A stretch of DNA of 64,000 nt from contig NZ_CP034346.1 in the NCBI RefSeq assembly GCF_003991425.1, positions 4,997,501 to 5,061,500 of the forward strand. Reading direction: 5' to 3'. The stretch's first letter is position 1. Each line of letters opens with the position of its first letter. The translations under genes and the position numbers were made by a program. Positions 1-64,000 of this stretch are shown here, in pieces. Below the pieces are notes generated by a model that was not told where the DNA came from, searched no databases, and worked only from the letters and a program-made list of their open reading frames with translations. The stretch is from Paenibacillus lutimineralis (GTDB taxonomy: Bacteria; Bacillota; Bacilli; Paenibacillales; Paenibacillaceae).

Positions 1-501
1 ACCCGTAGGCTCATCGCATAGAAGCAGCTTGGGCTGCTTCGCCAACGCCCTGGCTATCGCCACCCGCTGCTGCTCCCCACCGGAGAGCTGGGCTGGAAAG
101 TTGTTCAGTCGTTCACCAAGCCCGACATCACGCAGCACCTGCTCGGCATCAAGAGCCCGTGGAGAGATTTGCGCTGCTAGCTCTACATTTTCCTTTGTCG
201 TTAAGTTCGGCACCAGATTATAAAATTGAAACACGAAGCCAACATCATTACGGCGATAACCAGTAAGTTCTTTACGATTAAACTTGGCAATATCTGTCCC
301 GTCAACAAGCACCTGGCCTTCATCTGCCGTATCCATCCCGCCGAGAATATTCAGCACTGTTGATTTCCCGGCACCGCTGGGGCCAACAATAACCGCAAAT
401 TCGCCCTTTTCAATCTCAAAATTGATGCCGTCATTGGCAACAATCGTCGTCTCGCCCATTTGGTAACGCTTGTACTCATCCTTGATCACTACGAATGCCA
501 T
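1..501 (-). CDS. ABC transporter ATP-binding protein (MacB/LolD type), 3' end outside window
   Basis: This is the N-terminal 167 codons of an ABC ATPase that runs off the left edge. The ATG at 501 follows a GGGAGTGGGC-type ribosome site. Walker A (GPSGAGKST) starts near residue 40, the Q-loop reads [10 protein letters not shown], the signature [14 protein letters not shown] follows, and Walker B with LLLCDEPTG is at the edge. The FQFYNL and [15 protein letters not shown] wording is typical of the LolD/MacB/YknY/BceA group, which powers export or mechanotransmission of peptides and lipoproteins with an FtsX-like permease. Such a permease gene is expected next, beyond the left edge, but cannot be seen. 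The substrate cannot be deduced. The family is certain; the role is not. Confidence 0.93.
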
Positions 502-708
502 ATGCCCACTCCCTTTATCATCCTAACGAAGCGATCGATATCGCCGATTCTCGTATATCTATCTCTAGATCTAGTGTATCATAATCAACTATGTGAATAA
601 AAACTCATGAGGGAAGGACTACTTTTCCCCCTTAGAGCAAGATTTGGTATGATAGTAGGACGGTATACTCACAAAATAACGAACTCAAAATGTATAGGGT
701 GGTAAACA

Positions 709-1179
709 ATGGAGTTTAAGACAAATGTCATGAGAATCTTGGACAAGCTGAAGGTGGAATATAGCAGTTATAGCTACGCGGGTACGGATGCGATTAGTGG
801 TACCGAGGTGGCTGAGACTCTGGGGCAGAATCCGGATCAAGTATTCAAGACCTTAGTCACCATCGGAAAGTCGAAGAAATACTACGTATTTATGATCCCA
901 GTTGCCAAGGAGCTTGAATTGAAAAAAGCCGCGCAAGCGGTTGGGGAGAAATCGATTGAGATGATCAAATCGAAGGATTTACTGCCGATTACCGGATATA
1001 TTCACGGAGGCTGCTCCCCGATCGGTATGAAGAAGAGCTTCACCACGACAATCGATGCATCAGCCGCCGCTTATCCGACGATTATTTTCAGTGCAGGCAA
1101 AATTGGCTATCAGGTCGAACTAAGCTTGGATGATCTACAAAAGGCCATTTCCTTCCAGTTGGAAGACATTTCACAATAA
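709..1179 (+). CDS. ybaK: YbaK/EbsC-family aminoacyl-tRNA deacylase
   Basis: A 156-residue cytosolic protein spanning a whole YbaK/prolyl-tRNA editing domain. Members act in trans to hydrolyse mischarged tRNA, classically Cys-tRNA(Pro), after prolyl-tRNA synthetase. Family marks are the QVFKTLVTIG segment near residue 45, the PVAKELELKKAAQAVGEKS segment with the conserved lysine, and the GYIHGGCSPIGMKK stretch near residue 98. The start is an ATG preceded by AGGGTGG. The gene stands alone, divergent from the ABC gene and convergent with the biosynthetic operon. Whether the substrate is Cys-tRNA(Pro) or another mischarged tRNA cannot be told from sequence. Confidence 0.88.
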   Translation: MEFKTNVMRILDKLKVEYSSYSYAGTDAISGTEVAETLGQNPDQVFKTLVTIGKSKKYYVFMIPVAKELELKKAAQAVGEKSIEMIKSKDLLPITGYIHGGCSPIGMKKSFTTTIDASAAAYPTIIFSAGKIGYQVELSLDDLQKAISFQLEDISQ

Positions 1180-1191
1180 GTGCTTACAACC

Positions 1192-2514
1192 TTATAGGCG
1201 CTCGATTCTCTTTAGCTTTTTTAACCCCTGATGCGGCTCATATGGCGTAAAATTAATATTTGGAACGACGCCGCCATGGGAACGAATTGTTCTTGTTAAT
1301 GATGCAGTAATAGTATCCTCTTGAATTGGAGCGTCCCCTTGCACCTGTATTTGCACTTCTAAATCACGGGACGGGTGCTGAAGCACCTTGTATTCGTCAA
1401 TCCTGTCCGAGCCCGAGTAAATGCTCTGCCGAATAAAGTCTGGGAAAATAGATACCTTTTCCTCGCCACTAGATGACAGAAACTCAAATATATCATCACT
1501 ACGTCCTTCAATTTGGGAGATGGCCGTTAGTGGTGATCCGCAAGGACATGGATCTTCCCGGAGCGTCAAAATATCATTAAGCCGATAATTAATAATCGGT
1601 TGAGAAGAACGGAACAGATCCGTTACGATCGGCATAAACTTCTTCCTGTCTGCTGTCACATACTCCCTCTTGACATAGAGCAAGTCCTCGTTCAAATGCA
1701 ATGTTCCATGCTCGCATGTCGCTCCCAGAAGCCCTTCGGTACATTGATAGACCTGGTGGACAGTCTGTCCAAACTGTCGCCCGATAAACTCCTCATCTAG
1801 CGGATCCAGCACTTCAGCAACACTAATGACCTTACGAGGAGCGATCGTCAGCTTGGAGTCCGCCTGCTGCACAGCCAGCATTCTTAACATCGAGGGCGGT
1901 GCAACGAGGATGGTCGGCTGCAACTGCTGCAGGTTATCTACATGCTGCTGCAAGGAATGGAGCAAGTCATAAAAGTGAAACTTAATCGTTCCGGACTGAA
2001 CAGATTCATATAAATTGCTATTAGCCCGTAAAAAGAAAGCGATTCGCTCTTTTGCCAACAACCCGTGTGGCAGTAACTTGGCTAGAATAATTCCCGCCCA
2101 TTGGCTCTGCTCGTCATCGGACACGAGGAAGAGCCCGCGATTCCCTGAAGTTCCAGAGGACATCCCTATCGTCATAGTCCCTATTCGCGGCGAAAAGTCC
2201 CGCGTCTCTTCACTCGACAGCGCCATCATGAACGCTTCCTCCTTCTGAATCCCGACCGTATTCAATGTATCAAAGTGATCCATCATCACTCTTTTATCAA
2301 TCGGCGTCAGAGATGCAAGCAATTCTTTAGCGGAATAGCCATTTGTAGAAGGCAGTTGCAAGTAGTATGAGTAAAAAAGAGAATGGTCGCTGACAAAGCG
2401 CAAATGCCTTTTCAACTGACGCTCTTGCCATTCCATTAATGCCCGCTCGTCGCGAAAGCGACGAAAATACTTCGTCCTCATATACCATTGCAGTACACGC
2501 AGTTTGTTGGTCAT
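1192..2514 (-). CDS. F390-synthetase-like adenylate-forming enzyme
   Basis: A 440-residue member of the adenylate-forming superfamily, closest in look to the phenylacetate-CoA ligase/coenzyme F390 synthetase branch. The P-loop-like motif is TIGMSSGTSGNRGLFLVS near residue 118. A YQCTEGLLG motif lies in the second half and a short DPCPCGSPL cysteine segment further on. Such enzymes activate a carboxylate as acyl-AMP and pass it to a thiol, amine or hydroxyl; the substrate here is unknown. It is the last gene of a six-gene minus-strand operon. Its ATG overlaps the stop of the preceding SDR gene (ATGA), with GGGAGGG upstream, so translation is probably coupled. It may catalyse the final ligation or lactonisation of the pathway, which is inference. 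Confidence 0.8.
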   Translation of the reverse strand: MTNKLRVLQWYMRTKYFRRFRDERALMEWQERQLKRHLRFVSDHSLFYSYYLQLPSTNGYSAKELLASLTPIDKRVMMDHFDTLNTVGIQKEEAFMMALSSEETRDFSPRIGTMTIGMSSGTSGNRGLFLVSDDEQSQWAGIILAKLLPHGLLAKERIAFFLRANSNLYESVQSGTIKFHFYDLLHSLQQHVDNLQQLQPTILVAPPSMLRMLAVQQADSKLTIAPRKVISVAEVLDPLDEEFIGRQFGQTVHQVYQCTEGLLGATCEHGTLHLNEDLLYVKREYVTADRKKFMPIVTDLFRSSQPIINYRLNDILTLREDPCPCGSPLTAISQIEGRSDDIFEFLSSSGEEKVSIFPDFIRQSIYSGSDRIDEYKVLQHPSRDLEVQIQVQGDAPIQEDTITASLTRTIRSHGGVVPNINFTPYEPHQGLKKLKRIERL

Positions 2515-3350
2515 TTGGCTACCCTCCCTTTTAAGAAGCGATAGACATATCCTTCAATCCAGCTCCAGGCCAGCCACCGTTTTCCGATAGCTAGAGCCTT
2601 TGCTCCCTTGCCGACGGGATAGCGAAATTTCGGTCTCTCCTTTTGGGCTATTTTCGCCACTAATCTGGCAACTTCCCGGGGATCAGCCCCGTTATCTCTA
2701 GATTTCATCGCTTCTTTAACTAAATTTTCCTGAAAGGCATTCTCGATCTGCTGCTCTGCGACTTTCTCCAGTCCTCGCTCCCAAATCTTCGTCTGATAGG
2801 CAGCTGGCTGAACGAGTGACACCCATATCCCCTCATTTAGCAGCTCCAGCCGCAGACTTTCACCCCAGCCCTCCAGTGCAAATTTCGAAGACGCATATGC
2901 AGACATCCCTGGAAAACCAAAAAATCCGCTCACACTGCTGATTGCAATCATTTTGCCGCTTCCATCTCTCGGTATGAATGGCAGCAAAGTCTTCGTCGTC
3001 CGCACGGCGCCAAAAAAGTTCGTCTGGAACTGGCTTTGCCACTCCTCCTCCGTTAGATCCTGAAAGAAACCGCCTTGGCAGTACCCCGCATTATTCACTA
3101 ACACTTGAATCTGTATGGAATGCTGTTCAAGATATGCAGCCACCAAGTCTAAATCCTCCTGCTTTGTCACATCAAGCTGCAATACGGTAAGTCTCCCCAG
3201 AACCGATAGCTCTTGGGCAAGCGCTTCGATCTGGGTGCGATTGTTAACATCCCGCATCGTGGCCAGAACATGAAATCCTTGATGGGCCAGCTCCAATGCC
3301 GTGTACATCCCAAAGCCACTGCTCGTCCCAGTCACAAGTGCATATTTCAT
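2511..3350 (-). CDS. Classical short-chain dehydrogenase/reductase
   Basis: A 279-residue NAD(P)-dependent oxidoreductase of the classical SDR family. The Rossmann motif TGTSSGFG lies at residues 7-14, NNAG at 86-89, a conserved serine near 139 and the catalytic YASSK (Tyr152, Lys156). I chose the ATG at 3350, not the upstream TTG at 3374, because GGAGGG lies 7-8 nt before it and it overlaps the previous gene's stop as ATGA. SDRs of this type reduce a keto group or oxidise an alcohol. In this operon a beta-keto product of the ketosynthase is a natural candidate substrate, though that is inference. Confidence 0.88.
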   Translation of the reverse strand: MKYALVTGTSSGFGMYTALELAHQGFHVLATMRDVNNRTQIEALAQELSVLGRLTVLQLDVTKQEDLDLVAAYLEQHSIQIQVLVNNAGYCQGGFFQDLTEEEWQSQFQTNFFGAVRTTKTLLPFIPRDGSGKMIAISSVSGFFGFPGMSAYASSKFALEGWGESLRLELLNEGIWVSLVQPAAYQTKIWERGLEKVAEQQIENAFQENLVKEAMKSRDNGADPREVARLVAKIAQKERPKFRYPVGKGAKALAIGKRWLAWSWIEGYVYRFLKGRVAK

Positions 3351-4183
3351 TCGAGTCCCTCCACTTCCCGACAATGAAAAGGAATCAATTGAACCGTCGG
3401 TTGTGTAATATGAAACTGATGAAGCTTATGTAATGTTTCCAGATACTCACTTCGGTCAGACAAAATAAGCGATGTCACCCTCATTGGGGGTGAATTGTCG
3501 CGGATTGCCGCACTGTCCCATGCCCCATCTGCCGCCAACAATACTTGCCGTTGCTCTGCCCTACATAGAAATCCCATCTGTCCTTCGGCATGGCCTGACA
3601 AATCGAAAGCTACGACCGTACCATCATGGAAAATATCGTATATTTCCGTCTCGAACACAGCCAGCTGCTGCCCAATAGAAGAATCTTGTGATACGGCATA
3701 GTCTTCTATAAATGATAACCTGCTCTCAAAATCATCGGGTAATAGAGAAGGAATAAAAGCTTTTTTTAAAGCTAGCAAACCGGACTGTCCTCTGACAGAC
3801 TCATACCCGCGTCTAGAGCAAAGAAAGGTCGCGTTCGGGAAATCCTTCAGGCCGGCAATATGGTCAGCATGGAAATGTGTAATTAATATCTTACGGATCT
3901 CCGACGGCTGAATTCCCCTCCGTTGCAATTGACTCGCCGCACTTTGTTCATCGCTAAAGTGAATAGGCGTTAATATCGCATACAGTTTATAGGGAAAACG
4001 GCTTGTCGCCGTACGAAAATGTGTCGCATAGCCCGTATCTACCAGTATATGACCTTCTGTCGGGTGTTCGAGGTGAAAGAATCGCGCTGGAAATTGCACG
4101 TGATGCAGCGGTTTCGTCCGATTCGTCAGTTTCTCTAGTTGTCCACAGGACCCGGTTGTATACATTTTAAGTTTCACGTACAT
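3347..4183 (-). CDS. MBL-fold metallo-hydrolase
   Basis: A 278-residue metallo-beta-lactamase-fold hydrolase. The metal-binding motif HFHADH is at residues 103-108, after ILVDTGYATHF, which carries the usual first-strand aspartate. Further ligands are likely in AADGAWD and in the C-terminal PFHCREVEG histidine. This layout is shared with N-acyl-homoserine lactonases and other small-molecule hydrolases. The ATG at 4183 is preferred because AAAGGA lies 7 nt upstream; it overlaps the end of the epimerase gene by 17 nt. A longer reading to 4276 adds a basic leader with no family support. In the operon it might open a lactone or cleave a thioester; the substrate is unknown. Confidence 0.83.
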   Translation of the reverse strand: MYVKLKMYTTGSCGQLEKLTNRTKPLHHVQFPARFFHLEHPTEGHILVDTGYATHFRTATSRFPYKLYAILTPIHFSDEQSAASQLQRRGIQPSEIRKILITHFHADHIAGLKDFPNATFLCSRRGYESVRGQSGLLALKKAFIPSLLPDDFESRLSFIEDYAVSQDSSIGQQLAVFETEIYDIFHDGTVVAFDLSGHAEGQMGFLCRAEQRQVLLAADGAWDSAAIRDNSPPMRVTSLILSDRSEYLETLHKLHQFHITQPTVQLIPFHCREVEGLE

Positions 4184-5168
4184 CTGTTTGTCCTTTCCAC
4201 CATTGGGCAAATAACTCAATTCCCTCTTCGATTGATATCTTCGGCTCATAGCCGAGCTCCTGACGCGCTTTCTCAATATTCAGTGTCTGCGTCCTGGCTA
4301 ATACCGTCACTGTATATCTGGTTAGAGTGGGCTCCTGGCCTTGTTGAAAAGTCCGGGAATACCATTCTAGAAAATGAGCAACTCGAAAAAGCAATTTTTC
4401 GTTCATTTTTTTTAGCCGCAGCGGTTCTCCGATACGTTCGAATAATAATTGCAATACCTTTACTAGCGAAATTGGCTCGCCATTGGTGATGTTGTATTTT
4501 TGGCCGAGTGTCCGCTGCTCTGAGGTTAAACTTAAGCAGATCGCATCGACCACGTTATCAACATACGTTAGATCAATCTGGACATCAGGATTCATGAACG
4601 GAACAAACTTACGTCTATTCACTTCGATCAAGCGTGGAATAATAGCATTGTCTTCAGGTCCGAACAAAGCTCTTGGCCTTAGGGTAATGACGGGGAGCCC
4701 TCGCACAAAGGCATCATCAATACGCTGCTCCGCTATACATTTAGTTTCCGTATAATGATTCATAAACTTCTGCGGCAGCGCCTCGTCTTCCCGCACATTG
4801 ACCCGGTCTTCGTTATGAAAGTACAGGCTTGGGGTCGATATATGTACGAACCGCTGTACGTTAGCGCGTAATGCCCCTTCAATCATATGCTCTGTGCCAA
4901 GCACATTCGCCTGATAGAATGAATCATAGGGCCCCCACGGTGAAGAAAGCGCACCGCTGTGCACAATAAGCTGCTGACCACTGCAGGCTTCTATAACTCG
5001 CTTGCGATCCTCCAGGTCGGCCTGAAAGAAGCGAATGCCTTCCTTTTCCAGTTCCATTCCAATCGCCCGATTGCGTCCCAGACCAGTTACTGTATGCCCC
5101 ATCTTTATAAGACGCCTGCAGGCTGCTTTGCCTAGAAAGCCCGTGGCCCCTGTTACCAATATGTTCAT
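4167..5168 (-). CDS. NAD-dependent epimerase/dehydratase family protein (extended SDR)
   Basis: A 333-residue extended SDR with the N-terminal nucleotide-binding motif GATGFLG (residues 7-13) and the catalytic YTETK near residue 138. Regions such as ISTPSLYF and TLRPRALFGP fit the 3-beta-hydroxysteroid dehydrogenase/OleD-like branch, which acts on beta-keto or beta-hydroxy acids, better than sugar epimerases. This subfamily placement is judgement, not computed. Its ATG overlaps the stop of the ATP-grasp gene as ATGA. In olefin/beta-lactone (Ole) pathways an enzyme of this family reduces the ketosynthase product, so its place two genes after a ketosynthase III is suggestive. Confidence 0.85.
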   Translation of the reverse strand: MNILVTGATGFLGKAACRRLIKMGHTVTGLGRNRAIGMELEKEGIRFFQADLEDRKRVIEACSGQQLIVHSGALSSPWGPYDSFYQANVLGTEHMIEGALRANVQRFVHISTPSLYFHNEDRVNVREDEALPQKFMNHYTETKCIAEQRIDDAFVRGLPVITLRPRALFGPEDNAIIPRLIEVNRRKFVPFMNPDVQIDLTYVDNVVDAICLSLTSEQRTLGQKYNITNGEPISLVKVLQLLFERIGEPLRLKKMNEKLLFRVAHFLEWYSRTFQQGQEPTLTRYTVTVLARTQTLNIEKARQELGYEPKISIEEGIELFAQWWKGQTDVRET

Positions 5169-6316
5169 TGCCTCTCACCATCCCATACAATATCAGCCGT
5201 TGTTGCCTCCAGCACTGAAATCCTTTGTCGCTTTGCTATTTTGGCGAACTGATAGGAAGCGTTAAGCTGGTACATAAACGGACACCAGTCCTGTCTATGA
5301 AACACCGCATCCTCTGAATCTCGCAGGGCTTGAATATATTTTCGTAGACCATGTTGCTTCACTTGTTGTCCCGCAAAAATACACATGGCTCCTATAAGTG
5401 AAACTCTCCTGTTAGAAGTAGGTATCAGGATTCCTCCAGAACCAGTTACAAACTTCTCCACCAGCGCGGTGTGACGAAATAGATGAATGCCACTCGTTAA
5501 ACGCGGGTTGCACTCGATCGGATAACAACGGCCGTCGCTATGGCAAATGAAATCAAAGGCAATTTGTCCCGTCCAGTTCGTCTTTCTAACAAACTCCCGA
5601 ACCCATTGTTCAATTTCTTCTTGCCTCTCATGTTGGAAAGATATCGTTGCCCCTGCACCAACACGAAACTCACTTTTATACGTCGTATGTGCGATGACTT
5701 CTCCATTTCTAGCAAATGAATATGTGCAATACTGATCCCCTTGGAGCAACGGTTGAATAACCCATCCCTTTTTATAATTGATCGGCTTCTCTCGGTCCAT
5801 AGGTAAGTAGATCAGCTCACTCGAGGACCTTGTATACACGGGCTTGGCGATATATTTCTCATTGGCAGGCAAGTCATCCAGCTGATTGTACCACTGTTCC
5901 TCCGAATCAATATAATAGGTTTCTGGAACGAGCAGACCTAATCGCTTCGCCCATTCGATAAACTCAAATTTATGGTGTACACGAAGCAATCGGTCCGCAC
6001 GTTCCGCCAGAAGCGTACAGCTTGCCGGGAACGAATCTTGAAATTGTGCAATCGTAAAGATCTCTTCACAAGTTGGTATGAGTAGATCGATCTGCTCTGC
6101 AACGACAATTTTTACGAGTTCATCTATAAAAGCTTGAGGCCGCTGCTTCGCGGCAGGAACATCATGAAAGGCTTCAATCGCCTTGCTCACTCTGCATAGT
6201 GCATATGGAAAGCTATCTGCCACATGCACATAATAACCTTGTTGGGAAAACAGCCGTGCAAGCTCCAATGTTGCCGGAGCGCGTCCGCCTGTTAACAAGA
6301 CTCTATTAATATTCAA
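5165..6316 (-). CDS. ATP-grasp domain carboxylate ligase
   Basis: A 383-residue ATP-grasp protein. The N-terminal NINRVLLTGGRAPATLELAR is a Rossmann-like pre-ATP-grasp start. The centre has KYIAKPVYTRSS (ATP-binding lysine) and GWVIQPLL, and IAFDFICHSDGRCYPIECN carries the acidic metal ligands and the ExN end of the fold. Such enzymes form acyl-phosphates and couple them to an amine or thiol. I chose the TTG at 6316 because a GGGGG stretch lies about 8 nt upstream; an earlier TTG at 6331 has weaker support. The gene overlaps the ketosynthase by 11 nt. The likely role is joining the ketosynthase-derived acid to an amino or amide group, which is inference. Confidence 0.83.
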   Translation of the reverse strand: MNINRVLLTGGRAPATLELARLFSQQGYYVHVADSFPYALCRVSKAIEAFHDVPAAKQRPQAFIDELVKIVVAEQIDLLIPTCEEIFTIAQFQDSFPASCTLLAERADRLLRVHHKFEFIEWAKRLGLLVPETYYIDSEEQWYNQLDDLPANEKYIAKPVYTRSSSELIYLPMDREKPINYKKGWVIQPLLQGDQYCTYSFARNGEVIAHTTYKSEFRVGAGATISFQHERQEEIEQWVREFVRKTNWTGQIAFDFICHSDGRCYPIECNPRLTSGIHLFRHTALVEKFVTGSGGILIPTSNRRVSLIGAMCIFAGQQVKQHGLRKYIQALRDSEDAVFHRQDWCPFMYQLNASYQFAKIAKRQRISVLEATTADIVWDGERQ

Positions 6317-7289
6317 ACACAATTCCCCCAATGGATAACCCGGCAGAGGTACCCAACAATAAAGCCTTCTGCCCTCTTAGCAAGCGGTCGCTCTGAATGG
6401 CTTCATGCAAGGTAAGCGGAATGGAAGACGCGATGGTATTTCCGTAGTTTTCGATGATTTGGATAAAACGTTCCTGTTTCACGCCGATTTTCTTCTGCAT
6501 GATGCGCAGAGCCATCCCGCTCGCTTGATGCGGAATCACAGCATCCATATCCTGTATAGTCATAGGTGTATTCGCATAGAGCTTGTCTAAAAATCCTAAA
6601 ATATGCTTGGAGCTCAGCCTGAACACGCCCTGCCCATCCATGGAAAATAAATAGTCCTCTTTGACCGGATGGGAGTTCGGATGATTTTTAGTTCCACCAC
6701 CGCGTATTTCTGTTAATTGCGCTCCTTCACTATATGTCTCCATATAGGATCCTAAAATGCCACAAGTGTCCTCTGCTTCTGCACGTGCCAACACACAAGC
6801 CGCGGCTGCATCGCCGAACAATATATAGCTCTCCTTCTGCTTCGGATTAATTCCGACAGAGGCAATATCCGCAGAGACAATTAACACCTTCTCATAGGAG
6901 CCGCCCGCAATCATTTGAGACACAATATCAAAAGCCGTAACAAAGCTTAGACAGGTCGAATTAATATCAAATGCCGGGATCGGCCTAGATGGTGCTAGTT
7001 TTTGATGGATCAGGGACGCTGTACATGGTATCGGCTGCTCCATCGTACCGCTTGCGCAGACAATCGCATCGATCTCATCCAGCTCCAATGAAGCATCGCT
7101 CAGAGCTTGCAGTGCTGCCTTCGCTCCCATAGATGAAGCATGTTCTCCCTTTGCGTAATAGCGTGTTTTGACACCCGACTTTTTCTCCGCCCATCCCCTC
7201 GGCAACTGCAGCATCTGATCCAGTTCTGCCGAATCTACTTTATGCTCAGGGATATACTTACCTGTACCCATGATTTTTACTTTGCGCAT
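6306..7289 (-). CDS. 3-oxoacyl-ACP synthase III-like ketosynthase
   Basis: A 327-residue FabH/OleA-type thiolase-fold condensing enzyme. The full catalytic triad is visible: Cys113 in DINSTCLSF, His254 in VIPHQASGMA, and Asn284 in NYGNTIASSIP. FabH normally starts fatty-acid synthesis, but here the gene heads a six-gene operon without ACP, malonyltransferase or other fab genes, which argues for a specialised acyl condensation. The ATG at 7289 has AGAGAGGA 8 nt upstream. A possible promoter lies within the 197-nt gap upstream (TTGGAA-N16-TAATCA), not strong. Chain length and acceptor cannot be predicted. Confidence 0.9.
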   Translation of the reverse strand: MRKVKIMGTGKYIPEHKVDSAELDQMLQLPRGWAEKKSGVKTRYYAKGEHASSMGAKAALQALSDASLELDEIDAIVCASGTMEQPIPCTASLIHQKLAPSRPIPAFDINSTCLSFVTAFDIVSQMIAGGSYEKVLIVSADIASVGINPKQKESYILFGDAAAACVLARAEAEDTCGILGSYMETYSEGAQLTEIRGGGTKNHPNSHPVKEDYLFSMDGQGVFRLSSKHILGFLDKLYANTPMTIQDMDAVIPHQASGMALRIMQKKIGVKQERFIQIIENYGNTIASSIPLTLHEAIQSDRLLRGQKALLLGTSAGLSIGGIVFEY

Positions 7290-7430
7290 AAGATGTCCTC
7301 TCTAGAAATAAATAAAAGTTATGTATGATTACGTATGTTACCAAACTTTCCAAGTTGAATCATGGTTAAGAAGTCCCTGATGTATCGACAAAAGCCCCAA
7401 ATATTCGACCGAAGACGGAATAACACAAAG

Positions 7431-7474
7431 AGAGCTTTCCTCAGTAAGCAGATTTCTACTTCTGGGAAAGCCCT
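7431..7474 (-). terminator. Weak hairpin after chitinase gene
   Basis: The arms GGGCTTTCC and GGAAAGCTC (minus-strand sense) pair across a loop of about 23 nt just downstream of the chitinase stop. The T-tract (TTTGTGTT) is poor, so termination may be partial. Confidence 0.4.
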
Positions 7475-7486
7475 GGCTTTTATCGG

Positions 7487-9562
7487 TTAATGCGGTAAGT
7501 CATTGGAGACGACGGACTGTAAAGTGCGGTTTCTGTCTGCGTTTAATTCCCAGAACATCGCGCCGCGCAATCCTTTGGTTTTGATAAACTCATTTTTCAA
7601 ATGGATGGATTGCTCGTCATCATACGTAATGAAGATTTTCGTAGAAGGATTGTAGAGGAATGGAGTCTGTGTCACACTGTTCCAATAGCGGGTATAACCT
7701 TGGCCAGCCACGGTATATTTACCACTAGAATCAGCGGATAGCAGGCCCGTATTTTGCATAAAGGCGAAGTCATATGTCGAGCCGTCGGAACCACCTGTGG
7801 CTTCACCGTTACAGCTTTGATACAACCCGTTGTTATTGGGACCCGCATTACATCCCTTCCAGCCGTAGCCATAGAACGGTTCGCCTACGGTTAGTTTATT
7901 GGCAGGGATGCTCTTGTTCAAATAGTTAGTTACCGTGGAATTAATGTTGAATTGACTGTTGCCATTCGTGTTGGCCGGGTCATTGTACAATGGCGATACG
8001 ATACCGCTTGTAGCGTCCCATGGACCATAGTAGTCGTATGTCATGATATTGATCCAGTCTAGATACTGCACAGCGTTGGACAACCAGTTGTTCGTACCGC
8101 CTGCATCGGCAAGGAAGCTGGAGTTCGCGCTGGAAGCGATTGTAATATAGTAATGCTTGCCATCTTGTTGTCCGGCTGTATCAAGGGCTTGACGAAGTGT
8201 CTGCAGAAGCAGGACGTAGTTCGCTTTGTCGGCTGTACGTTGGCATGTTTGACCTGATGCGCAAGGTACGCCAATGCTGTTCGGATATTCCCAGTCGATA
8301 TCGATCCCGTCGAATTGATATTGACGCAAGAAGTTGACAGCGGAAGTGGCGAAGTTGCTTCTTGTTACCGGGTCATTCGCCGTGTTGGAGAATTGGTTGG
8401 ACCAAGTCCAGCCGCCGACAGAGGCGAACAATTTAAGATTTGGATTTGTATTTTTAAGCTGTCTTATCGTAACTAATTGGTTGTAACCGCCATCGGCTGT
8501 CCCGTCGGTGAATGGATCTCCAAGCACGATAGAACCGTTCGGTGCATTACTGGCTGTGCCATCGCCGTTTTGACAGGTCCATGTGTTGGGATTGGGGTTA
8601 TCCGTACTCTTGGAAGGATTGCCATGTTTGCCGTTCCAACAAATATCCAGGAAGGCATAGTTGATAACAGTTACTTTTGTGGGGTCAATATTGGCAGGGG
8701 TAAAGGACGGCGTATCGTAAGCAGCCCAACTTGGGAAGTAACCAATGATCTCATATTGGGTTGAGTTTTGAGAAAGGGTTGTAACGGTGAGCGCATTACT
8801 AGCGGGGGAAACATTACCTGCTGCATCCTTTGCTTTCACTATAAAAGTGTAAGAGGTGTTCGCAGTTAAGCCTGTTACCGTGTAGGAAGTTGTATTCGAA
8901 GAGCCAGCCAGCGTCGTGCCATTATAAATATCGTAGCCCGTGACGCCGATGTTGTCTGTCGAGGCGGTCCAGCTTAGGGATACCGAGCTTGTAGTTACTG
9001 TAGGTGCTGTTAGGTTATTAGGTGCTGTTGGCGGCTCTGTGTCTACAACAGGCGCTCCTGTCGTGACGTTGACTGGTGCGCTGGCTGCTGATACGTTGCC
9101 GGCAGCATCTTTTGCTGTGACAGTGAACGTGTAGGCTGTACTAGCGCTTAATCCCGTAACTGTATAGGAAGTCGTTGCCGAAGAACCGGCGATCGTAGAA
9201 CCGTTGTACACATCATACCCCGTAACACCCACATTATCCGTTGAAGCCGTCCAAGTTAATGTAACGGTACTACTTGTCACGTTGCTCGCTATTACATTAG
9301 TAGGCGCCGTTGGTGGCTGCGTATCCGCAGGAGATGATTGTTTGCTCCAAAGCGCCGGAACATTCGGCGGTTCCCATCCAACGAGAGAGGTATGTCCTTG
9401 TACACATTGGTAAGTATCTGTTCCATAGGTGACAATATCGCCTGTTTTATAAGTAGTATTAGGTTCCCAAGGTGCCGCACCCAGGGCGGTTAATGGTACG
9501 GCTGTGAATACCATGATGATAACAAGAAGCAAGATAGCGCTAACTTTTTTGACTTTTCTCAA
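7487..9562 (-). CDS. Secreted GH18 chitinase with CBM5/12 and two FnIII domains
   Basis: A 691-residue extracellular chitinase. Residues 1-30 are a Sec signal peptide (basic start, LLLVIIMVF core, ALGAA cleavage region). About 31-75 is a chitin-binding module of the CBM5/12 type (TYKTGDIVTYG, TYQCVQGH, GWEPPNVPALW). Two similar fibronectin III domains follow at about 82-168 and 175-262. The GH18 barrel holds the catalytic DGIDIDWEYP motif near residue 415, plus the MTYDYYGPWD strand and a C-terminal GAMFWELNAD. It hydrolyses beta-1,4 linkages in chitin and resembles chitinases A1/D of the Bacillus circulans group. The start is a TTG; the upstream GGAGTGTGATC resembles the anti-16S sequence. 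An inverted-repeat pair upstream may control it. Confidence 0.95.
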   Translation of the reverse strand: MRKVKKVSAILLLVIIMVFTAVPLTALGAAPWEPNTTYKTGDIVTYGTDTYQCVQGHTSLVGWEPPNVPALWSKQSSPADTQPPTAPTNVIASNVTSSTVTLTWTASTDNVGVTGYDVYNGSTIAGSSATTSYTVTGLSASTAYTFTVTAKDAAGNVSAASAPVNVTTGAPVVDTEPPTAPNNLTAPTVTTSSVSLSWTASTDNIGVTGYDIYNGTTLAGSSNTTSYTVTGLTANTSYTFIVKAKDAAGNVSPASNALTVTTLSQNSTQYEIIGYFPSWAAYDTPSFTPANIDPTKVTVINYAFLDICWNGKHGNPSKSTDNPNPNTWTCQNGDGTASNAPNGSIVLGDPFTDGTADGGYNQLVTIRQLKNTNPNLKLFASVGGWTWSNQFSNTANDPVTRSNFATSAVNFLRQYQFDGIDIDWEYPNSIGVPCASGQTCQRTADKANYVLLLQTLRQALDTAGQQDGKHYYITIASSANSSFLADAGGTNNWLSNAVQYLDWINIMTYDYYGPWDATSGIVSPLYNDPANTNGNSQFNINSTVTNYLNKSIPANKLTVGEPFYGYGWKGCNAGPNNNGLYQSCNGEATGGSDGSTYDFAFMQNTGLLSADSSGKYTVAGQGYTRYWNSVTQTPFLYNPSTKIFITYDDEQSIHLKNEFIKTKGLRGAMFWELNADRNRTLQSVVSNDLPH

Positions 9563-9994
9563 TTCTGATCACACTCCGCTTATATTAGTTGAGGTTTGTC
9601 AGACCTCTGGAGTACGTGACATCTCTCCTTTCATTTATTAATCTATGTAATCGCATTCCAAATTCAACAGAATGATAGAAGAACACACGATGGTGTGGAA
9701 TGCGAAATTACAAGCTACTTAGGGATTATGAGTTTATCAGTACCTATGAATCCATGTATGTAAGAAGCGCGGTAGAAATTCATGTACACGCTGCTCACTG
9801 GCACAGTTGATATCTGATTAACGCGAACGAATTGGATAAAACTCGAATGGAGTTTGGGATGCTTAGCGGAAGGAAGTCAAAACTGAGTCAAATCGGGGGA
9901 ATCGAAATTAAAAGTATTCCAGATAAACGTTGTATCACGAAACTAAATATATGCAGATATGGAATGGAGTATGAACTTCCTGGATAAAGAGCAC
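9563..9994. other. Chitinase upstream region
   Basis: No gene was found in this stretch. A possible minus-strand promoter, TTGAAT-N16-TAGATT, lies near 9640-9670 and overlaps one arm of the inverted-repeat pair 9647-9711. The rest, 9712-9994, shows no ORF with coding character or recognisable RNA. Confidence 0.5.
9647..9711. repeat. 10-bp inverted repeat pair in chitinase promoter region
   Basis: TCGCATTCCA at 9651-9660 and its perfect complement TGGAATGCGA at 9696-9705 are separated by 35 nt. The match extends outward (GTAAT/ATTAC) with a 2-nt bulge. One arm falls inside the probable chitinase promoter. They may be two operators for one regulator, or a long hairpin in the leader. Confidence 0.6.
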
Positions 9995-10040
9995 GCAAAA
10001 AAAGCCCCACCACAGTTCAGTGAACTTATGTGAGGCTTCC
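9995..10040 (-). terminator. Intrinsic terminator of the LysR gene
   Basis: On the minus strand, GCCTCACA pairs imperfectly with TGTGGTGGGGC around an inner AGTTCACTGAACT hairpin, followed by TTTTTTT. It lies directly after the LysR stop codon. Confidence 0.8.
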
Positions 10041-10044
10041 ATAA

Positions 10045-10947
10045 TCAAAGTGAGGTGTTATTTTTCAAAAATGTATCTCGGGTCAAGTTCAAAAAGGCTT
10101 CGATCGCAGGCGAGATCCACTTCTCCTCATGCCAAAACATTTGGGTTGCAAACGATGTCGCGCTCAAATCCCACGGTAACCGAACCAGTTCTCCTCGATT
10201 CACTTCTGCCGTCACGGCCATCTCAGGCAATATGGCGATACCCATTCCTATTATCGCACATTGTTTAATCGCCTCAGCGCTGTTAAATTCCAATTCGGTA
10301 ATTCCCCCCATACCCTTCTGTGAAAGACTTCGCTCGAAAAACGTGCGATAGGAACATCCCTTCTCCGTCAACAAAAAGGTCTCGCCATTAAAATCTTCAA
10401 TGGACAATGTTGTACGTGCAGCCAAGGGATGATCGGGCGCTGCCAATACATAAAAAAGCTCGTCTAGCATTTTTTCTCCACAGAATCCTGTTTCGCCCTT
10501 GTTCTCATCCAGCATAAAGATAATGTCCGCTCCCCCTTCCCGCAAGCTCTGTTTGAGGTTCGGATTAGCCAGCGGTCGAAACATCAACCGAATCCCCGGA
10601 TAGCGCAAGCGGAACTGGCGCAGTACCACCGGCAGCCGATACGTGCACAGCGTTTCATCCGCGCTTATAACCACCGTACCCGTTAACTCGCCAGATTGCT
10701 TGACGGCATGCTGCGCTTCTTCAAGTTCACCGAGTATGTTGTCTACATAGCGTAGAAAATTTCTCCCCGCATCGGTCAGGATCACATTTTTACCTAATCT
10801 GTCCACCAGCTTGACACCCAGTTCTTCCTCCAAGGATTTCATCTGCATCGTAACCGTTGAGGGGACATAGTTCTGCACTTCTGCAGCACGGGTAAAGCTG
10901 AGTGTGGAGGCAAGCGTATGAAAGGTTTTTAGTTGGCGCAATTCCAA
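10045..10947 (-). CDS. LysR-family transcriptional regulator
   Basis: A 300-residue LysR-type regulator: N-terminal winged HTH (LRQLKTFHTLAS, FTRAAE, PSTVTMQMKSLEEELG) and a C-terminal periplasmic-binding-like effector domain. I chose the TTG at 10947, which has GGGTGGGATG upstream and gives the usual family start, rather than the ATG at 10992. The ATG reading adds 15 atypical residues and would place the start inside a 21-bp inverted repeat. It is divergent from the MetX-like hydrolase gene, the standard layout for a LysR regulator and its target. The effector is unknown. Confidence 0.9.
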   Translation of the reverse strand: MELRQLKTFHTLASTLSFTRAAEVQNYVPSTVTMQMKSLEEELGVKLVDRLGKNVILTDAGRNFLRYVDNILGELEEAQHAVKQSGELTGTVVISADETLCTYRLPVVLRQFRLRYPGIRLMFRPLANPNLKQSLREGGADIIFMLDENKGETGFCGEKMLDELFYVLAAPDHPLAARTTLSIEDFNGETFLLTEKGCSYRTFFERSLSQKGMGGITELEFNSAEAIKQCAIIGMGIAILPEMAVTAEVNRGELVRLPWDLSATSFATQMFWHEEKWISPAIEAFLNLTRDTFLKNNTSL

Positions 10948-10978
10948 GCAACATCCCACCCTTAATTCAAAAAAAATG

Positions 10979-10999
10979 AACGTTTTATTCATAAACGTT
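10979..10999. promoter_or_regulatory. Putative LysR-type operator
   Basis: AACGTTT-N7-AAACGTT forms a perfect 7-bp inverted repeat between the divergent LysR and hydrolase genes, just upstream of the hydrolase promoter. Its position fits a LysR recognition site. Confidence 0.6.
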
Positions 11000-11002
11000 T
11001 CT

Positions 11003-11031
11003 TTGACTTAACAATAACATCATCGTAGAGT
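11003..11031 (+). promoter_or_regulatory. SigA-type promoter for MetX-like hydrolase
   Basis: TTGACT-N17-TAGAGT, about 50 nt before the hydrolase start and just downstream of the putative LysR operator. Confidence 0.65.
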
Positions 11032-11082
11032 GATGACAAGAATGGCGCCATTCATCTTTAGCTATGAAAAGGAGATTTTCAC

Positions 11083-12093
11083 ATGAGAGATTATGAAATT
11101 TATGAATTGGGAGACGTGCTGCTGCAATCCGGCGATACCCTGCCACATGCCGTTCTCGCCTATAAAACCTACGGAACGCTAAATGCAGAAAAAAATAATG
11201 TTATCCTTTATCCTACCTGGTTTGCAGGCCAGCATACTGATAATGAATGGTTAATTGGACCTGGCAAGGCATTGGACCCGGAAAAGTATTTTATCATCAT
11301 CCCCAACATGCTAGGCAATGGATTATCCTCCTCGCCAAGCAATACACCACCGCCTTACCATCAATCTAATTTCCCGCTGGTTTCGATTTATGATAATGTG
11401 CGGCTGCAGCATCAACTGGTTACCCAGAAGTTTGGTATTACGAAAATCGCCCTCGTCGTAGGATGGTCGCTCGGAGCTGTGCAGACATTTCAGTGGGGGG
11501 CAAGTTATCCGGACATGGTCGAACGAATCGCTCCATTTGGAGGAACGGCCATGACCCGACCGCATGCAAAGGTTGTATTTGAAGGAATGATTGCAGCACT
11601 TCAGGCTGATTCTGCCTGGAAGAATGGCCTTTACACGCAGCAGCCTAAAGTGGGTTTGGCAGCCATGGGACGAGTCTATGCGGCTTGGGGCTTCTCCCAG
11701 GCTTATTATCTAGAGCAACTCTATCAGCAAGAGGGCTACGATACACTGGAGGAATATCTTATAGATTACTGGGATCAAGTATTTTTGACCTTTGATGCCA
11801 ATGACCTGATCACGATGCTGCGCACTGGAATTACCGGTGACATTAGCGCAAATCCAGCGCATAACGGTGATTTTGAACTAGCACTAAGCAGAATAAAAGC
11901 ACGAGCACTGGTCATGCCGGGAAGTACAGACCTTTTCTTTCCTCCCCAAGATAACAAATATGAGACGCAGTTTATGCCCAATGCACTCTTCCTCCCAATT
12001 GAATCGAAGTGGGGACATTGCGCAGGTATCGGACAGCATGAACCAGATTCCATATTTATAGATAATAGCCTGAAAAAGTTCTTACTTGAATGA
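11083..12093 (+). CDS. MetX-like alpha/beta hydrolase
   Basis: A 336-residue alpha/beta-hydrolase related to homoserine O-acetyltransferases. The nucleophile elbow is GWSLGAVQ near residue 128, the acid is probably in MPGSTDLFFPPQDN, and the catalytic His in WGHCAGIG near the C-terminus. Conserved MetX-like text includes NNVILYPTWFAG and IIPNMLGNGLSSSPSN. The family includes true MetX enzymes and many uncharacterised acyltransferases or hydrolases; here no methionine genes are adjacent. The ATG follows AAGGAG. Control by the divergent LysR protein is likely. I would not call it metX on this evidence. Confidence 0.82.
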   Translation: MRDYEIYELGDVLLQSGDTLPHAVLAYKTYGTLNAEKNNVILYPTWFAGQHTDNEWLIGPGKALDPEKYFIIIPNMLGNGLSSSPSNTPPPYHQSNFPLVSIYDNVRLQHQLVTQKFGITKIALVVGWSLGAVQTFQWGASYPDMVERIAPFGGTAMTRPHAKVVFEGMIAALQADSAWKNGLYTQQPKVGLAAMGRVYAAWGFSQAYYLEQLYQQEGYDTLEEYLIDYWDQVFLTFDANDLITMLRTGITGDISANPAHNGDFELALSRIKARALVMPGSTDLFFPPQDNKYETQFMPNALFLPIESKWGHCAGIGQHEPDSIFIDNSLKKFLLE

Positions 12094-12106
12094 TACCTAC
12101 GCACAC

Positions 12107-12138
12107 TTGACTTTCCCCTGCAGGGGAAACTATATACT
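12107..12138 (+). promoter_or_regulatory. MerR-type promoter with perfect 18-bp palindromic operator
   Basis: The -35 TTGACT (12107) and -10 TATACT (12133) are spaced 20 nt, or TATATA with 18 nt. The perfect palindrome TTTCCCCTGCAGGGGAAA (12112-12129) sits between them. Overlong spacing with an operator in the spacer is the hallmark of promoters activated by MerR-family proteins through DNA distortion, so the MerR gene downstream is probably autoregulated together with the pump. Confidence 0.85.
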
Positions 12139-12168
12139 TCCATTATGTTATAGATTGGAGGTGATCAT

Positions 12169-12987
12169 TTGTTTAAAATCAGTGAGTTTTCAAGGCTAAG
12201 TAAGGTCTCCTTAAAAACATTGCGCTATTATGACCAGATTGGCATGCTAAAGCCGAGAAAAGTAGATCATGACACCGGCTACCGTTACTATTCAGCAGAC
12301 CAGTTGCTTGAGCTGAACCGAATCTTCATCTATAAGGAATTGGGGTTCACCTTGCCACAAATTATACAGTTGCTCCGCGAAGATATTACACTGGAGCATA
12401 TTCAAGGGATGTTTAAGCTGAAAAAAAATGAAATCCAGCAGATCATTGATATGGAACAAGCCAAACTCGCCAGGATCGAGGAGCGCATGCAGCTTATAAA
12501 AAGTGAGGGGCAAGTGGAAAAAGGACAAGAAATCAGGATCAAAGCAGAAGTTGCTCAACCGTTTCTTTCTTTGAAGGCGCACGGGAGAGAAGAAGACATT
12601 CCAGAACTCTTTCGTACATTTAATCAATTGTTAACAAAGGAAACTCGCCAATTGGCTCAAAGTCCCCAGGTTGTTTTGTGGAAAGAAATCGACGAAAAAG
12701 AAGATGAGTTTGAATTTGAAGTCGGGTATTTTTTGACCCGAGAGCTTCCAGCATTTTCAGATACTCTTCAACTATGTACTCTTCCTTCTGAGCCGATGAT
12801 GGCCACAATGGCCTTTCGTTCAGATTCTAACTTTGCTTGTACTGCCTGTGTTGATCTAGCGAAATGGATTGAGGAAAATAACTATCTGATCAAGGAAAAC
12901 GAGCCCGGCAGGGAAATATATTCACCGTTATCCACAAAACAAAATGAACAACTAATGGAAATACAAATTCCAATTACAAGTAGGTAA
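12169..12987 (+). CDS. MerR-family regulator with GyrI-like effector domain
   Basis: A 272-residue regulator. The MerR HTH occupies residues 1-70 (FKISEFSRLSKVS, TLRYYDQIGMLKP, GYRYYSADQL), followed by a dimerisation helix to about 115, and a C-terminal domain of BmrR/GyrI type that usually binds hydrophobic or cationic drugs. The start is TTG with a nearly ideal GGAGGTGAT. The gene is followed after 24 nt by an MFS transporter, so the pair resembles BmrR-Bmr or BltR-Blt: drug binding activates its own promoter and the pump. The ligand is unknown. Confidence 0.9.
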   Translation: MFKISEFSRLSKVSLKTLRYYDQIGMLKPRKVDHDTGYRYYSADQLLELNRIFIYKELGFTLPQIIQLLREDITLEHIQGMFKLKKNEIQQIIDMEQAKLARIEERMQLIKSEGQVEKGQEIRIKAEVAQPFLSLKAHGREEDIPELFRTFNQLLTKETRQLAQSPQVVLWKEIDEKEDEFEFEVGYFLTRELPAFSDTLQLCTLPSEPMMATMAFRSDSNFACTACVDLAKWIEENNYLIKENEPGREIYSPLSTKQNEQLMEIQIPITSR

Positions 12988-13011
12988 TAGGAGGAGGAGG
13001 AGAGTCTTCAT

Positions 13012-14193
13012 TTGAAAAGAAACCTGATCATCTGTGTCCTCGCACTCGCTGTTTTTCTGATCGGCACCATTGAATACATTATTACAGGAATCATTGAAAT
13101 GATCGCCGTGGACTTGGGAGTATCTACTTCCAAAGTTGGGCTTTTAGTAACTGTATTTGCTCTTGCAGCAGCTATTATCGCACCGATTCTGATTGCTTTA
13201 ACGATAAATGTGGATCGCAAGAAACTACTTATGGCTACCCTTAGTGTGTTTATAGCCAGCAACGGACTCATGTTTGTAAACCTTTCTTACGAAACAGTAA
13301 TATGGATACGAATTATTCAAGGGGTTAGCGGAGGAATCTCTACGGTGGTAGCCATGGCTGTAGCGACACGACTGGTTGATAAAGAAAGAAGAGGTAGAGC
13401 CATTGGTATTATTTTAATGGGGCTCAGCAGTTCGCTCGTGCTGGGGGTTCCCATTGGTACATTTTTTAGTGAGATGTTTGGCTGGAGAGTTTTATTTATT
13501 CTGATCGGTTTATTAAGCGTACTTCCATTGCTCATCATCTATAAAAAGGTTCCGGCAATCAAAGAGGAAGATAAAGTTACCCTCAGGATGCAACTCTCTA
13601 TCTTAAAAAACCCAAAAATTTTGACTGCCTTGGTTATTACTTTATTTTATATCGGCGGTTATTCAACACTCTTCACTTATATTACGCCCTTCTTGCAAGC
13701 GACATCCTCCCTTTCCATAACTGAAATTAGCGCTGTTCTATTCCTGGCGGGAATTTGCAGCTTCGTTGGATCAAGAGTGGGCGGACAATTGGCAGATGCA
13801 AAGGGATCGAAATTCACGATTTGTCTCGGGCTCCTGTTACAAGGAGCAACTCTCCTCTTGTTTGCTCTAGCCGGTGTCAATCTCTTTGTATTGATCTTAG
13901 TTTTAATGATCTTTATGTTAGCAACCTGGAGTATTTCCCCTGCCCAACAGCTATATCTGGTTACTCTGGCACCTCGAAATCCGGACATTGCCCTAAGCGT
14001 AAATACTTCCTTCATCCAATTTGGTTTTGCACTGGGATCTGGATTAGGCGGGCTTGTCATCAGCCGTACATCTGTCCTGTATTTGAATTGGCTGGGCCTT
14101 GCTGCTGTATGCATAGCTTTACTTCTTGCGATCTTGCTATTCAAAAAAATGAGCAGTGATATTGGAACACCTATTGTTACTAATGAACAATGA
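13012..14193 (+). CDS. MFS efflux transporter (DHA1-like)
   Basis: A 393-residue, 12-helix major-facilitator protein. Helix 1 carries FLIGTIEYIITGII. The loop 2-3 segment reads NVDRKKLLM. Helix 4 has WIRIIQGVSGG with the usual arginine, and helix 5 has the motif-C-like GLSSSLVLGVPIGTFF of drug antiporters. The start is TTG preceded by a GGAGGAGGAGGAG tract. It lies 24 nt after the MerR gene in the same transcript and ends in a strong terminator. Proton-driven export of a drug or toxic metabolite is likely; the substrate is not predictable. Confidence 0.9.
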   Translation: MKRNLIICVLALAVFLIGTIEYIITGIIEMIAVDLGVSTSKVGLLVTVFALAAAIIAPILIALTINVDRKKLLMATLSVFIASNGLMFVNLSYETVIWIRIIQGVSGGISTVVAMAVATRLVDKERRGRAIGIILMGLSSSLVLGVPIGTFFSEMFGWRVLFILIGLLSVLPLLIIYKKVPAIKEEDKVTLRMQLSILKNPKILTALVITLFYIGGYSTLFTYITPFLQATSSLSITEISAVLFLAGICSFVGSRVGGQLADAKGSKFTICLGLLLQGATLLLFALAGVNLFVLILVLMIFMLATWSISPAQQLYLVTLAPRNPDIALSVNTSFIQFGFALGSGLGGLVISRTSVLYLNWLGLAAVCIALLLAILLFKKMSSDIGTPIVTNEQ

Positions 14194-14214
14194 AATCGTC
14201 GTTCCAAATGAATT

Positions 14215-14265
14215 AAAAAAGGCTTCTCACCAAGTTCAAATTCGAACCTGTGAGAAGCCTCTTTT
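14215..14265. terminator. Bidirectional intrinsic terminator between MFS gene and groEL
   Basis: The stem GGCTTCTCAC/GTGAGAAGCC (14221-14230 with 14250-14259) with inner GTTC/GAAC pairs is followed by TCTTTTA on plus, and by TTTTTT on minus. It serves the convergent MFS and groESL transcripts. Confidence 0.9.
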
Positions 14266-14325
14266 ATGGTCAAACGGTACTTCCGATAGCGGAAGCCCTT
14301 GATGCATAAGGCTACGTAGGCCTTA

Positions 14326-15969
<1,644 letters not shown>

Positions 15970-16012
15970 TTAAGTATATTAGAGCGTGACCGAATTGACC
16001 GAGAAAGGCCTA

Positions 16013-16294
16013 TTAACCGACAATCGCGTGGATGTCGCTTTCCTTCATGATCAAATACTCTTTGCCTTCATATTTCACTTCAGTACCTGCATATTTGGAG
16101 AACAACACGCGGTCGCCTTCCTTCACTTCCAGAGGAACACGGACGCCATCCTTCAATGCGCCGCTACCTACGGCTACAACTTTGCCTTCTTGCGGCTTTT
16201 CCTTTGCTGTATCTGGAAGCACGATGCCGAAAGCCGTCGTTTCTTCTTGTTCGATTGGTTCTACCAATACACGTTCACCTAATGGTCTAATCAT
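16013..16294 (-). CDS. groES: Co-chaperonin GroES (Hsp10)
   Basis: A 93-residue GroES starting [13 protein letters not shown]. The mobile loop ([18 protein letters not shown]), the [14 protein letters not shown] strand and ESDIHAIVG end are typical. The ATG at 16294 has AAGGAGG upstream; longer readings include non-family residues and the CIRCE region. GroES caps the GroEL ring. It is the first gene of the heat-shock operon. Confidence 0.98.
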
Positions 16295-16353
16295 GAGAAA
16301 TAGCCTCCTTATTAATATGTTGTAATGAAATCGTAGACATATTCTTCTATGTA

Positions 16354-16380
16354 TTAGCACTCGACATATTCAAGTGCTAA
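16354..16380. promoter_or_regulatory. CIRCE operator (HrcA binding site)
   Basis: TTAGCACTC-N9-AAGTGCTAA matches the CIRCE consensus TTAGCACTC-N9-GAGTGCTAA with one mismatch. It lies between the groES promoter and its start, the standard place for HrcA repression. Confidence 0.97.
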
Positions 16381-16391
16381 TAACCAATATT

Positions 16392-16420
16392 ATGATACTC
16401 AAATTATGGACAAATTTCAA
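16392..16420 (-). promoter_or_regulatory. SigA promoter of groESL
   Basis: On the minus strand TTGAAA-N17-TATCAT, ending about 12 nt upstream of CIRCE, so the operator covers the start of transcription. Confidence 0.8.
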
Positions 16421-16514
16421 GTTCCTAATTGTATTTTTTATCAGACCAACCACTCATTCAGAGGATAATCTCATCTGATGCAGAGGCTAGTAGAAATAAA
16501 TCCAACAAATAAGA

Positions 16515-16557
16515 AAAGAGCAATCTCAATATATATTTTTATTTGAGACTGCTCTTT
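16515..16557 (-). terminator. Intrinsic terminator of the copper-amine-oxidase-type gene
   Basis: Fifteen-nt arms (AAAGAGCARTCTCAA and complement, one G-T pair) with an AT loop, followed on the minus strand by a TTTTCTTATTTG tract. Confidence 0.8.
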
Positions 16558-16606
16558 ATTTTCTTTTCTAACCTTGTTACTGAATATGCTTATCAATCTG
16601 ATTTAA

Positions 16607-17752
16607 TTATTTAAGCGTTACGTTAAGCGCTCCGTTCTCTGCCTTTTCGATAGTACCTTGAAGCACTTTGCTTACGAATTCCGCAGGAACATACATATTC
16701 TTGTTATGCAGCTCTGGAGCCGTGCCAAGGGAGAACGGCGCTACCTTGTTGAAGAAATATTGATCCTTATCGAGCTCAATCGATGTAAATACGGCATCTT
16801 TGGTCAGGTCTGCTCTTTTCTCCTTTGCATTCCAGGTCAACTTGAAGCCAAGGCCTTCAATCGTGGAACGCAGCGGAATCATAACCTGCCCATCTGCTTT
16901 TGTGTAGTAATCGCTCTTGTTGATGACAACACTTGCCTCTGCAGCTTCATTATCTCCACCTTTGGCGGAAAGGGCAATGCTGAATTCCGGTGTTCCTGCA
17001 GCACCTGGTGCGATCGAGTATTTAGGGAATACGATCACTGCTTTGCTGTCCTTCACATAGAAATCTTCTTCTTGCCCAGCATCGATTCCTTTGAACTCAT
17101 CCGCGAAATAATCGTCCGGCTGCATAGCGATTTGCTCGCGAATTTGCTTGTTCAGCGCTGCCTTGTAGTCGGTGCCGAACAATTCCTCAAGCGTCACCCG
17201 TTCGGCCTCGGCTTTATTCCATACATTGTAGAAATATTTGATCGGCATGGAAGTACCTCCGCTAAAACCCTCTTGAGTAACTACGAACGAGAGCAATTGC
17301 TGCGGATTAGCAGCAGCAGAGCCGTCTGATTTCACCTCATAGTCGATATACAATTCATACGGACGGAATTCATATTTATTCTCTTTCGCATCCTTGGCTC
17401 CTTCCGTAGCCAGCTTCTCCCACTCTTGGATCGCTTTATCCGCATTGCGTTCAATAATATCATTCATTTCTAGGCCATATTGTGTATCCTTCAAGCCCTC
17501 AACGACTGGAATTTTCACCTGGGCCTTCAAATAAGGGCTATTTGAAGTGAGAGTTTTCGTCTTAATAGTAACCTTCTGTTCTTGCTTATTTGAGAGTTCT
17601 GCCTCAACCACGCTCTTGGCGGAAGGTGCAACGCCTTGAGCCGCTTGTACCGGATATGCCAGCTGGGTAAAAACTGCGCCGCTGATCAGGATTCCACCAG
17701 CCACTCCTAAAGCAATAATCGATTTTTTAGTCATCCATGTTTTCATATCCAT
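16607..17752 (-). CDS. Secreted DUF3298-like protein with copper-amine-oxidase N-terminal-type domain
   Basis: A 381-residue exported protein (379 if the second ATG, at 17746 and better spaced from AAAGGG, is used). A signal peptide covers about 1-38 (IIALGVAGGILISGAVF, cut near VQAAQ). About 55-270 resembles DUF3298/RsiV-PdaC-type domains, with GLEMNDIIERNADKAI and the SGGTSMPIKYFYN region. The C-terminal 100 residues (MIPLRSTIEGLGFKLTWN, MYVPAEFVSKVL) match the copper-amine-oxidase N-terminal domain that Paenibacilli use as a cell-surface module without oxidase activity. It is probably a wall-associated protein; its function is unknown. It ends at a strong terminator, so it is probably its own unit. 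Confidence 0.75.
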   Translation of the reverse strand: MDMKTWMTKKSIIALGVAGGILISGAVFTQLAYPVQAAQGVAPSAKSVVEAELSNKQEQKVTIKTKTLTSNSPYLKAQVKIPVVEGLKDTQYGLEMNDIIERNADKAIQEWEKLATEGAKDAKENKYEFRPYELYIDYEVKSDGSAAANPQQLLSFVVTQEGFSGGTSMPIKYFYNVWNKAEAERVTLEELFGTDYKAALNKQIREQIAMQPDDYFADEFKGIDAGQEEDFYVKDSKAVIVFPKYSIAPGAAGTPEFSIALSAKGGDNEAAEASVVINKSDYYTKADGQVMIPLRSTIEGLGFKLTWNAKEKRADLTKDAVFTSIELDKDQYFFNKVAPFSLGTAPELHNKNMYVPAEFVSKVLQGTIEKAENGALNVTLK

Positions 17753-17814
17753 CGCCCTTTCCTAAGTTGAACTATAGTTTCTGAAGTTAGCCTGAATTTA
17801 CAAGTAACATGAGA

Positions 17815-17982
17815 GTTCAAAAAGATCGGTTTTCAGCACCGAGAAGGTTGGATGAAGCTAGGGATTGAGGAGCGGAGCGTACGTAGTTTGTACGTGAGCA
17901 CCGGAAATCCCGGCTGAATTCAAGATTCGATGCCGAGTAAGCTTCTTGATTCACTTCGTGATCAAAAGCGGGCTTTTTGAAC
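17815..17982. repeat. MITE-like repeat, copy A (about 168 bp)
   Basis: The element is bounded by the perfect inverted repeats GTTCAAAAAG (17815-17824) and CTTTTTGAAC (17973-17982). The interior includes GCACCGAGAAGGTTGGATGA, then GGAGCGGAGCGTACGTAG, then GATTCGATGCCGA. A near-identical inverted copy lies at 62991-63160. There is no ORF inside. It fills most of the gap between the histidine kinase and the copper-amine-oxidase-type gene; the remaining bases hold no further recognised feature. Confidence 0.8.
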
Positions 17983-18062
17983 TACCATTATAATGGACTA
18001 ATCTTCCTGTGAACCTATCGTAACAGGGGCGGTGAAAGAGATAGTTACAAATCGACAACAGC

Positions 18063-19463
18063 CTACGTCAGCAGCGATGAAGCAGAAGGCAATTTAATAG
18101 TTACCGTTGTCCCCTTATGTAACTCGCTGTCTATCTTCATGCTTCCCCCATGCATTTCCACAATCTCCTTAGACAGAGCGAGCCCGATTCCGCTGCCGGA
18201 CTGCTTGCTCTTGCCCTTGAAAAATTTGGTCATCATCTTCTCCAGATCAGCAGGCGCGATCCCCTCGCCTTCATCGACAACTTCAAGCTTCAGCCTCTGC
18301 TCAAGCCGCTGCGCTCTAAGCAATACTTCTCCGCCTTCATGTGAAAATTTGATCGCATTGTCGAGCAGATTGATAAGCACCTGCTTCATCCGGTTGCGAT
18401 CTGCGGTAATGTATCCGGCACTAGCGTCATACTCGGTTCGCAGAGTAACCCCCTTCTGCTCGAGATGGGCCGAGAATTGTATTTTCAGTTCATGCAGCAA
18501 TTCTCCGACATTCCAGCGCGTTGGATGCATCTCCAGATGTTTCGCCTGCAGCTTGGAGAAGTCCAGCAGATCATTGACCATGCCGTTGAGCCGCTTCGCC
18601 TCATCACGAATCGTCTGCAGCCCGTCGAGCAGTTCTTCTCTATCCTGCATATCTCCAGTAAGCAGCGTCTCCGACCAGCCCTGAATAGAAGTAAGCGGCG
18701 TCCTTAATTCATGGGACACCGTAGAAATAAACTCATGCTTTAGCTTGTCAGTCTTCAAAATTTCCTCGGCCATTACATTCATCGTCTGACCAAGCACGGC
18801 AATCTCATCGCGCTGCCGATTCTCGGAACGGACATGGAAATCCCCTCTGATATACGCATTGGCTATGCGCCGCAATTCAAGCAGGGGGCCCACCATTCTG
18901 CTCGACAGAAATAAACTGACGATAAAGGAAGCGGCAATAATGCCGAGACTAAGCGTCAGCGTCACCAGGACGATCTCCGCATACAGTTTATCAACCGCAG
19001 CCAAGGATGTAACAAACCGAACGACGCCGACGGTATTCTCCTCCCGGTATAGGGCATAGCTGTACGCTATCACATGCTCGCCGTCCTGCTCTGTCTGTCC
19101 GGACCATGACCCTTCTCCATCCTGAATAGCTCTGGCAATATCCGGCGAGGACAAGTGCCCCTTCTGCTCGAAGCCATTGGCGTCCATCAGCACCTTTCCC
19201 GACAGATCAAGCACCTGAACACTCATATAATCAGCGGCCGGAAGCTGCTGGAAGATCTCCGTCGCTTTTTCACGCAGCGTCTCATCGTTAATGAACTTAT
19301 TGTAGTAGGAAGACAGCACATTAACCCGCTCCGCGAACGCTTCCTTCGCCCCCTGGTAATAATAGCGGTGGACACCATACAGAAAGACAGTTGAGAACAG
19401 GGTCGTAACGAGCAAAATAATAAAGAAATGGCTTAATAACAGCTTGCTCTTAATGCTCTTCAT
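18063..19463 (-). CDS. Sensor histidine kinase
   Basis: A 466-residue membrane kinase: TM1 at about 8-30, an extracytoplasmic sensor of about 130 residues, TM2 at about 165-190, HAMP, then HisKA with phospho-acceptor His in STVSHELRTPL. The ATPase domain shows the N box NLLDNAIKFSHE, G1 VDEGEGIAP and G2 GSGIGLALSKEIV. The ATG at 19463 is chosen (GGAG 8 nt upstream); it overlaps the response regulator stop by 14 nt. It is the third gene of a lipoprotein-regulator-kinase operon. Its signal is unknown, but the co-encoded lipoprotein is a candidate partner on the outer membrane face. Confidence 0.92.
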   Translation of the reverse strand: MKSIKSKLLLSHFFIILLVTTLFSTVFLYGVHRYYYQGAKEAFAERVNVLSSYYNKFINDETLREKATEIFQQLPAADYMSVQVLDLSGKVLMDANGFEQKGHLSSPDIARAIQDGEGSWSGQTEQDGEHVIAYSYALYREENTVGVVRFVTSLAAVDKLYAEIVLVTLTLSLGIIAASFIVSLFLSSRMVGPLLELRRIANAYIRGDFHVRSENRQRDEIAVLGQTMNVMAEEILKTDKLKHEFISTVSHELRTPLTSIQGWSETLLTGDMQDREELLDGLQTIRDEAKRLNGMVNDLLDFSKLQAKHLEMHPTRWNVGELLHELKIQFSAHLEQKGVTLRTEYDASAGYITADRNRMKQVLINLLDNAIKFSHEGGEVLLRAQRLEQRLKLEVVDEGEGIAPADLEKMMTKFFKGKSKQSGSGIGLALSKEIVEMHGGSMKIDSELHKGTTVTIKLPSASSLLT

Positions 19464-20148
19464 ACTGCGAGCTCCATTTGTAGCCATGTCCCCACACCGT
19501 ATGAATCCAGTGCGGATGGGAAGGATCCTCCTCAATCTTGTTGCGCAAACGCCGCATATGTACGTCGACAGTCTTCACCTCACCCGTATAATCCTGTCCC
19601 CATACTGCATTGAGAATGTCATCCCTGCTTAGACTGGCATCTGCATGCTCCAGGAACAATTTCATCAACGCATATTCAGTCGGTGTCAGTTCCACCTCAA
19701 TTCCATTCTTCCACAGCTTCCGTTCCTTCGACGATAACACAAAAATGCCCGACTGAAGCTGCCCCCCCATTTCATACGCCACAGGATGCAATCTGCGGTA
19801 GAGCGCATTAATCCGGGCCAACAGCTCTGTTGGACTGAACGGTTTGCATATATAATCATCCGCTCCCATTTCAAGAGCGGCCACCAGGTCTTCCTCCTGT
19901 GTTAGTGCTGTTAGCATAATAATGCCCATTTTCGGAAAGGAGCGCCTGAGCATTCTACACACATCAAGCCCGCTAATCGCGGGCAGTTGAATATCAAGCA
20001 AGGCTATATCTATGTCCTTCTCCCTCTCGACGGCTTCCATCGCCTCCTCACCAGATTCCGCCTCCACAACGACGATCCCCTGCCGTTTCAAGTTGATGCG
20101 CACAAAATTACGGATCGGGCGCTCGTCCTCCACAATCATTACTTTCAT
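19450..20148 (-). CDS. OmpR-family response regulator
   Basis: A 232-residue regulator. The receiver domain has the acidic pair in IVEDERPI, the phospho-acceptor Asp in IALLDIQLP and Lys in YICKPFSP. The C-terminal winged helix reads ELTPTEYALMKLFLEH, RDDILNAVWG, VDVHMRRLRNKI and HTVWGHGYKW. The ATG at 20148 is favoured by GGAGG 8 nt upstream, against a start six codons earlier. It pairs with the overlapping histidine kinase gene; target genes are unknown. Confidence 0.93.
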   Translation of the reverse strand: MKVMIVEDERPIRNFVRINLKRQGIVVVEAESGEEAMEAVEREKDIDIALLDIQLPAISGLDVCRMLRRSFPKMGIIMLTALTQEEDLVAALEMGADDYICKPFSPTELLARINALYRRLHPVAYEMGGQLQSGIFVLSSKERKLWKNGIEVELTPTEYALMKLFLEHADASLSRDDILNAVWGQDYTGEVKTVDVHMRRLRNKIEEDPSHPHWIHTVWGHGYKWSSQYEEH

Positions 20149-20170
20149 CTGTACAACCTCCAACACTGCC

Positions 20171-21517
20171 TCAAAATTTCGTATCTGTAAAACCGCTGAC
20201 CAGTTCTTTCACCGAAATAGCCAACGATTGAATCGCATTCGGATATCCATCCAAACTCTCCGGGAAGATGCCAGCAATCCACTTGTCTTTGCCTTCGCGC
20301 AAGGAGACAAATTGATAGCCTGCGTTCTTCCATTTTTCAATCTCTTGACTCTTGCCGGACATGGGCACCATTTTGATCTCCAGGAGCGATATCTCAGGGT
20401 TTCGCAGGGGTCTGAACGATATGCCCTCGTTATTGTCGCCGATGTACTGCAGTGTTACCTGATCGGTCCAACGCACTGGCAGTTCAAAGCGATAATTGTT
20501 CTCAAAGTCGTAGAAGCTGTCCATCACGGGCTGCAGCTTGCCTTGTGGCGTCCACTGTATCCACTCATGAATGAACGGCATATCCGCGTAAGGGATATCC
20601 TCTGTTCCCGGAGGCTCCTTCATCCGGTCAATCTCCAGAATTCCGTCCCCGTTGACATCTTCGCTCAAGGTCGTCTGGGCATTGAAAAATTCCGGGTTGA
20701 GCGGATCGGCATTAAGCACATCCTTTAACTGTCCTTGCTCCTTAATCAGCATCGAAGTATAAGAAGAGTGGGCACCGATATCGGCCACGATGACAATTCC
20801 CTGGCGTTCTCCATTTACTTTGCCGGTAACAACCTGAGCATAGCCGTTAATGGCTCCATCTAGATCAAGCGCCGTTTGCTTGACCAACTGTCCATCTTGA
20901 AAATCATATAAAGCGGCTTCCGCTACCATTTTTTCGGAATCCCAGGACAGGTTGAACAGCTCCGGTCTGTTATTGCCTTCAAGATCGGTAACAAGCATCT
21001 GTGTATACAGCATATCCCCGTCCAGTTCAAGCTTGTCCTGCTCATTCACTGAATGAATCTGGAGCTCATTGCGTCCGCGGACCCCGCCTTTCCAGCCGGT
21101 AATGATCTCGCTGCGTCCATCTCCATCAAGATCGGCAAGCTGGAAGAAGTCGATACCGCGGCTCGGAACGGTGACCTGGTCCATCCGTTCCCATTTCCCT
21201 TTATTCTCCCGCAATACAATATACCCATGTTCAAATTCGTCGCTTTCATTGGCATAAAAGGCAATCACCTGCCGGTGGCCGTCCCCGAGAATGTCTTTAA
21301 TGAATATCGCCGTCGCCCCATAAGGTCCGTTATCGGGTATGACCAGCTTGGAATGAGGCGGCAATTGCTGCAGTACCTCCTGGCGGATATTGGACTGCTG
21401 CTGGGACTGGGCAGGGGGCTGCAGCAGCTGAAATGGCGTACTACCCAGACCGCAGCCGCCGAGAAGCAAGACGATTCCGCTCATTATGAATACAAGGATC
21501 ATTCGATTAATTCTCAT
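20171..21517 (-). CDS. FG-GAP/VCBS-repeat lipoprotein
   Basis: A 448-residue exported lipoprotein. The lipobox GIVLLLGGC places the acylated Cys near residue 22. The following 300 residues contain several FG-GAP-like beta-propeller units with Ca-binding-style loops (ADLDGDGRSEIITG, DVNGDGILEIDRM, KDILGDGHRQVIAF). The ATG at 21517 follows TGGTGATG; a TTG five codons earlier is less likely. It is first in an operon with a response regulator and kinase (23-nt gap), so it may be an accessory sensor or the regulated output. No enzyme motif was seen. Confidence 0.85.
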   Translation of the reverse strand: MRINRMILVFIMSGIVLLLGGCGLGSTPFQLLQPPAQSQQQSNIRQEVLQQLPPHSKLVIPDNGPYGATAIFIKDILGDGHRQVIAFYANESDEFEHGYIVLRENKGKWERMDQVTVPSRGIDFFQLADLDGDGRSEIITGWKGGVRGRNELQIHSVNEQDKLELDGDMLYTQMLVTDLEGNNRPELFNLSWDSEKMVAEAALYDFQDGQLVKQTALDLDGAINGYAQVVTGKVNGERQGIVIVADIGAHSSYTSMLIKEQGQLKDVLNADPLNPEFFNAQTTLSEDVNGDGILEIDRMKEPPGTEDIPYADMPFIHEWIQWTPQGKLQPVMDSFYDFENNYRFELPVRWTDQVTLQYIGDNNEGISFRPLRNPEISLLEIKMVPMSGKSQEIEKWKNAGYQFVSLREGKDKWIAGIFPESLDGYPNAIQSLAISVKELVSGFTDTKF

Positions 21518-21620
21518 GTCATCACCATTCAATTATTTCATAGACTGACTAACTATATCTCTAATCATATAGAATGACGAGATGAAGAGGTTACAGAACC
21601 ATTACGCCAACAATGAACAA

Positions 21621-21658
21621 AGGCTATCACACAAGGTCAGATGACCTTAGGATAGCCT
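21621..21658 (-). terminator. Terminator-like hairpin after sdaAA
   Basis: AGGCTATC/GATAGCCT with an inner AAGGTCA-TGACCTT stem makes a long hairpin 40 nt beyond the sdaAA stop. The minus-strand tail TTTGTT is short. Confidence 0.65.
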
Positions 21659-21699
21659 ACATCAACGGTTCTCATTATCGAATCACCCTTGACGGGCTC

Positions 21700-22578
21700 T
21701 TAATTCCGCTCACCATTCAATATCTCTGTCTTCAGCCGTCGTCCTGTAGGCGTGTCTGCAAGTCCGCCTTGTGCGGTCTCTCGCAGTGCAACCGGCATCG
21801 CTTGACCAATCCGGTACATCGCTTCTATCACTTCATCACAAGGAATCGCACTCGTAATACCAGCCAGCGACATGTCTGCAGCTACCATGGCAATCGCTGC
21901 TCCCATCGCATTCCGCTTCACACACGGAACTTCAACCAGGCCAGCAACAGGATCACATACTAGACCGAGCAAGTTCTTAAGCGCTATGGCCATCGCTGTA
22001 GCAGATTGCTGCGGTGTCCCTCCGGCCAGAGCCACGATTGAACCTGCTGCCATACCCGTTGCAGAGCCCACTTCGGCCTGACAGCCTCCAGCAGCGCCGC
22101 TAATCGAGGCATTGTTGGCGACAACCATCCCAAACGCCCCGGATGTGAACAGAAAATCAATCATCTGATCCCGGGTCGGATGAAGCTTATCCACCAGCGC
22201 GAATAATACGCCCGGGATAACCCCCGAAGCGCCAGCGGTCGGCGTGGCACAAATCAGTCCCATTGCCGCATTCACTTCATTGGTAGCGACCGCTTTGCTA
22301 ACTGCATCAAGCACAGTAAAGCCGCTTATTCCTTGACCACTAGCGATATATTGTTGCATTTTTACCGCATCACCACCGGTCAATCCCGAATGTGACTTCA
22401 CACCGCTGAGTCCTCTTTCTACAGCCTTCTCCATCACCTCAAGATTGCGCGACATTTGCTCGCGGATCTGTTCCCGGCTCTTTCCGCTAACTTCCATCTC
22501 CTGGCGGATCATGATCTCCGCAATGGAACATGATTTCTCTTCCGCTAGTGCGATTAACTCTGCCACATTAGAAAACAT
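21700..22578 (-). CDS. sdaAA: L-serine dehydratase, alpha subunit
   Basis: A 292-residue Fe-S subunit of the two-subunit serine dehydratase that converts L-serine to pyruvate and ammonia. Cluster and active-site cysteines are visible in GLICATPTAGASG, AAGGCQAEVG, LVCDPVAGLVEVPCVKRN. AAAGGAGG precedes the ATG. It follows sdaAB after 53 nt that contain a 10-nt relic of the GTTCAAAAAG repeat end. The order beta-alpha is as in other Bacilli. Confidence 0.96.
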   Translation of the reverse strand: MFSNVAELIALAEEKSCSIAEIMIRQEMEVSGKSREQIREQMSRNLEVMEKAVERGLSGVKSHSGLTGGDAVKMQQYIASGQGISGFTVLDAVSKAVATNEVNAAMGLICATPTAGASGVIPGVLFALVDKLHPTRDQMIDFLFTSGAFGMVVANNASISGAAGGCQAEVGSATGMAAGSIVALAGGTPQQSATAMAIALKNLLGLVCDPVAGLVEVPCVKRNAMGAAIAMVAADMSLAGITSAIPCDEVIEAMYRIGQAMPVALRETAQGGLADTPTGRRLKTEILNGERN

Positions 22579-22631
22579 TGTAGTCCTGCCTCCTTTACAT
22601 ATAATTTGTGTTCAAAAAGTAGGGCGCTCTG

Positions 22632-23294
22632 CTAATCCTCCATTGACAGAACCCGGTCAACACCCTCTAGCTTCCTAATGGTATCGATCACTTCGCCGCC
22701 AATCATCTCATCCGTCTCGATGACCATCAGAGCCATCTTGCCCTTTTCCTTACGGGACACCTTCATATTTCCGATGTTGACATGATTTTCACTCAATATA
22801 TAGGTCACTCTGGCGATAACGCCATAGCGATCATGATTAATAATTAGAATAGCCGGACTTTCGCCAGACAGGCCCAATTGGAATCCATTCAGCTCACGCA
22901 GCTCAACCTTGCCTCCGCCGATAGAAATCCCTACCAGATCAATCTCCTCGCTCCCGCTCTGCATGGTGATGCGGACCGTATTCGGATGCTCCGGAATCGC
23001 CTCTTCTGTTCTAATGATAATCTCTACTCCCGCTTCCGCCGCATATTTTGCAGCCTGAGGCAGACGTGGATCATCCGTATCATACCCCAATAATCCGGCA
23101 ATTAATGCCACATCAGTGGCATGTCCCTTATAAGTATCAGCAAAAGAACCGTACAGCGACAATACAACACGCTTCGGCTCTTTGCCAAATATACTGCGCG
23201 CCAGCCTGCCAATCTTCGCCGCCCCTGCTGTATGAGAGCTAGAGGGACCGACCATAACCGGACCGATTACATCAAACACGCTACGGTATTTCAT
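22632..23294 (-). CDS. sdaAB: L-serine dehydratase, beta subunit
   Basis: A 220-residue beta subunit. The N-terminal half contains FDVIGPVMVGPSSSHTAGA, the diagnostic serine-rich motif, and the C-terminal half is an ACT domain (ILIINHDRYGVIARVTYILS). The ATG at 23294 gives the normal family start and has AAGGGAGA about 6 nt upstream; the extended reading to 23369 overlaps the promoter. It is the first gene of the sda operon. Confidence 0.95.
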   Translation of the reverse strand: MKYRSVFDVIGPVMVGPSSSHTAGAAKIGRLARSIFGKEPKRVVLSLYGSFADTYKGHATDVALIAGLLGYDTDDPRLPQAAKYAAEAGVEIIIRTEEAIPEHPNTVRITMQSGSEEIDLVGISIGGGKVELRELNGFQLGLSGESPAILIINHDRYGVIARVTYILSENHVNIGNMKVSRKEKGKMALMVIETDEMIGGEVIDTIRKLEGVDRVLSMED

Positions 23295-23353
23295 TATCAT
23301 TCTCCCTTGTACATAAATCATGAAATATCTCGAGCAAAAAGAATCACTAATCC

Positions 23354-23382
23354 ATAATATGCGCTTCACAGAGACGATGCAA
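23354..23382 (-). promoter_or_regulatory. SigA promoter of sdaAB-sdaAA
   Basis: Minus-strand TTGCAT-N17-TATTAT, about 55 nt before the chosen sdaAB start, close to consensus. Confidence 0.8.
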
Positions 23383-23470
23383 TAAGATTGGCCATACCCG
23401 GCAACAGCACAAAGGCCGCCCTTTGGCCAAGCCTGACCGCAAGACAGCCTGTGTATCTAGTTATTGCTTA

Positions 23471-24427
23471 TTATACCCGCAAACGATGAATTCCCTTGTT
23501 CTCGAGACCACGAATAAGTGGGGTCCAATCCTCATCCTCCGCGGTTGTGTTCAATGCATCTTCCACCATCTGCAGCTTCGCATCAAGTGCATCGATATGG
23601 TGCAAGGCCACCGCTTCCGCCGTCTGCGGCTGTACCGGACTACCCCACTCGCCCAAGTTATGATGTGAGAGCACCAGATGCTGCAGTCCCATCACCTTCG
23701 GTGAATCCAGGTCAATATCAAGCCGGATCGCCGCCTCTGTAATCCAGTTGGACGCCATTGAGATATGGCCTAGCAGCTTGCCTGCCGTGCTATATTCGGA
23801 CACAATGCCGAGCTGTGCTACCATCTCTTCGGGTTTGGCAATATCGTGCAATATAATTCCCGCCCGGAGCATATCTGGATTCAGAAATGTACGCTGCCCA
23901 CAGAGAAACTCACCAAGCTCCAGCATCCTGACCATGTGATAGGCAAGGCCGGCAAAATAGGCATGATGATGCGTCTTCGCAGCCGGATAATGCATCAGCT
24001 TCTCTTCCACTTTATCAACACAATAAGTTACGATGCTGCGGATCTCCGCATCCGATATAGTAGCGATCGTCGCCTGGATCGTATGGATCAAGTCCACCGC
24101 CCGAATCGGAGCGGAACGGACGAACTCCGTCAACTTCACTCCATCTTCTTCTTTGACCGGACGCATCTGGATGATCTTCATTTGCAGCCGCTCCCGATAA
24201 GTTTGTACAACACCGCGTACCTTTACGAGCCCCATTGGGAAGAAGGTCTCTTTATCAACCTCTGAAGCATCCCATAATTTAGCAGAGATTTCTCCACTGG
24301 AGTCGCTCAGCACGATATCCAAATAATTTTTGGGAGGCGTACTATTCGTTAATTTAACTTCTACTTCCTTCAGTAAATAATAACCGATGAATTCCTCTTG
24401 ATTTACAAATTCTTTAATTAATGTCAT
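23471..24427 (-). CDS. yhaM: 3'-5' exoribonuclease YhaM
   Basis: A 318-residue protein matching YhaM in length and layout: an N-terminal OB-fold (residues about 15-90, with VKVRGVVQTYRERLQMKI) and a C-terminal HD domain with metal-binding HHHAYFAGLAYH and IILHDIAKPEE motifs. YhaM degrades RNA from the 3' end and trims transcripts after intrinsic terminators in Firmicutes. It is monocistronic. The upstream -10 TATAAT (24459-24464, minus) is perfect, but the -35 is weak. Confidence 0.93.
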   Translation of the reverse strand: MTLIKEFVNQEEFIGYYLLKEVEVKLTNSTPPKNYLDIVLSDSSGEISAKLWDASEVDKETFFPMGLVKVRGVVQTYRERLQMKIIQMRPVKEEDGVKLTEFVRSAPIRAVDLIHTIQATIATISDAEIRSIVTYCVDKVEEKLMHYPAAKTHHHAYFAGLAYHMVRMLELGEFLCGQRTFLNPDMLRAGIILHDIAKPEEMVAQLGIVSEYSTAGKLLGHISMASNWITEAAIRLDIDLDSPKVMGLQHLVLSHHNLGEWGSPVQPQTAEAVALHHIDALDAKLQMVEDALNTTAEDEDWTPLIRGLENKGIHRLRV

Positions 24428-24502
24428 GGATTCTCCCCCACAAAATAATCATATCTCTATTATACTATGGGTCCCTAGCTAAAGCAGAAAAAAGAATCGA
24501 TG

Positions 24503-24544
24503 TTTCATCCAACCTTCTCGGTGCTGAAAATTGAAATTTTGAAC
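24503..24544. repeat. Remnant of MITE-like repeat (copy C)
   Basis: About 42 bp match one end of the 17.8-kb element: TTCATCCAACCTTCTCGGTG, then CTGAAAA, ending TTTTGAAC. It sits upstream of yhaM and downstream of the giant repeat-protein gene. Confidence 0.7.
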
Positions 24545-24557
24545 TTCATATTAATGA

Positions 24558-24612
24558 GACAGTTCAAAAAGGCCGGCAGCCCCGGATCTATCCGGTACGA
24601 CTGCCGGCCACA
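24558..24612 (-). terminator. Terminator of the giant repeat-protein gene
   Basis: On the minus strand GGCCGGCAG...CTGCCGGCC forms a strong GC stem followed by TTTTTGAAC. The T-tract contains the GTTCAAAAAG sequence of the dispersed repeat. Confidence 0.88.
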
Positions 24613-24627
24613 CCTGCAACTATTCCA

Positions 24628-27600
24628 CTATAGTATCGTGGACTCATCCTTGCTTGCGATCGCAATCCAGGTGATAAAGCCATAATTGATCGGACTATCC
24701 TTCAGTCTTGATATCTCAACAGTAGCCATATCCGGGGACCGATCCTTCAAACTAACATAGTACGCTGGATGATTGGTCATCGCCACAAGCACATAATGCG
24801 CATGATCAAAGGGCTCATCAAAATGAATTGTAATCTCGGTCGACTTCTCATAACCTTGCAGTAAGAATGCTGACATGCCGAACTGTTGTATAGCCTGTTG
24901 ACCGCTGATTGCCTGGACCGGATTAATCCTTAAATGCTCGGAGCCTACAGAATTTGGCGACAGATGATTAGATGTGATTGATCCATAAGCCAGATGCCGG
25001 GACTGCACAGAATCATCCACCAGATGATACCCGAATACTGATCCTTCTTGGATATGTTCTGAGCTGACCGACCATTTCGACAGATGATTGGATTCTACTG
25101 CTCCGTCAGCCAAATGATGTGACTGAACAGATTCATTGACCAGATGATTTCCGGATACTGACTCTTCCTGAATATGCTCAGAACCAACGGAGTGCTTCGA
25201 TAGATGATTGGATTCTACCGCCTCAGCAGACAAATGACGGGACTGTATGGATTCATCGACCAGATGATAGCCGTATACAGCGCCCTCCTGAATATGCTCA
25301 GAACCAACGGAGTGCTTCGACAGATGATTAGATTCTACCGCTTCAGCAGACAAATGACGGGATTGTATGGATTCATTGACCAGATGATTTCCAGATACTG
25401 ACTCTTCCTGAATATGCTCGGAGCCAACGGAGTGCTTCGACAGATGATTAGATTCTACCGCTTCAGCAGACAAATGACGGGACTGTATGGATTCATTGAC
25501 CAGATGATTTCCAGATACTGACTCTTCCTGAATATGCTCGGAGCCCACGGAGTGCTTCGACAGATGATTAGATTCTACTGCATCAGCAGACAAATGACGG
25601 GACTGTATGGATTCATCGACCAAATGATTTCCAGATACTGACTGTTCCTGAATATGCTCGGAGCCCACGGAGTGCTTCGACAGATGATTAGATTCTACCG
25701 CCTCAGCAGACAAATGACGGGACTGTATGGATTCATCGACCAGATGATAGCCGAGTACAGAGCCCTCCTGAATATGCTCAGAACTAACCGATTGCTGACT
25801 AAGTACGTCAGAATCTACCGTATTATCCTGCAGATGCTCTCGGGAGACCGAGCCCGCCTGGATATCTTCTCCCCGGATCCCGCCTTCAGGCAAGAAGCCG
25901 TGTTCTCTAATCTCCACTGCTAAGTGCTCTCTGCTGATCACGTTAGGTGCAATATGATGCGAAGCAATCGCCTTCTGCTCAATATGCGTGCCATCGATGC
26001 AATTCTCTGTAAGATGTCGCGAACTGACCGAATTCTCCGCCAGATGCTGCGCTTGCACCGACTCAGCAGTCAAATGCAGGCTGAAGATCGAATTGGACTG
26101 CAAATGATCGGCTCCCACAGAGTGACTCTGGAGCACACCCGCATCTACGGCATTTTGCTCTAGATGAACACGGCTAATTGAGCCGGGCTGCAGCTCTTTA
26201 CCGCTGATACCGTTCTTCGGAAGTAGACCCTCCTGCTGAAGCTCAGGAGATAGATGAGCGCGATTTACAGAGCCTTCACGAAGATGCCGTGAATAAACAG
26301 CTCCTTCATGGATGTGGGAGTCATGCACACTGCCTTCCATCAAATGCTGTGCTTTGATAATATTCGAAGATAGATGCTGAATCTGCACAGCTTCATCCGC
26401 CAGATGATACCCGGACACCGAGCCTTCCTGAATATGTTCCGAGCTAACCGACCATCTCGACAGATGATTGGATTCTACTGCTCCATCAGCCAAATGGTGG
26501 GACTGCACAGATTCATTGACCAGATGATTTCCAGATACTGACTCTTCCTGAATATGCTCGGAGCCAACAGAGCGCTTCGACAGATGATTGGATTCTACCG
26601 CATCAGCAGACAAATGACGGGACTGTATGGATTCATCGATCAGATGGTGGCTGAATACCGATCCCTCCTGAATATGCTCAGAACCGACCGATTGCTGACT
26701 CAACACGTCGGAATCTACCGTATTATCCAGCAAATGCTCTCGGGAGACCGAGCCCGCCTGGATATCTTCTCCTCGGATCCCGCCTTCAGGCAACAAGCCG
26801 TGTTCTCTAATCTCCACTGCTAAATGCTCTCTGCTGATCACGTTAGGTGCAATATGATGTGAAGCAATCGCCTTCTGCTCAATATGGGTGCCATCGATGC
26901 AATTCTCTATAAGATGTCGCGAACTGACCGAATTCTCCGCCAGATGCTGCGCTTGCACCGACTCAGCAGTCAAATGCAGGCTGGAGATTGAATTGGCCTT
27001 CAAATGCACGGCTCCCACAGAGTGACTCTGGAGCACATCTGCATCAACGGCGTTTTGCTCTAGATGAATACGGCTAATTGAGCCGGGCCGCAGATCTTTA
27101 CCGCTGATTCCATTCTTTGGAAGCAGCCCCTCCTGCTGAAGCTCGGGAGATAGATGAGCGTGATTTACAGAGCCTTCACGAAGATGCCGTGAATAAACAG
27201 CCCCTTCATGGATATGGGAGTCATGCACACTGCCTTCCGTCAAATGCTGTGCTTTGATAATATTCGAAGATAAATGCTGGATCTGTACAGCTTCATCCGC
27301 CAGGTGATACCCGGACACCGAGCCTTCCCGAATATGTTCCGAACTAACCGAACATTTCGACAGATGATTGGATTCTACTGCTCCATCAGCCAAATGGTGG
27401 GACTGCACAGATTTATTGACCAGATGGCCTCCAGATACTGACTCTTCCTGAATATGCTCGGAGCCAACGGAGTGCTTCGACAGATGATTAGATTCCACTA
27501 CATCAGTAGACAAATGACGGGACTGTATGGATTCATCGACCAGATGGTGGCTGAATACCGATCCCTCCTGAATATGCTCAGAACCGACCGATTGCTGACT

Positions 27601-30600
27601 CAGTACGTCGGAATCCACCGTATTATCCAGCAGATGCTCTCGGGAGACCGAGCCCACCTGGATATCCTCTCCTCGGATCCCATGTTCAGGCAGTAGGCCT
27701 TGTTCTCTAAGCTCCTTTGCCAAATGCCCACGGCTGATCACGTTAGGAACAATATGATGCGAAGCAATCGCCTTCTGCCTAATATGGGCACCACCGATGC
27801 AATTCTCTGTAATATTCCGCGAACTGATCGAATTCTCCGCCAGATGCTGCGCCTGTACCGACTCATCCGTCAGATGTAGACTGAAGATCGAATTGGCCTG
27901 CAAATGCACGGCTCCCACAGAGTGACTCTGGAGCACATCTGCATCAACGGCATTTTGCTCTAGATGAACGCGGCTGACCGAGCCGGGCCTTAGGTCTGTA
28001 CCGCTGAGTCCATCCTTCGGAAGTAGCCCCGCCTGCTGAAGCTCAGGAGATAGATGAACGTGATTTACGGAGCCTTCACGAAGATGTTGTGAATCAACAG
28101 CTCCTTCATGGATGTGGGAGTCATGCACACTGCCTTCCGTCAAATGCCGTGCTTCGATAATATTCGAAGATAAATGCTGAATCTGCACAGCTTCATCCGC
28201 CAGATGATAGCTTTGCACCGATTTCAGCTGCAAGTGCAGCGAACCAACCGATTCATTCTGCAGCGCTTCATCATCAACAGCACCTTTTTGCAGGTGCGTG
28301 CGACTGATTGAGCCGGATTGTAGACTTTTTCCGCCAATCCCCCCTTCGGGCAGGATGCCTTCTCGCACAATCTCCTCATCCATCAGTACCTTAGAAATCA
28401 CGCCAGGCTGGATATGCTCAGCCGTAACCGACCCTTTCGCAAGCGTTTCGCTGTCAATAGTTCCCGGGACGATATGACGGGACTGGACAGCTCCGTCGGC
28501 CAGATGATCGCTCTGTACCGAAGAAGCAACGATATGCTGACTTTGGACGCTATGTGCCTGCAGATGGCCTATACCTACCGAGCCAAGCTGCAGAACCTCT
28601 CCATCGACCGCTCCCTTCTGCAAATGAGCGCGACGAATGGATGAAGGCTGAATGTCCATTCCGCTAATTCCTGCTTCCGGCAGCAGTCCTCCCTCCTGCA
28701 ATTCAAGGGACAGATGCTCTAGCTTCACTACCTGAGGAGTGAGGTGATGCGATTCGATTACACCTTCCCCAATGTGTGTTCCCTTAATGTTGGCCTCTGC
28801 CAGATGACGAGACTGAACCGTGCGATCCGCTATTTTGTCGGAAGTGACTGCTTGATTTTGCAATGCTTGCCCGGGCACCGATTCGGTTGTAAAGTGATCC
28901 TCCGTGAGTACATTGGTTTGTAAGTGACTGGCGTCAACCGCAGCCTTCGCTAAATGCTGTGACTTAACGGCGCCCTCTGCCAAATCCTTGGATAGTATCG
29001 CCCCCTCTGCCAAATGCCAGGATTGAATCGTCTCTGGGGCGATTTTAGAGGAGACCACACTGCCTTCTGCCAGTTTACTGCTCGTAATCGACAGATCTGT
29101 AATCTTGTCGCTGCTCACGCTCTCTGGGGATAGCTTCAAGGCCGTCACAGCATGGTCCTGCAAATGATAAGAGAAGATGACTCCCTTCTGCAAATGGTCC
29201 TCATGAATCGAATCCTTCTGCAGTTTGTCGCTGCTCACGCTGTTCTGAGCCAGATGCTGCTGCTGAATCGAGCCGGAGACAATATGACTTGACTGCACTT
29301 GATTGTCCCCAATGATTTTGCTAGTGACTGCTCCCCTCACGAGTTTACTCTCGGTCACGCTGCCTTCGGCCAGCTTCTCCGATACAATGCTCCCAGGCTG
29401 GAGATGTCTCTCTTCGATGGCTTCCTCTGAAATATGCTCACCAATAATCGCATCGATATCGATCTTATCACCGGTAACTGCGGAACCGGCAAGATGCCAT
29501 TCCTGAACTGCATTAGGGGAGATGTGATCGCGATGTACTGCCCCCTGCTGTATATGTGCAGCATTAAGCGTATTAGTCGCAATTTGCGGCCCTTGCACAG
29601 ATCCTTTAGCCAAATGCCTTGTCAGTACGGATTCATCCGCCAGCTTATGTGGCAATATGCTCTGGTCGGCAATCTTCGAAGAAGTAACTGACTGCTCAAC
29701 GATCTGTGAAGTTCCGACAGACTGATCGGCTAGCTTAGTAGAGATGATACTGCGATCCGCCAAATGCCTACCCTTGATTTCACTGCTTCCAATGTGTTCT
29801 TCTCTAACGCTGCCAGCTTGCAGATGGATACTCCCAATAGCGCCTAGAGCAATATGCCCCCCCTCTACGACTTTCTCCTTGAGATGATGCGCAGCCACGC
29901 TTCCCTTCTCAATCTGCTCAGCCCCTACGCTGGCATGGGCCAGATGCTCTTTGGCGATCAATCCGGGCCCGAGATTATTAATGGTGATTGCATTCTCAGC
30001 TAGATGACGGCTCTCAATCACGCCGTCCTGCAGCTTAGCTCCCGTTACGGACCCGTCCCTCAGCTTCGCAGAGGTAACAGCACCTTCGCTCAATTTGGAA
30101 GTATCAATCGCTGTATTGGCGATATGATAGGAATGAATACTTCCACTGCGCAGCTTCTCTGTAGTTACCGCCTGATCCTGAATCAGATCCGTCGTTACGA
30201 TCCATTCCCGCAAATGGCGGCTCTCAATGGATCCGTCGGCGAGCTTCTCTCCACCAATCACACCATCAGCGAATTTATCGGCAGTAATACTACCTTCCTC
30301 CAGCTTGCTTCCGCTGATCGAACGTTCACGAATCTTTCGTCCTTCAATGGCTCCATCCACCAAATGATCGGCTGTGATGGAGCCGGGGGCGATCTTGGAG
30401 GAATTTACTGCCGATTCGGCAATTTTAATATTGCTTACCGAATAATCAGCGATCCATGCAGTACCGATCGCCCCATGCCTGATCTTGGTCGAGTCGATGG
30501 TAAACGGTGCAATTTTATCACCTGTTACAGATGAACTCGATAGATCGTCAGTGTAAATAATTCCTTTCTCGAGCTGTGAGGCTCTTTTTTCCTGAAGGGC

Positions 30601-30975
30601 TTCCTTTACCATCTGATCATGCCGGGCAAGCTGCCCAGATTCATTCTGCGCTACTCTCTCCTTAGCGCTCAGATCCTTGGCCTCCTGCAGTTTTGAAGCC
30701 TGCTCGGACCCCTCATGGGAAAGAGAACCCTGTGCATGCTTCTGTTCCACTGTGTATTCGTCAACCTCAACCATTGCAAGAGACTGGTGTAGTTTGATCT
30801 CCTTTTCCTCCTGCTGGCTCTCGGCCTTGAAAGAACTCAGCAGATTCAGTTCATTCATATCCGGGTTATCCACGAAGTATAGCGAGTTTTTTGGCCTGCC
30901 GTTTTTCGCGGTTTTCGTTCGCTTTTTCAGAGCCGTCCTCCCCTTTGCCAAAAGATAAATCTCCTTAGGCATCAT
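24628..30975 (-). CDS. Giant decapeptide-repeat protein, WIAG-tail-like
   Basis: A 2115-residue protein with no signal peptide or membrane segment. Residues 1-135 are charged and probably helical. About 140-2030 is an unbroken run of roughly 190 decapeptides of pattern xSVxSxHLxx (examples SVGSEHIQEE, AVESNHLSKH). The first units mostly have Lys at position 7 (SSKLADGSVT), later ones His. The last 85 residues form a distinct domain ending in YGFITWIAIASKDE, which resembles the WIAG-tail domain of Paenibacillus repeat proteins; this match is from memory. A parallel beta-solenoid is the likely fold. The ATG at 30975 has AGGAG about 14 nt upstream; a TTG at 30951 with AAGGAG 9 nt upstream is an alternative. 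Function unknown; a surface, spore or fibre role is only conjecture. Confidence 0.85.
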   Translation of the reverse strand: MMPKEIYLLAKGRTALKKRTKTAKNGRPKNSLYFVDNPDMNELNLLSSFKAESQQEEKEIKLHQSLAMVEVDEYTVEQKHAQGSLSHEGSEQASKLQEAKDLSAKERVAQNESGQLARHDQMVKEALQEKRASQLEKGIIYTDDLSSSSVTGDKIAPFTIDSTKIRHGAIGTAWIADYSVSNIKIAESAVNSSKIAPGSITADHLVDGAIEGRKIRERSISGSKLEEGSITADKFADGVIGGEKLADGSIESRHLREWIVTTDLIQDQAVTTEKLRSGSIHSYHIANTAIDTSKLSEGAVTSAKLRDGSVTGAKLQDGVIESRHLAENAITINNLGPGLIAKEHLAHASVGAEQIEKGSVAAHHLKEKVVEGGHIALGAIGSIHLQAGSVREEHIGSSEIKGRHLADRSIISTKLADQSVGTSQIVEQSVTSSKIADQSILPHKLADESVLTRHLAKGSVQGPQIATNTLNAAHIQQGAVHRDHISPNAVQEWHLAGSAVTGDKIDIDAIIGEHISEEAIEERHLQPGSIVSEKLAEGSVTESKLVRGAVTSKIIGDNQVQSSHIVSGSIQQQHLAQNSVSSDKLQKDSIHEDHLQKGVIFSYHLQDHAVTALKLSPESVSSDKITDLSITSSKLAEGSVVSSKIAPETIQSWHLAEGAILSKDLAEGAVKSQHLAKAAVDASHLQTNVLTEDHFTTESVPGQALQNQAVTSDKIADRTVQSRHLAEANIKGTHIGEGVIESHHLTPQVVKLEHLSLELQEGGLLPEAGISGMDIQPSSIRRAHLQKGAVDGEVLQLGSVGIGHLQAHSVQSQHIVASSVQSDHLADGAVQSRHIVPGTIDSETLAKGSVTAEHIQPGVISKVLMDEEIVREGILPEGGIGGKSLQSGSISRTHLQKGAVDDEALQNESVGSLHLQLKSVQSYHLADEAVQIQHLSSNIIEARHLTEGSVHDSHIHEGAVDSQHLREGSVNHVHLSPELQQAGLLPKDGLSGTDLRPGSVSRVHLEQNAVDADVLQSHSVGAVHLQANSIFSLHLTDESVQAQHLAENSISSRNITENCIGGAHIRQKAIASHHIVPNVISRGHLAKELREQGLLPEHGIRGEDIQVGSVSREHLLDNTVDSDVLSQQSVGSEHIQEGSVFSHHLVDESIQSRHLSTDVVESNHLSKHSVGSEHIQEESVSGGHLVNKSVQSHHLADGAVESNHLSKCSVSSEHIREGSVSGYHLADEAVQIQHLSSNIIKAQHLTEGSVHDSHIHEGAVYSRHLREGSVNHAHLSPELQQEGLLPKNGISGKDLRPGSISRIHLEQNAVDADVLQSHSVGAVHLKANSISSLHLTAESVQAQHLAENSVSSRHLIENCIDGTHIEQKAIASHHIAPNVISREHLAVEIREHGLLPEGGIRGEDIQAGSVSREHLLDNTVDSDVLSQQSVGSEHIQEGSVFSHHLIDESIQSRHLSADAVESNHLSKRSVGSEHIQEESVSGNHLVNESVQSHHLADGAVESNHLSRWSVSSEHIQEGSVSGYHLADEAVQIQHLSSNIIKAQHLMEGSVHDSHIHEGAVYSRHLREGSVNRAHLSPELQQEGLLPKNGISGKELQPGSISRVHLEQNAVDAGVLQSHSVGADHLQSNSIFSLHLTAESVQAQHLAENSVSSRHLTENCIDGTHIEQKAIASHHIAPNVISREHLAVEIREHGFLPEGGIRGEDIQAGSVSREHLQDNTVDSDVLSQQSVSSEHIQEGSVLGYHLVDESIQSRHLSAEAVESNHLSKHSVGSEHIQEQSVSGNHLVDESIQSRHLSADAVESNHLSKHSVGSEHIQEESVSGNHLVNESIQSRHLSAEAVESNHLSKHSVGSEHIQEESVSGNHLVNESIQSRHLSAEAVESNHLSKHSVGSEHIQEGAVYGYHLVDESIQSRHLSAEAVESNHLSKHSVGSEHIQEESVSGNHLVNESVQSHHLADGAVESNHLSKWSVSSEHIQEGSVFGYHLVDDSVQSRHLAYGSITSNHLSPNSVGSEHLRINPVQAISGQQAIQQFGMSAFLLQGYEKSTEITIHFDEPFDHAHYVLVAMTNHPAYYVSLKDRSPDMATVEISRLKDSPINYGFITWIAIASKDESTIL
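24961..25800 (-). repeat. 120-bp tandem repeat array inside the giant gene
   Basis: Seven consecutive 120-bp units (40 residues, four decapeptides) of high similarity encode the pattern ESIQSRHLSA-EAVESNHLSK-HSVGSEHIQE-ESVSGNHLVN. Units at 25321-25440 and 25441-25560 differ at only a few bases. Confidence 0.93.
25681..28200 (-). repeat. 900-bp super-repeat inside the giant gene
   Basis: The blocks starting at 25681, 26581 and 27481 are near-identical at an exact 900-bp offset (30 decapeptides); the third is cut off or diverged after about 720 bp. Each block contains the break segment LLPEGGIRGEDIQAGS and its sister LLPKNGISGKDLRPGS. Confidence 0.92.
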
Positions 30976-31069
30976 ATGCGGACAGTTAGGCTCCTGTCAC
31001 AGCAACTCCGCGACTTATCCGGACTTCCCAGCATTATTTTTCGGATTCCCTTCAGGTTTCACGAAGAAA

Positions 31070-31091
31070 CCCTGCCGCATCCGCAGCAGGG
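31070..31091 (-). terminator. Intrinsic terminator of the DUF2339 gene
   Basis: The stem CCCTGCTGCGG/CCGCAGCAGGG-like hairpin, on the minus strand followed by TTTCTTC. Confidence 0.75.
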
Positions 31092-31106
31092 CTAATTTAT
31101 TCTAAG

Positions 31107-33662
31107 CTATAAATTTTCACCTTCTGAACTCAATTCTGCAGGCTTGTGTACCGCATTCAGCATATTCGACACTCTCTGATAGAGATATGAAATACCAAGC
31201 AGCAGCAGACCGAAGCTGAAGTACGCGATAATCTTGCTGCCGGTCGTCATCAGCGACAGATCAAAGAGCAGCATTTTCCCTGTAGATAGCAGCGTCAGGC
31301 CAAGCCCCATCCGGCGGATTAAGATATATCTCCTGCGGAATCCGTAAGCGATATACGCGATCGCCAGCAGAAGGTAGATCAAGCTGAACAGCCAACTTAC
31401 ATCCCCAAGCCTGAATTGGATCCCTAAAAAGGCTGTAATAATACCGAAAATATAAACCCCAAGACATACCGGAATCCATTCCAGCCCCCCGGCTTGGCGG
31501 CCAATGACCCGAAGCAGCAAATCCCGCCCGCTAAAAAAGACAAATACGTTGAATACAATCAATATGACCAGCGCCAAATAATTCTCAAACGTATTGTATT
31601 CCCCGTTCGTATTCAGCGCAGGCATCCCAAGCGTAACTCCCAGGCACAGGACATACCCAATAACATACAGAATAAGGTAATAATACTTAATTACCCTGTC
31701 ATACAATATCTTCGCCTTGCTCAAACCATAGGCCAGACCGAACGTAATCGCCGCGAAGAGCAGCCATTGATAGAAGCTATATAATATGGCGTCTGCAGGC
31801 ATCAACGCCTCGTAGATCCGGTTGATTTCGTACAGCAGGTAGAACCATATATTGATAGATGATATATACTTTAATACCGCCAGCAGCGAATGATCTGTCT
31901 GTCTGTAACACTTGATCTCCTGTTCATCACGGAGACGGAAACCATAGAAGCAAGCCAGACCGAGCAGACCAATCGAGATAAAGCTGTATTTCCAAGCAAA
32001 ATCAACTTCGGGATTACTGAACAAGCCTCCTACCAAATCGACCAGGACAAAAGCTCCCATCGTCAGCGCCAGAATCCCCCAGCCAATCCTCTCCACAAAC
32101 TTCGAGCGCTGCAAATGTCCCAGCACGGAGAAGACGATCCCCTCTATTAACCAGCCTAGCGACATGTAGTTAATTCCGAACTGGAAAGGGATAACGAGTA
32201 GGGAGAAGGTAAGAGATGTGCCGTAGAACAACAGCCTCGTCTCGATTTCTTTGTCCAGATACTTGCGATTGAAACGTCCAAGCCCGTAATAGACGACACA
32301 GAATATGAGTGCGAGCATTCCGCGCAGCTGATTCCAGCCCGCGTTATCGAACAAGCTGTACAATATGCTGCAGCTGATAATCGTATTTAAGGCTAGTAGA
32401 GAGAAGTCAAGCCAATTCAGCTTGGATTGATAACGGAACGGCACCCACAGCGTAATGCTGAGATACATTAAGAATGTAATCAGTGCATAGATAATGGCGA
32501 TCACGGTTAGATCTGCTAGATTGACAAGGATGATCATCGATAGGGTATTCAATCCAAAGCTTATATAATGCACGATAGGCCAGCGTTTCCGGAAGGAAAT
32601 AAGCAGAATTAGTGCATTCAACAGGAATAAATATCCCATCGCCACATATACAGCATTACCGGCTAATCCGTATACCTCTAAATAAGAGAAGAACGGGAGA
32701 TAGCCACCTACGAGCGCGAATGAACAGATTGTCTTGGATTGATAGCGCAGTGACATTAGCGCAGCTGCTGCGGTTATAATAACACAGAGCACAAGCCCTA
32801 ACGTTAAATTGATAATCTCAAGTAGGAAATAGCTATAGAAGACAGAGCCATATAGAACGGAAATCCCGCCTCCTAACAAACCAAGTGCGAAAACTTGCTT
32901 GTTTCTCCGGAACAGCCATTCCCCGCCGGCCAGCATCAGTAAGCCGAGTACAAAGAATACAGCTCCTTTGGTATAAGCATTGAACCAACTATATGTATAT
33001 TTGAATGCCGCCCCCATTCCAATGATGAGCAGCAGAATGCCCAGCTTGTTAATCCAGTTCAAGCCAATCTTCATCTCGAGCTGGTTCTGCTTCACGCGGC
33101 GTTGAATCGTATGTTCGTCCACCCCTTCGGCCTCCAGGCTCTCATAACCGTCTAAGGCCTCTCTATGGATTCGGCGCTCCTCCTCATATAAGTACTGGCG
33201 GTGAAGCTGGACCCGTTGATTAATCTCTCCTTGCAAATCGGCCAGCTTGGCGGTGATTACCTGCTGATCGCCCTGCAAATACCGATCCGCCTGTTCATAC
33301 AATTGCTGGATTCTCTGCCTGCTGGAATATTCAAGTGCTTGGAGTCGGTTCATATGCTGATGGGACGCAGAGGTGAAATAAGTATTCAGCTTCTCCTGAG
33401 ATACTCTGATGAAGGTGAGCTTCTCATCGAGAATCTGCTCGGCCAGAGCCTGGCGGAGTCCGCCGTTCTCCTTCTCTAACTGCCGCAGCCTGCTCTCTAA
33501 TGCCGTAACCCGCTGCTTATACTCCTCATAATCCCGCTGGAGTACTTCATTCTCTTTTACCAGATCACTCGCTGCATATTCTTTGAGAAGTGCCTCATAT
33601 TCTTCGGCAATGACGTTCTGTTGTTCTCGGAGTTTAAATAATCGGTCTTTGAATTCCTCCAT
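31107..33662 (-). CDS. DUF2339-family polytopic membrane protein
   Basis: An 851-residue protein. Residues 1-150 are a long coiled coil (LKEYAASDLVKENEVLQRDY, ALESRLRQLEKENGGLRQAL). From about 200 on there are roughly 20 hydrophobic segments, starting IGLNWINKLGILLLIIGMGAAFKYTY, the region typical of DUF2339. No transporter or enzyme signature was recognised, and the family has no settled function. AAAAGGAGG precedes the ATG. It lies between the giant repeat gene and the BdbC/BdbD pair, separated from both by terminators, so it is a separate unit. Confidence 0.85.
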   Translation of the reverse strand: MEEFKDRLFKLREQQNVIAEEYEALLKEYAASDLVKENEVLQRDYEEYKQRVTALESRLRQLEKENGGLRQALAEQILDEKLTFIRVSQEKLNTYFTSASHQHMNRLQALEYSSRQRIQQLYEQADRYLQGDQQVITAKLADLQGEINQRVQLHRQYLYEEERRIHREALDGYESLEAEGVDEHTIQRRVKQNQLEMKIGLNWINKLGILLLIIGMGAAFKYTYSWFNAYTKGAVFFVLGLLMLAGGEWLFRRNKQVFALGLLGGGISVLYGSVFYSYFLLEIINLTLGLVLCVIITAAAALMSLRYQSKTICSFALVGGYLPFFSYLEVYGLAGNAVYVAMGYLFLLNALILLISFRKRWPIVHYISFGLNTLSMIILVNLADLTVIAIIYALITFLMYLSITLWVPFRYQSKLNWLDFSLLALNTIISCSILYSLFDNAGWNQLRGMLALIFCVVYYGLGRFNRKYLDKEIETRLLFYGTSLTFSLLVIPFQFGINYMSLGWLIEGIVFSVLGHLQRSKFVERIGWGILALTMGAFVLVDLVGGLFSNPEVDFAWKYSFISIGLLGLACFYGFRLRDEQEIKCYRQTDHSLLAVLKYISSINIWFYLLYEINRIYEALMPADAILYSFYQWLLFAAITFGLAYGLSKAKILYDRVIKYYYLILYVIGYVLCLGVTLGMPALNTNGEYNTFENYLALVILIVFNVFVFFSGRDLLLRVIGRQAGGLEWIPVCLGVYIFGIITAFLGIQFRLGDVSWLFSLIYLLLAIAYIAYGFRRRYILIRRMGLGLTLLSTGKMLLFDLSLMTTGSKIIAYFSFGLLLLGISYLYQRVSNMLNAVHKPAELSSEGENL

Positions 33663-33798
33663 TACATCCTCCTTTTGTTGCTTATTCAGTTCATTTTATA
33701 TATTACTATATACCCCCACAAATTTCCTTTTAATTTTAACTTTTTATGATGCAATTGTCTCGAATACAATATGACGAAAAAAGGACCGATGTACGCAA

Positions 33799-33828
33799 AA
33801 AGAGGGAGAGTAACGACTCTCCCTCTTG
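33799..33828 (-). terminator. Intrinsic terminator of bdbD-bdbC
   Basis: A 12-nt perfect stem AAGAGGGAGAGT/ACTCTCCCTCTT with a 4-nt loop and TTTTTGCG tail on the minus strand. Confidence 0.9.
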
Positions 33829-33871
33829 AACTATATGAGCCCAAGCCTCTTAATTATTCCGTGAGCTATTA

Positions 33872-34333
33872 TTATAAGTGCTCCGTCTCTTGAATATCTG
33901 TCGATGTCTGCATCGGCTCATTCGTGTTGCGGGCTGTGAACAGGAATACGATGATAAGAATGAAGGCGATCAGACACATTAGCGGGATCGTCAGGAATCC
34001 GAACCAGTTCAAGTAGTCAAAATCACACGGAATGCCTACCTTGCAAGGCAGCGCCTTAGCCAAGGCGGGAATCTTCTGCTCCGCATAATGGTACACCGAG
34101 ATGGATCCGCCGATAAAGCTAAGCGGGAGGATATAAGGGATCACATTCCGGTCATTACGATACGCGGCAATTCCCAGTAGAATGACCTGTGGGTACATGA
34201 ATATACGCTGGAACCAGCATAGCCTGCACGGCTCATAATGCAATACTTCACTTAAATACAAACTTCCGGCTGTAGCCACCATAGATACGATCCAGGCAAA
34301 ATAAATACCATAATTTCTGAACAAAGAACGCAC
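33872..34333 (-). CDS. bdbC: BdbC-like disulfide oxidoreductase (DsbB family)
   Basis: A 153-residue membrane protein with four helices. The first redox pair is CRLC in [16 protein letters not shown] (near residue 36); the second is CKVGIPC in the second external loop. This is the DsbB/BdbC layout, which re-oxidises a DsbA-like partner and passes electrons to quinone. It follows the DsbA-like gene by 48 nt, so the two act as a pair in making disulfides in exported proteins, as in competence or bacteriocin maturation in Bacillus. B/C paralogues cannot be told apart here. Confidence 0.9.
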
Positions 34334-34381
34334 TGTTCTCGCTCCTCCCTTAATTAACGGATACAGTATACGACAGGTTCT

Positions 34382-35092
34382 CTACTCCCCGAGTGCCGTC
34401 TTAATCTGTTGCTCGAACTCGGCATAATCATCATAATGGCCAAGATACTCTACACCATCAATATAATAGGTTGGTGTACCTGAGACACCTAGCTTACTGG
34501 CTTTACTCTTATTTTCGTTCACTTCTTCGATATAAGTCTGATTCTCGATATCTTTCCGCAGCAAGTCAAAATCGATGGACAGATTCGCCTGCTTCGCTAA
34601 ATCCACCAAATAATCTGGAGTCGCCCATGGGAGCCCCTCATCCGGCTGATTGTTGTATAAGGCATCAAAATAAGTCCAGTAATCATCGCTATTCTGGTGG
34701 AATATCGATTGCGCCGCTAACGCGGCTGTCGTTGAGTCCGGGGCGATGAACGGAAGGTTCATGAAATAAAAAGCCACCTTCCCCGAATCTATATAATCGC
34801 TGACCAAGTTCGGTTTAATCTTATCATTAGCAATTTTACAAGCCGGACACTTGAAATCCCCGAATTCAACAATCTTAATCGGAGCATCGGCTTGTCCTAA
34901 CCTTGGGAGCTTCTCATAATCAAAAGATGCAGCCGTTGCTGCTGGCCTGATTGATAGCACGACCACAATCACAACCAGCAAAATGCCGATGGTCGAGAAC
35001 CAGATAATCCGTCTGGTCTGCTGCTTCTTCTTGGCTTGCTCTGCGGCGGCATTACGCTGTGTCATCGTACTTTTTTGTTTTTTCGGTGGCAT
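34382..35092 (-). CDS. bdbD: BdbD-like thiol-disulfide oxidoreductase (DsbA family)
   Basis: A 236-residue membrane-anchored thioredoxin-fold protein. After a basic cytosolic tail (about 25 residues) a single anchor helix (IIWFSTIGILLVVIVVVLS) is followed by an external domain with FGDFKCPACKIAND (active-site CPAC) and the cis-proline segment GVSGTPTYYIDG. The ATG at 35092 has GAAGGG 6 nt upstream. It introduces disulfides outside the membrane and is re-oxidised by the downstream BdbC-like protein. Confidence 0.92.
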   Translation of the reverse strand: MPPKKQKSTMTQRNAAAEQAKKKQQTRRIIWFSTIGILLVVIVVVLSIRPAATAASFDYEKLPRLGQADAPIKIVEFGDFKCPACKIANDKIKPNLVSDYIDSGKVAFYFMNLPFIAPDSTTAALAAQSIFHQNSDDYWTYFDALYNNQPDEGLPWATPDYLVDLAKQANLSIDFDLLRKDIENQTYIEEVNENKSKASKLGVSGTPTYYIDGVEYLGHYDDYAEFEQQIKTALGE

Positions 35093-35229
35093 TATATCCC
35101 TTCTTTCTACCAAAATTTAATAGTTTATTATAGAATATATTAAATTCTCACAATCCTGCAACCATTCTAGTTACAAAAACATCTTTCGTCAAGTGATTCA
35201 CTCCCAATGAATAATAGTTCGCATTAAAA

Positions 35230-35252
35230 ATGGCGACCCTGTAGGCCGCCAT
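35230..35252 (-). terminator. Intrinsic terminator of ptsHI
   Basis: ATGGCG...CGCCAT stem with inner GC pairs and a TTTTT tail on the minus strand, 35 nt beyond the ptsI stop. Confidence 0.82.
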
Positions 35253-35288
35253 GAATCATTGCTATTATAATCAGTTCTTACTATTCCT

Positions 35289-37001
35289 TTATTCGTCGAT
35301 AGAGCGAACCAGTTCAACCACTTGCTGTGCGGTCTGCATACCCATCGCTTTGGCTGCAAGCTGCTCCATCTCTGCCTTCGAAAGACGAGAAATCTGTGAA
35401 CGAGCCGGAAGAATGGACGTCGCGCTCATACTGAACTCATCAAGTCCAAGACCGAGCAGGAGTGGAATCGCCGTTGCATCCCCAGCCATCTCGCCGCACA
35501 TGCCTACCCAGCGTCCTTCCTGATGCGCTGCATCGATAACCATCTTCACCAGACGCAGAATCGCCGGGTTGTATGGCTGATACAAGTAAGACACGCGTTC
35601 GTTCATCCGGTCTGCGGCCATCGTATATTGAATGAGATCATTGGTTCCAATACTGAAGAAATCGACCTCTTTGGCAAATTGATCTGCGAGTACAGCCGTC
35701 GATGGGATCTCTACCATGATTCCTAGCTGAATCGAATCCGAGACCTGAACTCCTTCCGAAGTCAGCTTCTGCTTCTCATCCAGGAGCAAGGCTTTGGCCT
35801 GACGGAACTCATCAAGCGTAGCGATCATCGGGAACATAATTCTCAAATTACCATACACGCTTGCCCGCAGCAACGCGCGCAATTGCGTACGGAATATATC
35901 CTGTCGTTCCAGGCATAGTCTAACTGCACGGAATCCTAGGAAAGGATTCATCTCCTTAGGCAGATCAAGATAAGGCAGTTCCTTATCGCCACCGATATCC
36001 AGTGTTCTAACCACTACTGGCTTGCCTTCCATCCGTTCAAGAACAGTCTTGTAGGCATTGAATTGGACATCTTCTGACGGCAGCTCCGAGCGTCCCATGT
36101 AGAGGAACTCTGTACGGTACAAACCGACGGCTTCTCCACCGTTCTCTAGCACACCAGTAACATCATTCGGAGTGCCTATATTGGCACCAAGTTCAACATG
36201 AACTCCGTCCTTGGACTGGGTAGGAACCTCTTTGAGCTTCTTCCATTCCTCAATCTGACGGAGATATTGGTCACGTTTAAGCTGGTACTGCTCCAGTACC
36301 TCTGCAGACGGATTGACAATAACTTTACCGTCTAGACCGTCAACGATGACGGTATCGCCGATCTGAATCTGGGCCATAACCTCTTGTGTGCCGACTACGG
36401 CCGGAATCTCCAGAGAACGGGCCATAATTGCCGAATGAGAAGTCCTTCCTCCGATGTTGGTCGTGAACCCTTTTACATATTGCCGGTTCAGCTGTGCTGT
36501 ATCAGACGGGGTCAAATCCTCAGCGATTACAATAACTTCCTCGCTAATGTCAGCCGGATTAATATAATTCAATCCAAGCAGATGAGTAAGTACCCGCTTA
36601 GTCACATCTCTCATATCTGCAGCGCGTTCTCTTAAGTAAGCACTCTTCATATTCTCGAACATCGAGATGAATTGCTTAGCTACTTCATCCAGCGCATATT
36701 GAGCCGTCACTTTCTCAGAGGTGATCTTATCGCGGACGGCATCAAGCAGCTCAGGGTCATTCAGAATCAACAAATGCGATTCGAAGATCTCTGCCTTCTT
36801 AGCGCCAAGTTGTTCTTCCGTACGCTGCTTGATCGCTTCCAGCTCCTGCTGCGATTTAGCAAGAGCGTCGTCCAATCGCTTCAGTTCTGAATCGGAATCA
36901 GCTACATTCTCTTGATGTACGGTGTAATCAGGATGCTCCAGGCGGAAGGCAGATGCAATCGCCACTCCCGCAGATGCGGCAATTCCTTTAATTTCAAGCA
37001 T
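35289..37001 (-). CDS. ptsI: PTS enzyme I (phosphoenolpyruvate-protein phosphotransferase)
   Basis: A 570-residue cytosolic enzyme. The phospho-acceptor His is in [20 protein letters not shown] near residue 190. PEP-binding motifs include [10 protein letters not shown] and [18 protein letters not shown], and the catalytic Cys is in GMCGEMAGD near residue 500. It moves phosphate from PEP to HPr. Its ATG overlaps the ptsH stop by 8 nt, so translation is coupled. Confidence 0.98.
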
Positions 37002-37269
37002 GGACTTCGCCTAACCCTTCGTTAATCATCACTTCCGCAAGCGCATGAATAGCCTCTTCCGCTTGATCACCCTCAACGATTAACTTCAGGTCATCCCCCT
37101 TCTCCAACCCAAGGGACAGAACCCCAAGAATCGACTTCAAAGTTACCTTCTTGCCATTTGCCTCAGCAAAAGCCTCGGAACCTTTAAATTTATTTGCCGT
37201 ATTTACCAGAGCGGTAGCTGGGCGGGCATGAATTCCATCCTCATCTGTAATTCGAAAATTTTTCTCCAT
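36994..37269 (-). CDS. ptsH: Phosphocarrier protein HPr
   Basis: A 91-residue HPr. The EI-dependent phosphorylation site His is in [12 protein letters not shown] (about residue 14) and the HPr-kinase site Ser in [12 protein letters not shown] (near 46). It passes phosphate to EIIA domains and, as P-Ser-HPr, acts with CcpA in carbon catabolite repression. The gene lies downstream of a GlcT-type antiterminator leader and also has its own promoter-like sequence. Confidence 0.98.
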
Positions 37270-37322
37270 GTTTATCTCATCTCGCTTTCCACAATTTTAT
37301 GTCTTCTAGTCTCTCTCCCTTT

Positions 37323-37352
37323 ATAATACGGGAATGCGACATTATTTGCCAA
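37323..37352 (-). promoter_or_regulatory. Second promoter just upstream of ptsH
   Basis: Minus-strand TTGGCA-N18-TATTAT, about 54 nt before ptsH, downstream of the antiterminator; it would give GlcT-independent basal HPr/EI synthesis. Confidence 0.6.
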
Positions 37353-37550
37353 ATTGTACCTCACATTGCAATTGCATCATATGAGAATAATTTCACCAAA
37401 TTCTGTACTATTATCAAATTATCAAATTCCAATCGAATTTAATACCGAACTTACTACCACATAAGGGAGCGTTCCGGCGACCCCTTAAGCTTTGAGCAAC
37501 ATCCCTCCCCTGTCATAATATCTCTGACAGTAACAAATCGTTCAAAATGC

Positions 37551-37655
37551 AAAAAAGACATGAGCAATAAAGTACCCCGTTGCAATCGACTATTTCAGAG
37601 GATATTATCCCCAACAAATAGCATTGCAATCAAAACACTTTAATCAACTCATGCC
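37551..37655 (-). terminator. RAT-controlled terminator upstream of ptsH
   Basis: GGCATGAG (the 3' part of the RAT) can pair with CTCATGTC, which is followed by TTTTTT; ATTAAAG/CTTTAT extends the stem across an internal loop. The overlap of its 5' arm with the RAT is the logic of antitermination by BglG-family proteins. Confidence 0.65.
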
Positions 37656-37676
37656 TGATCGAATCAGTCACACATT
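37646..37676 (-). promoter_or_regulatory. Ribonucleic antiterminator (RAT) for GlcT
   Basis: The minus-strand TGTGTGACTGATTCGATCAG followed by GCATGAGT has the CTGAT/ATCAG upper stem with a TCG loop and the ACTG...CAGGCA core shared by RATs of the BglG/LicT/GlcT family, and resembles the ptsG RAT recognised by GlcT. Confidence 0.82.
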
Positions 37677-37703
37677 GTGATAATAAATTTTCTGTTGTAT
37701 TAC

Positions 37704-37721
37704 TTGTTAAAAGTATAACAA
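37704..37721. repeat. Inverted repeat over the leader promoter -10
   Basis: TTGTTA-N6-TAACAA covers the -10 region of the antiterminator-leader promoter. It could be an operator for an unidentified repressor. Confidence 0.4.
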
Positions 37722-37740
37722 ACCTGCATAACGAGTGCAA
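37712..37740 (-). promoter_or_regulatory. SigA promoter of the antiterminator leader
   Basis: Minus-strand TTGCAC-N17-TATACT immediately after the glcT stop, about 36 nt upstream of the RAT. Confidence 0.78.
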
Positions 37741-37745
37741 GTTCC

Positions 37746-38594
37746 CTAGCTGTCACTTTGAGAGGTAGCGATGCGCTGTAAATGCATAGTCAAATAACTG
37801 AGCTCTGCATGACAGATCGGCTTATGCAACCGCTGCTCCATGATATCAGTCAACTTACCAGCCAGGGTGTACAGTCTTGGGTATTCCTGCTGCAATAGCA
37901 CATCCAGTCGTTCGATTTCTCCAATTCTTTCGCCTCTACGCACTCGCTCAATGGCAAATCTCAGATGGGTAAGGAGTCTGGAATAATCCAGAGAATGACG
38001 TGAAATGGAAATCTGTGACTCCTCTTCAATGACGGTTACTAAATCAGCAATCAATTGCGCATGTCCCCGAACCTCGCTAATATGCCGGTTAGTAATTGCG
38101 CTGTTGATGTGCAGCGCAACAAAACCAATCTCATCATCGCCGAGGTCCACCCCCAATTTCTTATGAATCAGGTCGATCGCATACTCAGCCAATTCAAACT
38201 CGAGGGGGTATATCTCTTTTGTCTCATATAGAAAAGGATTATGGAAGGCAAGATCCTGTTCAGCACGCTTAATAGCGAATGCGAGGTGATCGGTTAGCGC
38301 AATATGTATATGTTCATTGAGCTCCGATTGCGTTTTCCGGGAAATATACGAGATAATTTCGCCAATGACTTCGATCAAATGTTCATCTACCTGTGGCACG
38401 AGCTGCTTGTACTGCTCCTGCTCCATCTGATTCGTAAGAATGAACATTTTCTCAATCGCTTCGAGAGGAATGGTATCCCCAGTCTTGCGATTGAAACCGA
38501 TGCCTTTGCCGATTACGACAACTTCACCATGCTCAGGATGCCCGGCGATAATGACGTTGTTATTCAACACCTTGGCCACTCGTAGGATCTTCAC
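37746..38594 (-). CDS. glcT: Transcription antiterminator GlcT (BglG family)
   Basis: A 282-residue antiterminator: a CAT RNA-binding domain at about 1-58 (MKILRVAKVLNNNVIIAG, GKGIGFNRKTGD) and two PTS regulation domains, with conserved His in HIHIALTDHLAFAIKR (PRD1), EIGFVALHINSA and the PRD2 stretches. In Bacilli GlcT binds the RAT ahead of ptsG when the glucose permease is not phosphorylating it. Here the RAT is directly ahead of ptsHI. Assignment to GlcT rather than LicT/SacY rests on the neighbouring genes and RAT type. Confidence 0.9.
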   Translation of the reverse strand: MKILRVAKVLNNNVIIAGHPEHGEVVVIGKGIGFNRKTGDTIPLEAIEKMFILTNQMEQEQYKQLVPQVDEHLIEVIGEIISYISRKTQSELNEHIHIALTDHLAFAIKRAEQDLAFHNPFLYETKEIYPLEFELAEYAIDLIHKKLGVDLGDDEIGFVALHINSAITNRHISEVRGHAQLIADLVTVIEEESQISISRHSLDYSRLLTHLRFAIERVRRGERIGEIERLDVLLQQEYPRLYTLAGKLTDIMEQRLHKPICHAELSYLTMHLQRIATSQSDS

Positions 38595-38626
38595 ATTTGC
38601 ACCTCATTTAATTGATATTCAGTTGT

Positions 38627-38640
38627 CCGGAACGCTTACA
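38627..38640 (-). promoter_or_regulatory. Possible cre half-match at glcT start of transcription
   Basis: TGTAAGCGTTCCGG matches the first ten positions of the strong cre sequence (TGTAAGCGTTAACA) and overlaps the predicted transcription start. The second half departs from consensus. Confidence 0.35.
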
Positions 38641-38643
38641 CCC

Positions 38644-38672
38644 ATTATAACTGACCAAATAAAGCGTTGCCA
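38644..38672 (-). promoter_or_regulatory. Promoter of glcT
   Basis: Minus-strand TGGCAA-N17-TATAAT with a perfect -10, about 50 nt before the glcT start. Confidence 0.7.
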
Positions 38673-38761
38673 GTAATTCTGGACAAAAGGTTGCTAGATC
38701 CACAAATTACTTATTATTTTGCTCTAATATAGAAAATAGTAAGTATGTAAATTAAACAAAA

Positions 38762-38787
38762 GACGTCTCACATAAAGGTGAGACGTC
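38762..38787 (-). terminator. Intrinsic terminator of yuaF-floT
   Basis: A perfect 10-nt stem GACGTCTCAC/GTGAGACGTC with a 6-nt loop, then TTTTGTTT on the minus strand. Confidence 0.9.
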
Positions 38788-38814
38788 CGTATATATTATT
38801 CAACGATAAACGAA

Positions 38815-40350
38815 TTATTCCTGCGGCGGTTGGATCGGATTTACGTTAGGGGCTGGCTTGGATGCAGCCGGAGCTGGAGCTGGATTAACCATCTTCCGCT
38901 GTGTAAGCCCCTTGATCAATTGCTCCACTTCAATTCCAGAAATATTCTTAATCATTTCTGGAGCCGTAGCCATCAGCTCAGTCACATAATTGCTGACACG
39001 AGCTGCGCCCTCTCCCTTACCGGTATCCACAACCGTAAGCTTCTCGATCGAAGCAATCGGTGCTGCGATCTTCTCGGCCAATTCAGGCAGCATCTTGGCG
39101 ATAATATCGAGTACGGCGGCTTCGCCGAACTTCTGGAACGCATCGGCCAGCTTCTCCTTGGCTTCAGCCTCGGCCAGACCGCGAAGACGAATGATCTCGG
39201 CATCCGCTGTACCTTTGGCACGCTCTGCATCTGCGACCGCCAGACCTTCCAGACGCTTCTGCTCCGCCTCGGCACGCGCTTGCGCCTCAATGGAATACTG
39301 CAGTGCATCAGCCTCGCGCATTTTACGCGCCTTATCGGCTTCCGCCGCCTGTTCCACCGCATAACGGTCCGCATCTGCCTTCTTCTTCACTTCCGCGTCA
39401 TACTGCTTCTGCCGCACCGTAATTTCTTTATCCTGCAGATCGATCTCCCGCTCTTTTCGGACCAATTCAACCTTCATTTGTTCCTCAACCATGGTCTGCT
39501 TAGCACGCGCTTCCTGAATTTCATACGCCTGATCCGCCTCGGCCTTGGCCGTATCCTGCTCCTTCTTAAAGGCTGCGACCTTCAGTTCCTTCTCCTTGGT
39601 CGCTTCCGCAATATTAGTATCACGCAGCAGTTCGGCCTTCTGTCCGGATTCCTCGGCGAGCGCCTTTTGGACCCTTGCATCCCGAAGCGCCTCTGCCTCA
39701 GCAATATCAGCGTCACGCTTTACAGCCGCGATCCGCGGCTTACCAAGCGCTTCCAGATAGCCGTGCTTGTCGCGCACATCCTTGATGGTAAACGACACAA
39801 TCTGTAGACCCATCTTCTTCAGATCCCGGGCGGCTACTCCCTGTACCTCCTGAGCAAACTTATCACGGTTGCGGTATACCTCCTCAACCGTCATTCCGCC
39901 GAGAATCGAGCGCAAATGCCCTTCCAGCACTTCCTGGGCTTCGCCCTTCAACGATTCAATGGGCTTGCCCATGAATTGCTCTGCAGCCGTAGCCACATCC
40001 TCGACCGAGCTCCCCACTTTGATAATGGCAACACCGTCGGCGGATACCGGAACCCCTTGCTCTGTATATACCTCTGGCGTCATCACATCCAGCTTATGTG
40101 ACAGCAAGGACATGAACTCCGCCTTCTGGAAGATGGGCCAGATAAATGCGCCGCCCCCGCGAACGATCTTAATTTTGCGACCAGATTCATCGTCTGACAC
40201 GTTCTTACTTCCAAGGAAGGAACCCGTTACAAGCATTGCTTCATCCGGACTAACCGTCTTGTAGCGAGCCCAAAATGCGATACCTAGAATAAGAATGACA
40301 GCAATAATAACAGATGGAATTAGCAAATAATCTGGAAACCCTTCGATCAA
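38815..40350 (-). CDS. floT: Flotillin (YuaG/FloT)
   Basis: A 511-residue flotillin: an N-terminal membrane helix (LLIPSVIIAVILILGIAFW), the SPFH domain (about 40-210, with VSADGVAIIKVGSS and EVQGVAARDLKKMGLQI), a long Ala/Glu/Lys coiled-coil (about 215-400) and a Pro/Ala C-tail. It scaffolds membrane microdomains that organise signalling and secretion. The start is a TTG with GAGGAG 9 nt upstream, directly after the yuaF stop. It pairs with YuaF in one operon. Confidence 0.95.
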   Translation of the reverse strand: MIEGFPDYLLIPSVIIAVILILGIAFWARYKTVSPDEAMLVTGSFLGSKNVSDDESGRKIKIVRGGGAFIWPIFQKAEFMSLLSHKLDVMTPEVYTEQGVPVSADGVAIIKVGSSVEDVATAAEQFMGKPIESLKGEAQEVLEGHLRSILGGMTVEEVYRNRDKFAQEVQGVAARDLKKMGLQIVSFTIKDVRDKHGYLEALGKPRIAAVKRDADIAEAEALRDARVQKALAEESGQKAELLRDTNIAEATKEKELKVAAFKKEQDTAKAEADQAYEIQEARAKQTMVEEQMKVELVRKEREIDLQDKEITVRQKQYDAEVKKKADADRYAVEQAAEADKARKMREADALQYSIEAQARAEAEQKRLEGLAVADAERAKGTADAEIIRLRGLAEAEAKEKLADAFQKFGEAAVLDIIAKMLPELAEKIAAPIASIEKLTVVDTGKGEGAARVSNYVTELMATAPEMIKNISGIEVEQLIKGLTQRKMVNPAPAPAASKPAPNVNPIQPPQE

Positions 40351-40893
40351 TTAGATCATCTCCTCTTCTTTCCTATTGTCATACAATTCGGATACGAGGG
40401 CCACTCCCTCCTTCATATCCACAACCACAACTTCTGTACCCGCGATAATATTCCTCTTATCCCAACTCGCTGCGATATGTAGCGTATTCCCTGCCACCTG
40501 CTTAACCATGATCTCACCGAAGCCTTCAGCGGCGATCGGTATGGTAACTTCCCCCAGCTTGCCGGGTAGATCGGCCTCTGAGAATCCGATTGAATTCTCA
40601 CTGTTATCCATGGGTTTAACGTAAATGAAATACACGATGACGGAGAGGAGAAGGGCGATCAGGATCGAGAAAATAATAATCGCAGCATTCCCCAGGCTGG
40701 TATATTGGCTTAACAAAATACCGCTTCCCCCGAAGGTTGTAATCGCTGAAGCACTAATAATCGGCTTGAAAAAGTCAACAGAGATCAAATCGAAAATCCC
40801 ATCGATCCAGCTTCCGATTATATCTCCCAGGAGCGTACTCGCCAGAGCAAAAATCGCTCCGCCGATAAAGCAGCCCCAAAATAATCCATCCAT
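40351..40893 (-). CDS. yuaF: NfeD-like membrane protein YuaF
   Basis: A 180-residue protein with several N-terminal helices (GCFIGGAIFALASTLLG; NAAIIIFSILIALLLSVIVYFIYV) and a C-terminal OB-fold-like soluble domain (GKLGEVTIPIAAEGFGEIMV, IIAGTEVVVVDMKEGVALV). NfeD-type proteins are encoded next to flotillins and work with them. The ATG at 40893 has AAGGAGG 7 nt upstream. Stop and floT start are adjacent. Confidence 0.9.
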   Translation of the reverse strand: MDGLFWGCFIGGAIFALASTLLGDIIGSWIDGIFDLISVDFFKPIISASAITTFGGSGILLSQYTSLGNAAIIIFSILIALLLSVIVYFIYVKPMDNSENSIGFSEADLPGKLGEVTIPIAAEGFGEIMVKQVAGNTLHIAASWDKRNIIAGTEVVVVDMKEGVALVSELYDNRKEEEMI

Positions 40894-41325
40894 CCCTTCT
40901 CCTCCTTGAACCAAAATGACTCACCATATCATGATATGTAATATTTACTACGTAATATCCTATATTTGGTTGCAAAACTCCATTCTCCAAATATTTCATC
41001 CAATTCCATTATACTTGCAACTAAAGCAAAGCAACAGGAAATTCCAGCAAACTTCCCATTATTAATCTCCTGAATGAGGCTGAAGCAGATCTGAGCACTG
41101 GGCAACTCCCCCTCCCGCATCTGTTAACGAAACTGGGACACGCTATTTCAAGTCAAAAAGCACCTGCCACCTTCTAACGAAACTCCATATCGTTATTCAG
41201 GCATCATTCTGCCCTAACGTCTACTTTATGTCCAAATAGTGATACCAAGTTTCGTTAGAAATTTGAAGAGCCCCACTCAGCCAAAATAGCGATACCTCGT
41301 TTCGTTAGCTTCCTTCTCTTTATAA
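40894..41325. other. yuaF-galT intergenic region
   Basis: About 430 nt without a plausible gene. The part 41124-41308 holds a structured four-unit repeat array; 40894-41123 shows nothing recognisable beyond the start of yuaF transcription. Confidence 0.6.
41124..41308. repeat. Four-unit 25-bp repeat array with 50-bp period and internal inversion
   Basis: Plus-strand copies lie at 41124-41148 and 41174-41197; minus-strand copies at 41234-41258 and 41284-41308. The shared pattern is YTAACGAAAC, a 5-nt variable part, then RTCGCTATTT-like. Unit starts are 50 nt apart in each pair. The between-unit sequences are unrelated. Confidence 0.8.
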
Positions 41326-41361
41326 AAAAAGGGCCAAGCCCTATGATCTAGTGCTTAGCCC
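41324..41361 (-). terminator. Intrinsic terminator of galKET
   Basis: GGGCTAAGC pairs with GCTTGGCCC and is followed by TTTTTTT on the minus strand, 16 nt after the galT stop. Confidence 0.88.
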
Positions 41362-41376
41362 TGTTCATCTCTATGA

Positions 41377-42960
41377 TTATTCACTAAACGGCTCATACCC
41401 AGCGCTGGTCACGAAGCGACGGAATGCTTCCCGCCCCTCATCAGTGACCTTGAACACGCCGGCATGTCCAAGAATCTCGGCAAACTTGCGACCGACCTCA
41501 TCGCGAAGCAGCGCTTCCGCATCTTCTTTGGCCATCGACTGCCCGTGGTCTGCAACCAATTGCTTCACCCATGCAGCATGCACGGCCAATTTAGAATTGG
41601 AATTAGATGTAACATCATCATACAAGGTCGTATCTCCGCTCAGAATACCAGCGATGTCGGCTAGTTCTTCCTTGAGACGGCCTGGCAGAATCGCCAGTCC
41701 CATTACTTCAATCAGACCGATATTCTCCTTCTTGATATGATGCATCTCCCGATGCGGGTGGAAGATTCCTTCCGGATGCTGCTCATTCGTACGATTGTTG
41801 CGCAGCACGACATCCATCTCGAAGCTGCCGTCCGCACCGCGTCGAACGATCGGAGTCACCGTATTATGCGGTACCTTCTCACCACTGTCTGTACTGTAAG
41901 CAAGTACACCAACTGTCGGATCGCTATATACCTTCCACTGTTCATATATTTCATCCGCTGCTTCCAGCAATATATCGGGATCCTGACTGTTTAAGCGCAG
42001 TACCGTCATTGGCCACTGGACGATTCCAGCTGTAACACCCGGATAAGATAAATGTTGGAACTTCGCTACGATCGGCGATTTTTCCAATGGGAAGGTGTGT
42101 CTTCCCCCTTGAAAATGATCATGCGTCAGAATTGACCCGCCCACAATCGGCAAATCGGCATTCGATCCGATAAAATAGTGCGGGAACTGCGCCGTAAATG
42201 CTAATAGCCGTTTAAAGGTATCCTTCGTCAGCTTCATCGGTACATGATCATGATGGAATACGATGCAATGTTCGTTGTAATACACGTACGGCGAATACTG
42301 GAATAACCAAGGCTCACTATTTAACTCCAACGGAATAACGCGGAGATTTTGGCGCGCCGGATGGTTGATCCGACCAGCATACCCTATATTCTCCCGGCAT
42401 AGCTGGCATTTCGGATAGATCGGAGGCGGTAGTAGCTTCGCCATTGCGATCTCTTTCGGATTTTTCTCCGGTTTGGACAGATTGATTGTAATCTCCATCG
42501 ATCCATAATCGGTAGGTTGTTCCCAATATATATTCTGTGCAACCCGATCCATACGAATATAATTGCTTGCCACGGATAACTTATAAAATTGATCCGTCGC
42601 CGCCTGAATGCCTTGGTTCGCCTCCGTCTTGCGGAAGGCTGAGATTGTCTCTGACGGGCGAGGCATGATCAGTCCCATAATCCGCGCGTCGAGCAAATCG
42701 CGATAAGTCACTGTATTTTCTGGGATCAGTCCGATTTCAAAGCCATAATCAATCAATACCTCTAGCGGCTGCTCTGGACCCGTCAGCGTCTCTTCTGCAA
42801 GTTCCCCGGCATAAGGCTCATCGAAGGAGAACAATTCTAGCAGACGGTTACGGGAATACTCCAGGTCCCACCAATCGATTAATCCTTGTTCCAATGCATA
42901 GTGAAGCAGTCTTTCGATAGCTGCCTGCGCATCCTGCCTGTTCTTGTCTTCAGCTTTCAC
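41377..42960 (-). CDS. galT: Galactose-1-phosphate uridylyltransferase (type 2)
   Basis: A 527-residue type-2 GalT, which swaps UMP between UDP-glucose and galactose-1-phosphate in the Leloir pathway. Visible features are a CQLCRENIGYAGR segment, HHDHVPMKL, and the catalytic-loop SILTHDHFQGGRHTF. The GTG at 42960 is chosen (GGAG about 9 nt upstream, 13 nt after the galE stop). A longer open frame to 43149 runs inside galE and is not supported. It is third in galK-galE-galT. Confidence 0.95.
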   Translation of the reverse strand: MKAEDKNRQDAQAAIERLLHYALEQGLIDWWDLEYSRNRLLELFSFDEPYAGELAEETLTGPEQPLEVLIDYGFEIGLIPENTVTYRDLLDARIMGLIMPRPSETISAFRKTEANQGIQAATDQFYKLSVASNYIRMDRVAQNIYWEQPTDYGSMEITINLSKPEKNPKEIAMAKLLPPPIYPKCQLCRENIGYAGRINHPARQNLRVIPLELNSEPWLFQYSPYVYYNEHCIVFHHDHVPMKLTKDTFKRLLAFTAQFPHYFIGSNADLPIVGGSILTHDHFQGGRHTFPLEKSPIVAKFQHLSYPGVTAGIVQWPMTVLRLNSQDPDILLEAADEIYEQWKVYSDPTVGVLAYSTDSGEKVPHNTVTPIVRRGADGSFEMDVVLRNNRTNEQHPEGIFHPHREMHHIKKENIGLIEVMGLAILPGRLKEELADIAGILSGDTTLYDDVTSNSNSKLAVHAAWVKQLVADHGQSMAKEDAEALLRDEVGRKFAEILGHAGVFKVTDEGREAFRRFVTSAGYEPFSE

Positions 42961-42973
42961 TTCTGCCCACTCC

Positions 42974-43960
42974 TTAGTCGTTATAGCCTTCCGGATGATT
43001 GCTGTGCCATCCCCAGGCACTGCCGATAATGTCTTGCAGATTGTCACGTGATGGCTTCCATCCGAGCACGCTTCTTGCTTTGTCAGAGGAGGCGACCAAC
43101 ACAGCTGGGTCTCCAGCCCGGCGAGGGGTAACCTGTACCGGGAAGTCACGACCGGTTACTTCGCGCACAGCTTCGATCATCTCTTTGACCGAGAATCCTT
43201 GGCCGCTGCCAAGATTGAACACATCACTGTCTCCGCCGCCCAGCAAATACTCTACAGCACGCAGATGGGCATCCGCCAAATCGCTCACATGAATATAGTC
43301 GCGTATGCATGTACCATCAGGTGTGTTGTAATCATCACCAAAGATTTTGATTGAATCACGTTGTCCAAGCGCTGCCTGAAGAATAAGCGGAACAAGATGC
43401 GTCTCTGGATCGTGGTCCTCGCCGATCTTACCACTAGCATGAGCCCCGGCCGCATTGAAGTAGCGCAGTGCAACATATTTGATGCCCAGCACCTGATCGA
43501 ACCAGGCCATCATCCGCTCCATCGTCAGCTTCGTCTCCCCATAAACATTTGTCGGATGGGTAGGGTCACTCTCTTCGATCGGCACTTTCTCCGGTTCGCC
43601 ATAGGTTGCCGCCGTAGAGGAGAAGACGATTTTACGTACATTTGCCTTATCCATAGCCTCCAACAGGCACAGTGTACCGTAGACGTTATTGTCAAAATAT
43701 TTTACAGGATCCTTCATACTCTCCCCAACCAGAGAATTAGCGGCAAAATGGATGACCGCCTCGATCTCATTCTCAGCGAACAATCTCTTCAGCAGTTCCT
43801 TATCGCGCAGATCTCCTTCGTACAGCTTCCCGCCCAGCAGCGCATCCTTATGCCCTGTCTGCAGATTGTCGATAACGACAACCTCCTTGCCTTGCTCTAG
43901 CAGCTCCGCAACTGTATGGGAACCGATATATCCTGCTCCACCCGTGACCAAGATCGCCAT
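42974..43960 (-). CDS. galE: UDP-glucose 4-epimerase
   Basis: A 328-residue extended SDR. The NAD motif GGAGYIGSH is at residues 7-15, SSTAATYG and the catalytic YGETK follow, then the substrate loop NPRRAGDPA-like stretch VTPRRAGDPAVLVASS. It interconverts UDP-galactose and UDP-glucose. The ATG follows GGAGGAG and starts one base after the galK stop. It sits between galK and galT. Confidence 0.97.
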   Translation of the reverse strand: MAILVTGGAGYIGSHTVAELLEQGKEVVVIDNLQTGHKDALLGGKLYEGDLRDKELLKRLFAENEIEAVIHFAANSLVGESMKDPVKYFDNNVYGTLCLLEAMDKANVRKIVFSSTAATYGEPEKVPIEESDPTHPTNVYGETKLTMERMMAWFDQVLGIKYVALRYFNAAGAHASGKIGEDHDPETHLVPLILQAALGQRDSIKIFGDDYNTPDGTCIRDYIHVSDLADAHLRAVEYLLGGGDSDVFNLGSGQGFSVKEMIEAVREVTGRDFPVQVTPRRAGDPAVLVASSDKARSVLGWKPSRDNLQDIIGSAWGWHSNHPEGYND

Positions 43961-43961
43961 T

Positions 43962-45140
43962 TTAATACTCCTCCTTCATTTCATGAACTCCGTTGCCTAC
44001 ACCACACACATAGAATTCGCCCTTCAAGCCCGTTCTCTTCTCATACGCTTCACCTACAGTAGATAAGAATCGGTCAATTGCGTCCTCATGTACGAGTGAT
44101 ACGGTACAGCCGCCAAATCCGGCACCAGTCATCCGTGAGCCCAGCGTACCCTCGATCTTCTGTGCCTCTTCGACCATAACATCAAGCTCCATGCAGCTGA
44201 CTTCGTACAGATCGCGCAGTGAATCATGGGAAGCGTTCATCAATTGCCCGAAACGAACCAAATCGTTAGCGTGCAGCGCCTCAACGGATTGAAGCACTCT
44301 ATCATTCTCTTCAACGACATGAGTTGCCCGTCTTAGCAGCACTTCATCTGTGAATTTGCCCTTCAACTGCTCAAATTGCTCTAGTGACAGATGTGCCAAA
44401 TACTCCAGACCAGATACATCCTGCTGCAAAATCTTCAAAGCCGCATCACATTGCTCGCGGCGCTCATTATATTTGGAATCAACCAATCCTCTGCGTTTAT
44501 TCGTATTGCTGATCACGAGCTTATAGTTACCCGTCACGAATGGCACAAGTTGATATTCCAGTGTATCGCACATTAGCAGAATCGCATGATCCTTCGCCCC
44601 GTTTGCAACAGCAAACTGATCCATAATTCCGCTGTTCACGCCAACGAATAGATTCTCAGCCCGTTGCGATAGCTTAGCGATTTCTACCTTATCGGTAGGT
44701 TGATTCTCCATCACCAGCAGTCCATATGCGGTAACAACTTCAATAGAGGCGGAAGATGAGAGACCTGCCCCATTTGGGATCTCGCCATGGAACAAAATAT
44801 CGTAGCCATTGCTGAGCTGTACGCCAAGCTTGCCAAGCTCCACAATCACTCCGATCGGATAGTCGACCCACTCGCCAGTCTTGCCACTGCCAAGCTGATC
44901 CACATCAAATTCGCCCTGATAAGGAAGATTCGTAGACGAGAAGATCACTTTGCGATCCGAACGCTTACGAATTGCCATCGTTGTTCCAAATTCCAGCGCA
45001 GCCGGCAGCACATATCCGCCATTATAATCGATGTGCTCACCGATCAGGTTTACGCGTCCCGGTGCATTGAATACGGATATCGCTGCACCGTCCTCACCGT
45101 ATCGTGATATTAACAATCGTTCCATCTCTTGTCGTTTCAT
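43962..45140 (-). CDS. galK: Galactokinase
   Basis: A 392-residue GHMP kinase. The galactokinase signature GRVNLIGEHIDYNGGYVLP is near residue 28, the ATP loop GEIPNGAGLSSSASIEV near 120, and the C-terminal motif GSRMTGAGFGGCTVSLV near 340. It makes galactose-1-phosphate. The ATG at 45140 matches the family start and has GAGGTG about 10 nt upstream; earlier in-frame starts lie in the leader. First gene of the gal operon, divergent from an AraC regulator. Confidence 0.97.
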   Translation of the reverse strand: MKRQEMERLLISRYGEDGAAISVFNAPGRVNLIGEHIDYNGGYVLPAALEFGTTMAIRKRSDRKVIFSSTNLPYQGEFDVDQLGSGKTGEWVDYPIGVIVELGKLGVQLSNGYDILFHGEIPNGAGLSSSASIEVVTAYGLLVMENQPTDKVEIAKLSQRAENLFVGVNSGIMDQFAVANGAKDHAILLMCDTLEYQLVPFVTGNYKLVISNTNKRRGLVDSKYNERREQCDAALKILQQDVSGLEYLAHLSLEQFEQLKGKFTDEVLLRRATHVVEENDRVLQSVEALHANDLVRFGQLMNASHDSLRDLYEVSCMELDVMVEEAQKIEGTLGSRMTGAGFGGCTVSLVHEDAIDRFLSTVGEAYEKRTGLKGEFYVCGVGNGVHEMKEEY

Positions 45141-45193
45141 CGTTATGGACACCTCATTATTCATGATTGATTGTTTCAAGCTTCCTTGAACCC

Positions 45194-45222
45194 AGTATAA
45201 GAAAAATTGAATATAATCGTAA
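45194..45222 (-). promoter_or_regulatory. Possible promoter of galKET
   Basis: Minus-strand TTACGA-N17-TATACT. The -35 is weak, as expected for a promoter that needs an activator such as the divergent AraC protein. Confidence 0.45.
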
Positions 45223-45243
45223 TGCATGTATGCGAGTTTTATA

Positions 45244-45272
45244 TGGATAAATGTGACCTCAGAGAGTAGAAT
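45244..45272 (+). promoter_or_regulatory. Possible promoter of the AraC gene
   Basis: TGGATA-N17-TAGAAT, 30 nt before the AraC start codon. Confidence 0.45.
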
Positions 45273-45301
45273 ATAGACAGGATAATAGAGGAGGTCGCCC
45301 C

Positions 45302-46156
45302 ATGCTTCAGGAAACCTATAGTGCCGCTGCTAATCCGGAAGTATTCGAGACTAGCGATCTGCACGTCTTGTTCGCAGGCGAGAGTCAGACCTCGGCTGAT
45401 CATAGGCTAGGCCCGAAGGTATATGACTATTTCCTACTGCATTTTGTCGAGCAGGGAAGAGGAAGCTTCCAGACTGAATTTGCCTATTACTCTCTCAACG
45501 CTGGCGACTGCTTCCTGATTCAGCCTGACCAGCTCGTAAGCTATGCCTCGGATAAGCTTGAGCCCTGGCGATACCGCTGGATCGCCTTCGCAGGGGATAA
45601 GGCAACTGAGCTTGTCCAGCGTGCGGGGTTTACACCGCAACTAGCTGCGTTCAGCTCCGGATCAGCCAGCGCCATTCCTGAAATACTCGAATCCGTGCTT
45701 CAAGTCTTCCGCACACGGAAGCCTAGCTCACATCTGGCTTCATTAGGCTATCTACACCTGATTATGGCCGAAGCTGAGGAGAGACTTGTTCGCGAGTCTG
45801 CGTTGCCGACTGGAGAATCGGGAGTGCAGCGCACCGTCAAGCAAATGATCCATTATATGAGCAGTCAATACGCCCATCCCATATCCATTGAACAAATGTG
45901 CTCTAGCCTTGGGTACAACCGGGCCTATCTGTCACGTATATTCAAGAGGACGACGGGGCTGACTCCAGTCACTTACTTACTCAAGCTGCGGATAGACAAA
46001 TCCCGTCAGTTACTACGGGAGCGGCCGGAACTATCCATCGAGCAAATCTCCGCGTCTGTCGGATTAACCGATGCCTTGTATTTCTCTCGCCAGTTCCGTA
46101 GATTCCACGGTGAATCGCCAAGCGAGTACCGTAGAAATGCCCCCGGACAGAACTAA
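45302..46156 (+). CDS. AraC-family regulator, probable gal activator
   Basis: A 284-residue regulator: N-terminal cupin (about 20-110, with FLLHFVEQGRGSFQTEF, GDCFLIQPDQLVSYA) and C-terminal double HTH (about 180-280, HPISIEQMCSSLGYNRAYLS, IFKRTTGLTPVTYLLKLR, SVGLTDALYFSRQFRRFHGESPSEYR). GAGGAGGTCG precedes the ATG. It is divergent from galK with a 161-nt shared gap, so control of galKET in response to a sugar bound by the cupin is likely. The true ligand is unproven. Confidence 0.88.
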   Translation: MLQETYSAAANPEVFETSDLHVLFAGESQTSADHRLGPKVYDYFLLHFVEQGRGSFQTEFAYYSLNAGDCFLIQPDQLVSYASDKLEPWRYRWIAFAGDKATELVQRAGFTPQLAAFSSGSASAIPEILESVLQVFRTRKPSSHLASLGYLHLIMAEAEERLVRESALPTGESGVQRTVKQMIHYMSSQYAHPISIEQMCSSLGYNRAYLSRIFKRTTGLTPVTYLLKLRIDKSRQLLRERPELSIEQISASVGLTDALYFSRQFRRFHGESPSEYRRNAPGQN

Positions 46157-46231
46157 CACGCACTCTTACTTCATAAAGAAGCCGCGATCCTAGAACGGTA
46201 TAAGGATGAACAGCCCCGTAATTCAAAAAAA

Positions 46232-46268
46232 GACACCCTCATAGCCTGACATCGCAGTTGAGGGTGTC
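46232..46268. terminator. Terminator between AraC gene and tgl
   Basis: GACACCCTCA/TGAGGGTGTC stem of 10 nt; on minus followed by TTTTTTT, on plus preceded by an A-tract. It mainly serves tgl. Confidence 0.85.
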
Positions 46269-46315
46269 CCCAATAATTTCCACTACCAACAGGATAGCTG
46301 ATGTTCATCACGATA

Positions 46316-47089
46316 TCAAGCAAGCAAATAGACACTCGAACCAATTCTCGCCATACCGTGACTCAGCCTCTGTGTATAAGCAAAATCCAAGGATTCTACA
46401 TCATCCAGCATGTACGCTGACGTCGTACTCCCTGGCTTCCTTTGTGAATTTAAGGAGCGAATAATATGATCCGCAGTTACGATGCCGATGCCATGGCCAT
46501 AATAGAGTCCATCTGGCAGCACGATCGCATTCTCCCCCTGCCATTCCGGCGTAGAAGGATCGAAATCGGGATTTTTGAAATAGACTACATCCCCTGGAAA
46601 TGCCTCCGCCCCACTGACCGAATTAATGCGCAGATCGCTATCATACTTCCAATCATACAGCACCAGGTTAGCGAAGTAAGTATTGAACGCCTGATCCCCA
46701 ATCACATCCATGACCCCTCGATACAAGACGATGACCATCGCTGTAGCACATTCGAAGGCATACTTGCGGCCATTACGGAAAATATCGCGGATCGCCTCCG
46801 CTGGGGTGACATCGCTGCGCTGTTGGAATCCCCCGTTGCTAAGCCGAACCCAGTAGTCCTGATTACAGCGCGAGTTCTCAAAAGTAGCAAAGCCCACGCC
46901 GCTGTCATATAGCGCTTTGGCTGCTTCTACTATTTTCCCCCTGGTTGTTAATTCAAATTTCAAATTGGTAATAGAATCATAGCGATATTGTACTGCACTC
47001 TCCTGCTTCATCCGCAAAATTTGCTGCTCAAGCCCCGTCAGATTCATCTGCCCAATCTGCTCCGATTCCCCCGGCGGAAGAACTATCAT
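46316..47089 (-). CDS. tgl: Protein-glutamine gamma-glutamyltransferase Tgl
   Basis: A 257-residue spore-type transglutaminase that crosslinks coat proteins through epsilon-(gamma-glutamyl)lysine bonds. The active-site Cys is in KYAFECATAMVIVLYR near residue 112, and the later GGEAFPGDVVYFKNPD-like region (AEAFPGDVVYFKNPD) and GHGIGIVTADHII hold the other active-site residues. Of two adjacent ATGs (47092, 47089), the second is 6 nt from GAGGTG and gives the usual MI start. Its presence implies an endospore former. It is probably made in the mother cell; no clear SigK promoter was seen. Confidence 0.93.
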   Translation of the reverse strand: MIVLPPGESEQIGQMNLTGLEQQILRMKQESAVQYRYDSITNLKFELTTRGKIVEAAKALYDSGVGFATFENSRCNQDYWVRLSNGGFQQRSDVTPAEAIRDIFRNGRKYAFECATAMVIVLYRGVMDVIGDQAFNTYFANLVLYDWKYDSDLRINSVSGAEAFPGDVVYFKNPDFDPSTPEWQGENAIVLPDGLYYGHGIGIVTADHIIRSLNSQRKPGSTTSAYMLDDVESLDFAYTQRLSHGMARIGSSVYLLA

Positions 47090-47184
47090 CATACCCACCT
47101 CACATTGTAGAATTATCCATCTTATTAGGATATTGTACGCTGCGCGGAAAGATAAGTGCCTATATTAGGTAGTCTCGATTCTCC

Positions 47185-47937
47185 TTATGACAGCAACCGG
47201 CTTACCTCTTCCATCACCGCACCGATCGGATCTGTAATTAATAGATCTGCATGTTGGTCATATGCCGTTGGCGAAGCACTCAGCAGCACCGTCCGATCTC
47301 CATTGAAATAAGTCACAAGATGCGCTGCTGGTTGAACCGTTAAGGACGTCCCTCCAATCAACAGCATATCTGCCGAAGCGATCGCTTGGATACTCTCTGA
47401 CAGCACTTGATTATCGAGATTCTCTCCATAGAGCACGACATCAGGCTTGACGACCCCTCTACAGTTGTGGCAGACCGGTACAATAGAAGCGCTCTGCATC
47501 ACCTCATCCAGGCTGTGAGACTGACGGCAATCCATACAATAATTGCGATGGATCGAGCCATGAAGCTCAAGTACGTTCCGACTGCCGGCCATCTGATGCA
47601 ATCCGTCGATATTTTGTGTAATAATATGTGTCAGCTTACCCGCCTGTTCCAACTTAGCGAGGCAGAGATGCGCCGGATTAGGACGGGCCTCCGAGTGAAT
47701 CATTTTCGTCTTATAGAAATCATAGAACACCTCGGGATGGCGGTTGAAGAAAGGACGGCTCAGAATTTCCTCAGGTGCATAGGGCGAAGCCGTCTCCATC
47801 TGATAAATTCCCGCTGCCGAGCGAAAATCAGGAATTCCACTCTCGGTTGAGATACCTGCCCCACCGAAGAAGACGATCCTCTGGCTCTCCTGCACCCAGG
47901 CGGCTAACTGTTCTATCTTCGTCATATCCATCGTCAT
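47185..47937 (-). CDS. Sir2-family NAD-dependent protein deacylase
   Basis: A 250-residue sirtuin. NAD-binding motifs are FFGGAGISTESGIPDFRS (near residue 23) and TQNIDGLH (near 115); the catalytic His is in LELHGSIHRNYC. Zn ligands are CMDC and CHNC. It removes acetyl or related groups from lysines, for example on acetyl-CoA synthetase. It lies 48 nt after a HAD phosphatase gene in the same direction, perhaps in one transcript. Confidence 0.93.
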   Translation of the reverse strand: MTMDMTKIEQLAAWVQESQRIVFFGGAGISTESGIPDFRSAAGIYQMETASPYAPEEILSRPFFNRHPEVFYDFYKTKMIHSEARPNPAHLCLAKLEQAGKLTHIITQNIDGLHQMAGSRNVLELHGSIHRNYCMDCRQSHSLDEVMQSASIVPVCHNCRGVVKPDVVLYGENLDNQVLSESIQAIASADMLLIGGTSLTVQPAAHLVTYFNGDRTVLLSASPTAYDQHADLLITDPIGAVMEEVSRLLS

Positions 47938-47985
47938 TTGTCCCCTTTTTTATTCTTATTGTAAATGTTCAAAAAACCTCTATAT

Positions 47986-48750
47986 TTACTGAACCGACAA
48001 TTCATGATACCCGCGAATAATCATGTCCGCATCGAGCAGATACTGATGGCCGTCTCCGTCTGGAGCAATGCCAATCGTACATAAAGCGCCAGCTTGCTTG
48101 CCCATTACCATATCGCCATTGCTATCTCCAATGACGATGCATTGCTGTGGCACAAGGCCCATTTCCTGCGTGGCCAGTAGCGCCATCTCCGGATTCGGCT
48201 TTCCTTTGGATACCCGGTCTCTTCCGACAATCACTGGAAAATAGTGACTCAGATCCATCCAATCTAGATGCTTCTTGGTTTCTTTCACCGTGTCCGAAGT
48301 AACCACTGCCAGCTTCATCCCCGATTTATGACAATCCTGCAGGAACCTCGTCAGTCCCGGAAGAGGCACAGCCCTCCTGTCCTGCTCTAGCTTCTGCATC
48401 GCCGACTTGTTATAGCGCCTGACCAGCACTGTGGCTTCATTCCAAGGAATTCCAGCAGTATACAGATGCCAAGCCAGCAGCGCTGTAACCTCTTCCTCCG
48501 TCCCCATCGCAATCGGCCCAGCCTTATCATACCCGGTGATCTTTCCCGTCTGGTCGCTGAACAACCCAAGTGATTCCTTTCTATGATCAATCGGTTCTTT
48601 ACCTAGAGTAATCAAATGATCATCGAGCAATCCTATAAGCACAGTGGCCCAAACTCCCCACATTGGCATAAAATCCAGCAACGTACCATCCTTATCGAAC
48701 AATATCCCTCTGCACGGAACCTCTTGACCATGCACAGTAACTTTCGGCAT
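47986..48750 (-). CDS. HAD-superfamily hydrolase (phosphoglycolate-phosphatase-like)
   Basis: A 254-residue HAD phosphatase. Motif I is ILFDKDGTLLDF (residues about 16-27), motif II LAVVTSDTVKET, motif III Lys in VSKGKPNPEM and motif IV VIGDSNGDMVMGK. A helical cap lies between motifs I and II. The substrate is a small phosphorylated metabolite that cannot be named. It is divergent from the membrane acyltransferase and followed by the sirtuin gene. Confidence 0.88.
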   Translation of the reverse strand: MPKVTVHGQEVPCRGILFDKDGTLLDFMPMWGVWATVLIGLLDDHLITLGKEPIDHRKESLGLFSDQTGKITGYDKAGPIAMGTEEEVTALLAWHLYTAGIPWNEATVLVRRYNKSAMQKLEQDRRAVPLPGLTRFLQDCHKSGMKLAVVTSDTVKETKKHLDWMDLSHYFPVIVGRDRVSKGKPNPEMALLATQEMGLVPQQCIVIGDSNGDMVMGKQAGALCTIGIAPDGDGHQYLLDADMIIRGYHELSVQ

Positions 48751-48887
48751 CGACTCACTCCCCTTATTGACTCTTCACGAACAGATATCTTCTTCTATTG
48801 TACCTTGAAGCACGAATCCAGACAAAATTGGCGCGTCAGCAGTTGTCAACAGATCGACACATTCATTCCGTCTGATAGCGTTTTCTA

Positions 48888-48905
48888 TTGTGATTATTAT
48901 CACAA
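48888..48905. promoter_or_regulatory. Fnr/Crp-like palindrome
   Basis: TTGTGAT-N4-ATCACAA contains TGTGA-N6-TCACA, the consensus of Crp/Fnr-family regulators (Firmicute Fnr uses a near-identical box). It lies in the gap between the divergent HAD and acyltransferase genes. Confidence 0.6.
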
Positions 48906-49024
48906 GGTAAATACTGCAAAAATAGTACCTTATAGCTGAACGAAGATTCCTCAAAATTTTCATTAATTTATTTTAAAACGTACCGCCAACCATACGGAAG
49001 CAGCCGGATAAGGAGAGATTCATC

Positions 49025-50083
49025 ATGGCCAATCATTCAATAAGTTCGCGAGGAGAGACCTTTTTTCTGAATCTGCGCTTTTTGCTCATTGTATGTGTAT
49101 TTATTGGCAATGCCATTGAACCGTTAATTACGAGGCTCGAAGGTATGGAAGCTTTATATATGTGGATTTTTACTTTTCATATGCCTTTATTCGTATTCGT
49201 CACCGGGTATTTCGCGAAGAACAATTTATTTGGAGGGGCTGGACGCAAGGTACTGCTGCAAATCGCGATGCAGTATGTTATTTTCCAGACTATCTATCTA
49301 GCGATGGACGCGCTATTATTTCATGTTCAAAACACGCATTATTCCTACTTCGCCCCTTACTTACTGCTCTGGTTCCTGGCCAGCCATTTATGCTGGCGTC
49401 TGCTATTGATCATGCTGTATAAGCTGACACCACTTCAACAGGTTATTACTGCAGTTCTACTCGGTGTGCTGGTTGGCTATCTACCGGTTGATGGAGTTTG
49501 GCTCAGTATTTCGCGGACACTCGTATTTTTCCCTTTCTTCATTATTGGTTATCATTTCTCTTACGCTCGGTTAAAGCTCTTGTTCACACATCAGGTAAAA
49601 ATCTTCGCCTTAAGCGCATCAGCCCTGCTATTCCTTTGGATCGCCATGGGCGGACTGAATATATCCCCCGGCTGGCTCTATGGCAATATGACCTATGGCC
49701 AACTGGGACAGATCGCATGGTACACTGGGGTATTCCGTATATTGCTATATGGACTGCAAGCTCTGGCCGCAGCTAGCTTTCTTGCTTTCGTACCTTGGAG
49801 AGAAAGCAGAATCACTGATATGGGACGCAGAACGTTATATGTATTCCTGTTGCACGGTTTTATTATCCGGCTTGCTGCCCTGTCACCTATCTATAGCTGG
49901 ATTCATAGCGACGCAGCATCATTGGTACTCGTTGTAGCTGCTATTGCCTTAACCCTACTGCTCTGTCAGCCATTCATCCGCAGACTGGCATCGCCGCTGA
50001 TCGAGCCATCTGTACAATGGATCGTTGACCTGGAGCGCCGGGCCACGCACTCGTTCGGCACAAGAGCAGCCAGTAAGCATTAA
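49025..50083 (+). CDS. Membrane acyltransferase (acyltransferase-3-like)
   Basis: A 352-residue protein with about ten hydrophobic helices and short loops. The opening FFLNLRFLLIVCVFIGNAIEP and FHMPLFVFVTGYFAKNN match the acyltransferase-3/fucose-4-O-acetylase type, in which HMPLFVFxSG is a recurring motif. Members O-acetylate sugars, wall polymers or exopolysaccharides at the membrane. A short basic C-tail ends the protein. The gene has its own terminator. Its promoter region carries an Fnr-like site. The substrate is unknown. Confidence 0.85.
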   Translation: MANHSISSRGETFFLNLRFLLIVCVFIGNAIEPLITRLEGMEALYMWIFTFHMPLFVFVTGYFAKNNLFGGAGRKVLLQIAMQYVIFQTIYLAMDALLFHVQNTHYSYFAPYLLLWFLASHLCWRLLLIMLYKLTPLQQVITAVLLGVLVGYLPVDGVWLSISRTLVFFPFFIIGYHFSYARLKLLFTHQVKIFALSASALLFLWIAMGGLNISPGWLYGNMTYGQLGQIAWYTGVFRILLYGLQALAAASFLAFVPWRESRITDMGRRTLYVFLLHGFIIRLAALSPIYSWIHSDAASLVLVVAAIALTLLLCQPFIRRLASPLIEPSVQWIVDLERRATHSFGTRAASKH

Positions 50084-50096
50084 GACCATTTTTTAG

Positions 50097-50126
50097 AAAA
50101 GCCTGCGAACGCGCGCAGGCTTTTTT
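50097..50126 (+). terminator. Intrinsic terminator of the acyltransferase gene
   Basis: AAAAGCCTGCG/CGCAGGCTTTT stem with a 5-nt loop and T6 tail. Confidence 0.95.
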
Positions 50127-50234
50127 CTGTCCCATCGACCTATCTCTAAATTCAGTTTAATATTCCCATGAGTCTTTTTTTGCTCAAACTTCCACTCAAT
50201 TCGACGTTTTATCCAGATATTTTACTGTTTTTGT

Positions 50235-50262
50235 TTGCTAGAAAAAGCAGAATACATATGAT
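50235..50262 (+). promoter_or_regulatory. Promoter of ilvD
   Basis: TTGCTA-N16-TATGAT about 77 nt before the start. No T-box leader or riboswitch motif was found in the 210-nt upstream gap. Confidence 0.55.
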
Positions 50263-50338
50263 AGACTGTAAAGAAAACCTTTAGCGGTGTAAAGTTCCAA
50301 AATCTAATAAATTCTTAAATCTGGGGGGATCGTCTATT

Positions 50339-52024
50339 ATGACAGCCAAGAAAATGCGTTCAGACATGATCAAAAAAGGCTTCGACCGTGCGCCGCACCG
50401 CAGCTTGCTCCGCGCTGCCGGCGTCAAGGAAGAAGACTTCAACAAACCATTTATCGCCGTATGTAACTCCTACATTGATATTGTCCCTGGACATGTTCAC
50501 TTGCAGGAGTTCGGTAAAATCGTCAAAGAGGCGATCCGTGAAGCTGGCGGCGTTCCGTTCGAATTCAATACAATCGGCGTGGATGACGGCATTGCTATGG
50601 GGCATATCGGAATGCGCTATTCTCTGCCAAGCCGTGAAATTATCGCCGACGCACTAGAGACCGTTGTATCTGCTCACTGGTTCGATGGGATGGTCTGCAT
50701 CCCGAACTGTGACAAGATCACACCTGGTATGATGATGGGGGCGCTCCGCGTCAATATCCCGACGATCTTCGTCAGCGGCGGCCCGATGAAGGCCGGCGTA
50801 GACAGCAAAGGACGCAAGCTGTCGCTAACCTCTGTATTTGAAGGAGTTGGTGCGCATCAAGCGGGCCAAATCGATGATTCGGATCTGCTCGAGCTTGAAC
50901 AGTTTGGCTGTCCAACCTGCGGCTCCTGTTCAGGAATGTTCACCGCCAATTCCATGAACTGTCTGGCCGAAGCACTGGGACTCGCGCTGCCAGGTAATGG
51001 TACAATTTTGGCTGTATCTGATGAGCGCCGAGATTTCGTAAGAAAATCCGCCAAGCAACTGATGGAATTGATCAAGCTTGATCTCAAACCTCGCGATATC
51101 GTGACCAAGGAATCGATCGACAATGCTTTTGCTCTGGATATGGCGATGGGCGGTTCTACCAATACCGTATTGCATACCCTTGCCCTGGCGCAGGAAGCTG
51201 GAATCGATTATCCACTGGAACGGATCAATGAAGTAGCTAACCGTGTCCCTCATATCTCCAAGCTGGCACCAGCTACAGATATATTCATCGAGGATGTTGA
51301 TCGGGCGGGCGGCGTTAGCGCCGTTATCCATGAGTTGCTGAAGAAGCCAGGGGCTATCTTCGGAGACCAGATGACAGTTACCGGCAAGACGCTCGCCGAG
51401 AACGTGGTTGGCTGCGAGATTAAGGATACAAGCGTCATCCATCCGATCGATAATCCATACTCTGAAAAAGGCGGGCTAGCCATTCTGTATGGCAACCTGG
51501 CTCCGGAAGGCTCCGTCATCAAGGTGGGTGCTGTTGATCCATCTGTAGGCGGATATCATAAAGGTCCCGCCATCTGCTTCGACTCCCAGGAGCAAGCGTT
51601 GGAAGGAATCGCCAACGGCAAAGTTAAAGAGGGCTCTGTCGTCGTTATCCGTTATGAAGGACCGAAGGGTGGTCCGGGGATGCCAGAAATGCTCGCTCCT
51701 ACCTCACAAATTGTAGGTATGGGCCTTGGCGCCAAGGTCGGCCTGATTACAGATGGCCGCTTCTCAGGCGCTTCGCGCGGAATCAGCATCGGTCATATTT
51801 CTCCGGAAGCTGCGGAAGGCGGTCCGATCGCATTCGTCGAAGATGGTGATATCATCGAGCTCGACTTGAATAACCGCAAAATCGAGCTGCTGGTCGATGA
51901 AGAAGTGCTGGCCAGCCGCCGTGCAAACTGGAAGGGCTTCGAGCCGAAGGTGAAAACCGGCTATCTGGCTCGTTATTCCAAGCTGGTTACTAACGCTAGC
52001 TCGGGCGGAGTTATGAAGATCTAA
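50339..52024 (+). CDS. ilvD: Dihydroxy-acid dehydratase
   Basis: A 561-residue Fe-S dehydratase that makes the 2-keto acids for valine, leucine and isoleucine. Cluster cysteines are in [26 protein letters not shown] and [19 protein letters not shown]. The catalytic C-terminal region [18 protein letters not shown] is intact. A GGGGGGAT stretch precedes the ATG. It is monocistronic and separate from any other ilv gene in the window. Confidence 0.98.
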
Positions 52025-52062
52025 TCCAAGCACATTATAGTTTTCCTTTTACATGTAAAAAA

Positions 52063-52098
52063 AGGCTTGGCTCCTCTGGTAGGAGCCAAGCCTTTTTG
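52063..52098. terminator. Bidirectional terminator between ilvD and polysaccharide deacetylase
   Basis: A perfect 13-nt stem AGGCTTGGCTCCT/AGGAGCCAAGCCT with a 5-nt loop, T5 on plus and T7 on minus. Confidence 0.96.
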
Positions 52099-52122
52099 AA
52101 TAAACAAATAAATAATTACTGA

Positions 52123-53526
52123 TTACCGACAAGGAAGGGTGGAGCTGATGACCGTCTCTTCTTCCTCCTCGACGAGCCTGTCATGCTTAATCCGGTGATG
52201 GGAACCATCGTTGAGATATTTCTTCATCAGTAGATCTATCGGCATCAGAATCAACTTCGGCACCAATAGCTCCGGTGCCTGCTTCAATCTTGTCCCTCCA
52301 TCTGGGTGGATCACTCTCATCAGGAATTTCAAATAGATTCGCGAAGAACTAGCAAAGAACCCCTTCGGCAAATCCGTAACTGTAAAGCCGAATTTCTCTG
52401 GTCCCCGGTTAATCATTGTCACTCCATACAACGCCTTTACATTATGCAGTTCAGGATGGTCGACCACGTATCTGGCAATCTCGGGTAGCGCCTTCTCCAC
52501 CTGCCTGATCATCTGAATGGCCAAGTGAACAGTCGATTTCGACTTCATGCCGATCTGGAACAGCTTCTTATTATCTAAATGCAGCTCCAGCACCTCATCA
52601 CCAGCCTGCAGCATCGTTCCGTCCGTCAATTCAACCGACTCACCATGATAAGGACGGCTGCGGAAATGAAAAATCGGGTCCTGTTCATTCGTCGTATGCA
52701 GATGAAACATCAAGTGGAACAGCTTCTCCCAGAGGAGCCATAATGCCACGACCCATCGCTTCCACCAGCTTAATGAGCGGGCGCTATCTGCAGCCTTCTC
52801 TACTCTCTTGTTATGCTTCAGGCTACTGTCTGTCTCCATCAAGCGGTCGATCCGAACGCTACGCAAGCCCCGCTTCTGCGCTTCCTCCAGCACTCGCTCC
52901 AGGGCTATTAGCATTTCCCTTGGAGCTTCATTATCAGCCCCCAGTGTAGCTCCGCAATCATGTAGCAAAAATACTTCGCCGCCGCCGAGCTTCTTCATCA
53001 TCCGCTTCGTTAAGCGTTCAGCTCCGATGCGCTTGCGCCAATCGCTGAACATTGCCGACCAGAGCACAATCTGGACATCGCCTCGGTTAGCGAAGTCGAA
53101 CAAATTCACAATTCCCCACGGCGGTCTATAGTAATGTGTATCTTTGCCCGTAACCTCATGGATAATCTTATTCGTCTTCTGAATTTGCTTCTTCACGGCA
53201 CCCGGACCCATCAGCCAATTCGTCTTATGAACATAATTATGGATTCCGATCAAATGCCCATCTTCGTGCATCCGTCTGATCAGCTCAGGATTTTTCTCCG
53301 CATTGGAACCAACAACAAAAAAAGTAGCCTTGGCATCATACCGTTCCAGCAAATCGAGGAGCTGAGGAGTATAATAATGGTCTGGACCATCATCAAAGGT
53401 AAGGGCAAATTCATCCTTGTTCGAACCATGCTTGAAGACACGATAACCAAACAGACGCGTGATCAGCCCTGGTATAAAAGCATACAACGATGAAATGTAA
53501 AACAGCCATATCAGCAAAGTCTCCAT
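52123..53526 (-). CDS. Polysaccharide deacetylase-family protein
   Basis: A 467-residue protein: an N-terminal helix (LLIWLFYISSLYAFIPGLI), a NodB deacetylase domain (about 35-240), and a further C-terminal region of about 200 residues. Catalytic motifs are ALTFDDGPDHYYT, HNYVHKTNW (in place of the usual HxxxH), YRPPWG and FLLHDCG. It should remove acetyl groups from a wall or surface polysaccharide at the membrane face. The C-terminal part was not recognised. The ATG at 53526 is chosen because the longer reading lacks a family start. It is downstream of a penicillin-binding protein gene. Confidence 0.85.
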   Translation of the reverse strand: METLLIWLFYISSLYAFIPGLITRLFGYRVFKHGSNKDEFALTFDDGPDHYYTPQLLDLLERYDAKATFFVVGSNAEKNPELIRRMHEDGHLIGIHNYVHKTNWLMGPGAVKKQIQKTNKIIHEVTGKDTHYYRPPWGIVNLFDFANRGDVQIVLWSAMFSDWRKRIGAERLTKRMMKKLGGGEVFLLHDCGATLGADNEAPREMLIALERVLEEAQKRGLRSVRIDRLMETDSSLKHNKRVEKAADSARSLSWWKRWVVALWLLWEKLFHLMFHLHTTNEQDPIFHFRSRPYHGESVELTDGTMLQAGDEVLELHLDNKKLFQIGMKSKSTVHLAIQMIRQVEKALPEIARYVVDHPELHNVKALYGVTMINRGPEKFGFTVTDLPKGFFASSSRIYLKFLMRVIHPDGGTRLKQAPELLVPKLILMPIDLLMKKYLNDGSHHRIKHDRLVEEEEETVISSTLPCR

Positions 53527-53667
53527 GTCGCTTTCCCCACTTCTCTCTGATCTTAGCTTTTCCACGCACATATAGAGGTAGTTCACTCGTACATATTGAA
53601 TAGCATCCTAACTATTTTAGCACATACTGAGCACAATGAGGCGCATTTTTTGAAATTTGAAAATGAA

Positions 53668-55467
53668 TCAGATCTGCTCCGGCCTGTAGGCGGCAAGAAG
53701 ATCCATCGTACGTCTGAACAAAGCAGTCGCTTGATGCTCCGATCCTTCCGGCTTGTTCTGCACAAGTACGCTTACCGCATATTTAGGCTTCTCCACGGGA
53801 CCATATCCAATGAACCATTGGTGATTGTAGTTTTTACCTGCTTTTACAACCTGTGCTGTACCGGACTTGCCAGCCAAATGCCAATCGGCTTGTCTAAGCG
53901 ATCTCCCCGTTCCCGATTCGACAACTTCATTCATCCAGGATAGTAGCAGAGCAGCCGTGCGAGGCGATACTTGACCAGCCTTTGTAACCGCTTGGTGCTC
54001 TAGCATATTCGTGAGCAAAGAACCATCCCGGAAGTGGACCTCGCTGACCAAACGTGGTGATGTAACCCGCCCTTGATGGAGCAGTGTCACGACCATATTT
54101 GCTGCCTGCAGTGGAGTAACCAGAACATCGCGCTGCCCGATAGCCGTCTGGGCCAGAACCCCACCATCAACCAGGGAGTTACCGTGAAAAACTGCCCCTG
54201 CTTCCTCATGGTCGAATTGCCAAAGATCATCACCGCCCATAAATTTCTCCTCATGCCAGCCAACCTTGTGACCAAGGCCGAGCTTGGCCGCAGCAAGCTC
54301 AATGCTGCCAGGCGACAAGCGTTCTCCCAATGTGGCAAACACGATATTGCAAGAATGGGCGTAGCCCTGTTCCAACGTAATATCGCCATGTCCGCCTTTC
54401 TTCCAACAGGCTAATCCGTACTTTCCATATTGCCCCGGGCAATGGAACACTTCACCTGGCTTAGTTACCCCACTCTCCAACGCAGCCGCAGCGATGACCG
54501 TCTTGAAAATGGAACCGGGCGGAACAGCCTTCAGAGCGCGGTTGCTCCAGCTGCCTCCGGCCAAATCAATATGATTGGGATCGAAGAACGGTCTTGAGAC
54601 CATAGCTGCTACATCGCCGTTCTCCGTATCAAGAACGACTAAAGCGCCCTCCTTCACATTCATCTGTTCCGTAAGCGCTTCTAATTTCTGCTGCAGGACG
54701 ATATCAATCGTCGTTCTGATCTGCAACGGATGGAAGCGTTCCTCTGGGCCCTTGACCCGGGTACCTACATCCGGGAATGGCTGTCGCTTCCCATCTACCG
54801 CATAATAAGCCCTTGTACTTCCAGCGCCGCGCAGGAATCTGTCGAATGTCTTCTCTAACCCCGCCGCCCCTACTTGCATTGTTAAAGGCAGGTGTTCACT
54901 CTGCTTCCCGCTACCACGAATCTGCTGGATCACATCCGGCCGCTGGGCCACATAACCGAGCCACTGCTGCCCATTCTGACCGGATTGGTAGCGTACGACA
55001 TGAGGAAGCACCTCTATTCCTTCCAATTGAACAAGTGATTGCTCCTTGACCACGGATGAATGATTTAGGATCCCATGACTGCTATCTGAACCTGACCAAA
55101 TATAAGGCACCTCAAGATTCGCCCATTTGCTCCTTAGCTCGCTCTCAGATATCCCTAGAGAAGTGGCGATGCGTGCCAGGTCCTCCTGAGCAGGTAGTTT
55201 CTTCACAGGAAATAGAACTGGCGACCAGGTTGTAATCCCAGTCAGTTGCCGGCCGTATCGATCGAAGAAATTTCCTCTTCCAGGATCAAGCTCGATCCCT
55301 TGTTCCCGTTGACGTACGGCCAATTCATTGATCGTTTTCCCTGAAGATGTCACTGCGGCGAACGCAGCATGAGTCTGAATCCAGGCAATCCTTAGCGTAT
55401 ATACAGCAAAAAAAATACTAAACACTATTAGAATATAAAATATGCGTCTTTTCCGTGCTAATGACAT
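53668..55467 (-). CDS. Penicillin-binding protein, transpeptidase type (class B)
   Basis: A 599-residue class B PBP: an N-terminal anchor helix (IFYILIVFSIFFAVYTLRIAW), a dimerisation/pedestal region, and a transpeptidase domain with SxxK in PPGSIFKTV, SxN in AHSCNIVF and KSGT in LAGKSGTAQVVK. It crosslinks peptidoglycan stems outside the membrane and is a beta-lactam target. It is shorter than division PBPs and lacks PASTA domains. The ATG at 55467 has a G5 tract 6 nt upstream. Which cell-cycle or sporulation stage it serves is not evident. Confidence 0.92.
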   Translation of the reverse strand: MSLARKRRIFYILIVFSIFFAVYTLRIAWIQTHAAFAAVTSSGKTINELAVRQREQGIELDPGRGNFFDRYGRQLTGITTWSPVLFPVKKLPAQEDLARIATSLGISESELRSKWANLEVPYIWSGSDSSHGILNHSSVVKEQSLVQLEGIEVLPHVVRYQSGQNGQQWLGYVAQRPDVIQQIRGSGKQSEHLPLTMQVGAAGLEKTFDRFLRGAGSTRAYYAVDGKRQPFPDVGTRVKGPEERFHPLQIRTTIDIVLQQKLEALTEQMNVKEGALVVLDTENGDVAAMVSRPFFDPNHIDLAGGSWSNRALKAVPPGSIFKTVIAAAALESGVTKPGEVFHCPGQYGKYGLACWKKGGHGDITLEQGYAHSCNIVFATLGERLSPGSIELAAAKLGLGHKVGWHEEKFMGGDDLWQFDHEEAGAVFHGNSLVDGGVLAQTAIGQRDVLVTPLQAANMVVTLLHQGRVTSPRLVSEVHFRDGSLLTNMLEHQAVTKAGQVSPRTAALLLSWMNEVVESGTGRSLRQADWHLAGKSGTAQVVKAGKNYNHQWFIGYGPVEKPKYAVSVLVQNKPEGSEHQATALFRRTMDLLAAYRPEQI

Positions 55468-55565
55468 GGACATCCCCCTTTTTCCTTACTGCTTCATTAT
55501 TTCCCTGGAGAGAGATGTTAACACATAGATAGAAGGAATAAGGGGGACCCACATGATTAAAGCAA

Positions 55566-55601
55566 AAAAATGCCCCAAAAGTATGATCCTACTCCTGGGA
55601 C
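55566..55601 (-). terminator. Intrinsic terminator of the chemoreceptor gene
   Basis: TGTCCCAGGAGTA/TACTTTTGGGGCA stem (with G-T pairs) and a TTTTTTT tail on the minus strand. Confidence 0.8.
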
Positions 55602-55619
55602 AGTTCCTATATACGCTGA

Positions 55620-57770
55620 TTAAACTGTAAATTTGGACAGCGATTCCTTCAAGCCGTTCGAGACATTCTCCAGCTTGCCGGAGAGCTGCACAAGCTGATC
55701 GCTTACCGTCTGCTGCTCGCTGCTGAGCGATGCAACCTCTTCAGATGTAGCCGAAGATTGCTGAGCAACGGCGCTGACGTTACTCATCGCTTCAGACAGA
55801 ACATTCTGCGATTCATTCAGATCATCAATCGAAGTCGTAACCATCTCAATTTGCTTCACAAAGCCTTCCATTTGCCCTTGTACAGATACAAAGATCTGAC
55901 TTGTCTCTTTCACAGAAGTAATCTGCTGTTGGAACAACGGATTTGCATCCGACAAGGCTCGTACCGTCTCATTCATTTCCTGCTGGATATTGTCTGTGAT
56001 CTCCCCAACCATCGTAATCGATTGACGGGATTGATCTGCCAGCTGACGGATCTCATCGGCTACGACCATGAAGCCACGTCCTGCTGCACCGGCCCGAGCC
56101 GCTTCAATCGTCGCATTCAGGGACAGGATATTCGTCTGCTGTGTAATATTCTGCATAACTTCCAGCACCTTCAAAACAGAAGATGTACTCGATTTCAGAG
56201 CGTCTACCTTCTCTGTCAGAGAATTGACAATATCTACAGTGGAGTTCGTCTGTGCCAGAAGCCCGTTCAGATACTCGGTACCTTGCTGACTTGACTTCTC
56301 TACCTGATGAGCAGCGGTCTCCATCTGCTTGTTCGCCTGTACAACCTGTTCCATCTGTCTGGAGATGTTCTCTGTAAGCTCATTACCTCGCTCAGCTTCA
56401 TTAGCCAGACTGGTAGCTCCGTTAGCGATCTCCTCTGTCGCAATAGCAATCTCTTTGGCAGAGATGGCTGTCTTGTTAGAAGCCTGAGTCAATTCAGTTG
56501 CTGTGTCCAGAACATCCTTCGCGGAATGGTTCGTCTGCTTCACGAGCTCGGTAATCTGCTCCATCATCACATTGAAGCTGTTAGTCAATTGACCGATCTC
56601 ATCCTGAGACTTCGCCTTTAAGCGTACATTCAGGTTGCCTCTGGAGCCTTCTTCCATCAAGTTCTTCAACTGTGCCAATGGATGAGCAATCATTCTAACC
56701 ATCCACATGGCAATCAAGGTGGTGATCAAGGCGACGACAGCAGCCGATATGTATGTTGTTAACAAAATTCCTTTTGCATCCTTCACTAGTTCGGCAGTGC
56801 TCACTGTACCAATCAGCTTCCAGTCGGCAGCTGTAAAATTGTTATAGACAGCCAGTACGGAATTGCCCTCCGCATCCTTGATGCGAATGCCTCCATTCTT
56901 GTCTACCGCTTTGGACAAATCATACTCTGTAGGTTCACCTGATTCTGCTTCAACCGACGAACCGATAACCACATTATCTGTTCCGACGATTTGCAGCTTC
57001 GAGTTGTCCCCCAAATTAATTTCCTTCAAGTAGTTCTCCAGCACTTCAACATTCAGGTCTTGTACGAGAACGAACCGCTTAGAAGTAGTGACGCTCGATA
57101 ATGAACGAATCAATCGTACTGTAGATTTTCCATTGCTCTTCTCAGGCACTTTCATCCAACGTGTGCCTACCGTCTTGGACATTTCTTCATACCAAGGTTC
57201 CTTACGTGCTGCTTCGAAGAATGTCTGAGTGGAGCTGCCAGTTGAAATATCATCCACGCTGCCATCCACACTCAACATATAGACCGCTTCCACACCCTTG
57301 CTTGAATAGACCAGAGAATTCAACCGGTTCCTAATATCGTTAATGGTTGTAAAACGGTCGTACTCAGACACACCGGAAAGGGAAGCATTCATAATCGCCT
57401 TCTGCATCTCATTGTCTAGGAATGTCTGTTGAAGATTCTCTTCGTACTTTTGTAGAATAATGTCCAGCTTCTGCGATGTTTGTACTATCGTTTGCAAGTT
57501 GGCATTTTCCGCATTATTCTGAATCGTCGACTTTGCCATTTGATAGGACAATATTCCGATAGCTAATACGAAGAACATGATCGCCACGAAGAAAATCAGA
57601 AACAGACGAACGCCTACAGATTTAGAAGGATTTATTTGTGTTGGAAGACGATCCGAAATTTTGCCTTTCCAACTTGAAATAAGCTTCTTTTCCCCACTTG
57701 ATTTAGTTTGTTTCTTCTGCTTGTTCTTGCTGTCAGCTGCTTGGCCCTCCTTCTTCGGAACCAGACCCAT
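55620..57770 (-). CDS. Methyl-accepting chemotaxis protein
   Basis: A 716-residue chemoreceptor: a cytosolic N-tail of about 50 residues, TM1 ([19 protein letters not shown]), an external dCache-like sensor to about 325, TM2 ([19 protein letters not shown]), HAMP, and the signalling hairpin with the tip [24 protein letters not shown]. It senses a ligand outside the cell and controls CheA. The long, basic N-tail before TM1 is unusual. The ATG at 57770 follows GGGTGAT. A SigD-like promoter lies 127 nt upstream. Confidence 0.95.
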
Positions 57771-57896
57771 GTCAATCACCCACCGCTCATAATAGTTGTA
57801 TGCCGTGAAACTAGGCTAGAGGTCATGCCTCTATTACTAACTGGCAACATCGCCTCATACTTAGTCTATTCGACAAACGATGTCATACTCCTATAT

Positions 57897-57923
57897 GTAT
57901 CGGTAGAACAAGGGGGTATTTTT
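57897..57923 (-). promoter_or_regulatory. SigD-like promoter of the chemoreceptor gene
   Basis: Minus-strand AAAA-N15-ACCGATAC compared with SigD consensus TAAA-N15-GCCGATAA: 3 of 4 and 6 of 8 matches, with correct spacing. Confidence 0.5.
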
Positions 57924-57955
57924 TAGTGGAATTTGTTGATTTTTATCATACAACA

Positions 57956-57992
57956 CAAAAAAGGGCCTTTCGTCCTATGATCGAAAAGCCCT
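57956..57992 (-). terminator. Intrinsic terminator of the U32 operon
   Basis: AGGGCTTTTCG/CGAAAGGCCCT stem with TTTTTT tail on minus, after the second U32 gene. Confidence 0.9.
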
Positions 57993-58022
57993 AATTTCAA
58001 TTGAATACAAGCCATAAATTGT

Positions 58023-59357
58023 CTATTTCTTCTTACGCATCATGTCAAAATAAGATACAGGATGGTCCACCTTCATCTTGATTCTTTGCAGCGGATGACG
58101 AGCAGCATCGAGCTCATTGCCCTCTTCGTCCCAAATCTTGCCTACTGTTTGCTTGAAGAAGGTTCCATTCGGACCGAAGAATTCAATTTCGTGACCCGGC
58201 TTAAAATGATTACGTTGCTGAATTACAGCGATTCCCGTGGCGTGATCATAGTCCATGACAAGACCTGCAAAATCAAAAGGCATCGCCTTCTCCTCAGGTT
58301 CATAAATATGATCTTCATGATCCGGAATGTCGTAGAAAAATCCAGTATTCACCGGGCGGTTGGCCGCCTTCTGAATTTCCTCTAGCCATTCCTGCTTAAG
58401 AACGTAATTATCTGGATCAGCCATGTAAGAATCGATCGCCTGACGATAAACGTTAACAACCGTAGCCACATAGTGGATCGATTTCATACGACCCTCAATC
58501 TTAAAGCTGTCTACGCCGGAATCAATCAAATCAGGAATATGCTCAATCATGCACAAATCCTTGGATCCCATTGTAAAGGCATTGTCACCTTCATCGAATA
58601 ACGGCAATTGATTTACACCAAGCTGGAAATTGCGCAATACAGAACTGTCCCTTGCCTCTTCTTCGGAGATCCAAGTTTCGACCGGTCTGGCATCTTCGAA
58701 CAGATCGTATTTCCAGCGGCAAGATTGACAGCACCCACCCCGGTTGGAGTCGCGGTCTGTGAAATGATTGGACAGCACACAGCGTCCGGAATAAGAGGAA
58801 CACATCGCTCCGTGAATAAAAGCTTCGATCTCGACATCTACATGCTGCTTGATCTCCTCGATCTCCTCCAGGCTTGTCTCCCGCCCCAGGACAACACGCG
58901 GCAGTCCTTCTTCCTTCCAGAACTTCACGGCCTGCCAATTCACAGTCGATTGCTGGGTGCTAAGATGCACCTCCAGCTCTGGTACAAGGCGACGAGCCGT
59001 ATCAACAATAATTGGGTCGGCGGTGATTATAGCCGCAATCCCTACGGAATGCAGGCCACGCAGATAATCCTCTATCCCAGCCAAATCCTCGTTGTGAGCA
59101 TATATATTTGTAGCCACGAATACTTTGGCTCCATATTTCTTGGCAAACTCAACGCCCTCGCGCATTTCCTCTAGACTGAAATTGTCGGCCCCTGAGCGAA
59201 GCCCGTATTTTTGTCCCCCGATGTAAACCGCATCTGCTCCATAATGGACTGCGAATTTCAATTTCTCGAGGTTCCCTGCCGGAGCCAGCAGCTCTGGCTT
59301 CTCCAAACGGTTTCGCTTGCCGGTATATTTACGTATATGTTTCTCCGCAGTTTGCAT
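58023..59357 (-). CDS. trhP2: U32-family protein TrhP2-like (tRNA hydroxylation)
   Basis: A 444-residue U32 'peptidase' family protein. Motifs include ELLAPAGNLEKLKFAVHYGADAVY near the start, IEAFIHGAMCSSYSGRC with YSGRC cysteines, NRGGCCQSCRWKY and SFKIEGRMKS. These cysteines fit an Fe-S site. In Bacillus subtilis the pair YrrN/YrrO (TrhP1/TrhP2) is needed for prephenate-dependent 5-hydroxyuridine formation at tRNA position 34; length and order match YrrO. GAGGTG precedes the ATG. Confidence 0.9.
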   Translation of the reverse strand: MQTAEKHIRKYTGKRNRLEKPELLAPAGNLEKLKFAVHYGADAVYIGGQKYGLRSGADNFSLEEMREGVEFAKKYGAKVFVATNIYAHNEDLAGIEDYLRGLHSVGIAAIITADPIIVDTARRLVPELEVHLSTQQSTVNWQAVKFWKEEGLPRVVLGRETSLEEIEEIKQHVDVEIEAFIHGAMCSSYSGRCVLSNHFTDRDSNRGGCCQSCRWKYDLFEDARPVETWISEEEARDSSVLRNFQLGVNQLPLFDEGDNAFTMGSKDLCMIEHIPDLIDSGVDSFKIEGRMKSIHYVATVVNVYRQAIDSYMADPDNYVLKQEWLEEIQKAANRPVNTGFFYDIPDHEDHIYEPEEKAMPFDFAGLVMDYDHATGIAVIQQRNHFKPGHEIEFFGPNGTFFKQTVGKIWDEEGNELDAARHPLQRIKMKVDHPVSYFDMMRKKK

Positions 59358-59399
59358 TTATTCGTTCACCTCTAGAAAATTATAATCATAAAAATACAT

Positions 59400-59424
59400 G
59401 TTCAAAAAGTCCAGTTTTCAGCAC
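59400..59424. repeat. Remnant of MITE-like repeat end (copy D)
   Basis: GTTCAAAAAGTCCAGTTTTC followed by AGCAC matches the left end of copy A, in the gap between the two U32 genes. Confidence 0.65.
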
Positions 59425-59431
59425 TCTTAAA

Positions 59432-60367
59432 TTAATATACTTGTTCTTTATAGAAAAACCCAAACGACAACTCGCGCTCAGGGTCCTGAACCTCACGGAT
59501 CGTCTCCATCCATGCTTCATCGAATTCATAAGCTTCTGGATCGGCAAAATAAGTGTCAATCGCTTGACGATAGACACGGATAACTGTCTCATTATAGCTT
59601 ACTGGTTTAAAGATCGTTTCGATCTTCAAGCTGTCCACTCCAGCACCTAACAGCATATGAAGATCTTCCAAAATGCAAATATCATCTGAGCTCATAATAT
59701 GAGTTCCATTGCGATCCTCATAGATCGGGAATTTCTCATCTTGGCGCTCCGCCTCGATCAAGAATAATCCGCGCTCCTTACTTACGGATTCATTCTCCGC
59801 AATCACTCGGCCCTGATGCGCCATGTAGCTGCGAACCAGACTGCGCTTGGAATGGTAAATATTCGTCATGCCATGTACCTGAACCTCGGACTCGATCTGT
59901 AAATGCGGCTGCATTTCCGTTATCTCGTCCATATTCAGTTCACGTGCCAACACAACGCGGCATGCCCCTTTGCTTCCCCAATAGTTCGCTGTCATGTAAT
60001 TGGTTGAAGTCATTTCCCCGTTCCAATGCAGCTTCAATTGTGGAGCTAACTCCCTAACTGTCTGTAATACGGACGGATCGCCAAATTGAACGGCATCCAC
60101 CCCAGCAGCCTCAAGCTGTTTTACATAATCCGGTAGGTCCTTGAGTAGCTCATTACTCATCAGAATATTGATACATACATATATTTTAGCCCCGCGTTCA
60201 TGGGCAATCTTGACAGCTTCAGCAATTTCGGCTGGGGTAAAATTACCTGGAAGACGCATGCCAAATATATCCTCGCCAATGAGGAAGGCATCCGCTCCAC
60301 AATCAAGATACGCCTGCAGCTCTGCAATAGAACCTGCGGGAACAAGCAGTTCCGGTTTGTTACCCAT
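59432..60367 (-). CDS. trhP1: U32-family protein TrhP1-like (tRNA hydroxylation)
   Basis: A 311-residue U32 protein, shorter than its partner, as YrrN is. It starts ELLVPAGSIAELQAYLDCGADAF and has VHGMTNIYHSKRSLV and DSLKIETIFKPVSYNETVIRVY. The longer partner's cysteine sets are largely missing. The ATG at 60367 is 7 nt after GAGGTG. It lies 14 nt after the mltG gene and 74 nt before trhP2, in the Bacillus order mltG-yrrN-yrrO but without yrrM (O-methyltransferase). Confidence 0.88.
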   Translation of the reverse strand: MGNKPELLVPAGSIAELQAYLDCGADAFLIGEDIFGMRLPGNFTPAEIAEAVKIAHERGAKIYVCINILMSNELLKDLPDYVKQLEAAGVDAVQFGDPSVLQTVRELAPQLKLHWNGEMTSTNYMTANYWGSKGACRVVLARELNMDEITEMQPHLQIESEVQVHGMTNIYHSKRSLVRSYMAHQGRVIAENESVSKERGLFLIEAERQDEKFPIYEDRNGTHIMSSDDICILEDLHMLLGAGVDSLKIETIFKPVSYNETVIRVYRQAIDTYFADPEAYEFDEAWMETIREVQDPERELSFGFFYKEQVY

Positions 60368-60381
60368 TCTATACACCTCGG

Positions 60382-61434
60382 TTATTTAGCTGTTGCCTTG
60401 CTCTTCTCAATATTATTCAAATGCTCTTTATACGTCTTGGCAAATAGATGCTCACCGCTGCCATCCTTCTTCGTCACATAGAACAAATACTCCGAAGCTT
60501 CCGGCGCGAGTGCGGCCTCAATAGATTTCAGACTTGGCGCAGCGATCGGCCCTGGCGGCAGTCCCTCATACAAATAAGTATTATATGGGCTGTCCACTTT
60601 TCTCAGGTCCGAATTCATTAGGCGCTCTTTAGGTTTGTCTAATAGATATTGGACGGTGGCATCAATCTCTAACTTCATGTTTTTAGCAAGCCGATTATAG
60701 ATGACGCCAGCTACCAAGCTGCGTTCCGAATCGACAACGACCTCACGCTCCACAAGAGATGCAACTGTCATTATTTCATTCAGACTGAGTCCGCTCTTCT
60801 TTAGCTTTTGCTCAAAATCAGCAATTTTGTGCAGACGCTGATCTGTTTCCGTGAACATCCGATTGATAATCTCCTGCTCGCTGCTGCCCTTCTTCAATTC
60901 ATAAGTTTCTGGGAATAAATAACCTTCCAGTCTAAATTTCATCTCCGCACGATCTGGAATATCAGCTAACAGTTGACTGTCAATGCCTGTAGGAGACTTG
61001 GCCAATTTCAGGAAAGTATCCTCATTAACGAATCCTTGCTCGGATAAGATCTCCGCCATCTGCTTGACGGTATAACCCTCTGGTATGGTGAAGCGGATCA
61101 TCTCAGCTTTGACAATATCTCCGCTGTTCAGCTTGACGATAATCTCATCATAATCGGCTCCGGGATTTATATCATAAGTACCCGCCTGAAAACGGCTACC
61201 CTCGGATTTCAACTTTAAATACGATTTGAACAAGAACGCATTCTTGATAAGTCCTTGCTGCTCCAGGGTATCAGCTATGCTGCTCGTCCGCATTCCTGGT
61301 TCAATCGTAACCCTCACCACTTCTTCCGAGGCTTTCACTGGCTGCATGCCGTAATAAATATAGGCACCGCCCGCTCCCGCTGCAATAATAATAATCAGAA
61401 TAAATGCGAGGAACCATTTCAACGCTGTCTTCAT
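60382..61434 (-). CDS. mltG: Endolytic transglycosylase MltG
   Basis: A 350-residue membrane protein: N-terminal anchor (FLAFILIIIIAAGAGGAYIYY), LysM-like subdomain, and YceG/MltG catalytic domain. The catalytic Glu is in SLVEREVVVDSE near residue 225, with LDKPKERLMNSDLRKVDSPYNTY-type and LPPGPIAAPSLKSIEAALAP motifs after it. It cuts nascent glycan strands and sets their length. AAAGGAG precedes the ATG. A terminator upstream separates it from the ruvX group, so it may have its own promoter. Confidence 0.95.
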   Translation of the reverse strand: MKTALKWFLAFILIIIIAAGAGGAYIYYGMQPVKASEEVVRVTIEPGMRTSSIADTLEQQGLIKNAFLFKSYLKLKSEGSRFQAGTYDINPGADYDEIIVKLNSGDIVKAEMIRFTIPEGYTVKQMAEILSEQGFVNEDTFLKLAKSPTGIDSQLLADIPDRAEMKFRLEGYLFPETYELKKGSSEQEIINRMFTETDQRLHKIADFEQKLKKSGLSLNEIMTVASLVEREVVVDSERSLVAGVIYNRLAKNMKLEIDATVQYLLDKPKERLMNSDLRKVDSPYNTYLYEGLPPGPIAAPSLKSIEAALAPEASEYLFYVTKKDGSGEHLFAKTYKEHLNNIEKSKATAK

Positions 61435-61452
61435 AGCCCACTCCTTTACAGC

Positions 61453-61475
61453 AAAAAGAGCGGGATTCCCGCCCT
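61453..61475 (-). terminator. Terminator between DUF1292 gene and mltG
   Basis: AGGGCGGGA/TCCCGCTCT hairpin on minus with a TTTTTG tail. It would limit read-through from ireB-ruvX-DUF1292 into mltG. Confidence 0.75.
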
Positions 61476-61541
61476 TATGCCGATTTATATTAGCTCATCA
61501 GATAACACAATCGATCGTACTCAAGAGATGCCCTGCAGAAC

Positions 61542-61844
61542 TCATTCAGGGAACGTAAGTTCACCGTATAGCTCAGATATATTCTCCCATTCGTCATCAT
61601 CTTCGATGGTAACAAGTTCTAACTCCCCATCCGAGGACTGGACAATCTTGAACAATTCGGGCTCTTCTACGGAAGAGTCTTGTTCAGGGCGCAAAGCGGC
61701 GTAAGATGCTCCCGCTACGTCAAATTCATTCTCGACAGTATAATAGGAAGCCTTGCCTTGTTCATCTTGAAGCTCGACAATGGTACCGTAAGCGTCACGA
61801 ACCCGTGACGTCCACACTACCTTCTCCGCTGAAAAATCAGTCAT
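61542..61844 (-). CDS. DUF1292-family protein (second copy)
   Basis: A 100-residue acidic protein of the YrzB/DUF1292 type: DAYGTIVELQDEQGKASYYTV, then PELFKIVQSSDGELELVTIE and DEWENISELY. The ATG at 61844 is 6 nt after GGAGG and overlaps the preceding DUF1292 stop by 8 nt. It is a diverged tandem paralogue of that gene. The function of the family is not known. Confidence 0.85.
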   Translation of the reverse strand: MTDFSAEKVVWTSRVRDAYGTIVELQDEQGKASYYTVENEFDVAGASYAALRPEQDSSVEEPELFKIVQSSDGELELVTIEDDDEWENISELYGELTFPE

Positions 61845-62157
61845 CGTTGTCCTCCCCGTCGAATTCATCAACCAGGGTATTGAATGTCTCTTCAACGATC
61901 TCCCATTCTTCATCGCTCTCGATTGTGTACAGTTTAAGGTCATCGCCGTCTTCCTCGTAGCGGAAGGCATATACTTCTTCGCTCTCTTCATCATCATCAT
62001 GATCCTCGGAATCCAAAGGAACGACCATCATATATTTGGCGTCGGAACCGTCAACTTCGAACTTCATAATTACTTCGAATTCTTCTTCATTCCCCTCTTC
62101 GTTGGGAATATAAATAATCTCCGGTTCTTCTTCATAGCCAATACGATCTTTAGACAT
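61837..62157 (-). CDS. DUF1292-family protein (YrzB-like)
   Basis: A 106-residue very acidic protein with the DUF1292 pattern IIYIPNEEGNEEEFEVIMKF and AFRYEEDGDDLKLYTIES followed by DEEWEIVEETFNTLVDE. The ATG at 62157 follows GGGTGATC. It sits directly after ruvX, where YrzB sits in Bacillus. No catalytic motif; function unknown. Confidence 0.88.
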   Translation of the reverse strand: MSKDRIGYEEEPEIIYIPNEEGNEEEFEVIMKFEVDGSDAKYMMVVPLDSEDHDDDEESEEVYAFRYEEDGDDLKLYTIESDEEWEIVEETFNTLVDEFDGEDNDD

Positions 62158-62168
62158 AGCGATCACCC

Positions 62169-62585
62169 TCACTTTTTACTCTTAGAGTCCAAATAATTTT
62201 GCAAAATCAAGCTCGCGGCCATTTTGTCCACGACCCCTTTGCGTTTCTTCCTGCTCACATCTGCCTCGATCAGCGTTCGATGTGCTGAGACCGTAGTCAG
62301 ACGCTCATCCCACAAGTGCACAGGCACCTGCAGCATTTCATGCAATTGCTCCGCAAAGGCCTTGCATATTTCACCACGGGGACCAATCGTACCATTCATA
62401 TTCTTCGGAAGCCCGACCACGACCTCTTCCACTTCATGCTGGCTAACCAGCTCAGCAATCCGCTTCAGCTCCGCCCCTTCTTTGCGGCGTTCAATGACTT
62501 CAAGTCCTTGGGCCGTCCATCCGAGCTCATCGCTAATCGCGACTCCGATTCGTGCATCCCCATAATCAAGACCTAGAATTTTCAT
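62169..62585 (-). CDS. ruvX: Holliday junction resolvase-like RuvX (YqgF)
   Basis: A 138-residue RNase-H-fold protein. Conserved acidic segments: MKILGLDYGDARIGVAISDE, VVVGLPKNMNGTIG and VHLWDERLTTVSAHRTLIE, with the C-terminal KGVVDKMAASLILQNYLD. YqgF is linked to 16S rRNA processing and recombination. AGGAG precedes the ATG, 8 nt after ireB. Confidence 0.96.
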   Translation of the reverse strand: MKILGLDYGDARIGVAISDELGWTAQGLEVIERRKEGAELKRIAELVSQHEVEEVVVGLPKNMNGTIGPRGEICKAFAEQLHEMLQVPVHLWDERLTTVSAHRTLIEADVSRKKRKGVVDKMAASLILQNYLDSKSKK

Positions 62586-62593
62586 AACTTCTC

Positions 62594-62854
62594 CTAACGA
62601 TGACCAGCCAGATAGTATCTCACCAGTTCCTCAATCAGCTCGTCGCGCTCCTTCTTGCGAACCAAGCTTCTTGCGTTGTTATGCCGTGGTATATACGCCG
62701 GATCACCCGACAGCAAATACCCGACAATCTGGTTAATCGGATTATAATCCTTCTCCTGAAGCGCATCATACACCGTAAGAAGGATACCTTCTGCCGACGC
62801 TTGCTGCTCATCTCCTGTTACATTGAACTTGACGGTTTTATCCATGGAGTCCAT
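62594..62854 (-). CDS. ireB: IreB-family regulatory protein (YrzL)
   Basis: An 86-residue protein matching IreB/UPF0297 along its whole length: [59 protein letters not shown]. In Enterococcus, IreB is phosphorylated by the kinase IreK and affects cephalosporin resistance. GAGGTG precedes the ATG. It lies between alaS and ruvX as in other Bacilli. Confidence 0.96.
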
Positions 62855-63154
62855 GACGACACCTCGCTTCCTCAGACATCCACCATCTGCTTAAATCGTC
62901 TTGATCTAACCTTACTATATCATATCACGGGCTCCATAAGGAAACATTCACTGAATAAAAGCTTCCATGATCTCAGGACTTTAAGAGGTTGTTTCAAAAA
63001 GTCCACTTTTGATCACGATGTAATACTAAAGGCTTATTCGGCATCGAATCTTGAATTCACCCGGGACCTCCGGTGCTCACGTACCCACTACGTACGCTCC
63101 GCTCCTCAGTCCCTAGCTTCATCCAACCTTCTCGGTGCTGAAAACCGACCTTTT
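62855..63154. other. alaS-ireB gap
   Basis: This 300-nt gap contains a nearly full MITE-like element (62991-63160) next to the alaS stop and about 130 nt of AT-rich leader. Only -10-like TATGAT/TATAGT sequences are seen there. Confidence 0.5.
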
Positions 63155-63160
63155 TTACAC
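62991..63160. repeat. MITE-like repeat, copy B (inverted to copy A)
   Basis: Begins GTTTCAAAAAGT and is closely similar, base by base, to the reverse complement of copy A (GATTCGATGCCGA, GGAGCGGAGCGTACGTAG and GCACCGAGAAGGTTGGATGA blocks all present). The right end is diverged, where it abuts or overlaps the alaS stop codon (63155-63157). Confidence 0.8.
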
Positions 63161-64000
63161 CTGGGAAGCGATCCATTCTTCTGCTACCTTCAGGGCTTCC
63201 TCCAGTTTGGAAGCATCCTTGCCGCCAGCTTGGGCCATATCCGGGCGGCCGCCACCGCCACCACCACATACCGCAGCGACTTCCTTGACCAATTTGCCAG
63301 CGTGCAGCCCACGCTTCACTTCCGACTCCGGAACTACGACAACAAAATTCACTTTATCTTGTGCAGGCGCTCCAAGAACTAGAACAGCATCAGGCAGTTT
63401 GCCCTTCAGCTCATCCGCCAAGGTGCGCAGCGCATCCATGCTTCCTGCATCGACGCGAGCGGCCAGTAGCTTCGTCTCGCCAATGGTCACGACCTGGCTG
63501 GTCAGTGATCCGGCTTCGATTGAGCTCAGCTTGCCTTGTAACGATTCATTCTCACGCTCCAGCTCTTTTAATTGATGCTGCAGTGCCTCAACCCGCTTCG
63601 GAACATCGGCGATGTTTGCTTTGAGTAAACCGCCAGCCTGCTTCAGAAGATCAAGCTGCTCTTCCATGAACTGATAAGCTCCGCGACCAGTTACTGCCTC
63701 GATCCGTCGTACACCCGAGCCGATTCCACTCTCACTGATCAGCTTGAACAGGCCAATCTCCGCCGTATTGTTCACATGACACCCTCCGCACAACTCGAGG
63801 CTGTAGTCCCCTGCTTTAACGACACGGACGACATCGCCATATTTCTCGCCGAACAGGGCCATGGCTCCTAATGCCTTCGCTTCATCAATTGGCATTTGCC
63901 GGGTGATGATATCGAGTGCATTCCAGATCTGCTCATTCACACGGCGTTCTATTACCGCAAGCTCCTCCGCAGAGATGCTGCCCAGGTGAGAGAAGTCGAA
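63155..64000 (-). CDS. alaS: Alanyl-tRNA synthetase, C-terminal part
   Basis: The last 281 residues of AlaS; the 5' part is beyond the right edge. The frame is open to base 64000, reading [20 protein letters not shown] at the edge. The editing-domain zinc motif [17 protein letters not shown] is present, as is [11 protein letters not shown]. Then come a coiled linker and the C-Ala/DHHA1 domain with [17 protein letters not shown]. It charges tRNA(Ala) and edits Ser/Gly errors. The stop codon borders the inserted repeat, so its last residues may have been reshaped by it. Confidence 0.97.

Follow-up and report, generated by a model that had tools for sequence, protein, structure and literature searches.

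The question raised by this locus is whether six dissimilar enzymes, encoded in tandem on one strand of the Paenibacillus lutimineralis genome, belong to a single system and, if so, what that system might make. The window referred to throughout is the whole stretch of DNA analysed, 64,000 nucleotides in length. A sequence-only reading had proposed a translationally coupled operon for a small molecule or lipid, partly following the logic of the Ole pathway.

The operon and its gene families

Six intact open reading frames between positions 1192 and 7289, all on the minus strand, form one translationally coupled operon (Table 1). With the preferred starts, which are our own choice based on ribosome-binding-site-like sequence, successive genes overlap by 11, 4, 17, 4 and 4 nt in gene order, so that the overlaps of 4–17 nt originally described hold. 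The ATP-grasp frame has only TTG starts near its beginning, and 'gggggaa' precedes the TTG at 6316; the MBL frame extends back to 4276, with the ATG at 4183 as the preferred start, and the classical SDR frame extends back to 3374. A promoter and terminator scan of positions 7000–7800 gave no signal clearly above chance.

Table 1. The six genes of the operon, listed in gene order with positions in the window
Gene product	Position	Strand	Remark
Ketosynthase III (KS; PRK07204 / NF005541)	7289-6306	-	first gene of operon
ATP-grasp ligase (PRK06849-like)	6331 (likely start TTG 6316)-5165	-	optional tailoring gene
Extended SDR (SDRe; OleD / 3beta-HSD-like)	5168-4167	-	core gene
MBL-fold hydrolase (AHL-lactonase-like)	4183-3347	-	core gene
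Classical SDR (SDRc; PRK06914-like)	3350-2511	-	optional gene
F390-synthetase-related ligase (F390; TIGR02304), PaaK-like fold	2514-1192	-	core gene

The best NCBIfam matches agree with the six enzyme families first named. Two proteins exceed their cut-offs: the KS, with 455 bits against 402 for NF005541, and the F390 ligase, with 526 bits against 252 for TIGR02304. The ATP-grasp protein (383 bits, NF005315 cut-off 406) and the classical SDR (310 bits, NF005372 cut-off 320) fall just under theirs. The extended SDR, whose best match is OleD (231 bits, cut-off 580), and the MBL hydrolase, nearest to the AttM lactonase (88 bits, cut-off 390), fall far under. We assign no substrate to the ATP-grasp enzyme, since its confident structural model resembles each of PylC, PurK, carbamoyl-phosphate synthase and the L-amino-acid ligases.

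As originally stated, the operon contains no ACP, PKS or NRPS gene, and is thus without a carrier protein of its own. Eight of the other large ORFs in the window, scanned with Pfam, showed no PKS or NRPS domain at the 1e-8 threshold; the longest-listed example, of 2115 aa, had no Pfam match.

A four-gene core in other genomes

The first point to note is that the conserved unit is smaller than the operon. In 80 loci picked by the F390 ligase alone, the KS, SDRe, MBL and F390 genes were found together in 72, whereas all six families were present in only 36. Co-occurrence across genomes held for these four families; the six genes are a coupled operon in the window, but as a conserved unit the set of six was rejected, and it represents one local edition of the four-gene core. 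For these counts each whole locus was searched with profiles in six frames, because longest-first ORF picking missed overlapping or GC-rich genes, and several of the 80 loci are cut by contig ends. In the remaining eight (L036, L057, L058, L066, L101, L107, L110 and L111) one or more core genes were missing near F390 by profile, with a partial SDRe detected by tblastn in L057 and L066. For 15 annotated loci of L186–L202 the check used the annotated coordinates; L191 was assigned from its profile match alone, and L189 and L193 represent a single E. coli cluster.

The core recurs within the genus, in E. coli genomes and on plasmids, and a one-off local operon was accordingly rejected. Among 40 genomes of the window's genus, 13 carry F390 and 12 carry a KS over the cut-off; all 12 are among the 13, with the KS within 5 kb of F390, and in the thirteenth a KS fragment adjoins F390. 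The linkage of KS and F390 thus greatly exceeds chance (Fisher p = 2e-9, indicative only, as the genomes are related). In a draw of 299 genomes from the phylum, the KS was found at E<=1e-80 in five, all among the six with F390 over its cut-off, and a divergent F390 (G297, 290 bits) was without a KS. A genus that we label Streptococcus-type, from its proteins, has F390 in 15 of 58 genomes; the order SDRe-MBL-F390-KS was seen in all eight loci read, and in one of these eight (L166) an ATP-grasp gene and G5, a GNAT/FemAB-like partner, lie ahead of it. On plasmids, F390 lies within 20 kb in 26 of 30 records with a KS, and a KS is present in 26 of 27 with F390; these records were matched by eye, and five are from Ketogulonicigenium vulgare.

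In Pseudomonadota the genes again run KS-SDRe-MBL-F390, an arrangement present in 672 of the 5426 complete E. coli genomes (∼12%, about an eighth). In E. coli it forms part of a compact island of seven genes lying between narI and the tRNA-Tyr/purU region, carriers of which include ABU 83972. Against TIGR02304 the F390 of E. coli reaches 755 bits, and the E. coli KS, at 333 bits, is below the NF005541 cut-off. A cyanobacterial draw gave 4 positives in 146, and the control genome of Deinobacterium chartae was positive for both KS and F390. Related KSs lacking the other three core genes occur in Priestia, beside ACP and MMPL genes, and alone in one Paracoccus.

A patchy spread of this kind (13/40 in the genus, 6/299 and 4/146 in the two wider draws), with some copies plasmid-borne, might suggest unrelated enzymes whose linkage is accidental or stems from a single recent horizontal transfer. 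We regard this as highly improbable: the same four genes, in the same order, are found in Pseudomonadota and Bacillota with proteins often under 45% identical, and the active sites are near-invariant. The possibility raised at the outset, that the genes are unlinked elsewhere, was also examined. They are linked and, although the core is partly dispersed in Planktothrix, which keeps all four genes with the ligase on another contig, and in an Oscillatoriales MAG, the genes still co-occur. The core genes share a history, the distance matrices agreeing with r of 0.92–0.94 over 81 distinct loci. No description of the operon system was found in the literature searched, which was partially covered by queries aimed at subjects other than the E. 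coli island; within that coverage the initial statement that no characterised pathway has this set stands, and the data support a widespread biosynthetic system without a characterised counterpart there.

Active sites and relatives of the core enzymes

Core active sites are near-invariant in 95–112 distinct sequences. Alignments were restricted to proteins within set length ranges, and figures are for distinct sequences, each family having three or four duplicate rows (L094/L117, L098/L141, L101/L145, L103/L144). The KS set includes two KSs from outside core clusters (L190 and L201), both excluded from the distance comparison above.

The KS triad Cys113-His254-Asn284, described earlier as intact, is exactly so, and all 112 distinct related sequences share it. 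The position of the catalytic-base glutamate, OleA E117 or PpyS E105 (PMC4578411), is different. The column was set through MxnB V94 = PpyS E105 from the same paper, with V94 counted back from C121, and it holds Ile in 75 sequences, Leu in 36, Gly in one and Glu in none (n = 112 distinct); the window's KS has Ile87. The nearest solved relatives are MxnB (318 bits) and CorB (302 bits), ahead of the best FabH (256 bits) and PqsD (3h76, 148 bits). In the KS tree, from which the Sericytochromatia KS (L174) was left out, the operon KSs group with MxnB/CorB, next to FabH, with modest support for the joining branch (87/64). A CLSF motif and a GGG segment are common to MxnB/CorB and most operon KSs, and are absent from the three FabH chains shown.

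These features would fit a KS that joins two beta-ketoacyl chains into a pyrone or diketone, to be reduced and opened by the other enzymes, given that MxnB fuses two such chains (PMC5724707). Such a fusion seems unlikely here, as the operon has neither a PKS nor a carrier protein to present two beta-keto chains, and the branch uniting the KS with MxnB has only that modest support.

The KS also alters the comparison with the Ole system. Because Ile or Leu occupies the OleA/PpyS Glu position in 111 of 112 sequences, and MxnB and CorB are the solved proteins closest to it, the Ole parallel is weaker than first thought: the partial mirroring stood for reaction types, but not for KS homology. The Ole pathway as such was rejected on the missing glutamate together with the SDR score for OleD (231 against 580 bits). 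A similar route with other enzymes, from a beta-keto acid by SDR reduction to a beta-lactone made by the ligase and opened by the MBL hydrolase, would draw on core enzymes of the same types as OleA, D, C and B, on an SDR best matched by OleD and on an MBL hydrolase nearest AHL lactonases. It too is improbable in view of the same KS and SDR differences and of a ligase that folds as PaaK, with no OleC among the 50 fold matches listed, from a set that may lack one.

In the ligase, the GTSG-type loop (with one Thr for Ser), Tyr256-Thr259-Glu260 and the C-terminal Lys433 are present in 106 of 106 distinct sequences. The fold search placed PaaK-type enzymes at the top ranks, with TM-scores of about 0.6; the first match is a putative Bacteroides acyl-CoA ligase, and further matches, with aryl acids, are PaaK1, NatL2 (salicylate) and ClxA (3-amino-4-hydroxybenzoate). 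PaaK-family ligases of known substrate mostly act on aryl acids; the fold by itself does not predict which acid is used. The extended SDR has Ser111-Tyr139-Lys143 as its catalytic residues. In the MBL hydrolase the metal ligands HxHxDH and the following His, Asp and His are kept in 95 of 95 sequences, except that the last His is found in 91, with a gap in four. The AiiA active site holds a catalytic Tyr; at this position the operon family has Trp in 93 of 95 and Tyr in two.

Exchangeable genes, possible product and known systems

Around the fixed core, tailoring genes are exchanged: ATP-grasp, classical SDR, GNAT, Rieske, glycosyltransferase, sulfotransferase and PAP2/hydroxylase/desaturase genes are added or swapped. 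G5 is present in 49 of 80 loci; a single search with the L038 protein as query found no G5 match elsewhere in the window's genome, a weak negative. The classical SDR usually lies downstream of F390 in relatives, and the window's order MBL-SDRc-F390 was seen in none of the 80 loci. In E. coli the core is followed by genes for a PAP2 phosphatase, a fatty acid hydroxylase and a fatty acid desaturase, with junction overlaps of 4–23 nt; the sole NCBIfam match of the hydroxylase is the ornithine-lipid hydroxylase OlsE (67 bits, cut-off 475). A GT21/HpnI-like glycosyltransferase lies beside F390 in L140 and beside the KS in Planktothrix, some Streptococcus-type loci have a glycosyltransferase in front (MGT-like in the one scanned, L116), and a sulfotransferase adjoins the Paracoccus and Ketogulonicigenium clusters.

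By analogy, the E. coli add-ons and the glycosyl- and sulfotransferases near relatives' cores would favour a lipid or amphiphile at roughly even odds. The leading reading, given about the same weight, is a core that builds a lipid-like hydroxyacyl compound out of the host's acyl-CoA or ACP, before interchangeable genes supply its head group; the product class itself is a similarly balanced call. As the window lacks lipid-type add-ons, this reading is carried over from relatives with different tailoring. The order of steps, all of them inferred, is doubtful. The KS would load an acyl chain on Cys113 and condense it with malonyl-ACP or with some other partner activated by a beta-keto group; the extended SDR would reduce the beta-ketone; the MBL hydrolase might release the acid from its thioester or open a lactone; and the F390-type ligase would adenylate the acid, which CoA, a carrier or an acceptor would then receive. 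In the window's edition, attachment of an amine or amino acid may fall to the ATP-grasp enzyme, and a further redox step to the classical SDR.

The aryl-acid habit of PaaK-family ligases would suit an aromatic product, and counts against the lipid reading. The PQS trio comprises a ligase, a KASIII and an MBL thioesterase, paralleled in type by the core enzymes. In a comparable aromatic pathway the ligase would make an aryl-CoA, the KS would condense it, the MBL hydrolase would act as a thioesterase like PqsE, and the SDRs and ATP-grasp enzyme would modify the aromatic ketone. Although PqsD is among the KS relatives and the nearest solved ligase folds are PaaK-type, several with aryl acids, we consider this scheme to have a small probability: the KS lies nearer MxnB/CorB and FabH than PqsD, the E. 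coli core is followed by lipid desaturase, hydroxylase and PAP2 genes, and the operon has no aryl-acid-forming gene.

Returning to the hydroxyacyl lipid, we can suggest, tentatively and at somewhat less than even odds, that one modular pathway runs from Paenibacillus-type bacteria to Planktothrix, Rhizobium, the Streptococcus-type genus and about one in eight complete E. coli genomes, making a new lipid class: the core would construct and activate a hydroxyacyl unit, and each lineage would add its own head-group maker (ATP-grasp/GNAT/Rieske amide, glycosyl, sulfate or phosphatase/hydroxylase/desaturase). If so, it would be a conserved pathway that this share of E. coli has in common with numerous soil and host-associated bacteria, and the glycosyl-, sulfo-, amide- and phosphatase-type swaps on a fixed core would constitute a natural analogue set. 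The seven-gene E. coli island makes the pathway directly testable.

Among known systems, TIGR02304 and NF005541/PRK07204 are single-protein names, and the NCBIfam rows seen name no pathway. By annotation alone, possible counterparts of the ligase appear in print: a lipid role was proposed for an 'F390 synthetase' ligase in a D. psychrophila fatty-acid cluster (PMC2649909), 'Coenzyme F390 synthetase' is in a table of a P. aeruginosa genome comparison (PMC5467263), and F390 synthetase is in a table of transposon mutants (PMC9823363).

Like PqsA, PqsD and PqsE, the operon combines an adenylating ligase, a KASIII and an MBL-fold hydrolase, but it differs in its two SDRs and ATP-grasp enzyme, the lack of PqsBC and a KS nearer MxnB/FabH. 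With AiiA and AttM, the MBL hydrolase shares the fold and metal-ligand positions, but it has Trp for the catalytic Tyr and scores far under the equivalog cut-offs. MxnB and CorB, the stand-alone ketosynthases of myxopyronin and corallopyronin, agree with the operon KS in the Cys-His-Asn triad, the CLSF motif, the GGG segment and the presence of a hydrophobic residue in place of Glu (PMC4578411). They work with type I PKS lines and produce an alpha-pyrone, whereas the operon has no partner PKS supplying two beta-ketoacyl chains, and its KS has an SDR, an MBL hydrolase and a ligase as partners. OleB has an alpha/beta-hydrolase fold; it is absent, as first noted, and the operon's hydrolase is of the MBL fold. 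Both OleABCD and the operon have a condensing enzyme, an extended SDR (in the operon nearest OleD), an adenylating enzyme and a lactone-type hydrolase, but the operon has a KS without the glutamate, a PaaK-type ligase and an MBL hydrolase in place of OleB. The Ole analogy that remains is thus functional: condense, reduce and adenylate, with a lactonase-like hydrolase where OleB would be.

The operon and its four-gene core

The window covers bases 4997501-5061500 of a 6.5 Mb genome in one contig. The sequence-only reading described six coupled genes on one strand with overlaps of 4-17 nt, and this was borne out: ketosynthase III (KS), an ATP-grasp protein, an extended SDR, an MBL-fold hydrolase, a classical SDR and an F390-synthetase-related ligase (F390) overlap by 11, 4, 17, 4 and 4 nt with our preferred starts, the lengths depending on the start codons chosen.

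Coordinates of the features discussed
Sequence	Coordinates	Strand	Feature	Basis
Window	7289-1192	minus	KS, ATP-grasp, extended SDR, MBL, classical SDR, F390-like ligase, in this order	ORF and profile reading
Window	4167-5168		Extended SDR, also matching SdmB	106 bits (cut-off 600)
Window	7487-9562	minus (operon's strand)	GH18 chitinase with fibronectin III and CBM5/12 domains, ~200 nt upstream of operon	Pfam
Window	14326-15954	minus	542-aa ORF, Cpn60/TCP-1-type chaperonin	266 bits
Window	24628-30975	minus	2115-aa ORF	No Pfam match at 1e-8
L092, Paenibacillus castaneae	10314-13635		Second ATP-grasp, GNAT-like gene and Rieske oxygenase directly behind operon	
L190, Priestia megaterium plasmid	9001-12629		Related KS adjoining ACP and MMPL transporter	350 bits against core profile
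L193, E. coli ABU 83972	5001-11882		Seven-gene island: core, PAP2 phosphatase, fatty-acid hydroxylase, fatty-acid desaturase	
L195	14171-15160		Rieske protein, best NCBIfam match SdmA	59 bits (cut-off 600)

The F390 protein was used as sole query against named genomes, the best 80 of 214 stretches encoding a relative were retained, and their gene content was read by six-frame profile search. F390 was present in 80/80 of these F390-selected loci, KS in 78, the extended SDR and MBL in 75 each, ATP-grasp in 74, a GNAT/FemAB-like gene (G5) in 49 and the classical SDR in 42. The expected co-occurrence of six families thus held in part: all six are found together in 36/80 loci, but the constant part is a four-gene core of KS, extended SDR, MBL and F390, complete in 72/80 and accompanied by ATP-grasp in 69/80. 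The classical SDR mostly follows F390 (39 of 42 loci, with two elsewhere), and the single locus where it precedes F390, Evansella L036, is without MBL, so that the window's gene order was seen in 0/80 F390-selected loci.

The four core proteins give concordant pairwise distances, with r of 0.92-0.94 over 81 distinct loci (0.92-0.95 with duplicates kept); the highest r in 200 label shuffles per protein pair was 0.17. This agreement shows joint inheritance, which would fit joint transfer or common descent alike.

Linkage of the core in wider samples

In the window's genus, F390 exceeded the cut-off in 13/40 genomes and KS in 12/40, the latter all F390 carriers with KS within 5 kb of F390. The thirteenth F390 genome has a KS fragment that continues into the MBL gene, indicating a decayed copy. 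L145 is a decayed copy, with a KS fragment running into the MBL region and ATP-grasp and extended SDR lost, and L144 has a broken extra KS upstream of an intact operon. An even draw of 299 genomes from the phylum gave six with F390 over the cut-off and five with KS at E<=1e-80, all five lying among the six with the two genes adjacent; the F390 gene of one genome (G145) is split by contig breaks, and the sixth F390 genome has a divergent F390 (290 bits) without KS. F390 passed the cut-off in 4/146 genomes of the cyanobacterial draw. Among plasmid records, KS was matched in 30 and F390 in 27, with both within 20 kb in 26, an overlap counted by eye from the full match lists. The exceptions are KS without F390 in Priestia (with ACP and MMPL), one Paracoccus (KS alone), Legionella and Monoglobus, and F390 without KS in Natrinema; in L190 the other three core genes are not beside KS. 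Unlinked genes elsewhere had been named as the observation that would count against the operon, and linkage held in 72/80 loci, in all 12 genus genomes with KS over the cut-off and in 26 plasmid records.

Annotated clusters with the order KS-extended SDR-MBL-F390 occur in Ketogulonicigenium, Paracoccus, Rhizobium, Shinella, Roseateles, Paraburkholderia, Pseudomonas FeN3W and E. coli; some of these annotations name the ligase as a 'hypothetical protein' or as 'CoF synthetase'. At 15 annotated loci the family assignments were confirmed by profile scores, and 12 of these loci have all four core genes. The core extends over ~10 kb in Pseudomonas Leaf58, F390 lies ~18 kb from KS on P. amygdali pMPPla107, and Fusobacterium L191, a record without annotation read by profile search only, has the order extended SDR-MBL-F390-KS. 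Two cyanobacterial loci (L110, L111) hold F390 alone, and both genomes encode KS, extended SDR and MBL at other sites. In Planktothrix the latter three are clustered within 6 kb, on a different contig from F390; a cyanobacterial MAG (G396) has extended SDR-MBL and KS on separate contigs.

In E. coli ABU 83972 the core runs into the phosphatase, hydroxylase and desaturase with overlapping gene ends, in an island between narI and the tRNA-Tyr/purU region. A match occurs in 672/5426 complete E. coli genomes, an uneven sample of the species, 671 with at least 80% query coverage. The system is real and conserved, and is larger and more interesting than the operon originally noted.

Add-on genes and the product

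In Rhizobium, Shinella and Roseateles the add-ons are a GNAT gene related to G5, a Rieske gene and ATP-grasp, and those of L092 resemble the Rhizobium and Shinella editions. A GT21/HpnI-like glycosyltransferase adjoins F390 in L140 from the window's genus and KS in Planktothrix. Of eight Streptococcus-type loci examined, four (L116, L162, L163 and L167) are preceded by a glycosyltransferase-like gene; the domain scan covers that of L116. The Paracoccus and Ketogulonicigenium clusters carry a divergent TetR gene and a sulfotransferase. Because such decorators change around a fixed core, we infer that the product is an amphiphile with exchangeable head groups; the label 'lipid' takes its basis from neighbour genes of other species, not from the window. 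In their matches, the L195 Rieske protein and the window's extended SDR may carry a faint sterol-demethylase echo.

The enzymes compared with known systems

F390 has a predicted PaaK-like fold (pLDDT 88.5, TM-scores ~0.6), with adenylation motifs and the C-terminal Lys in 106/106 distinct sequences. The extended SDR keeps Ser, Tyr and Lys in 100/100, its best solved match being sterol-4-carboxylate 3-dehydrogenase, and MBL has conserved metal ligands, with Trp replacing Tyr near the site. Structure comparison of the predicted ATP-grasp fold (pLDDT 93.2) singled out no substrate.

The KS of four Streptococcus-type loci (L116, L162, L164, L166) is without a ~16-residue segment containing Trp33, which aligns with the FabH Trp that helps to bind CoA. 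Since this segment is missing, these enzymes may use a different substrate carrier.

The KS Cys-His-Asn triad, read as intact from the window, is kept in 112/112 distinct sequences. The proposed Ole-like condensation fared less well: OleA and PpyS have Glu at a position where the operon KSs carry Ile or Leu (column set through PMC4578411), which counts against OleA/PpyS-type condensation. The nearest solved chains are MxnB and CorB, the stand-alone ketosynthases of myxopyronin and corallopyronin, and in a midpoint-rooted tree the 28 operon KSs form a single group (87/91) joined to MxnB/CorB as neighbours (87/64), with FabH apart.
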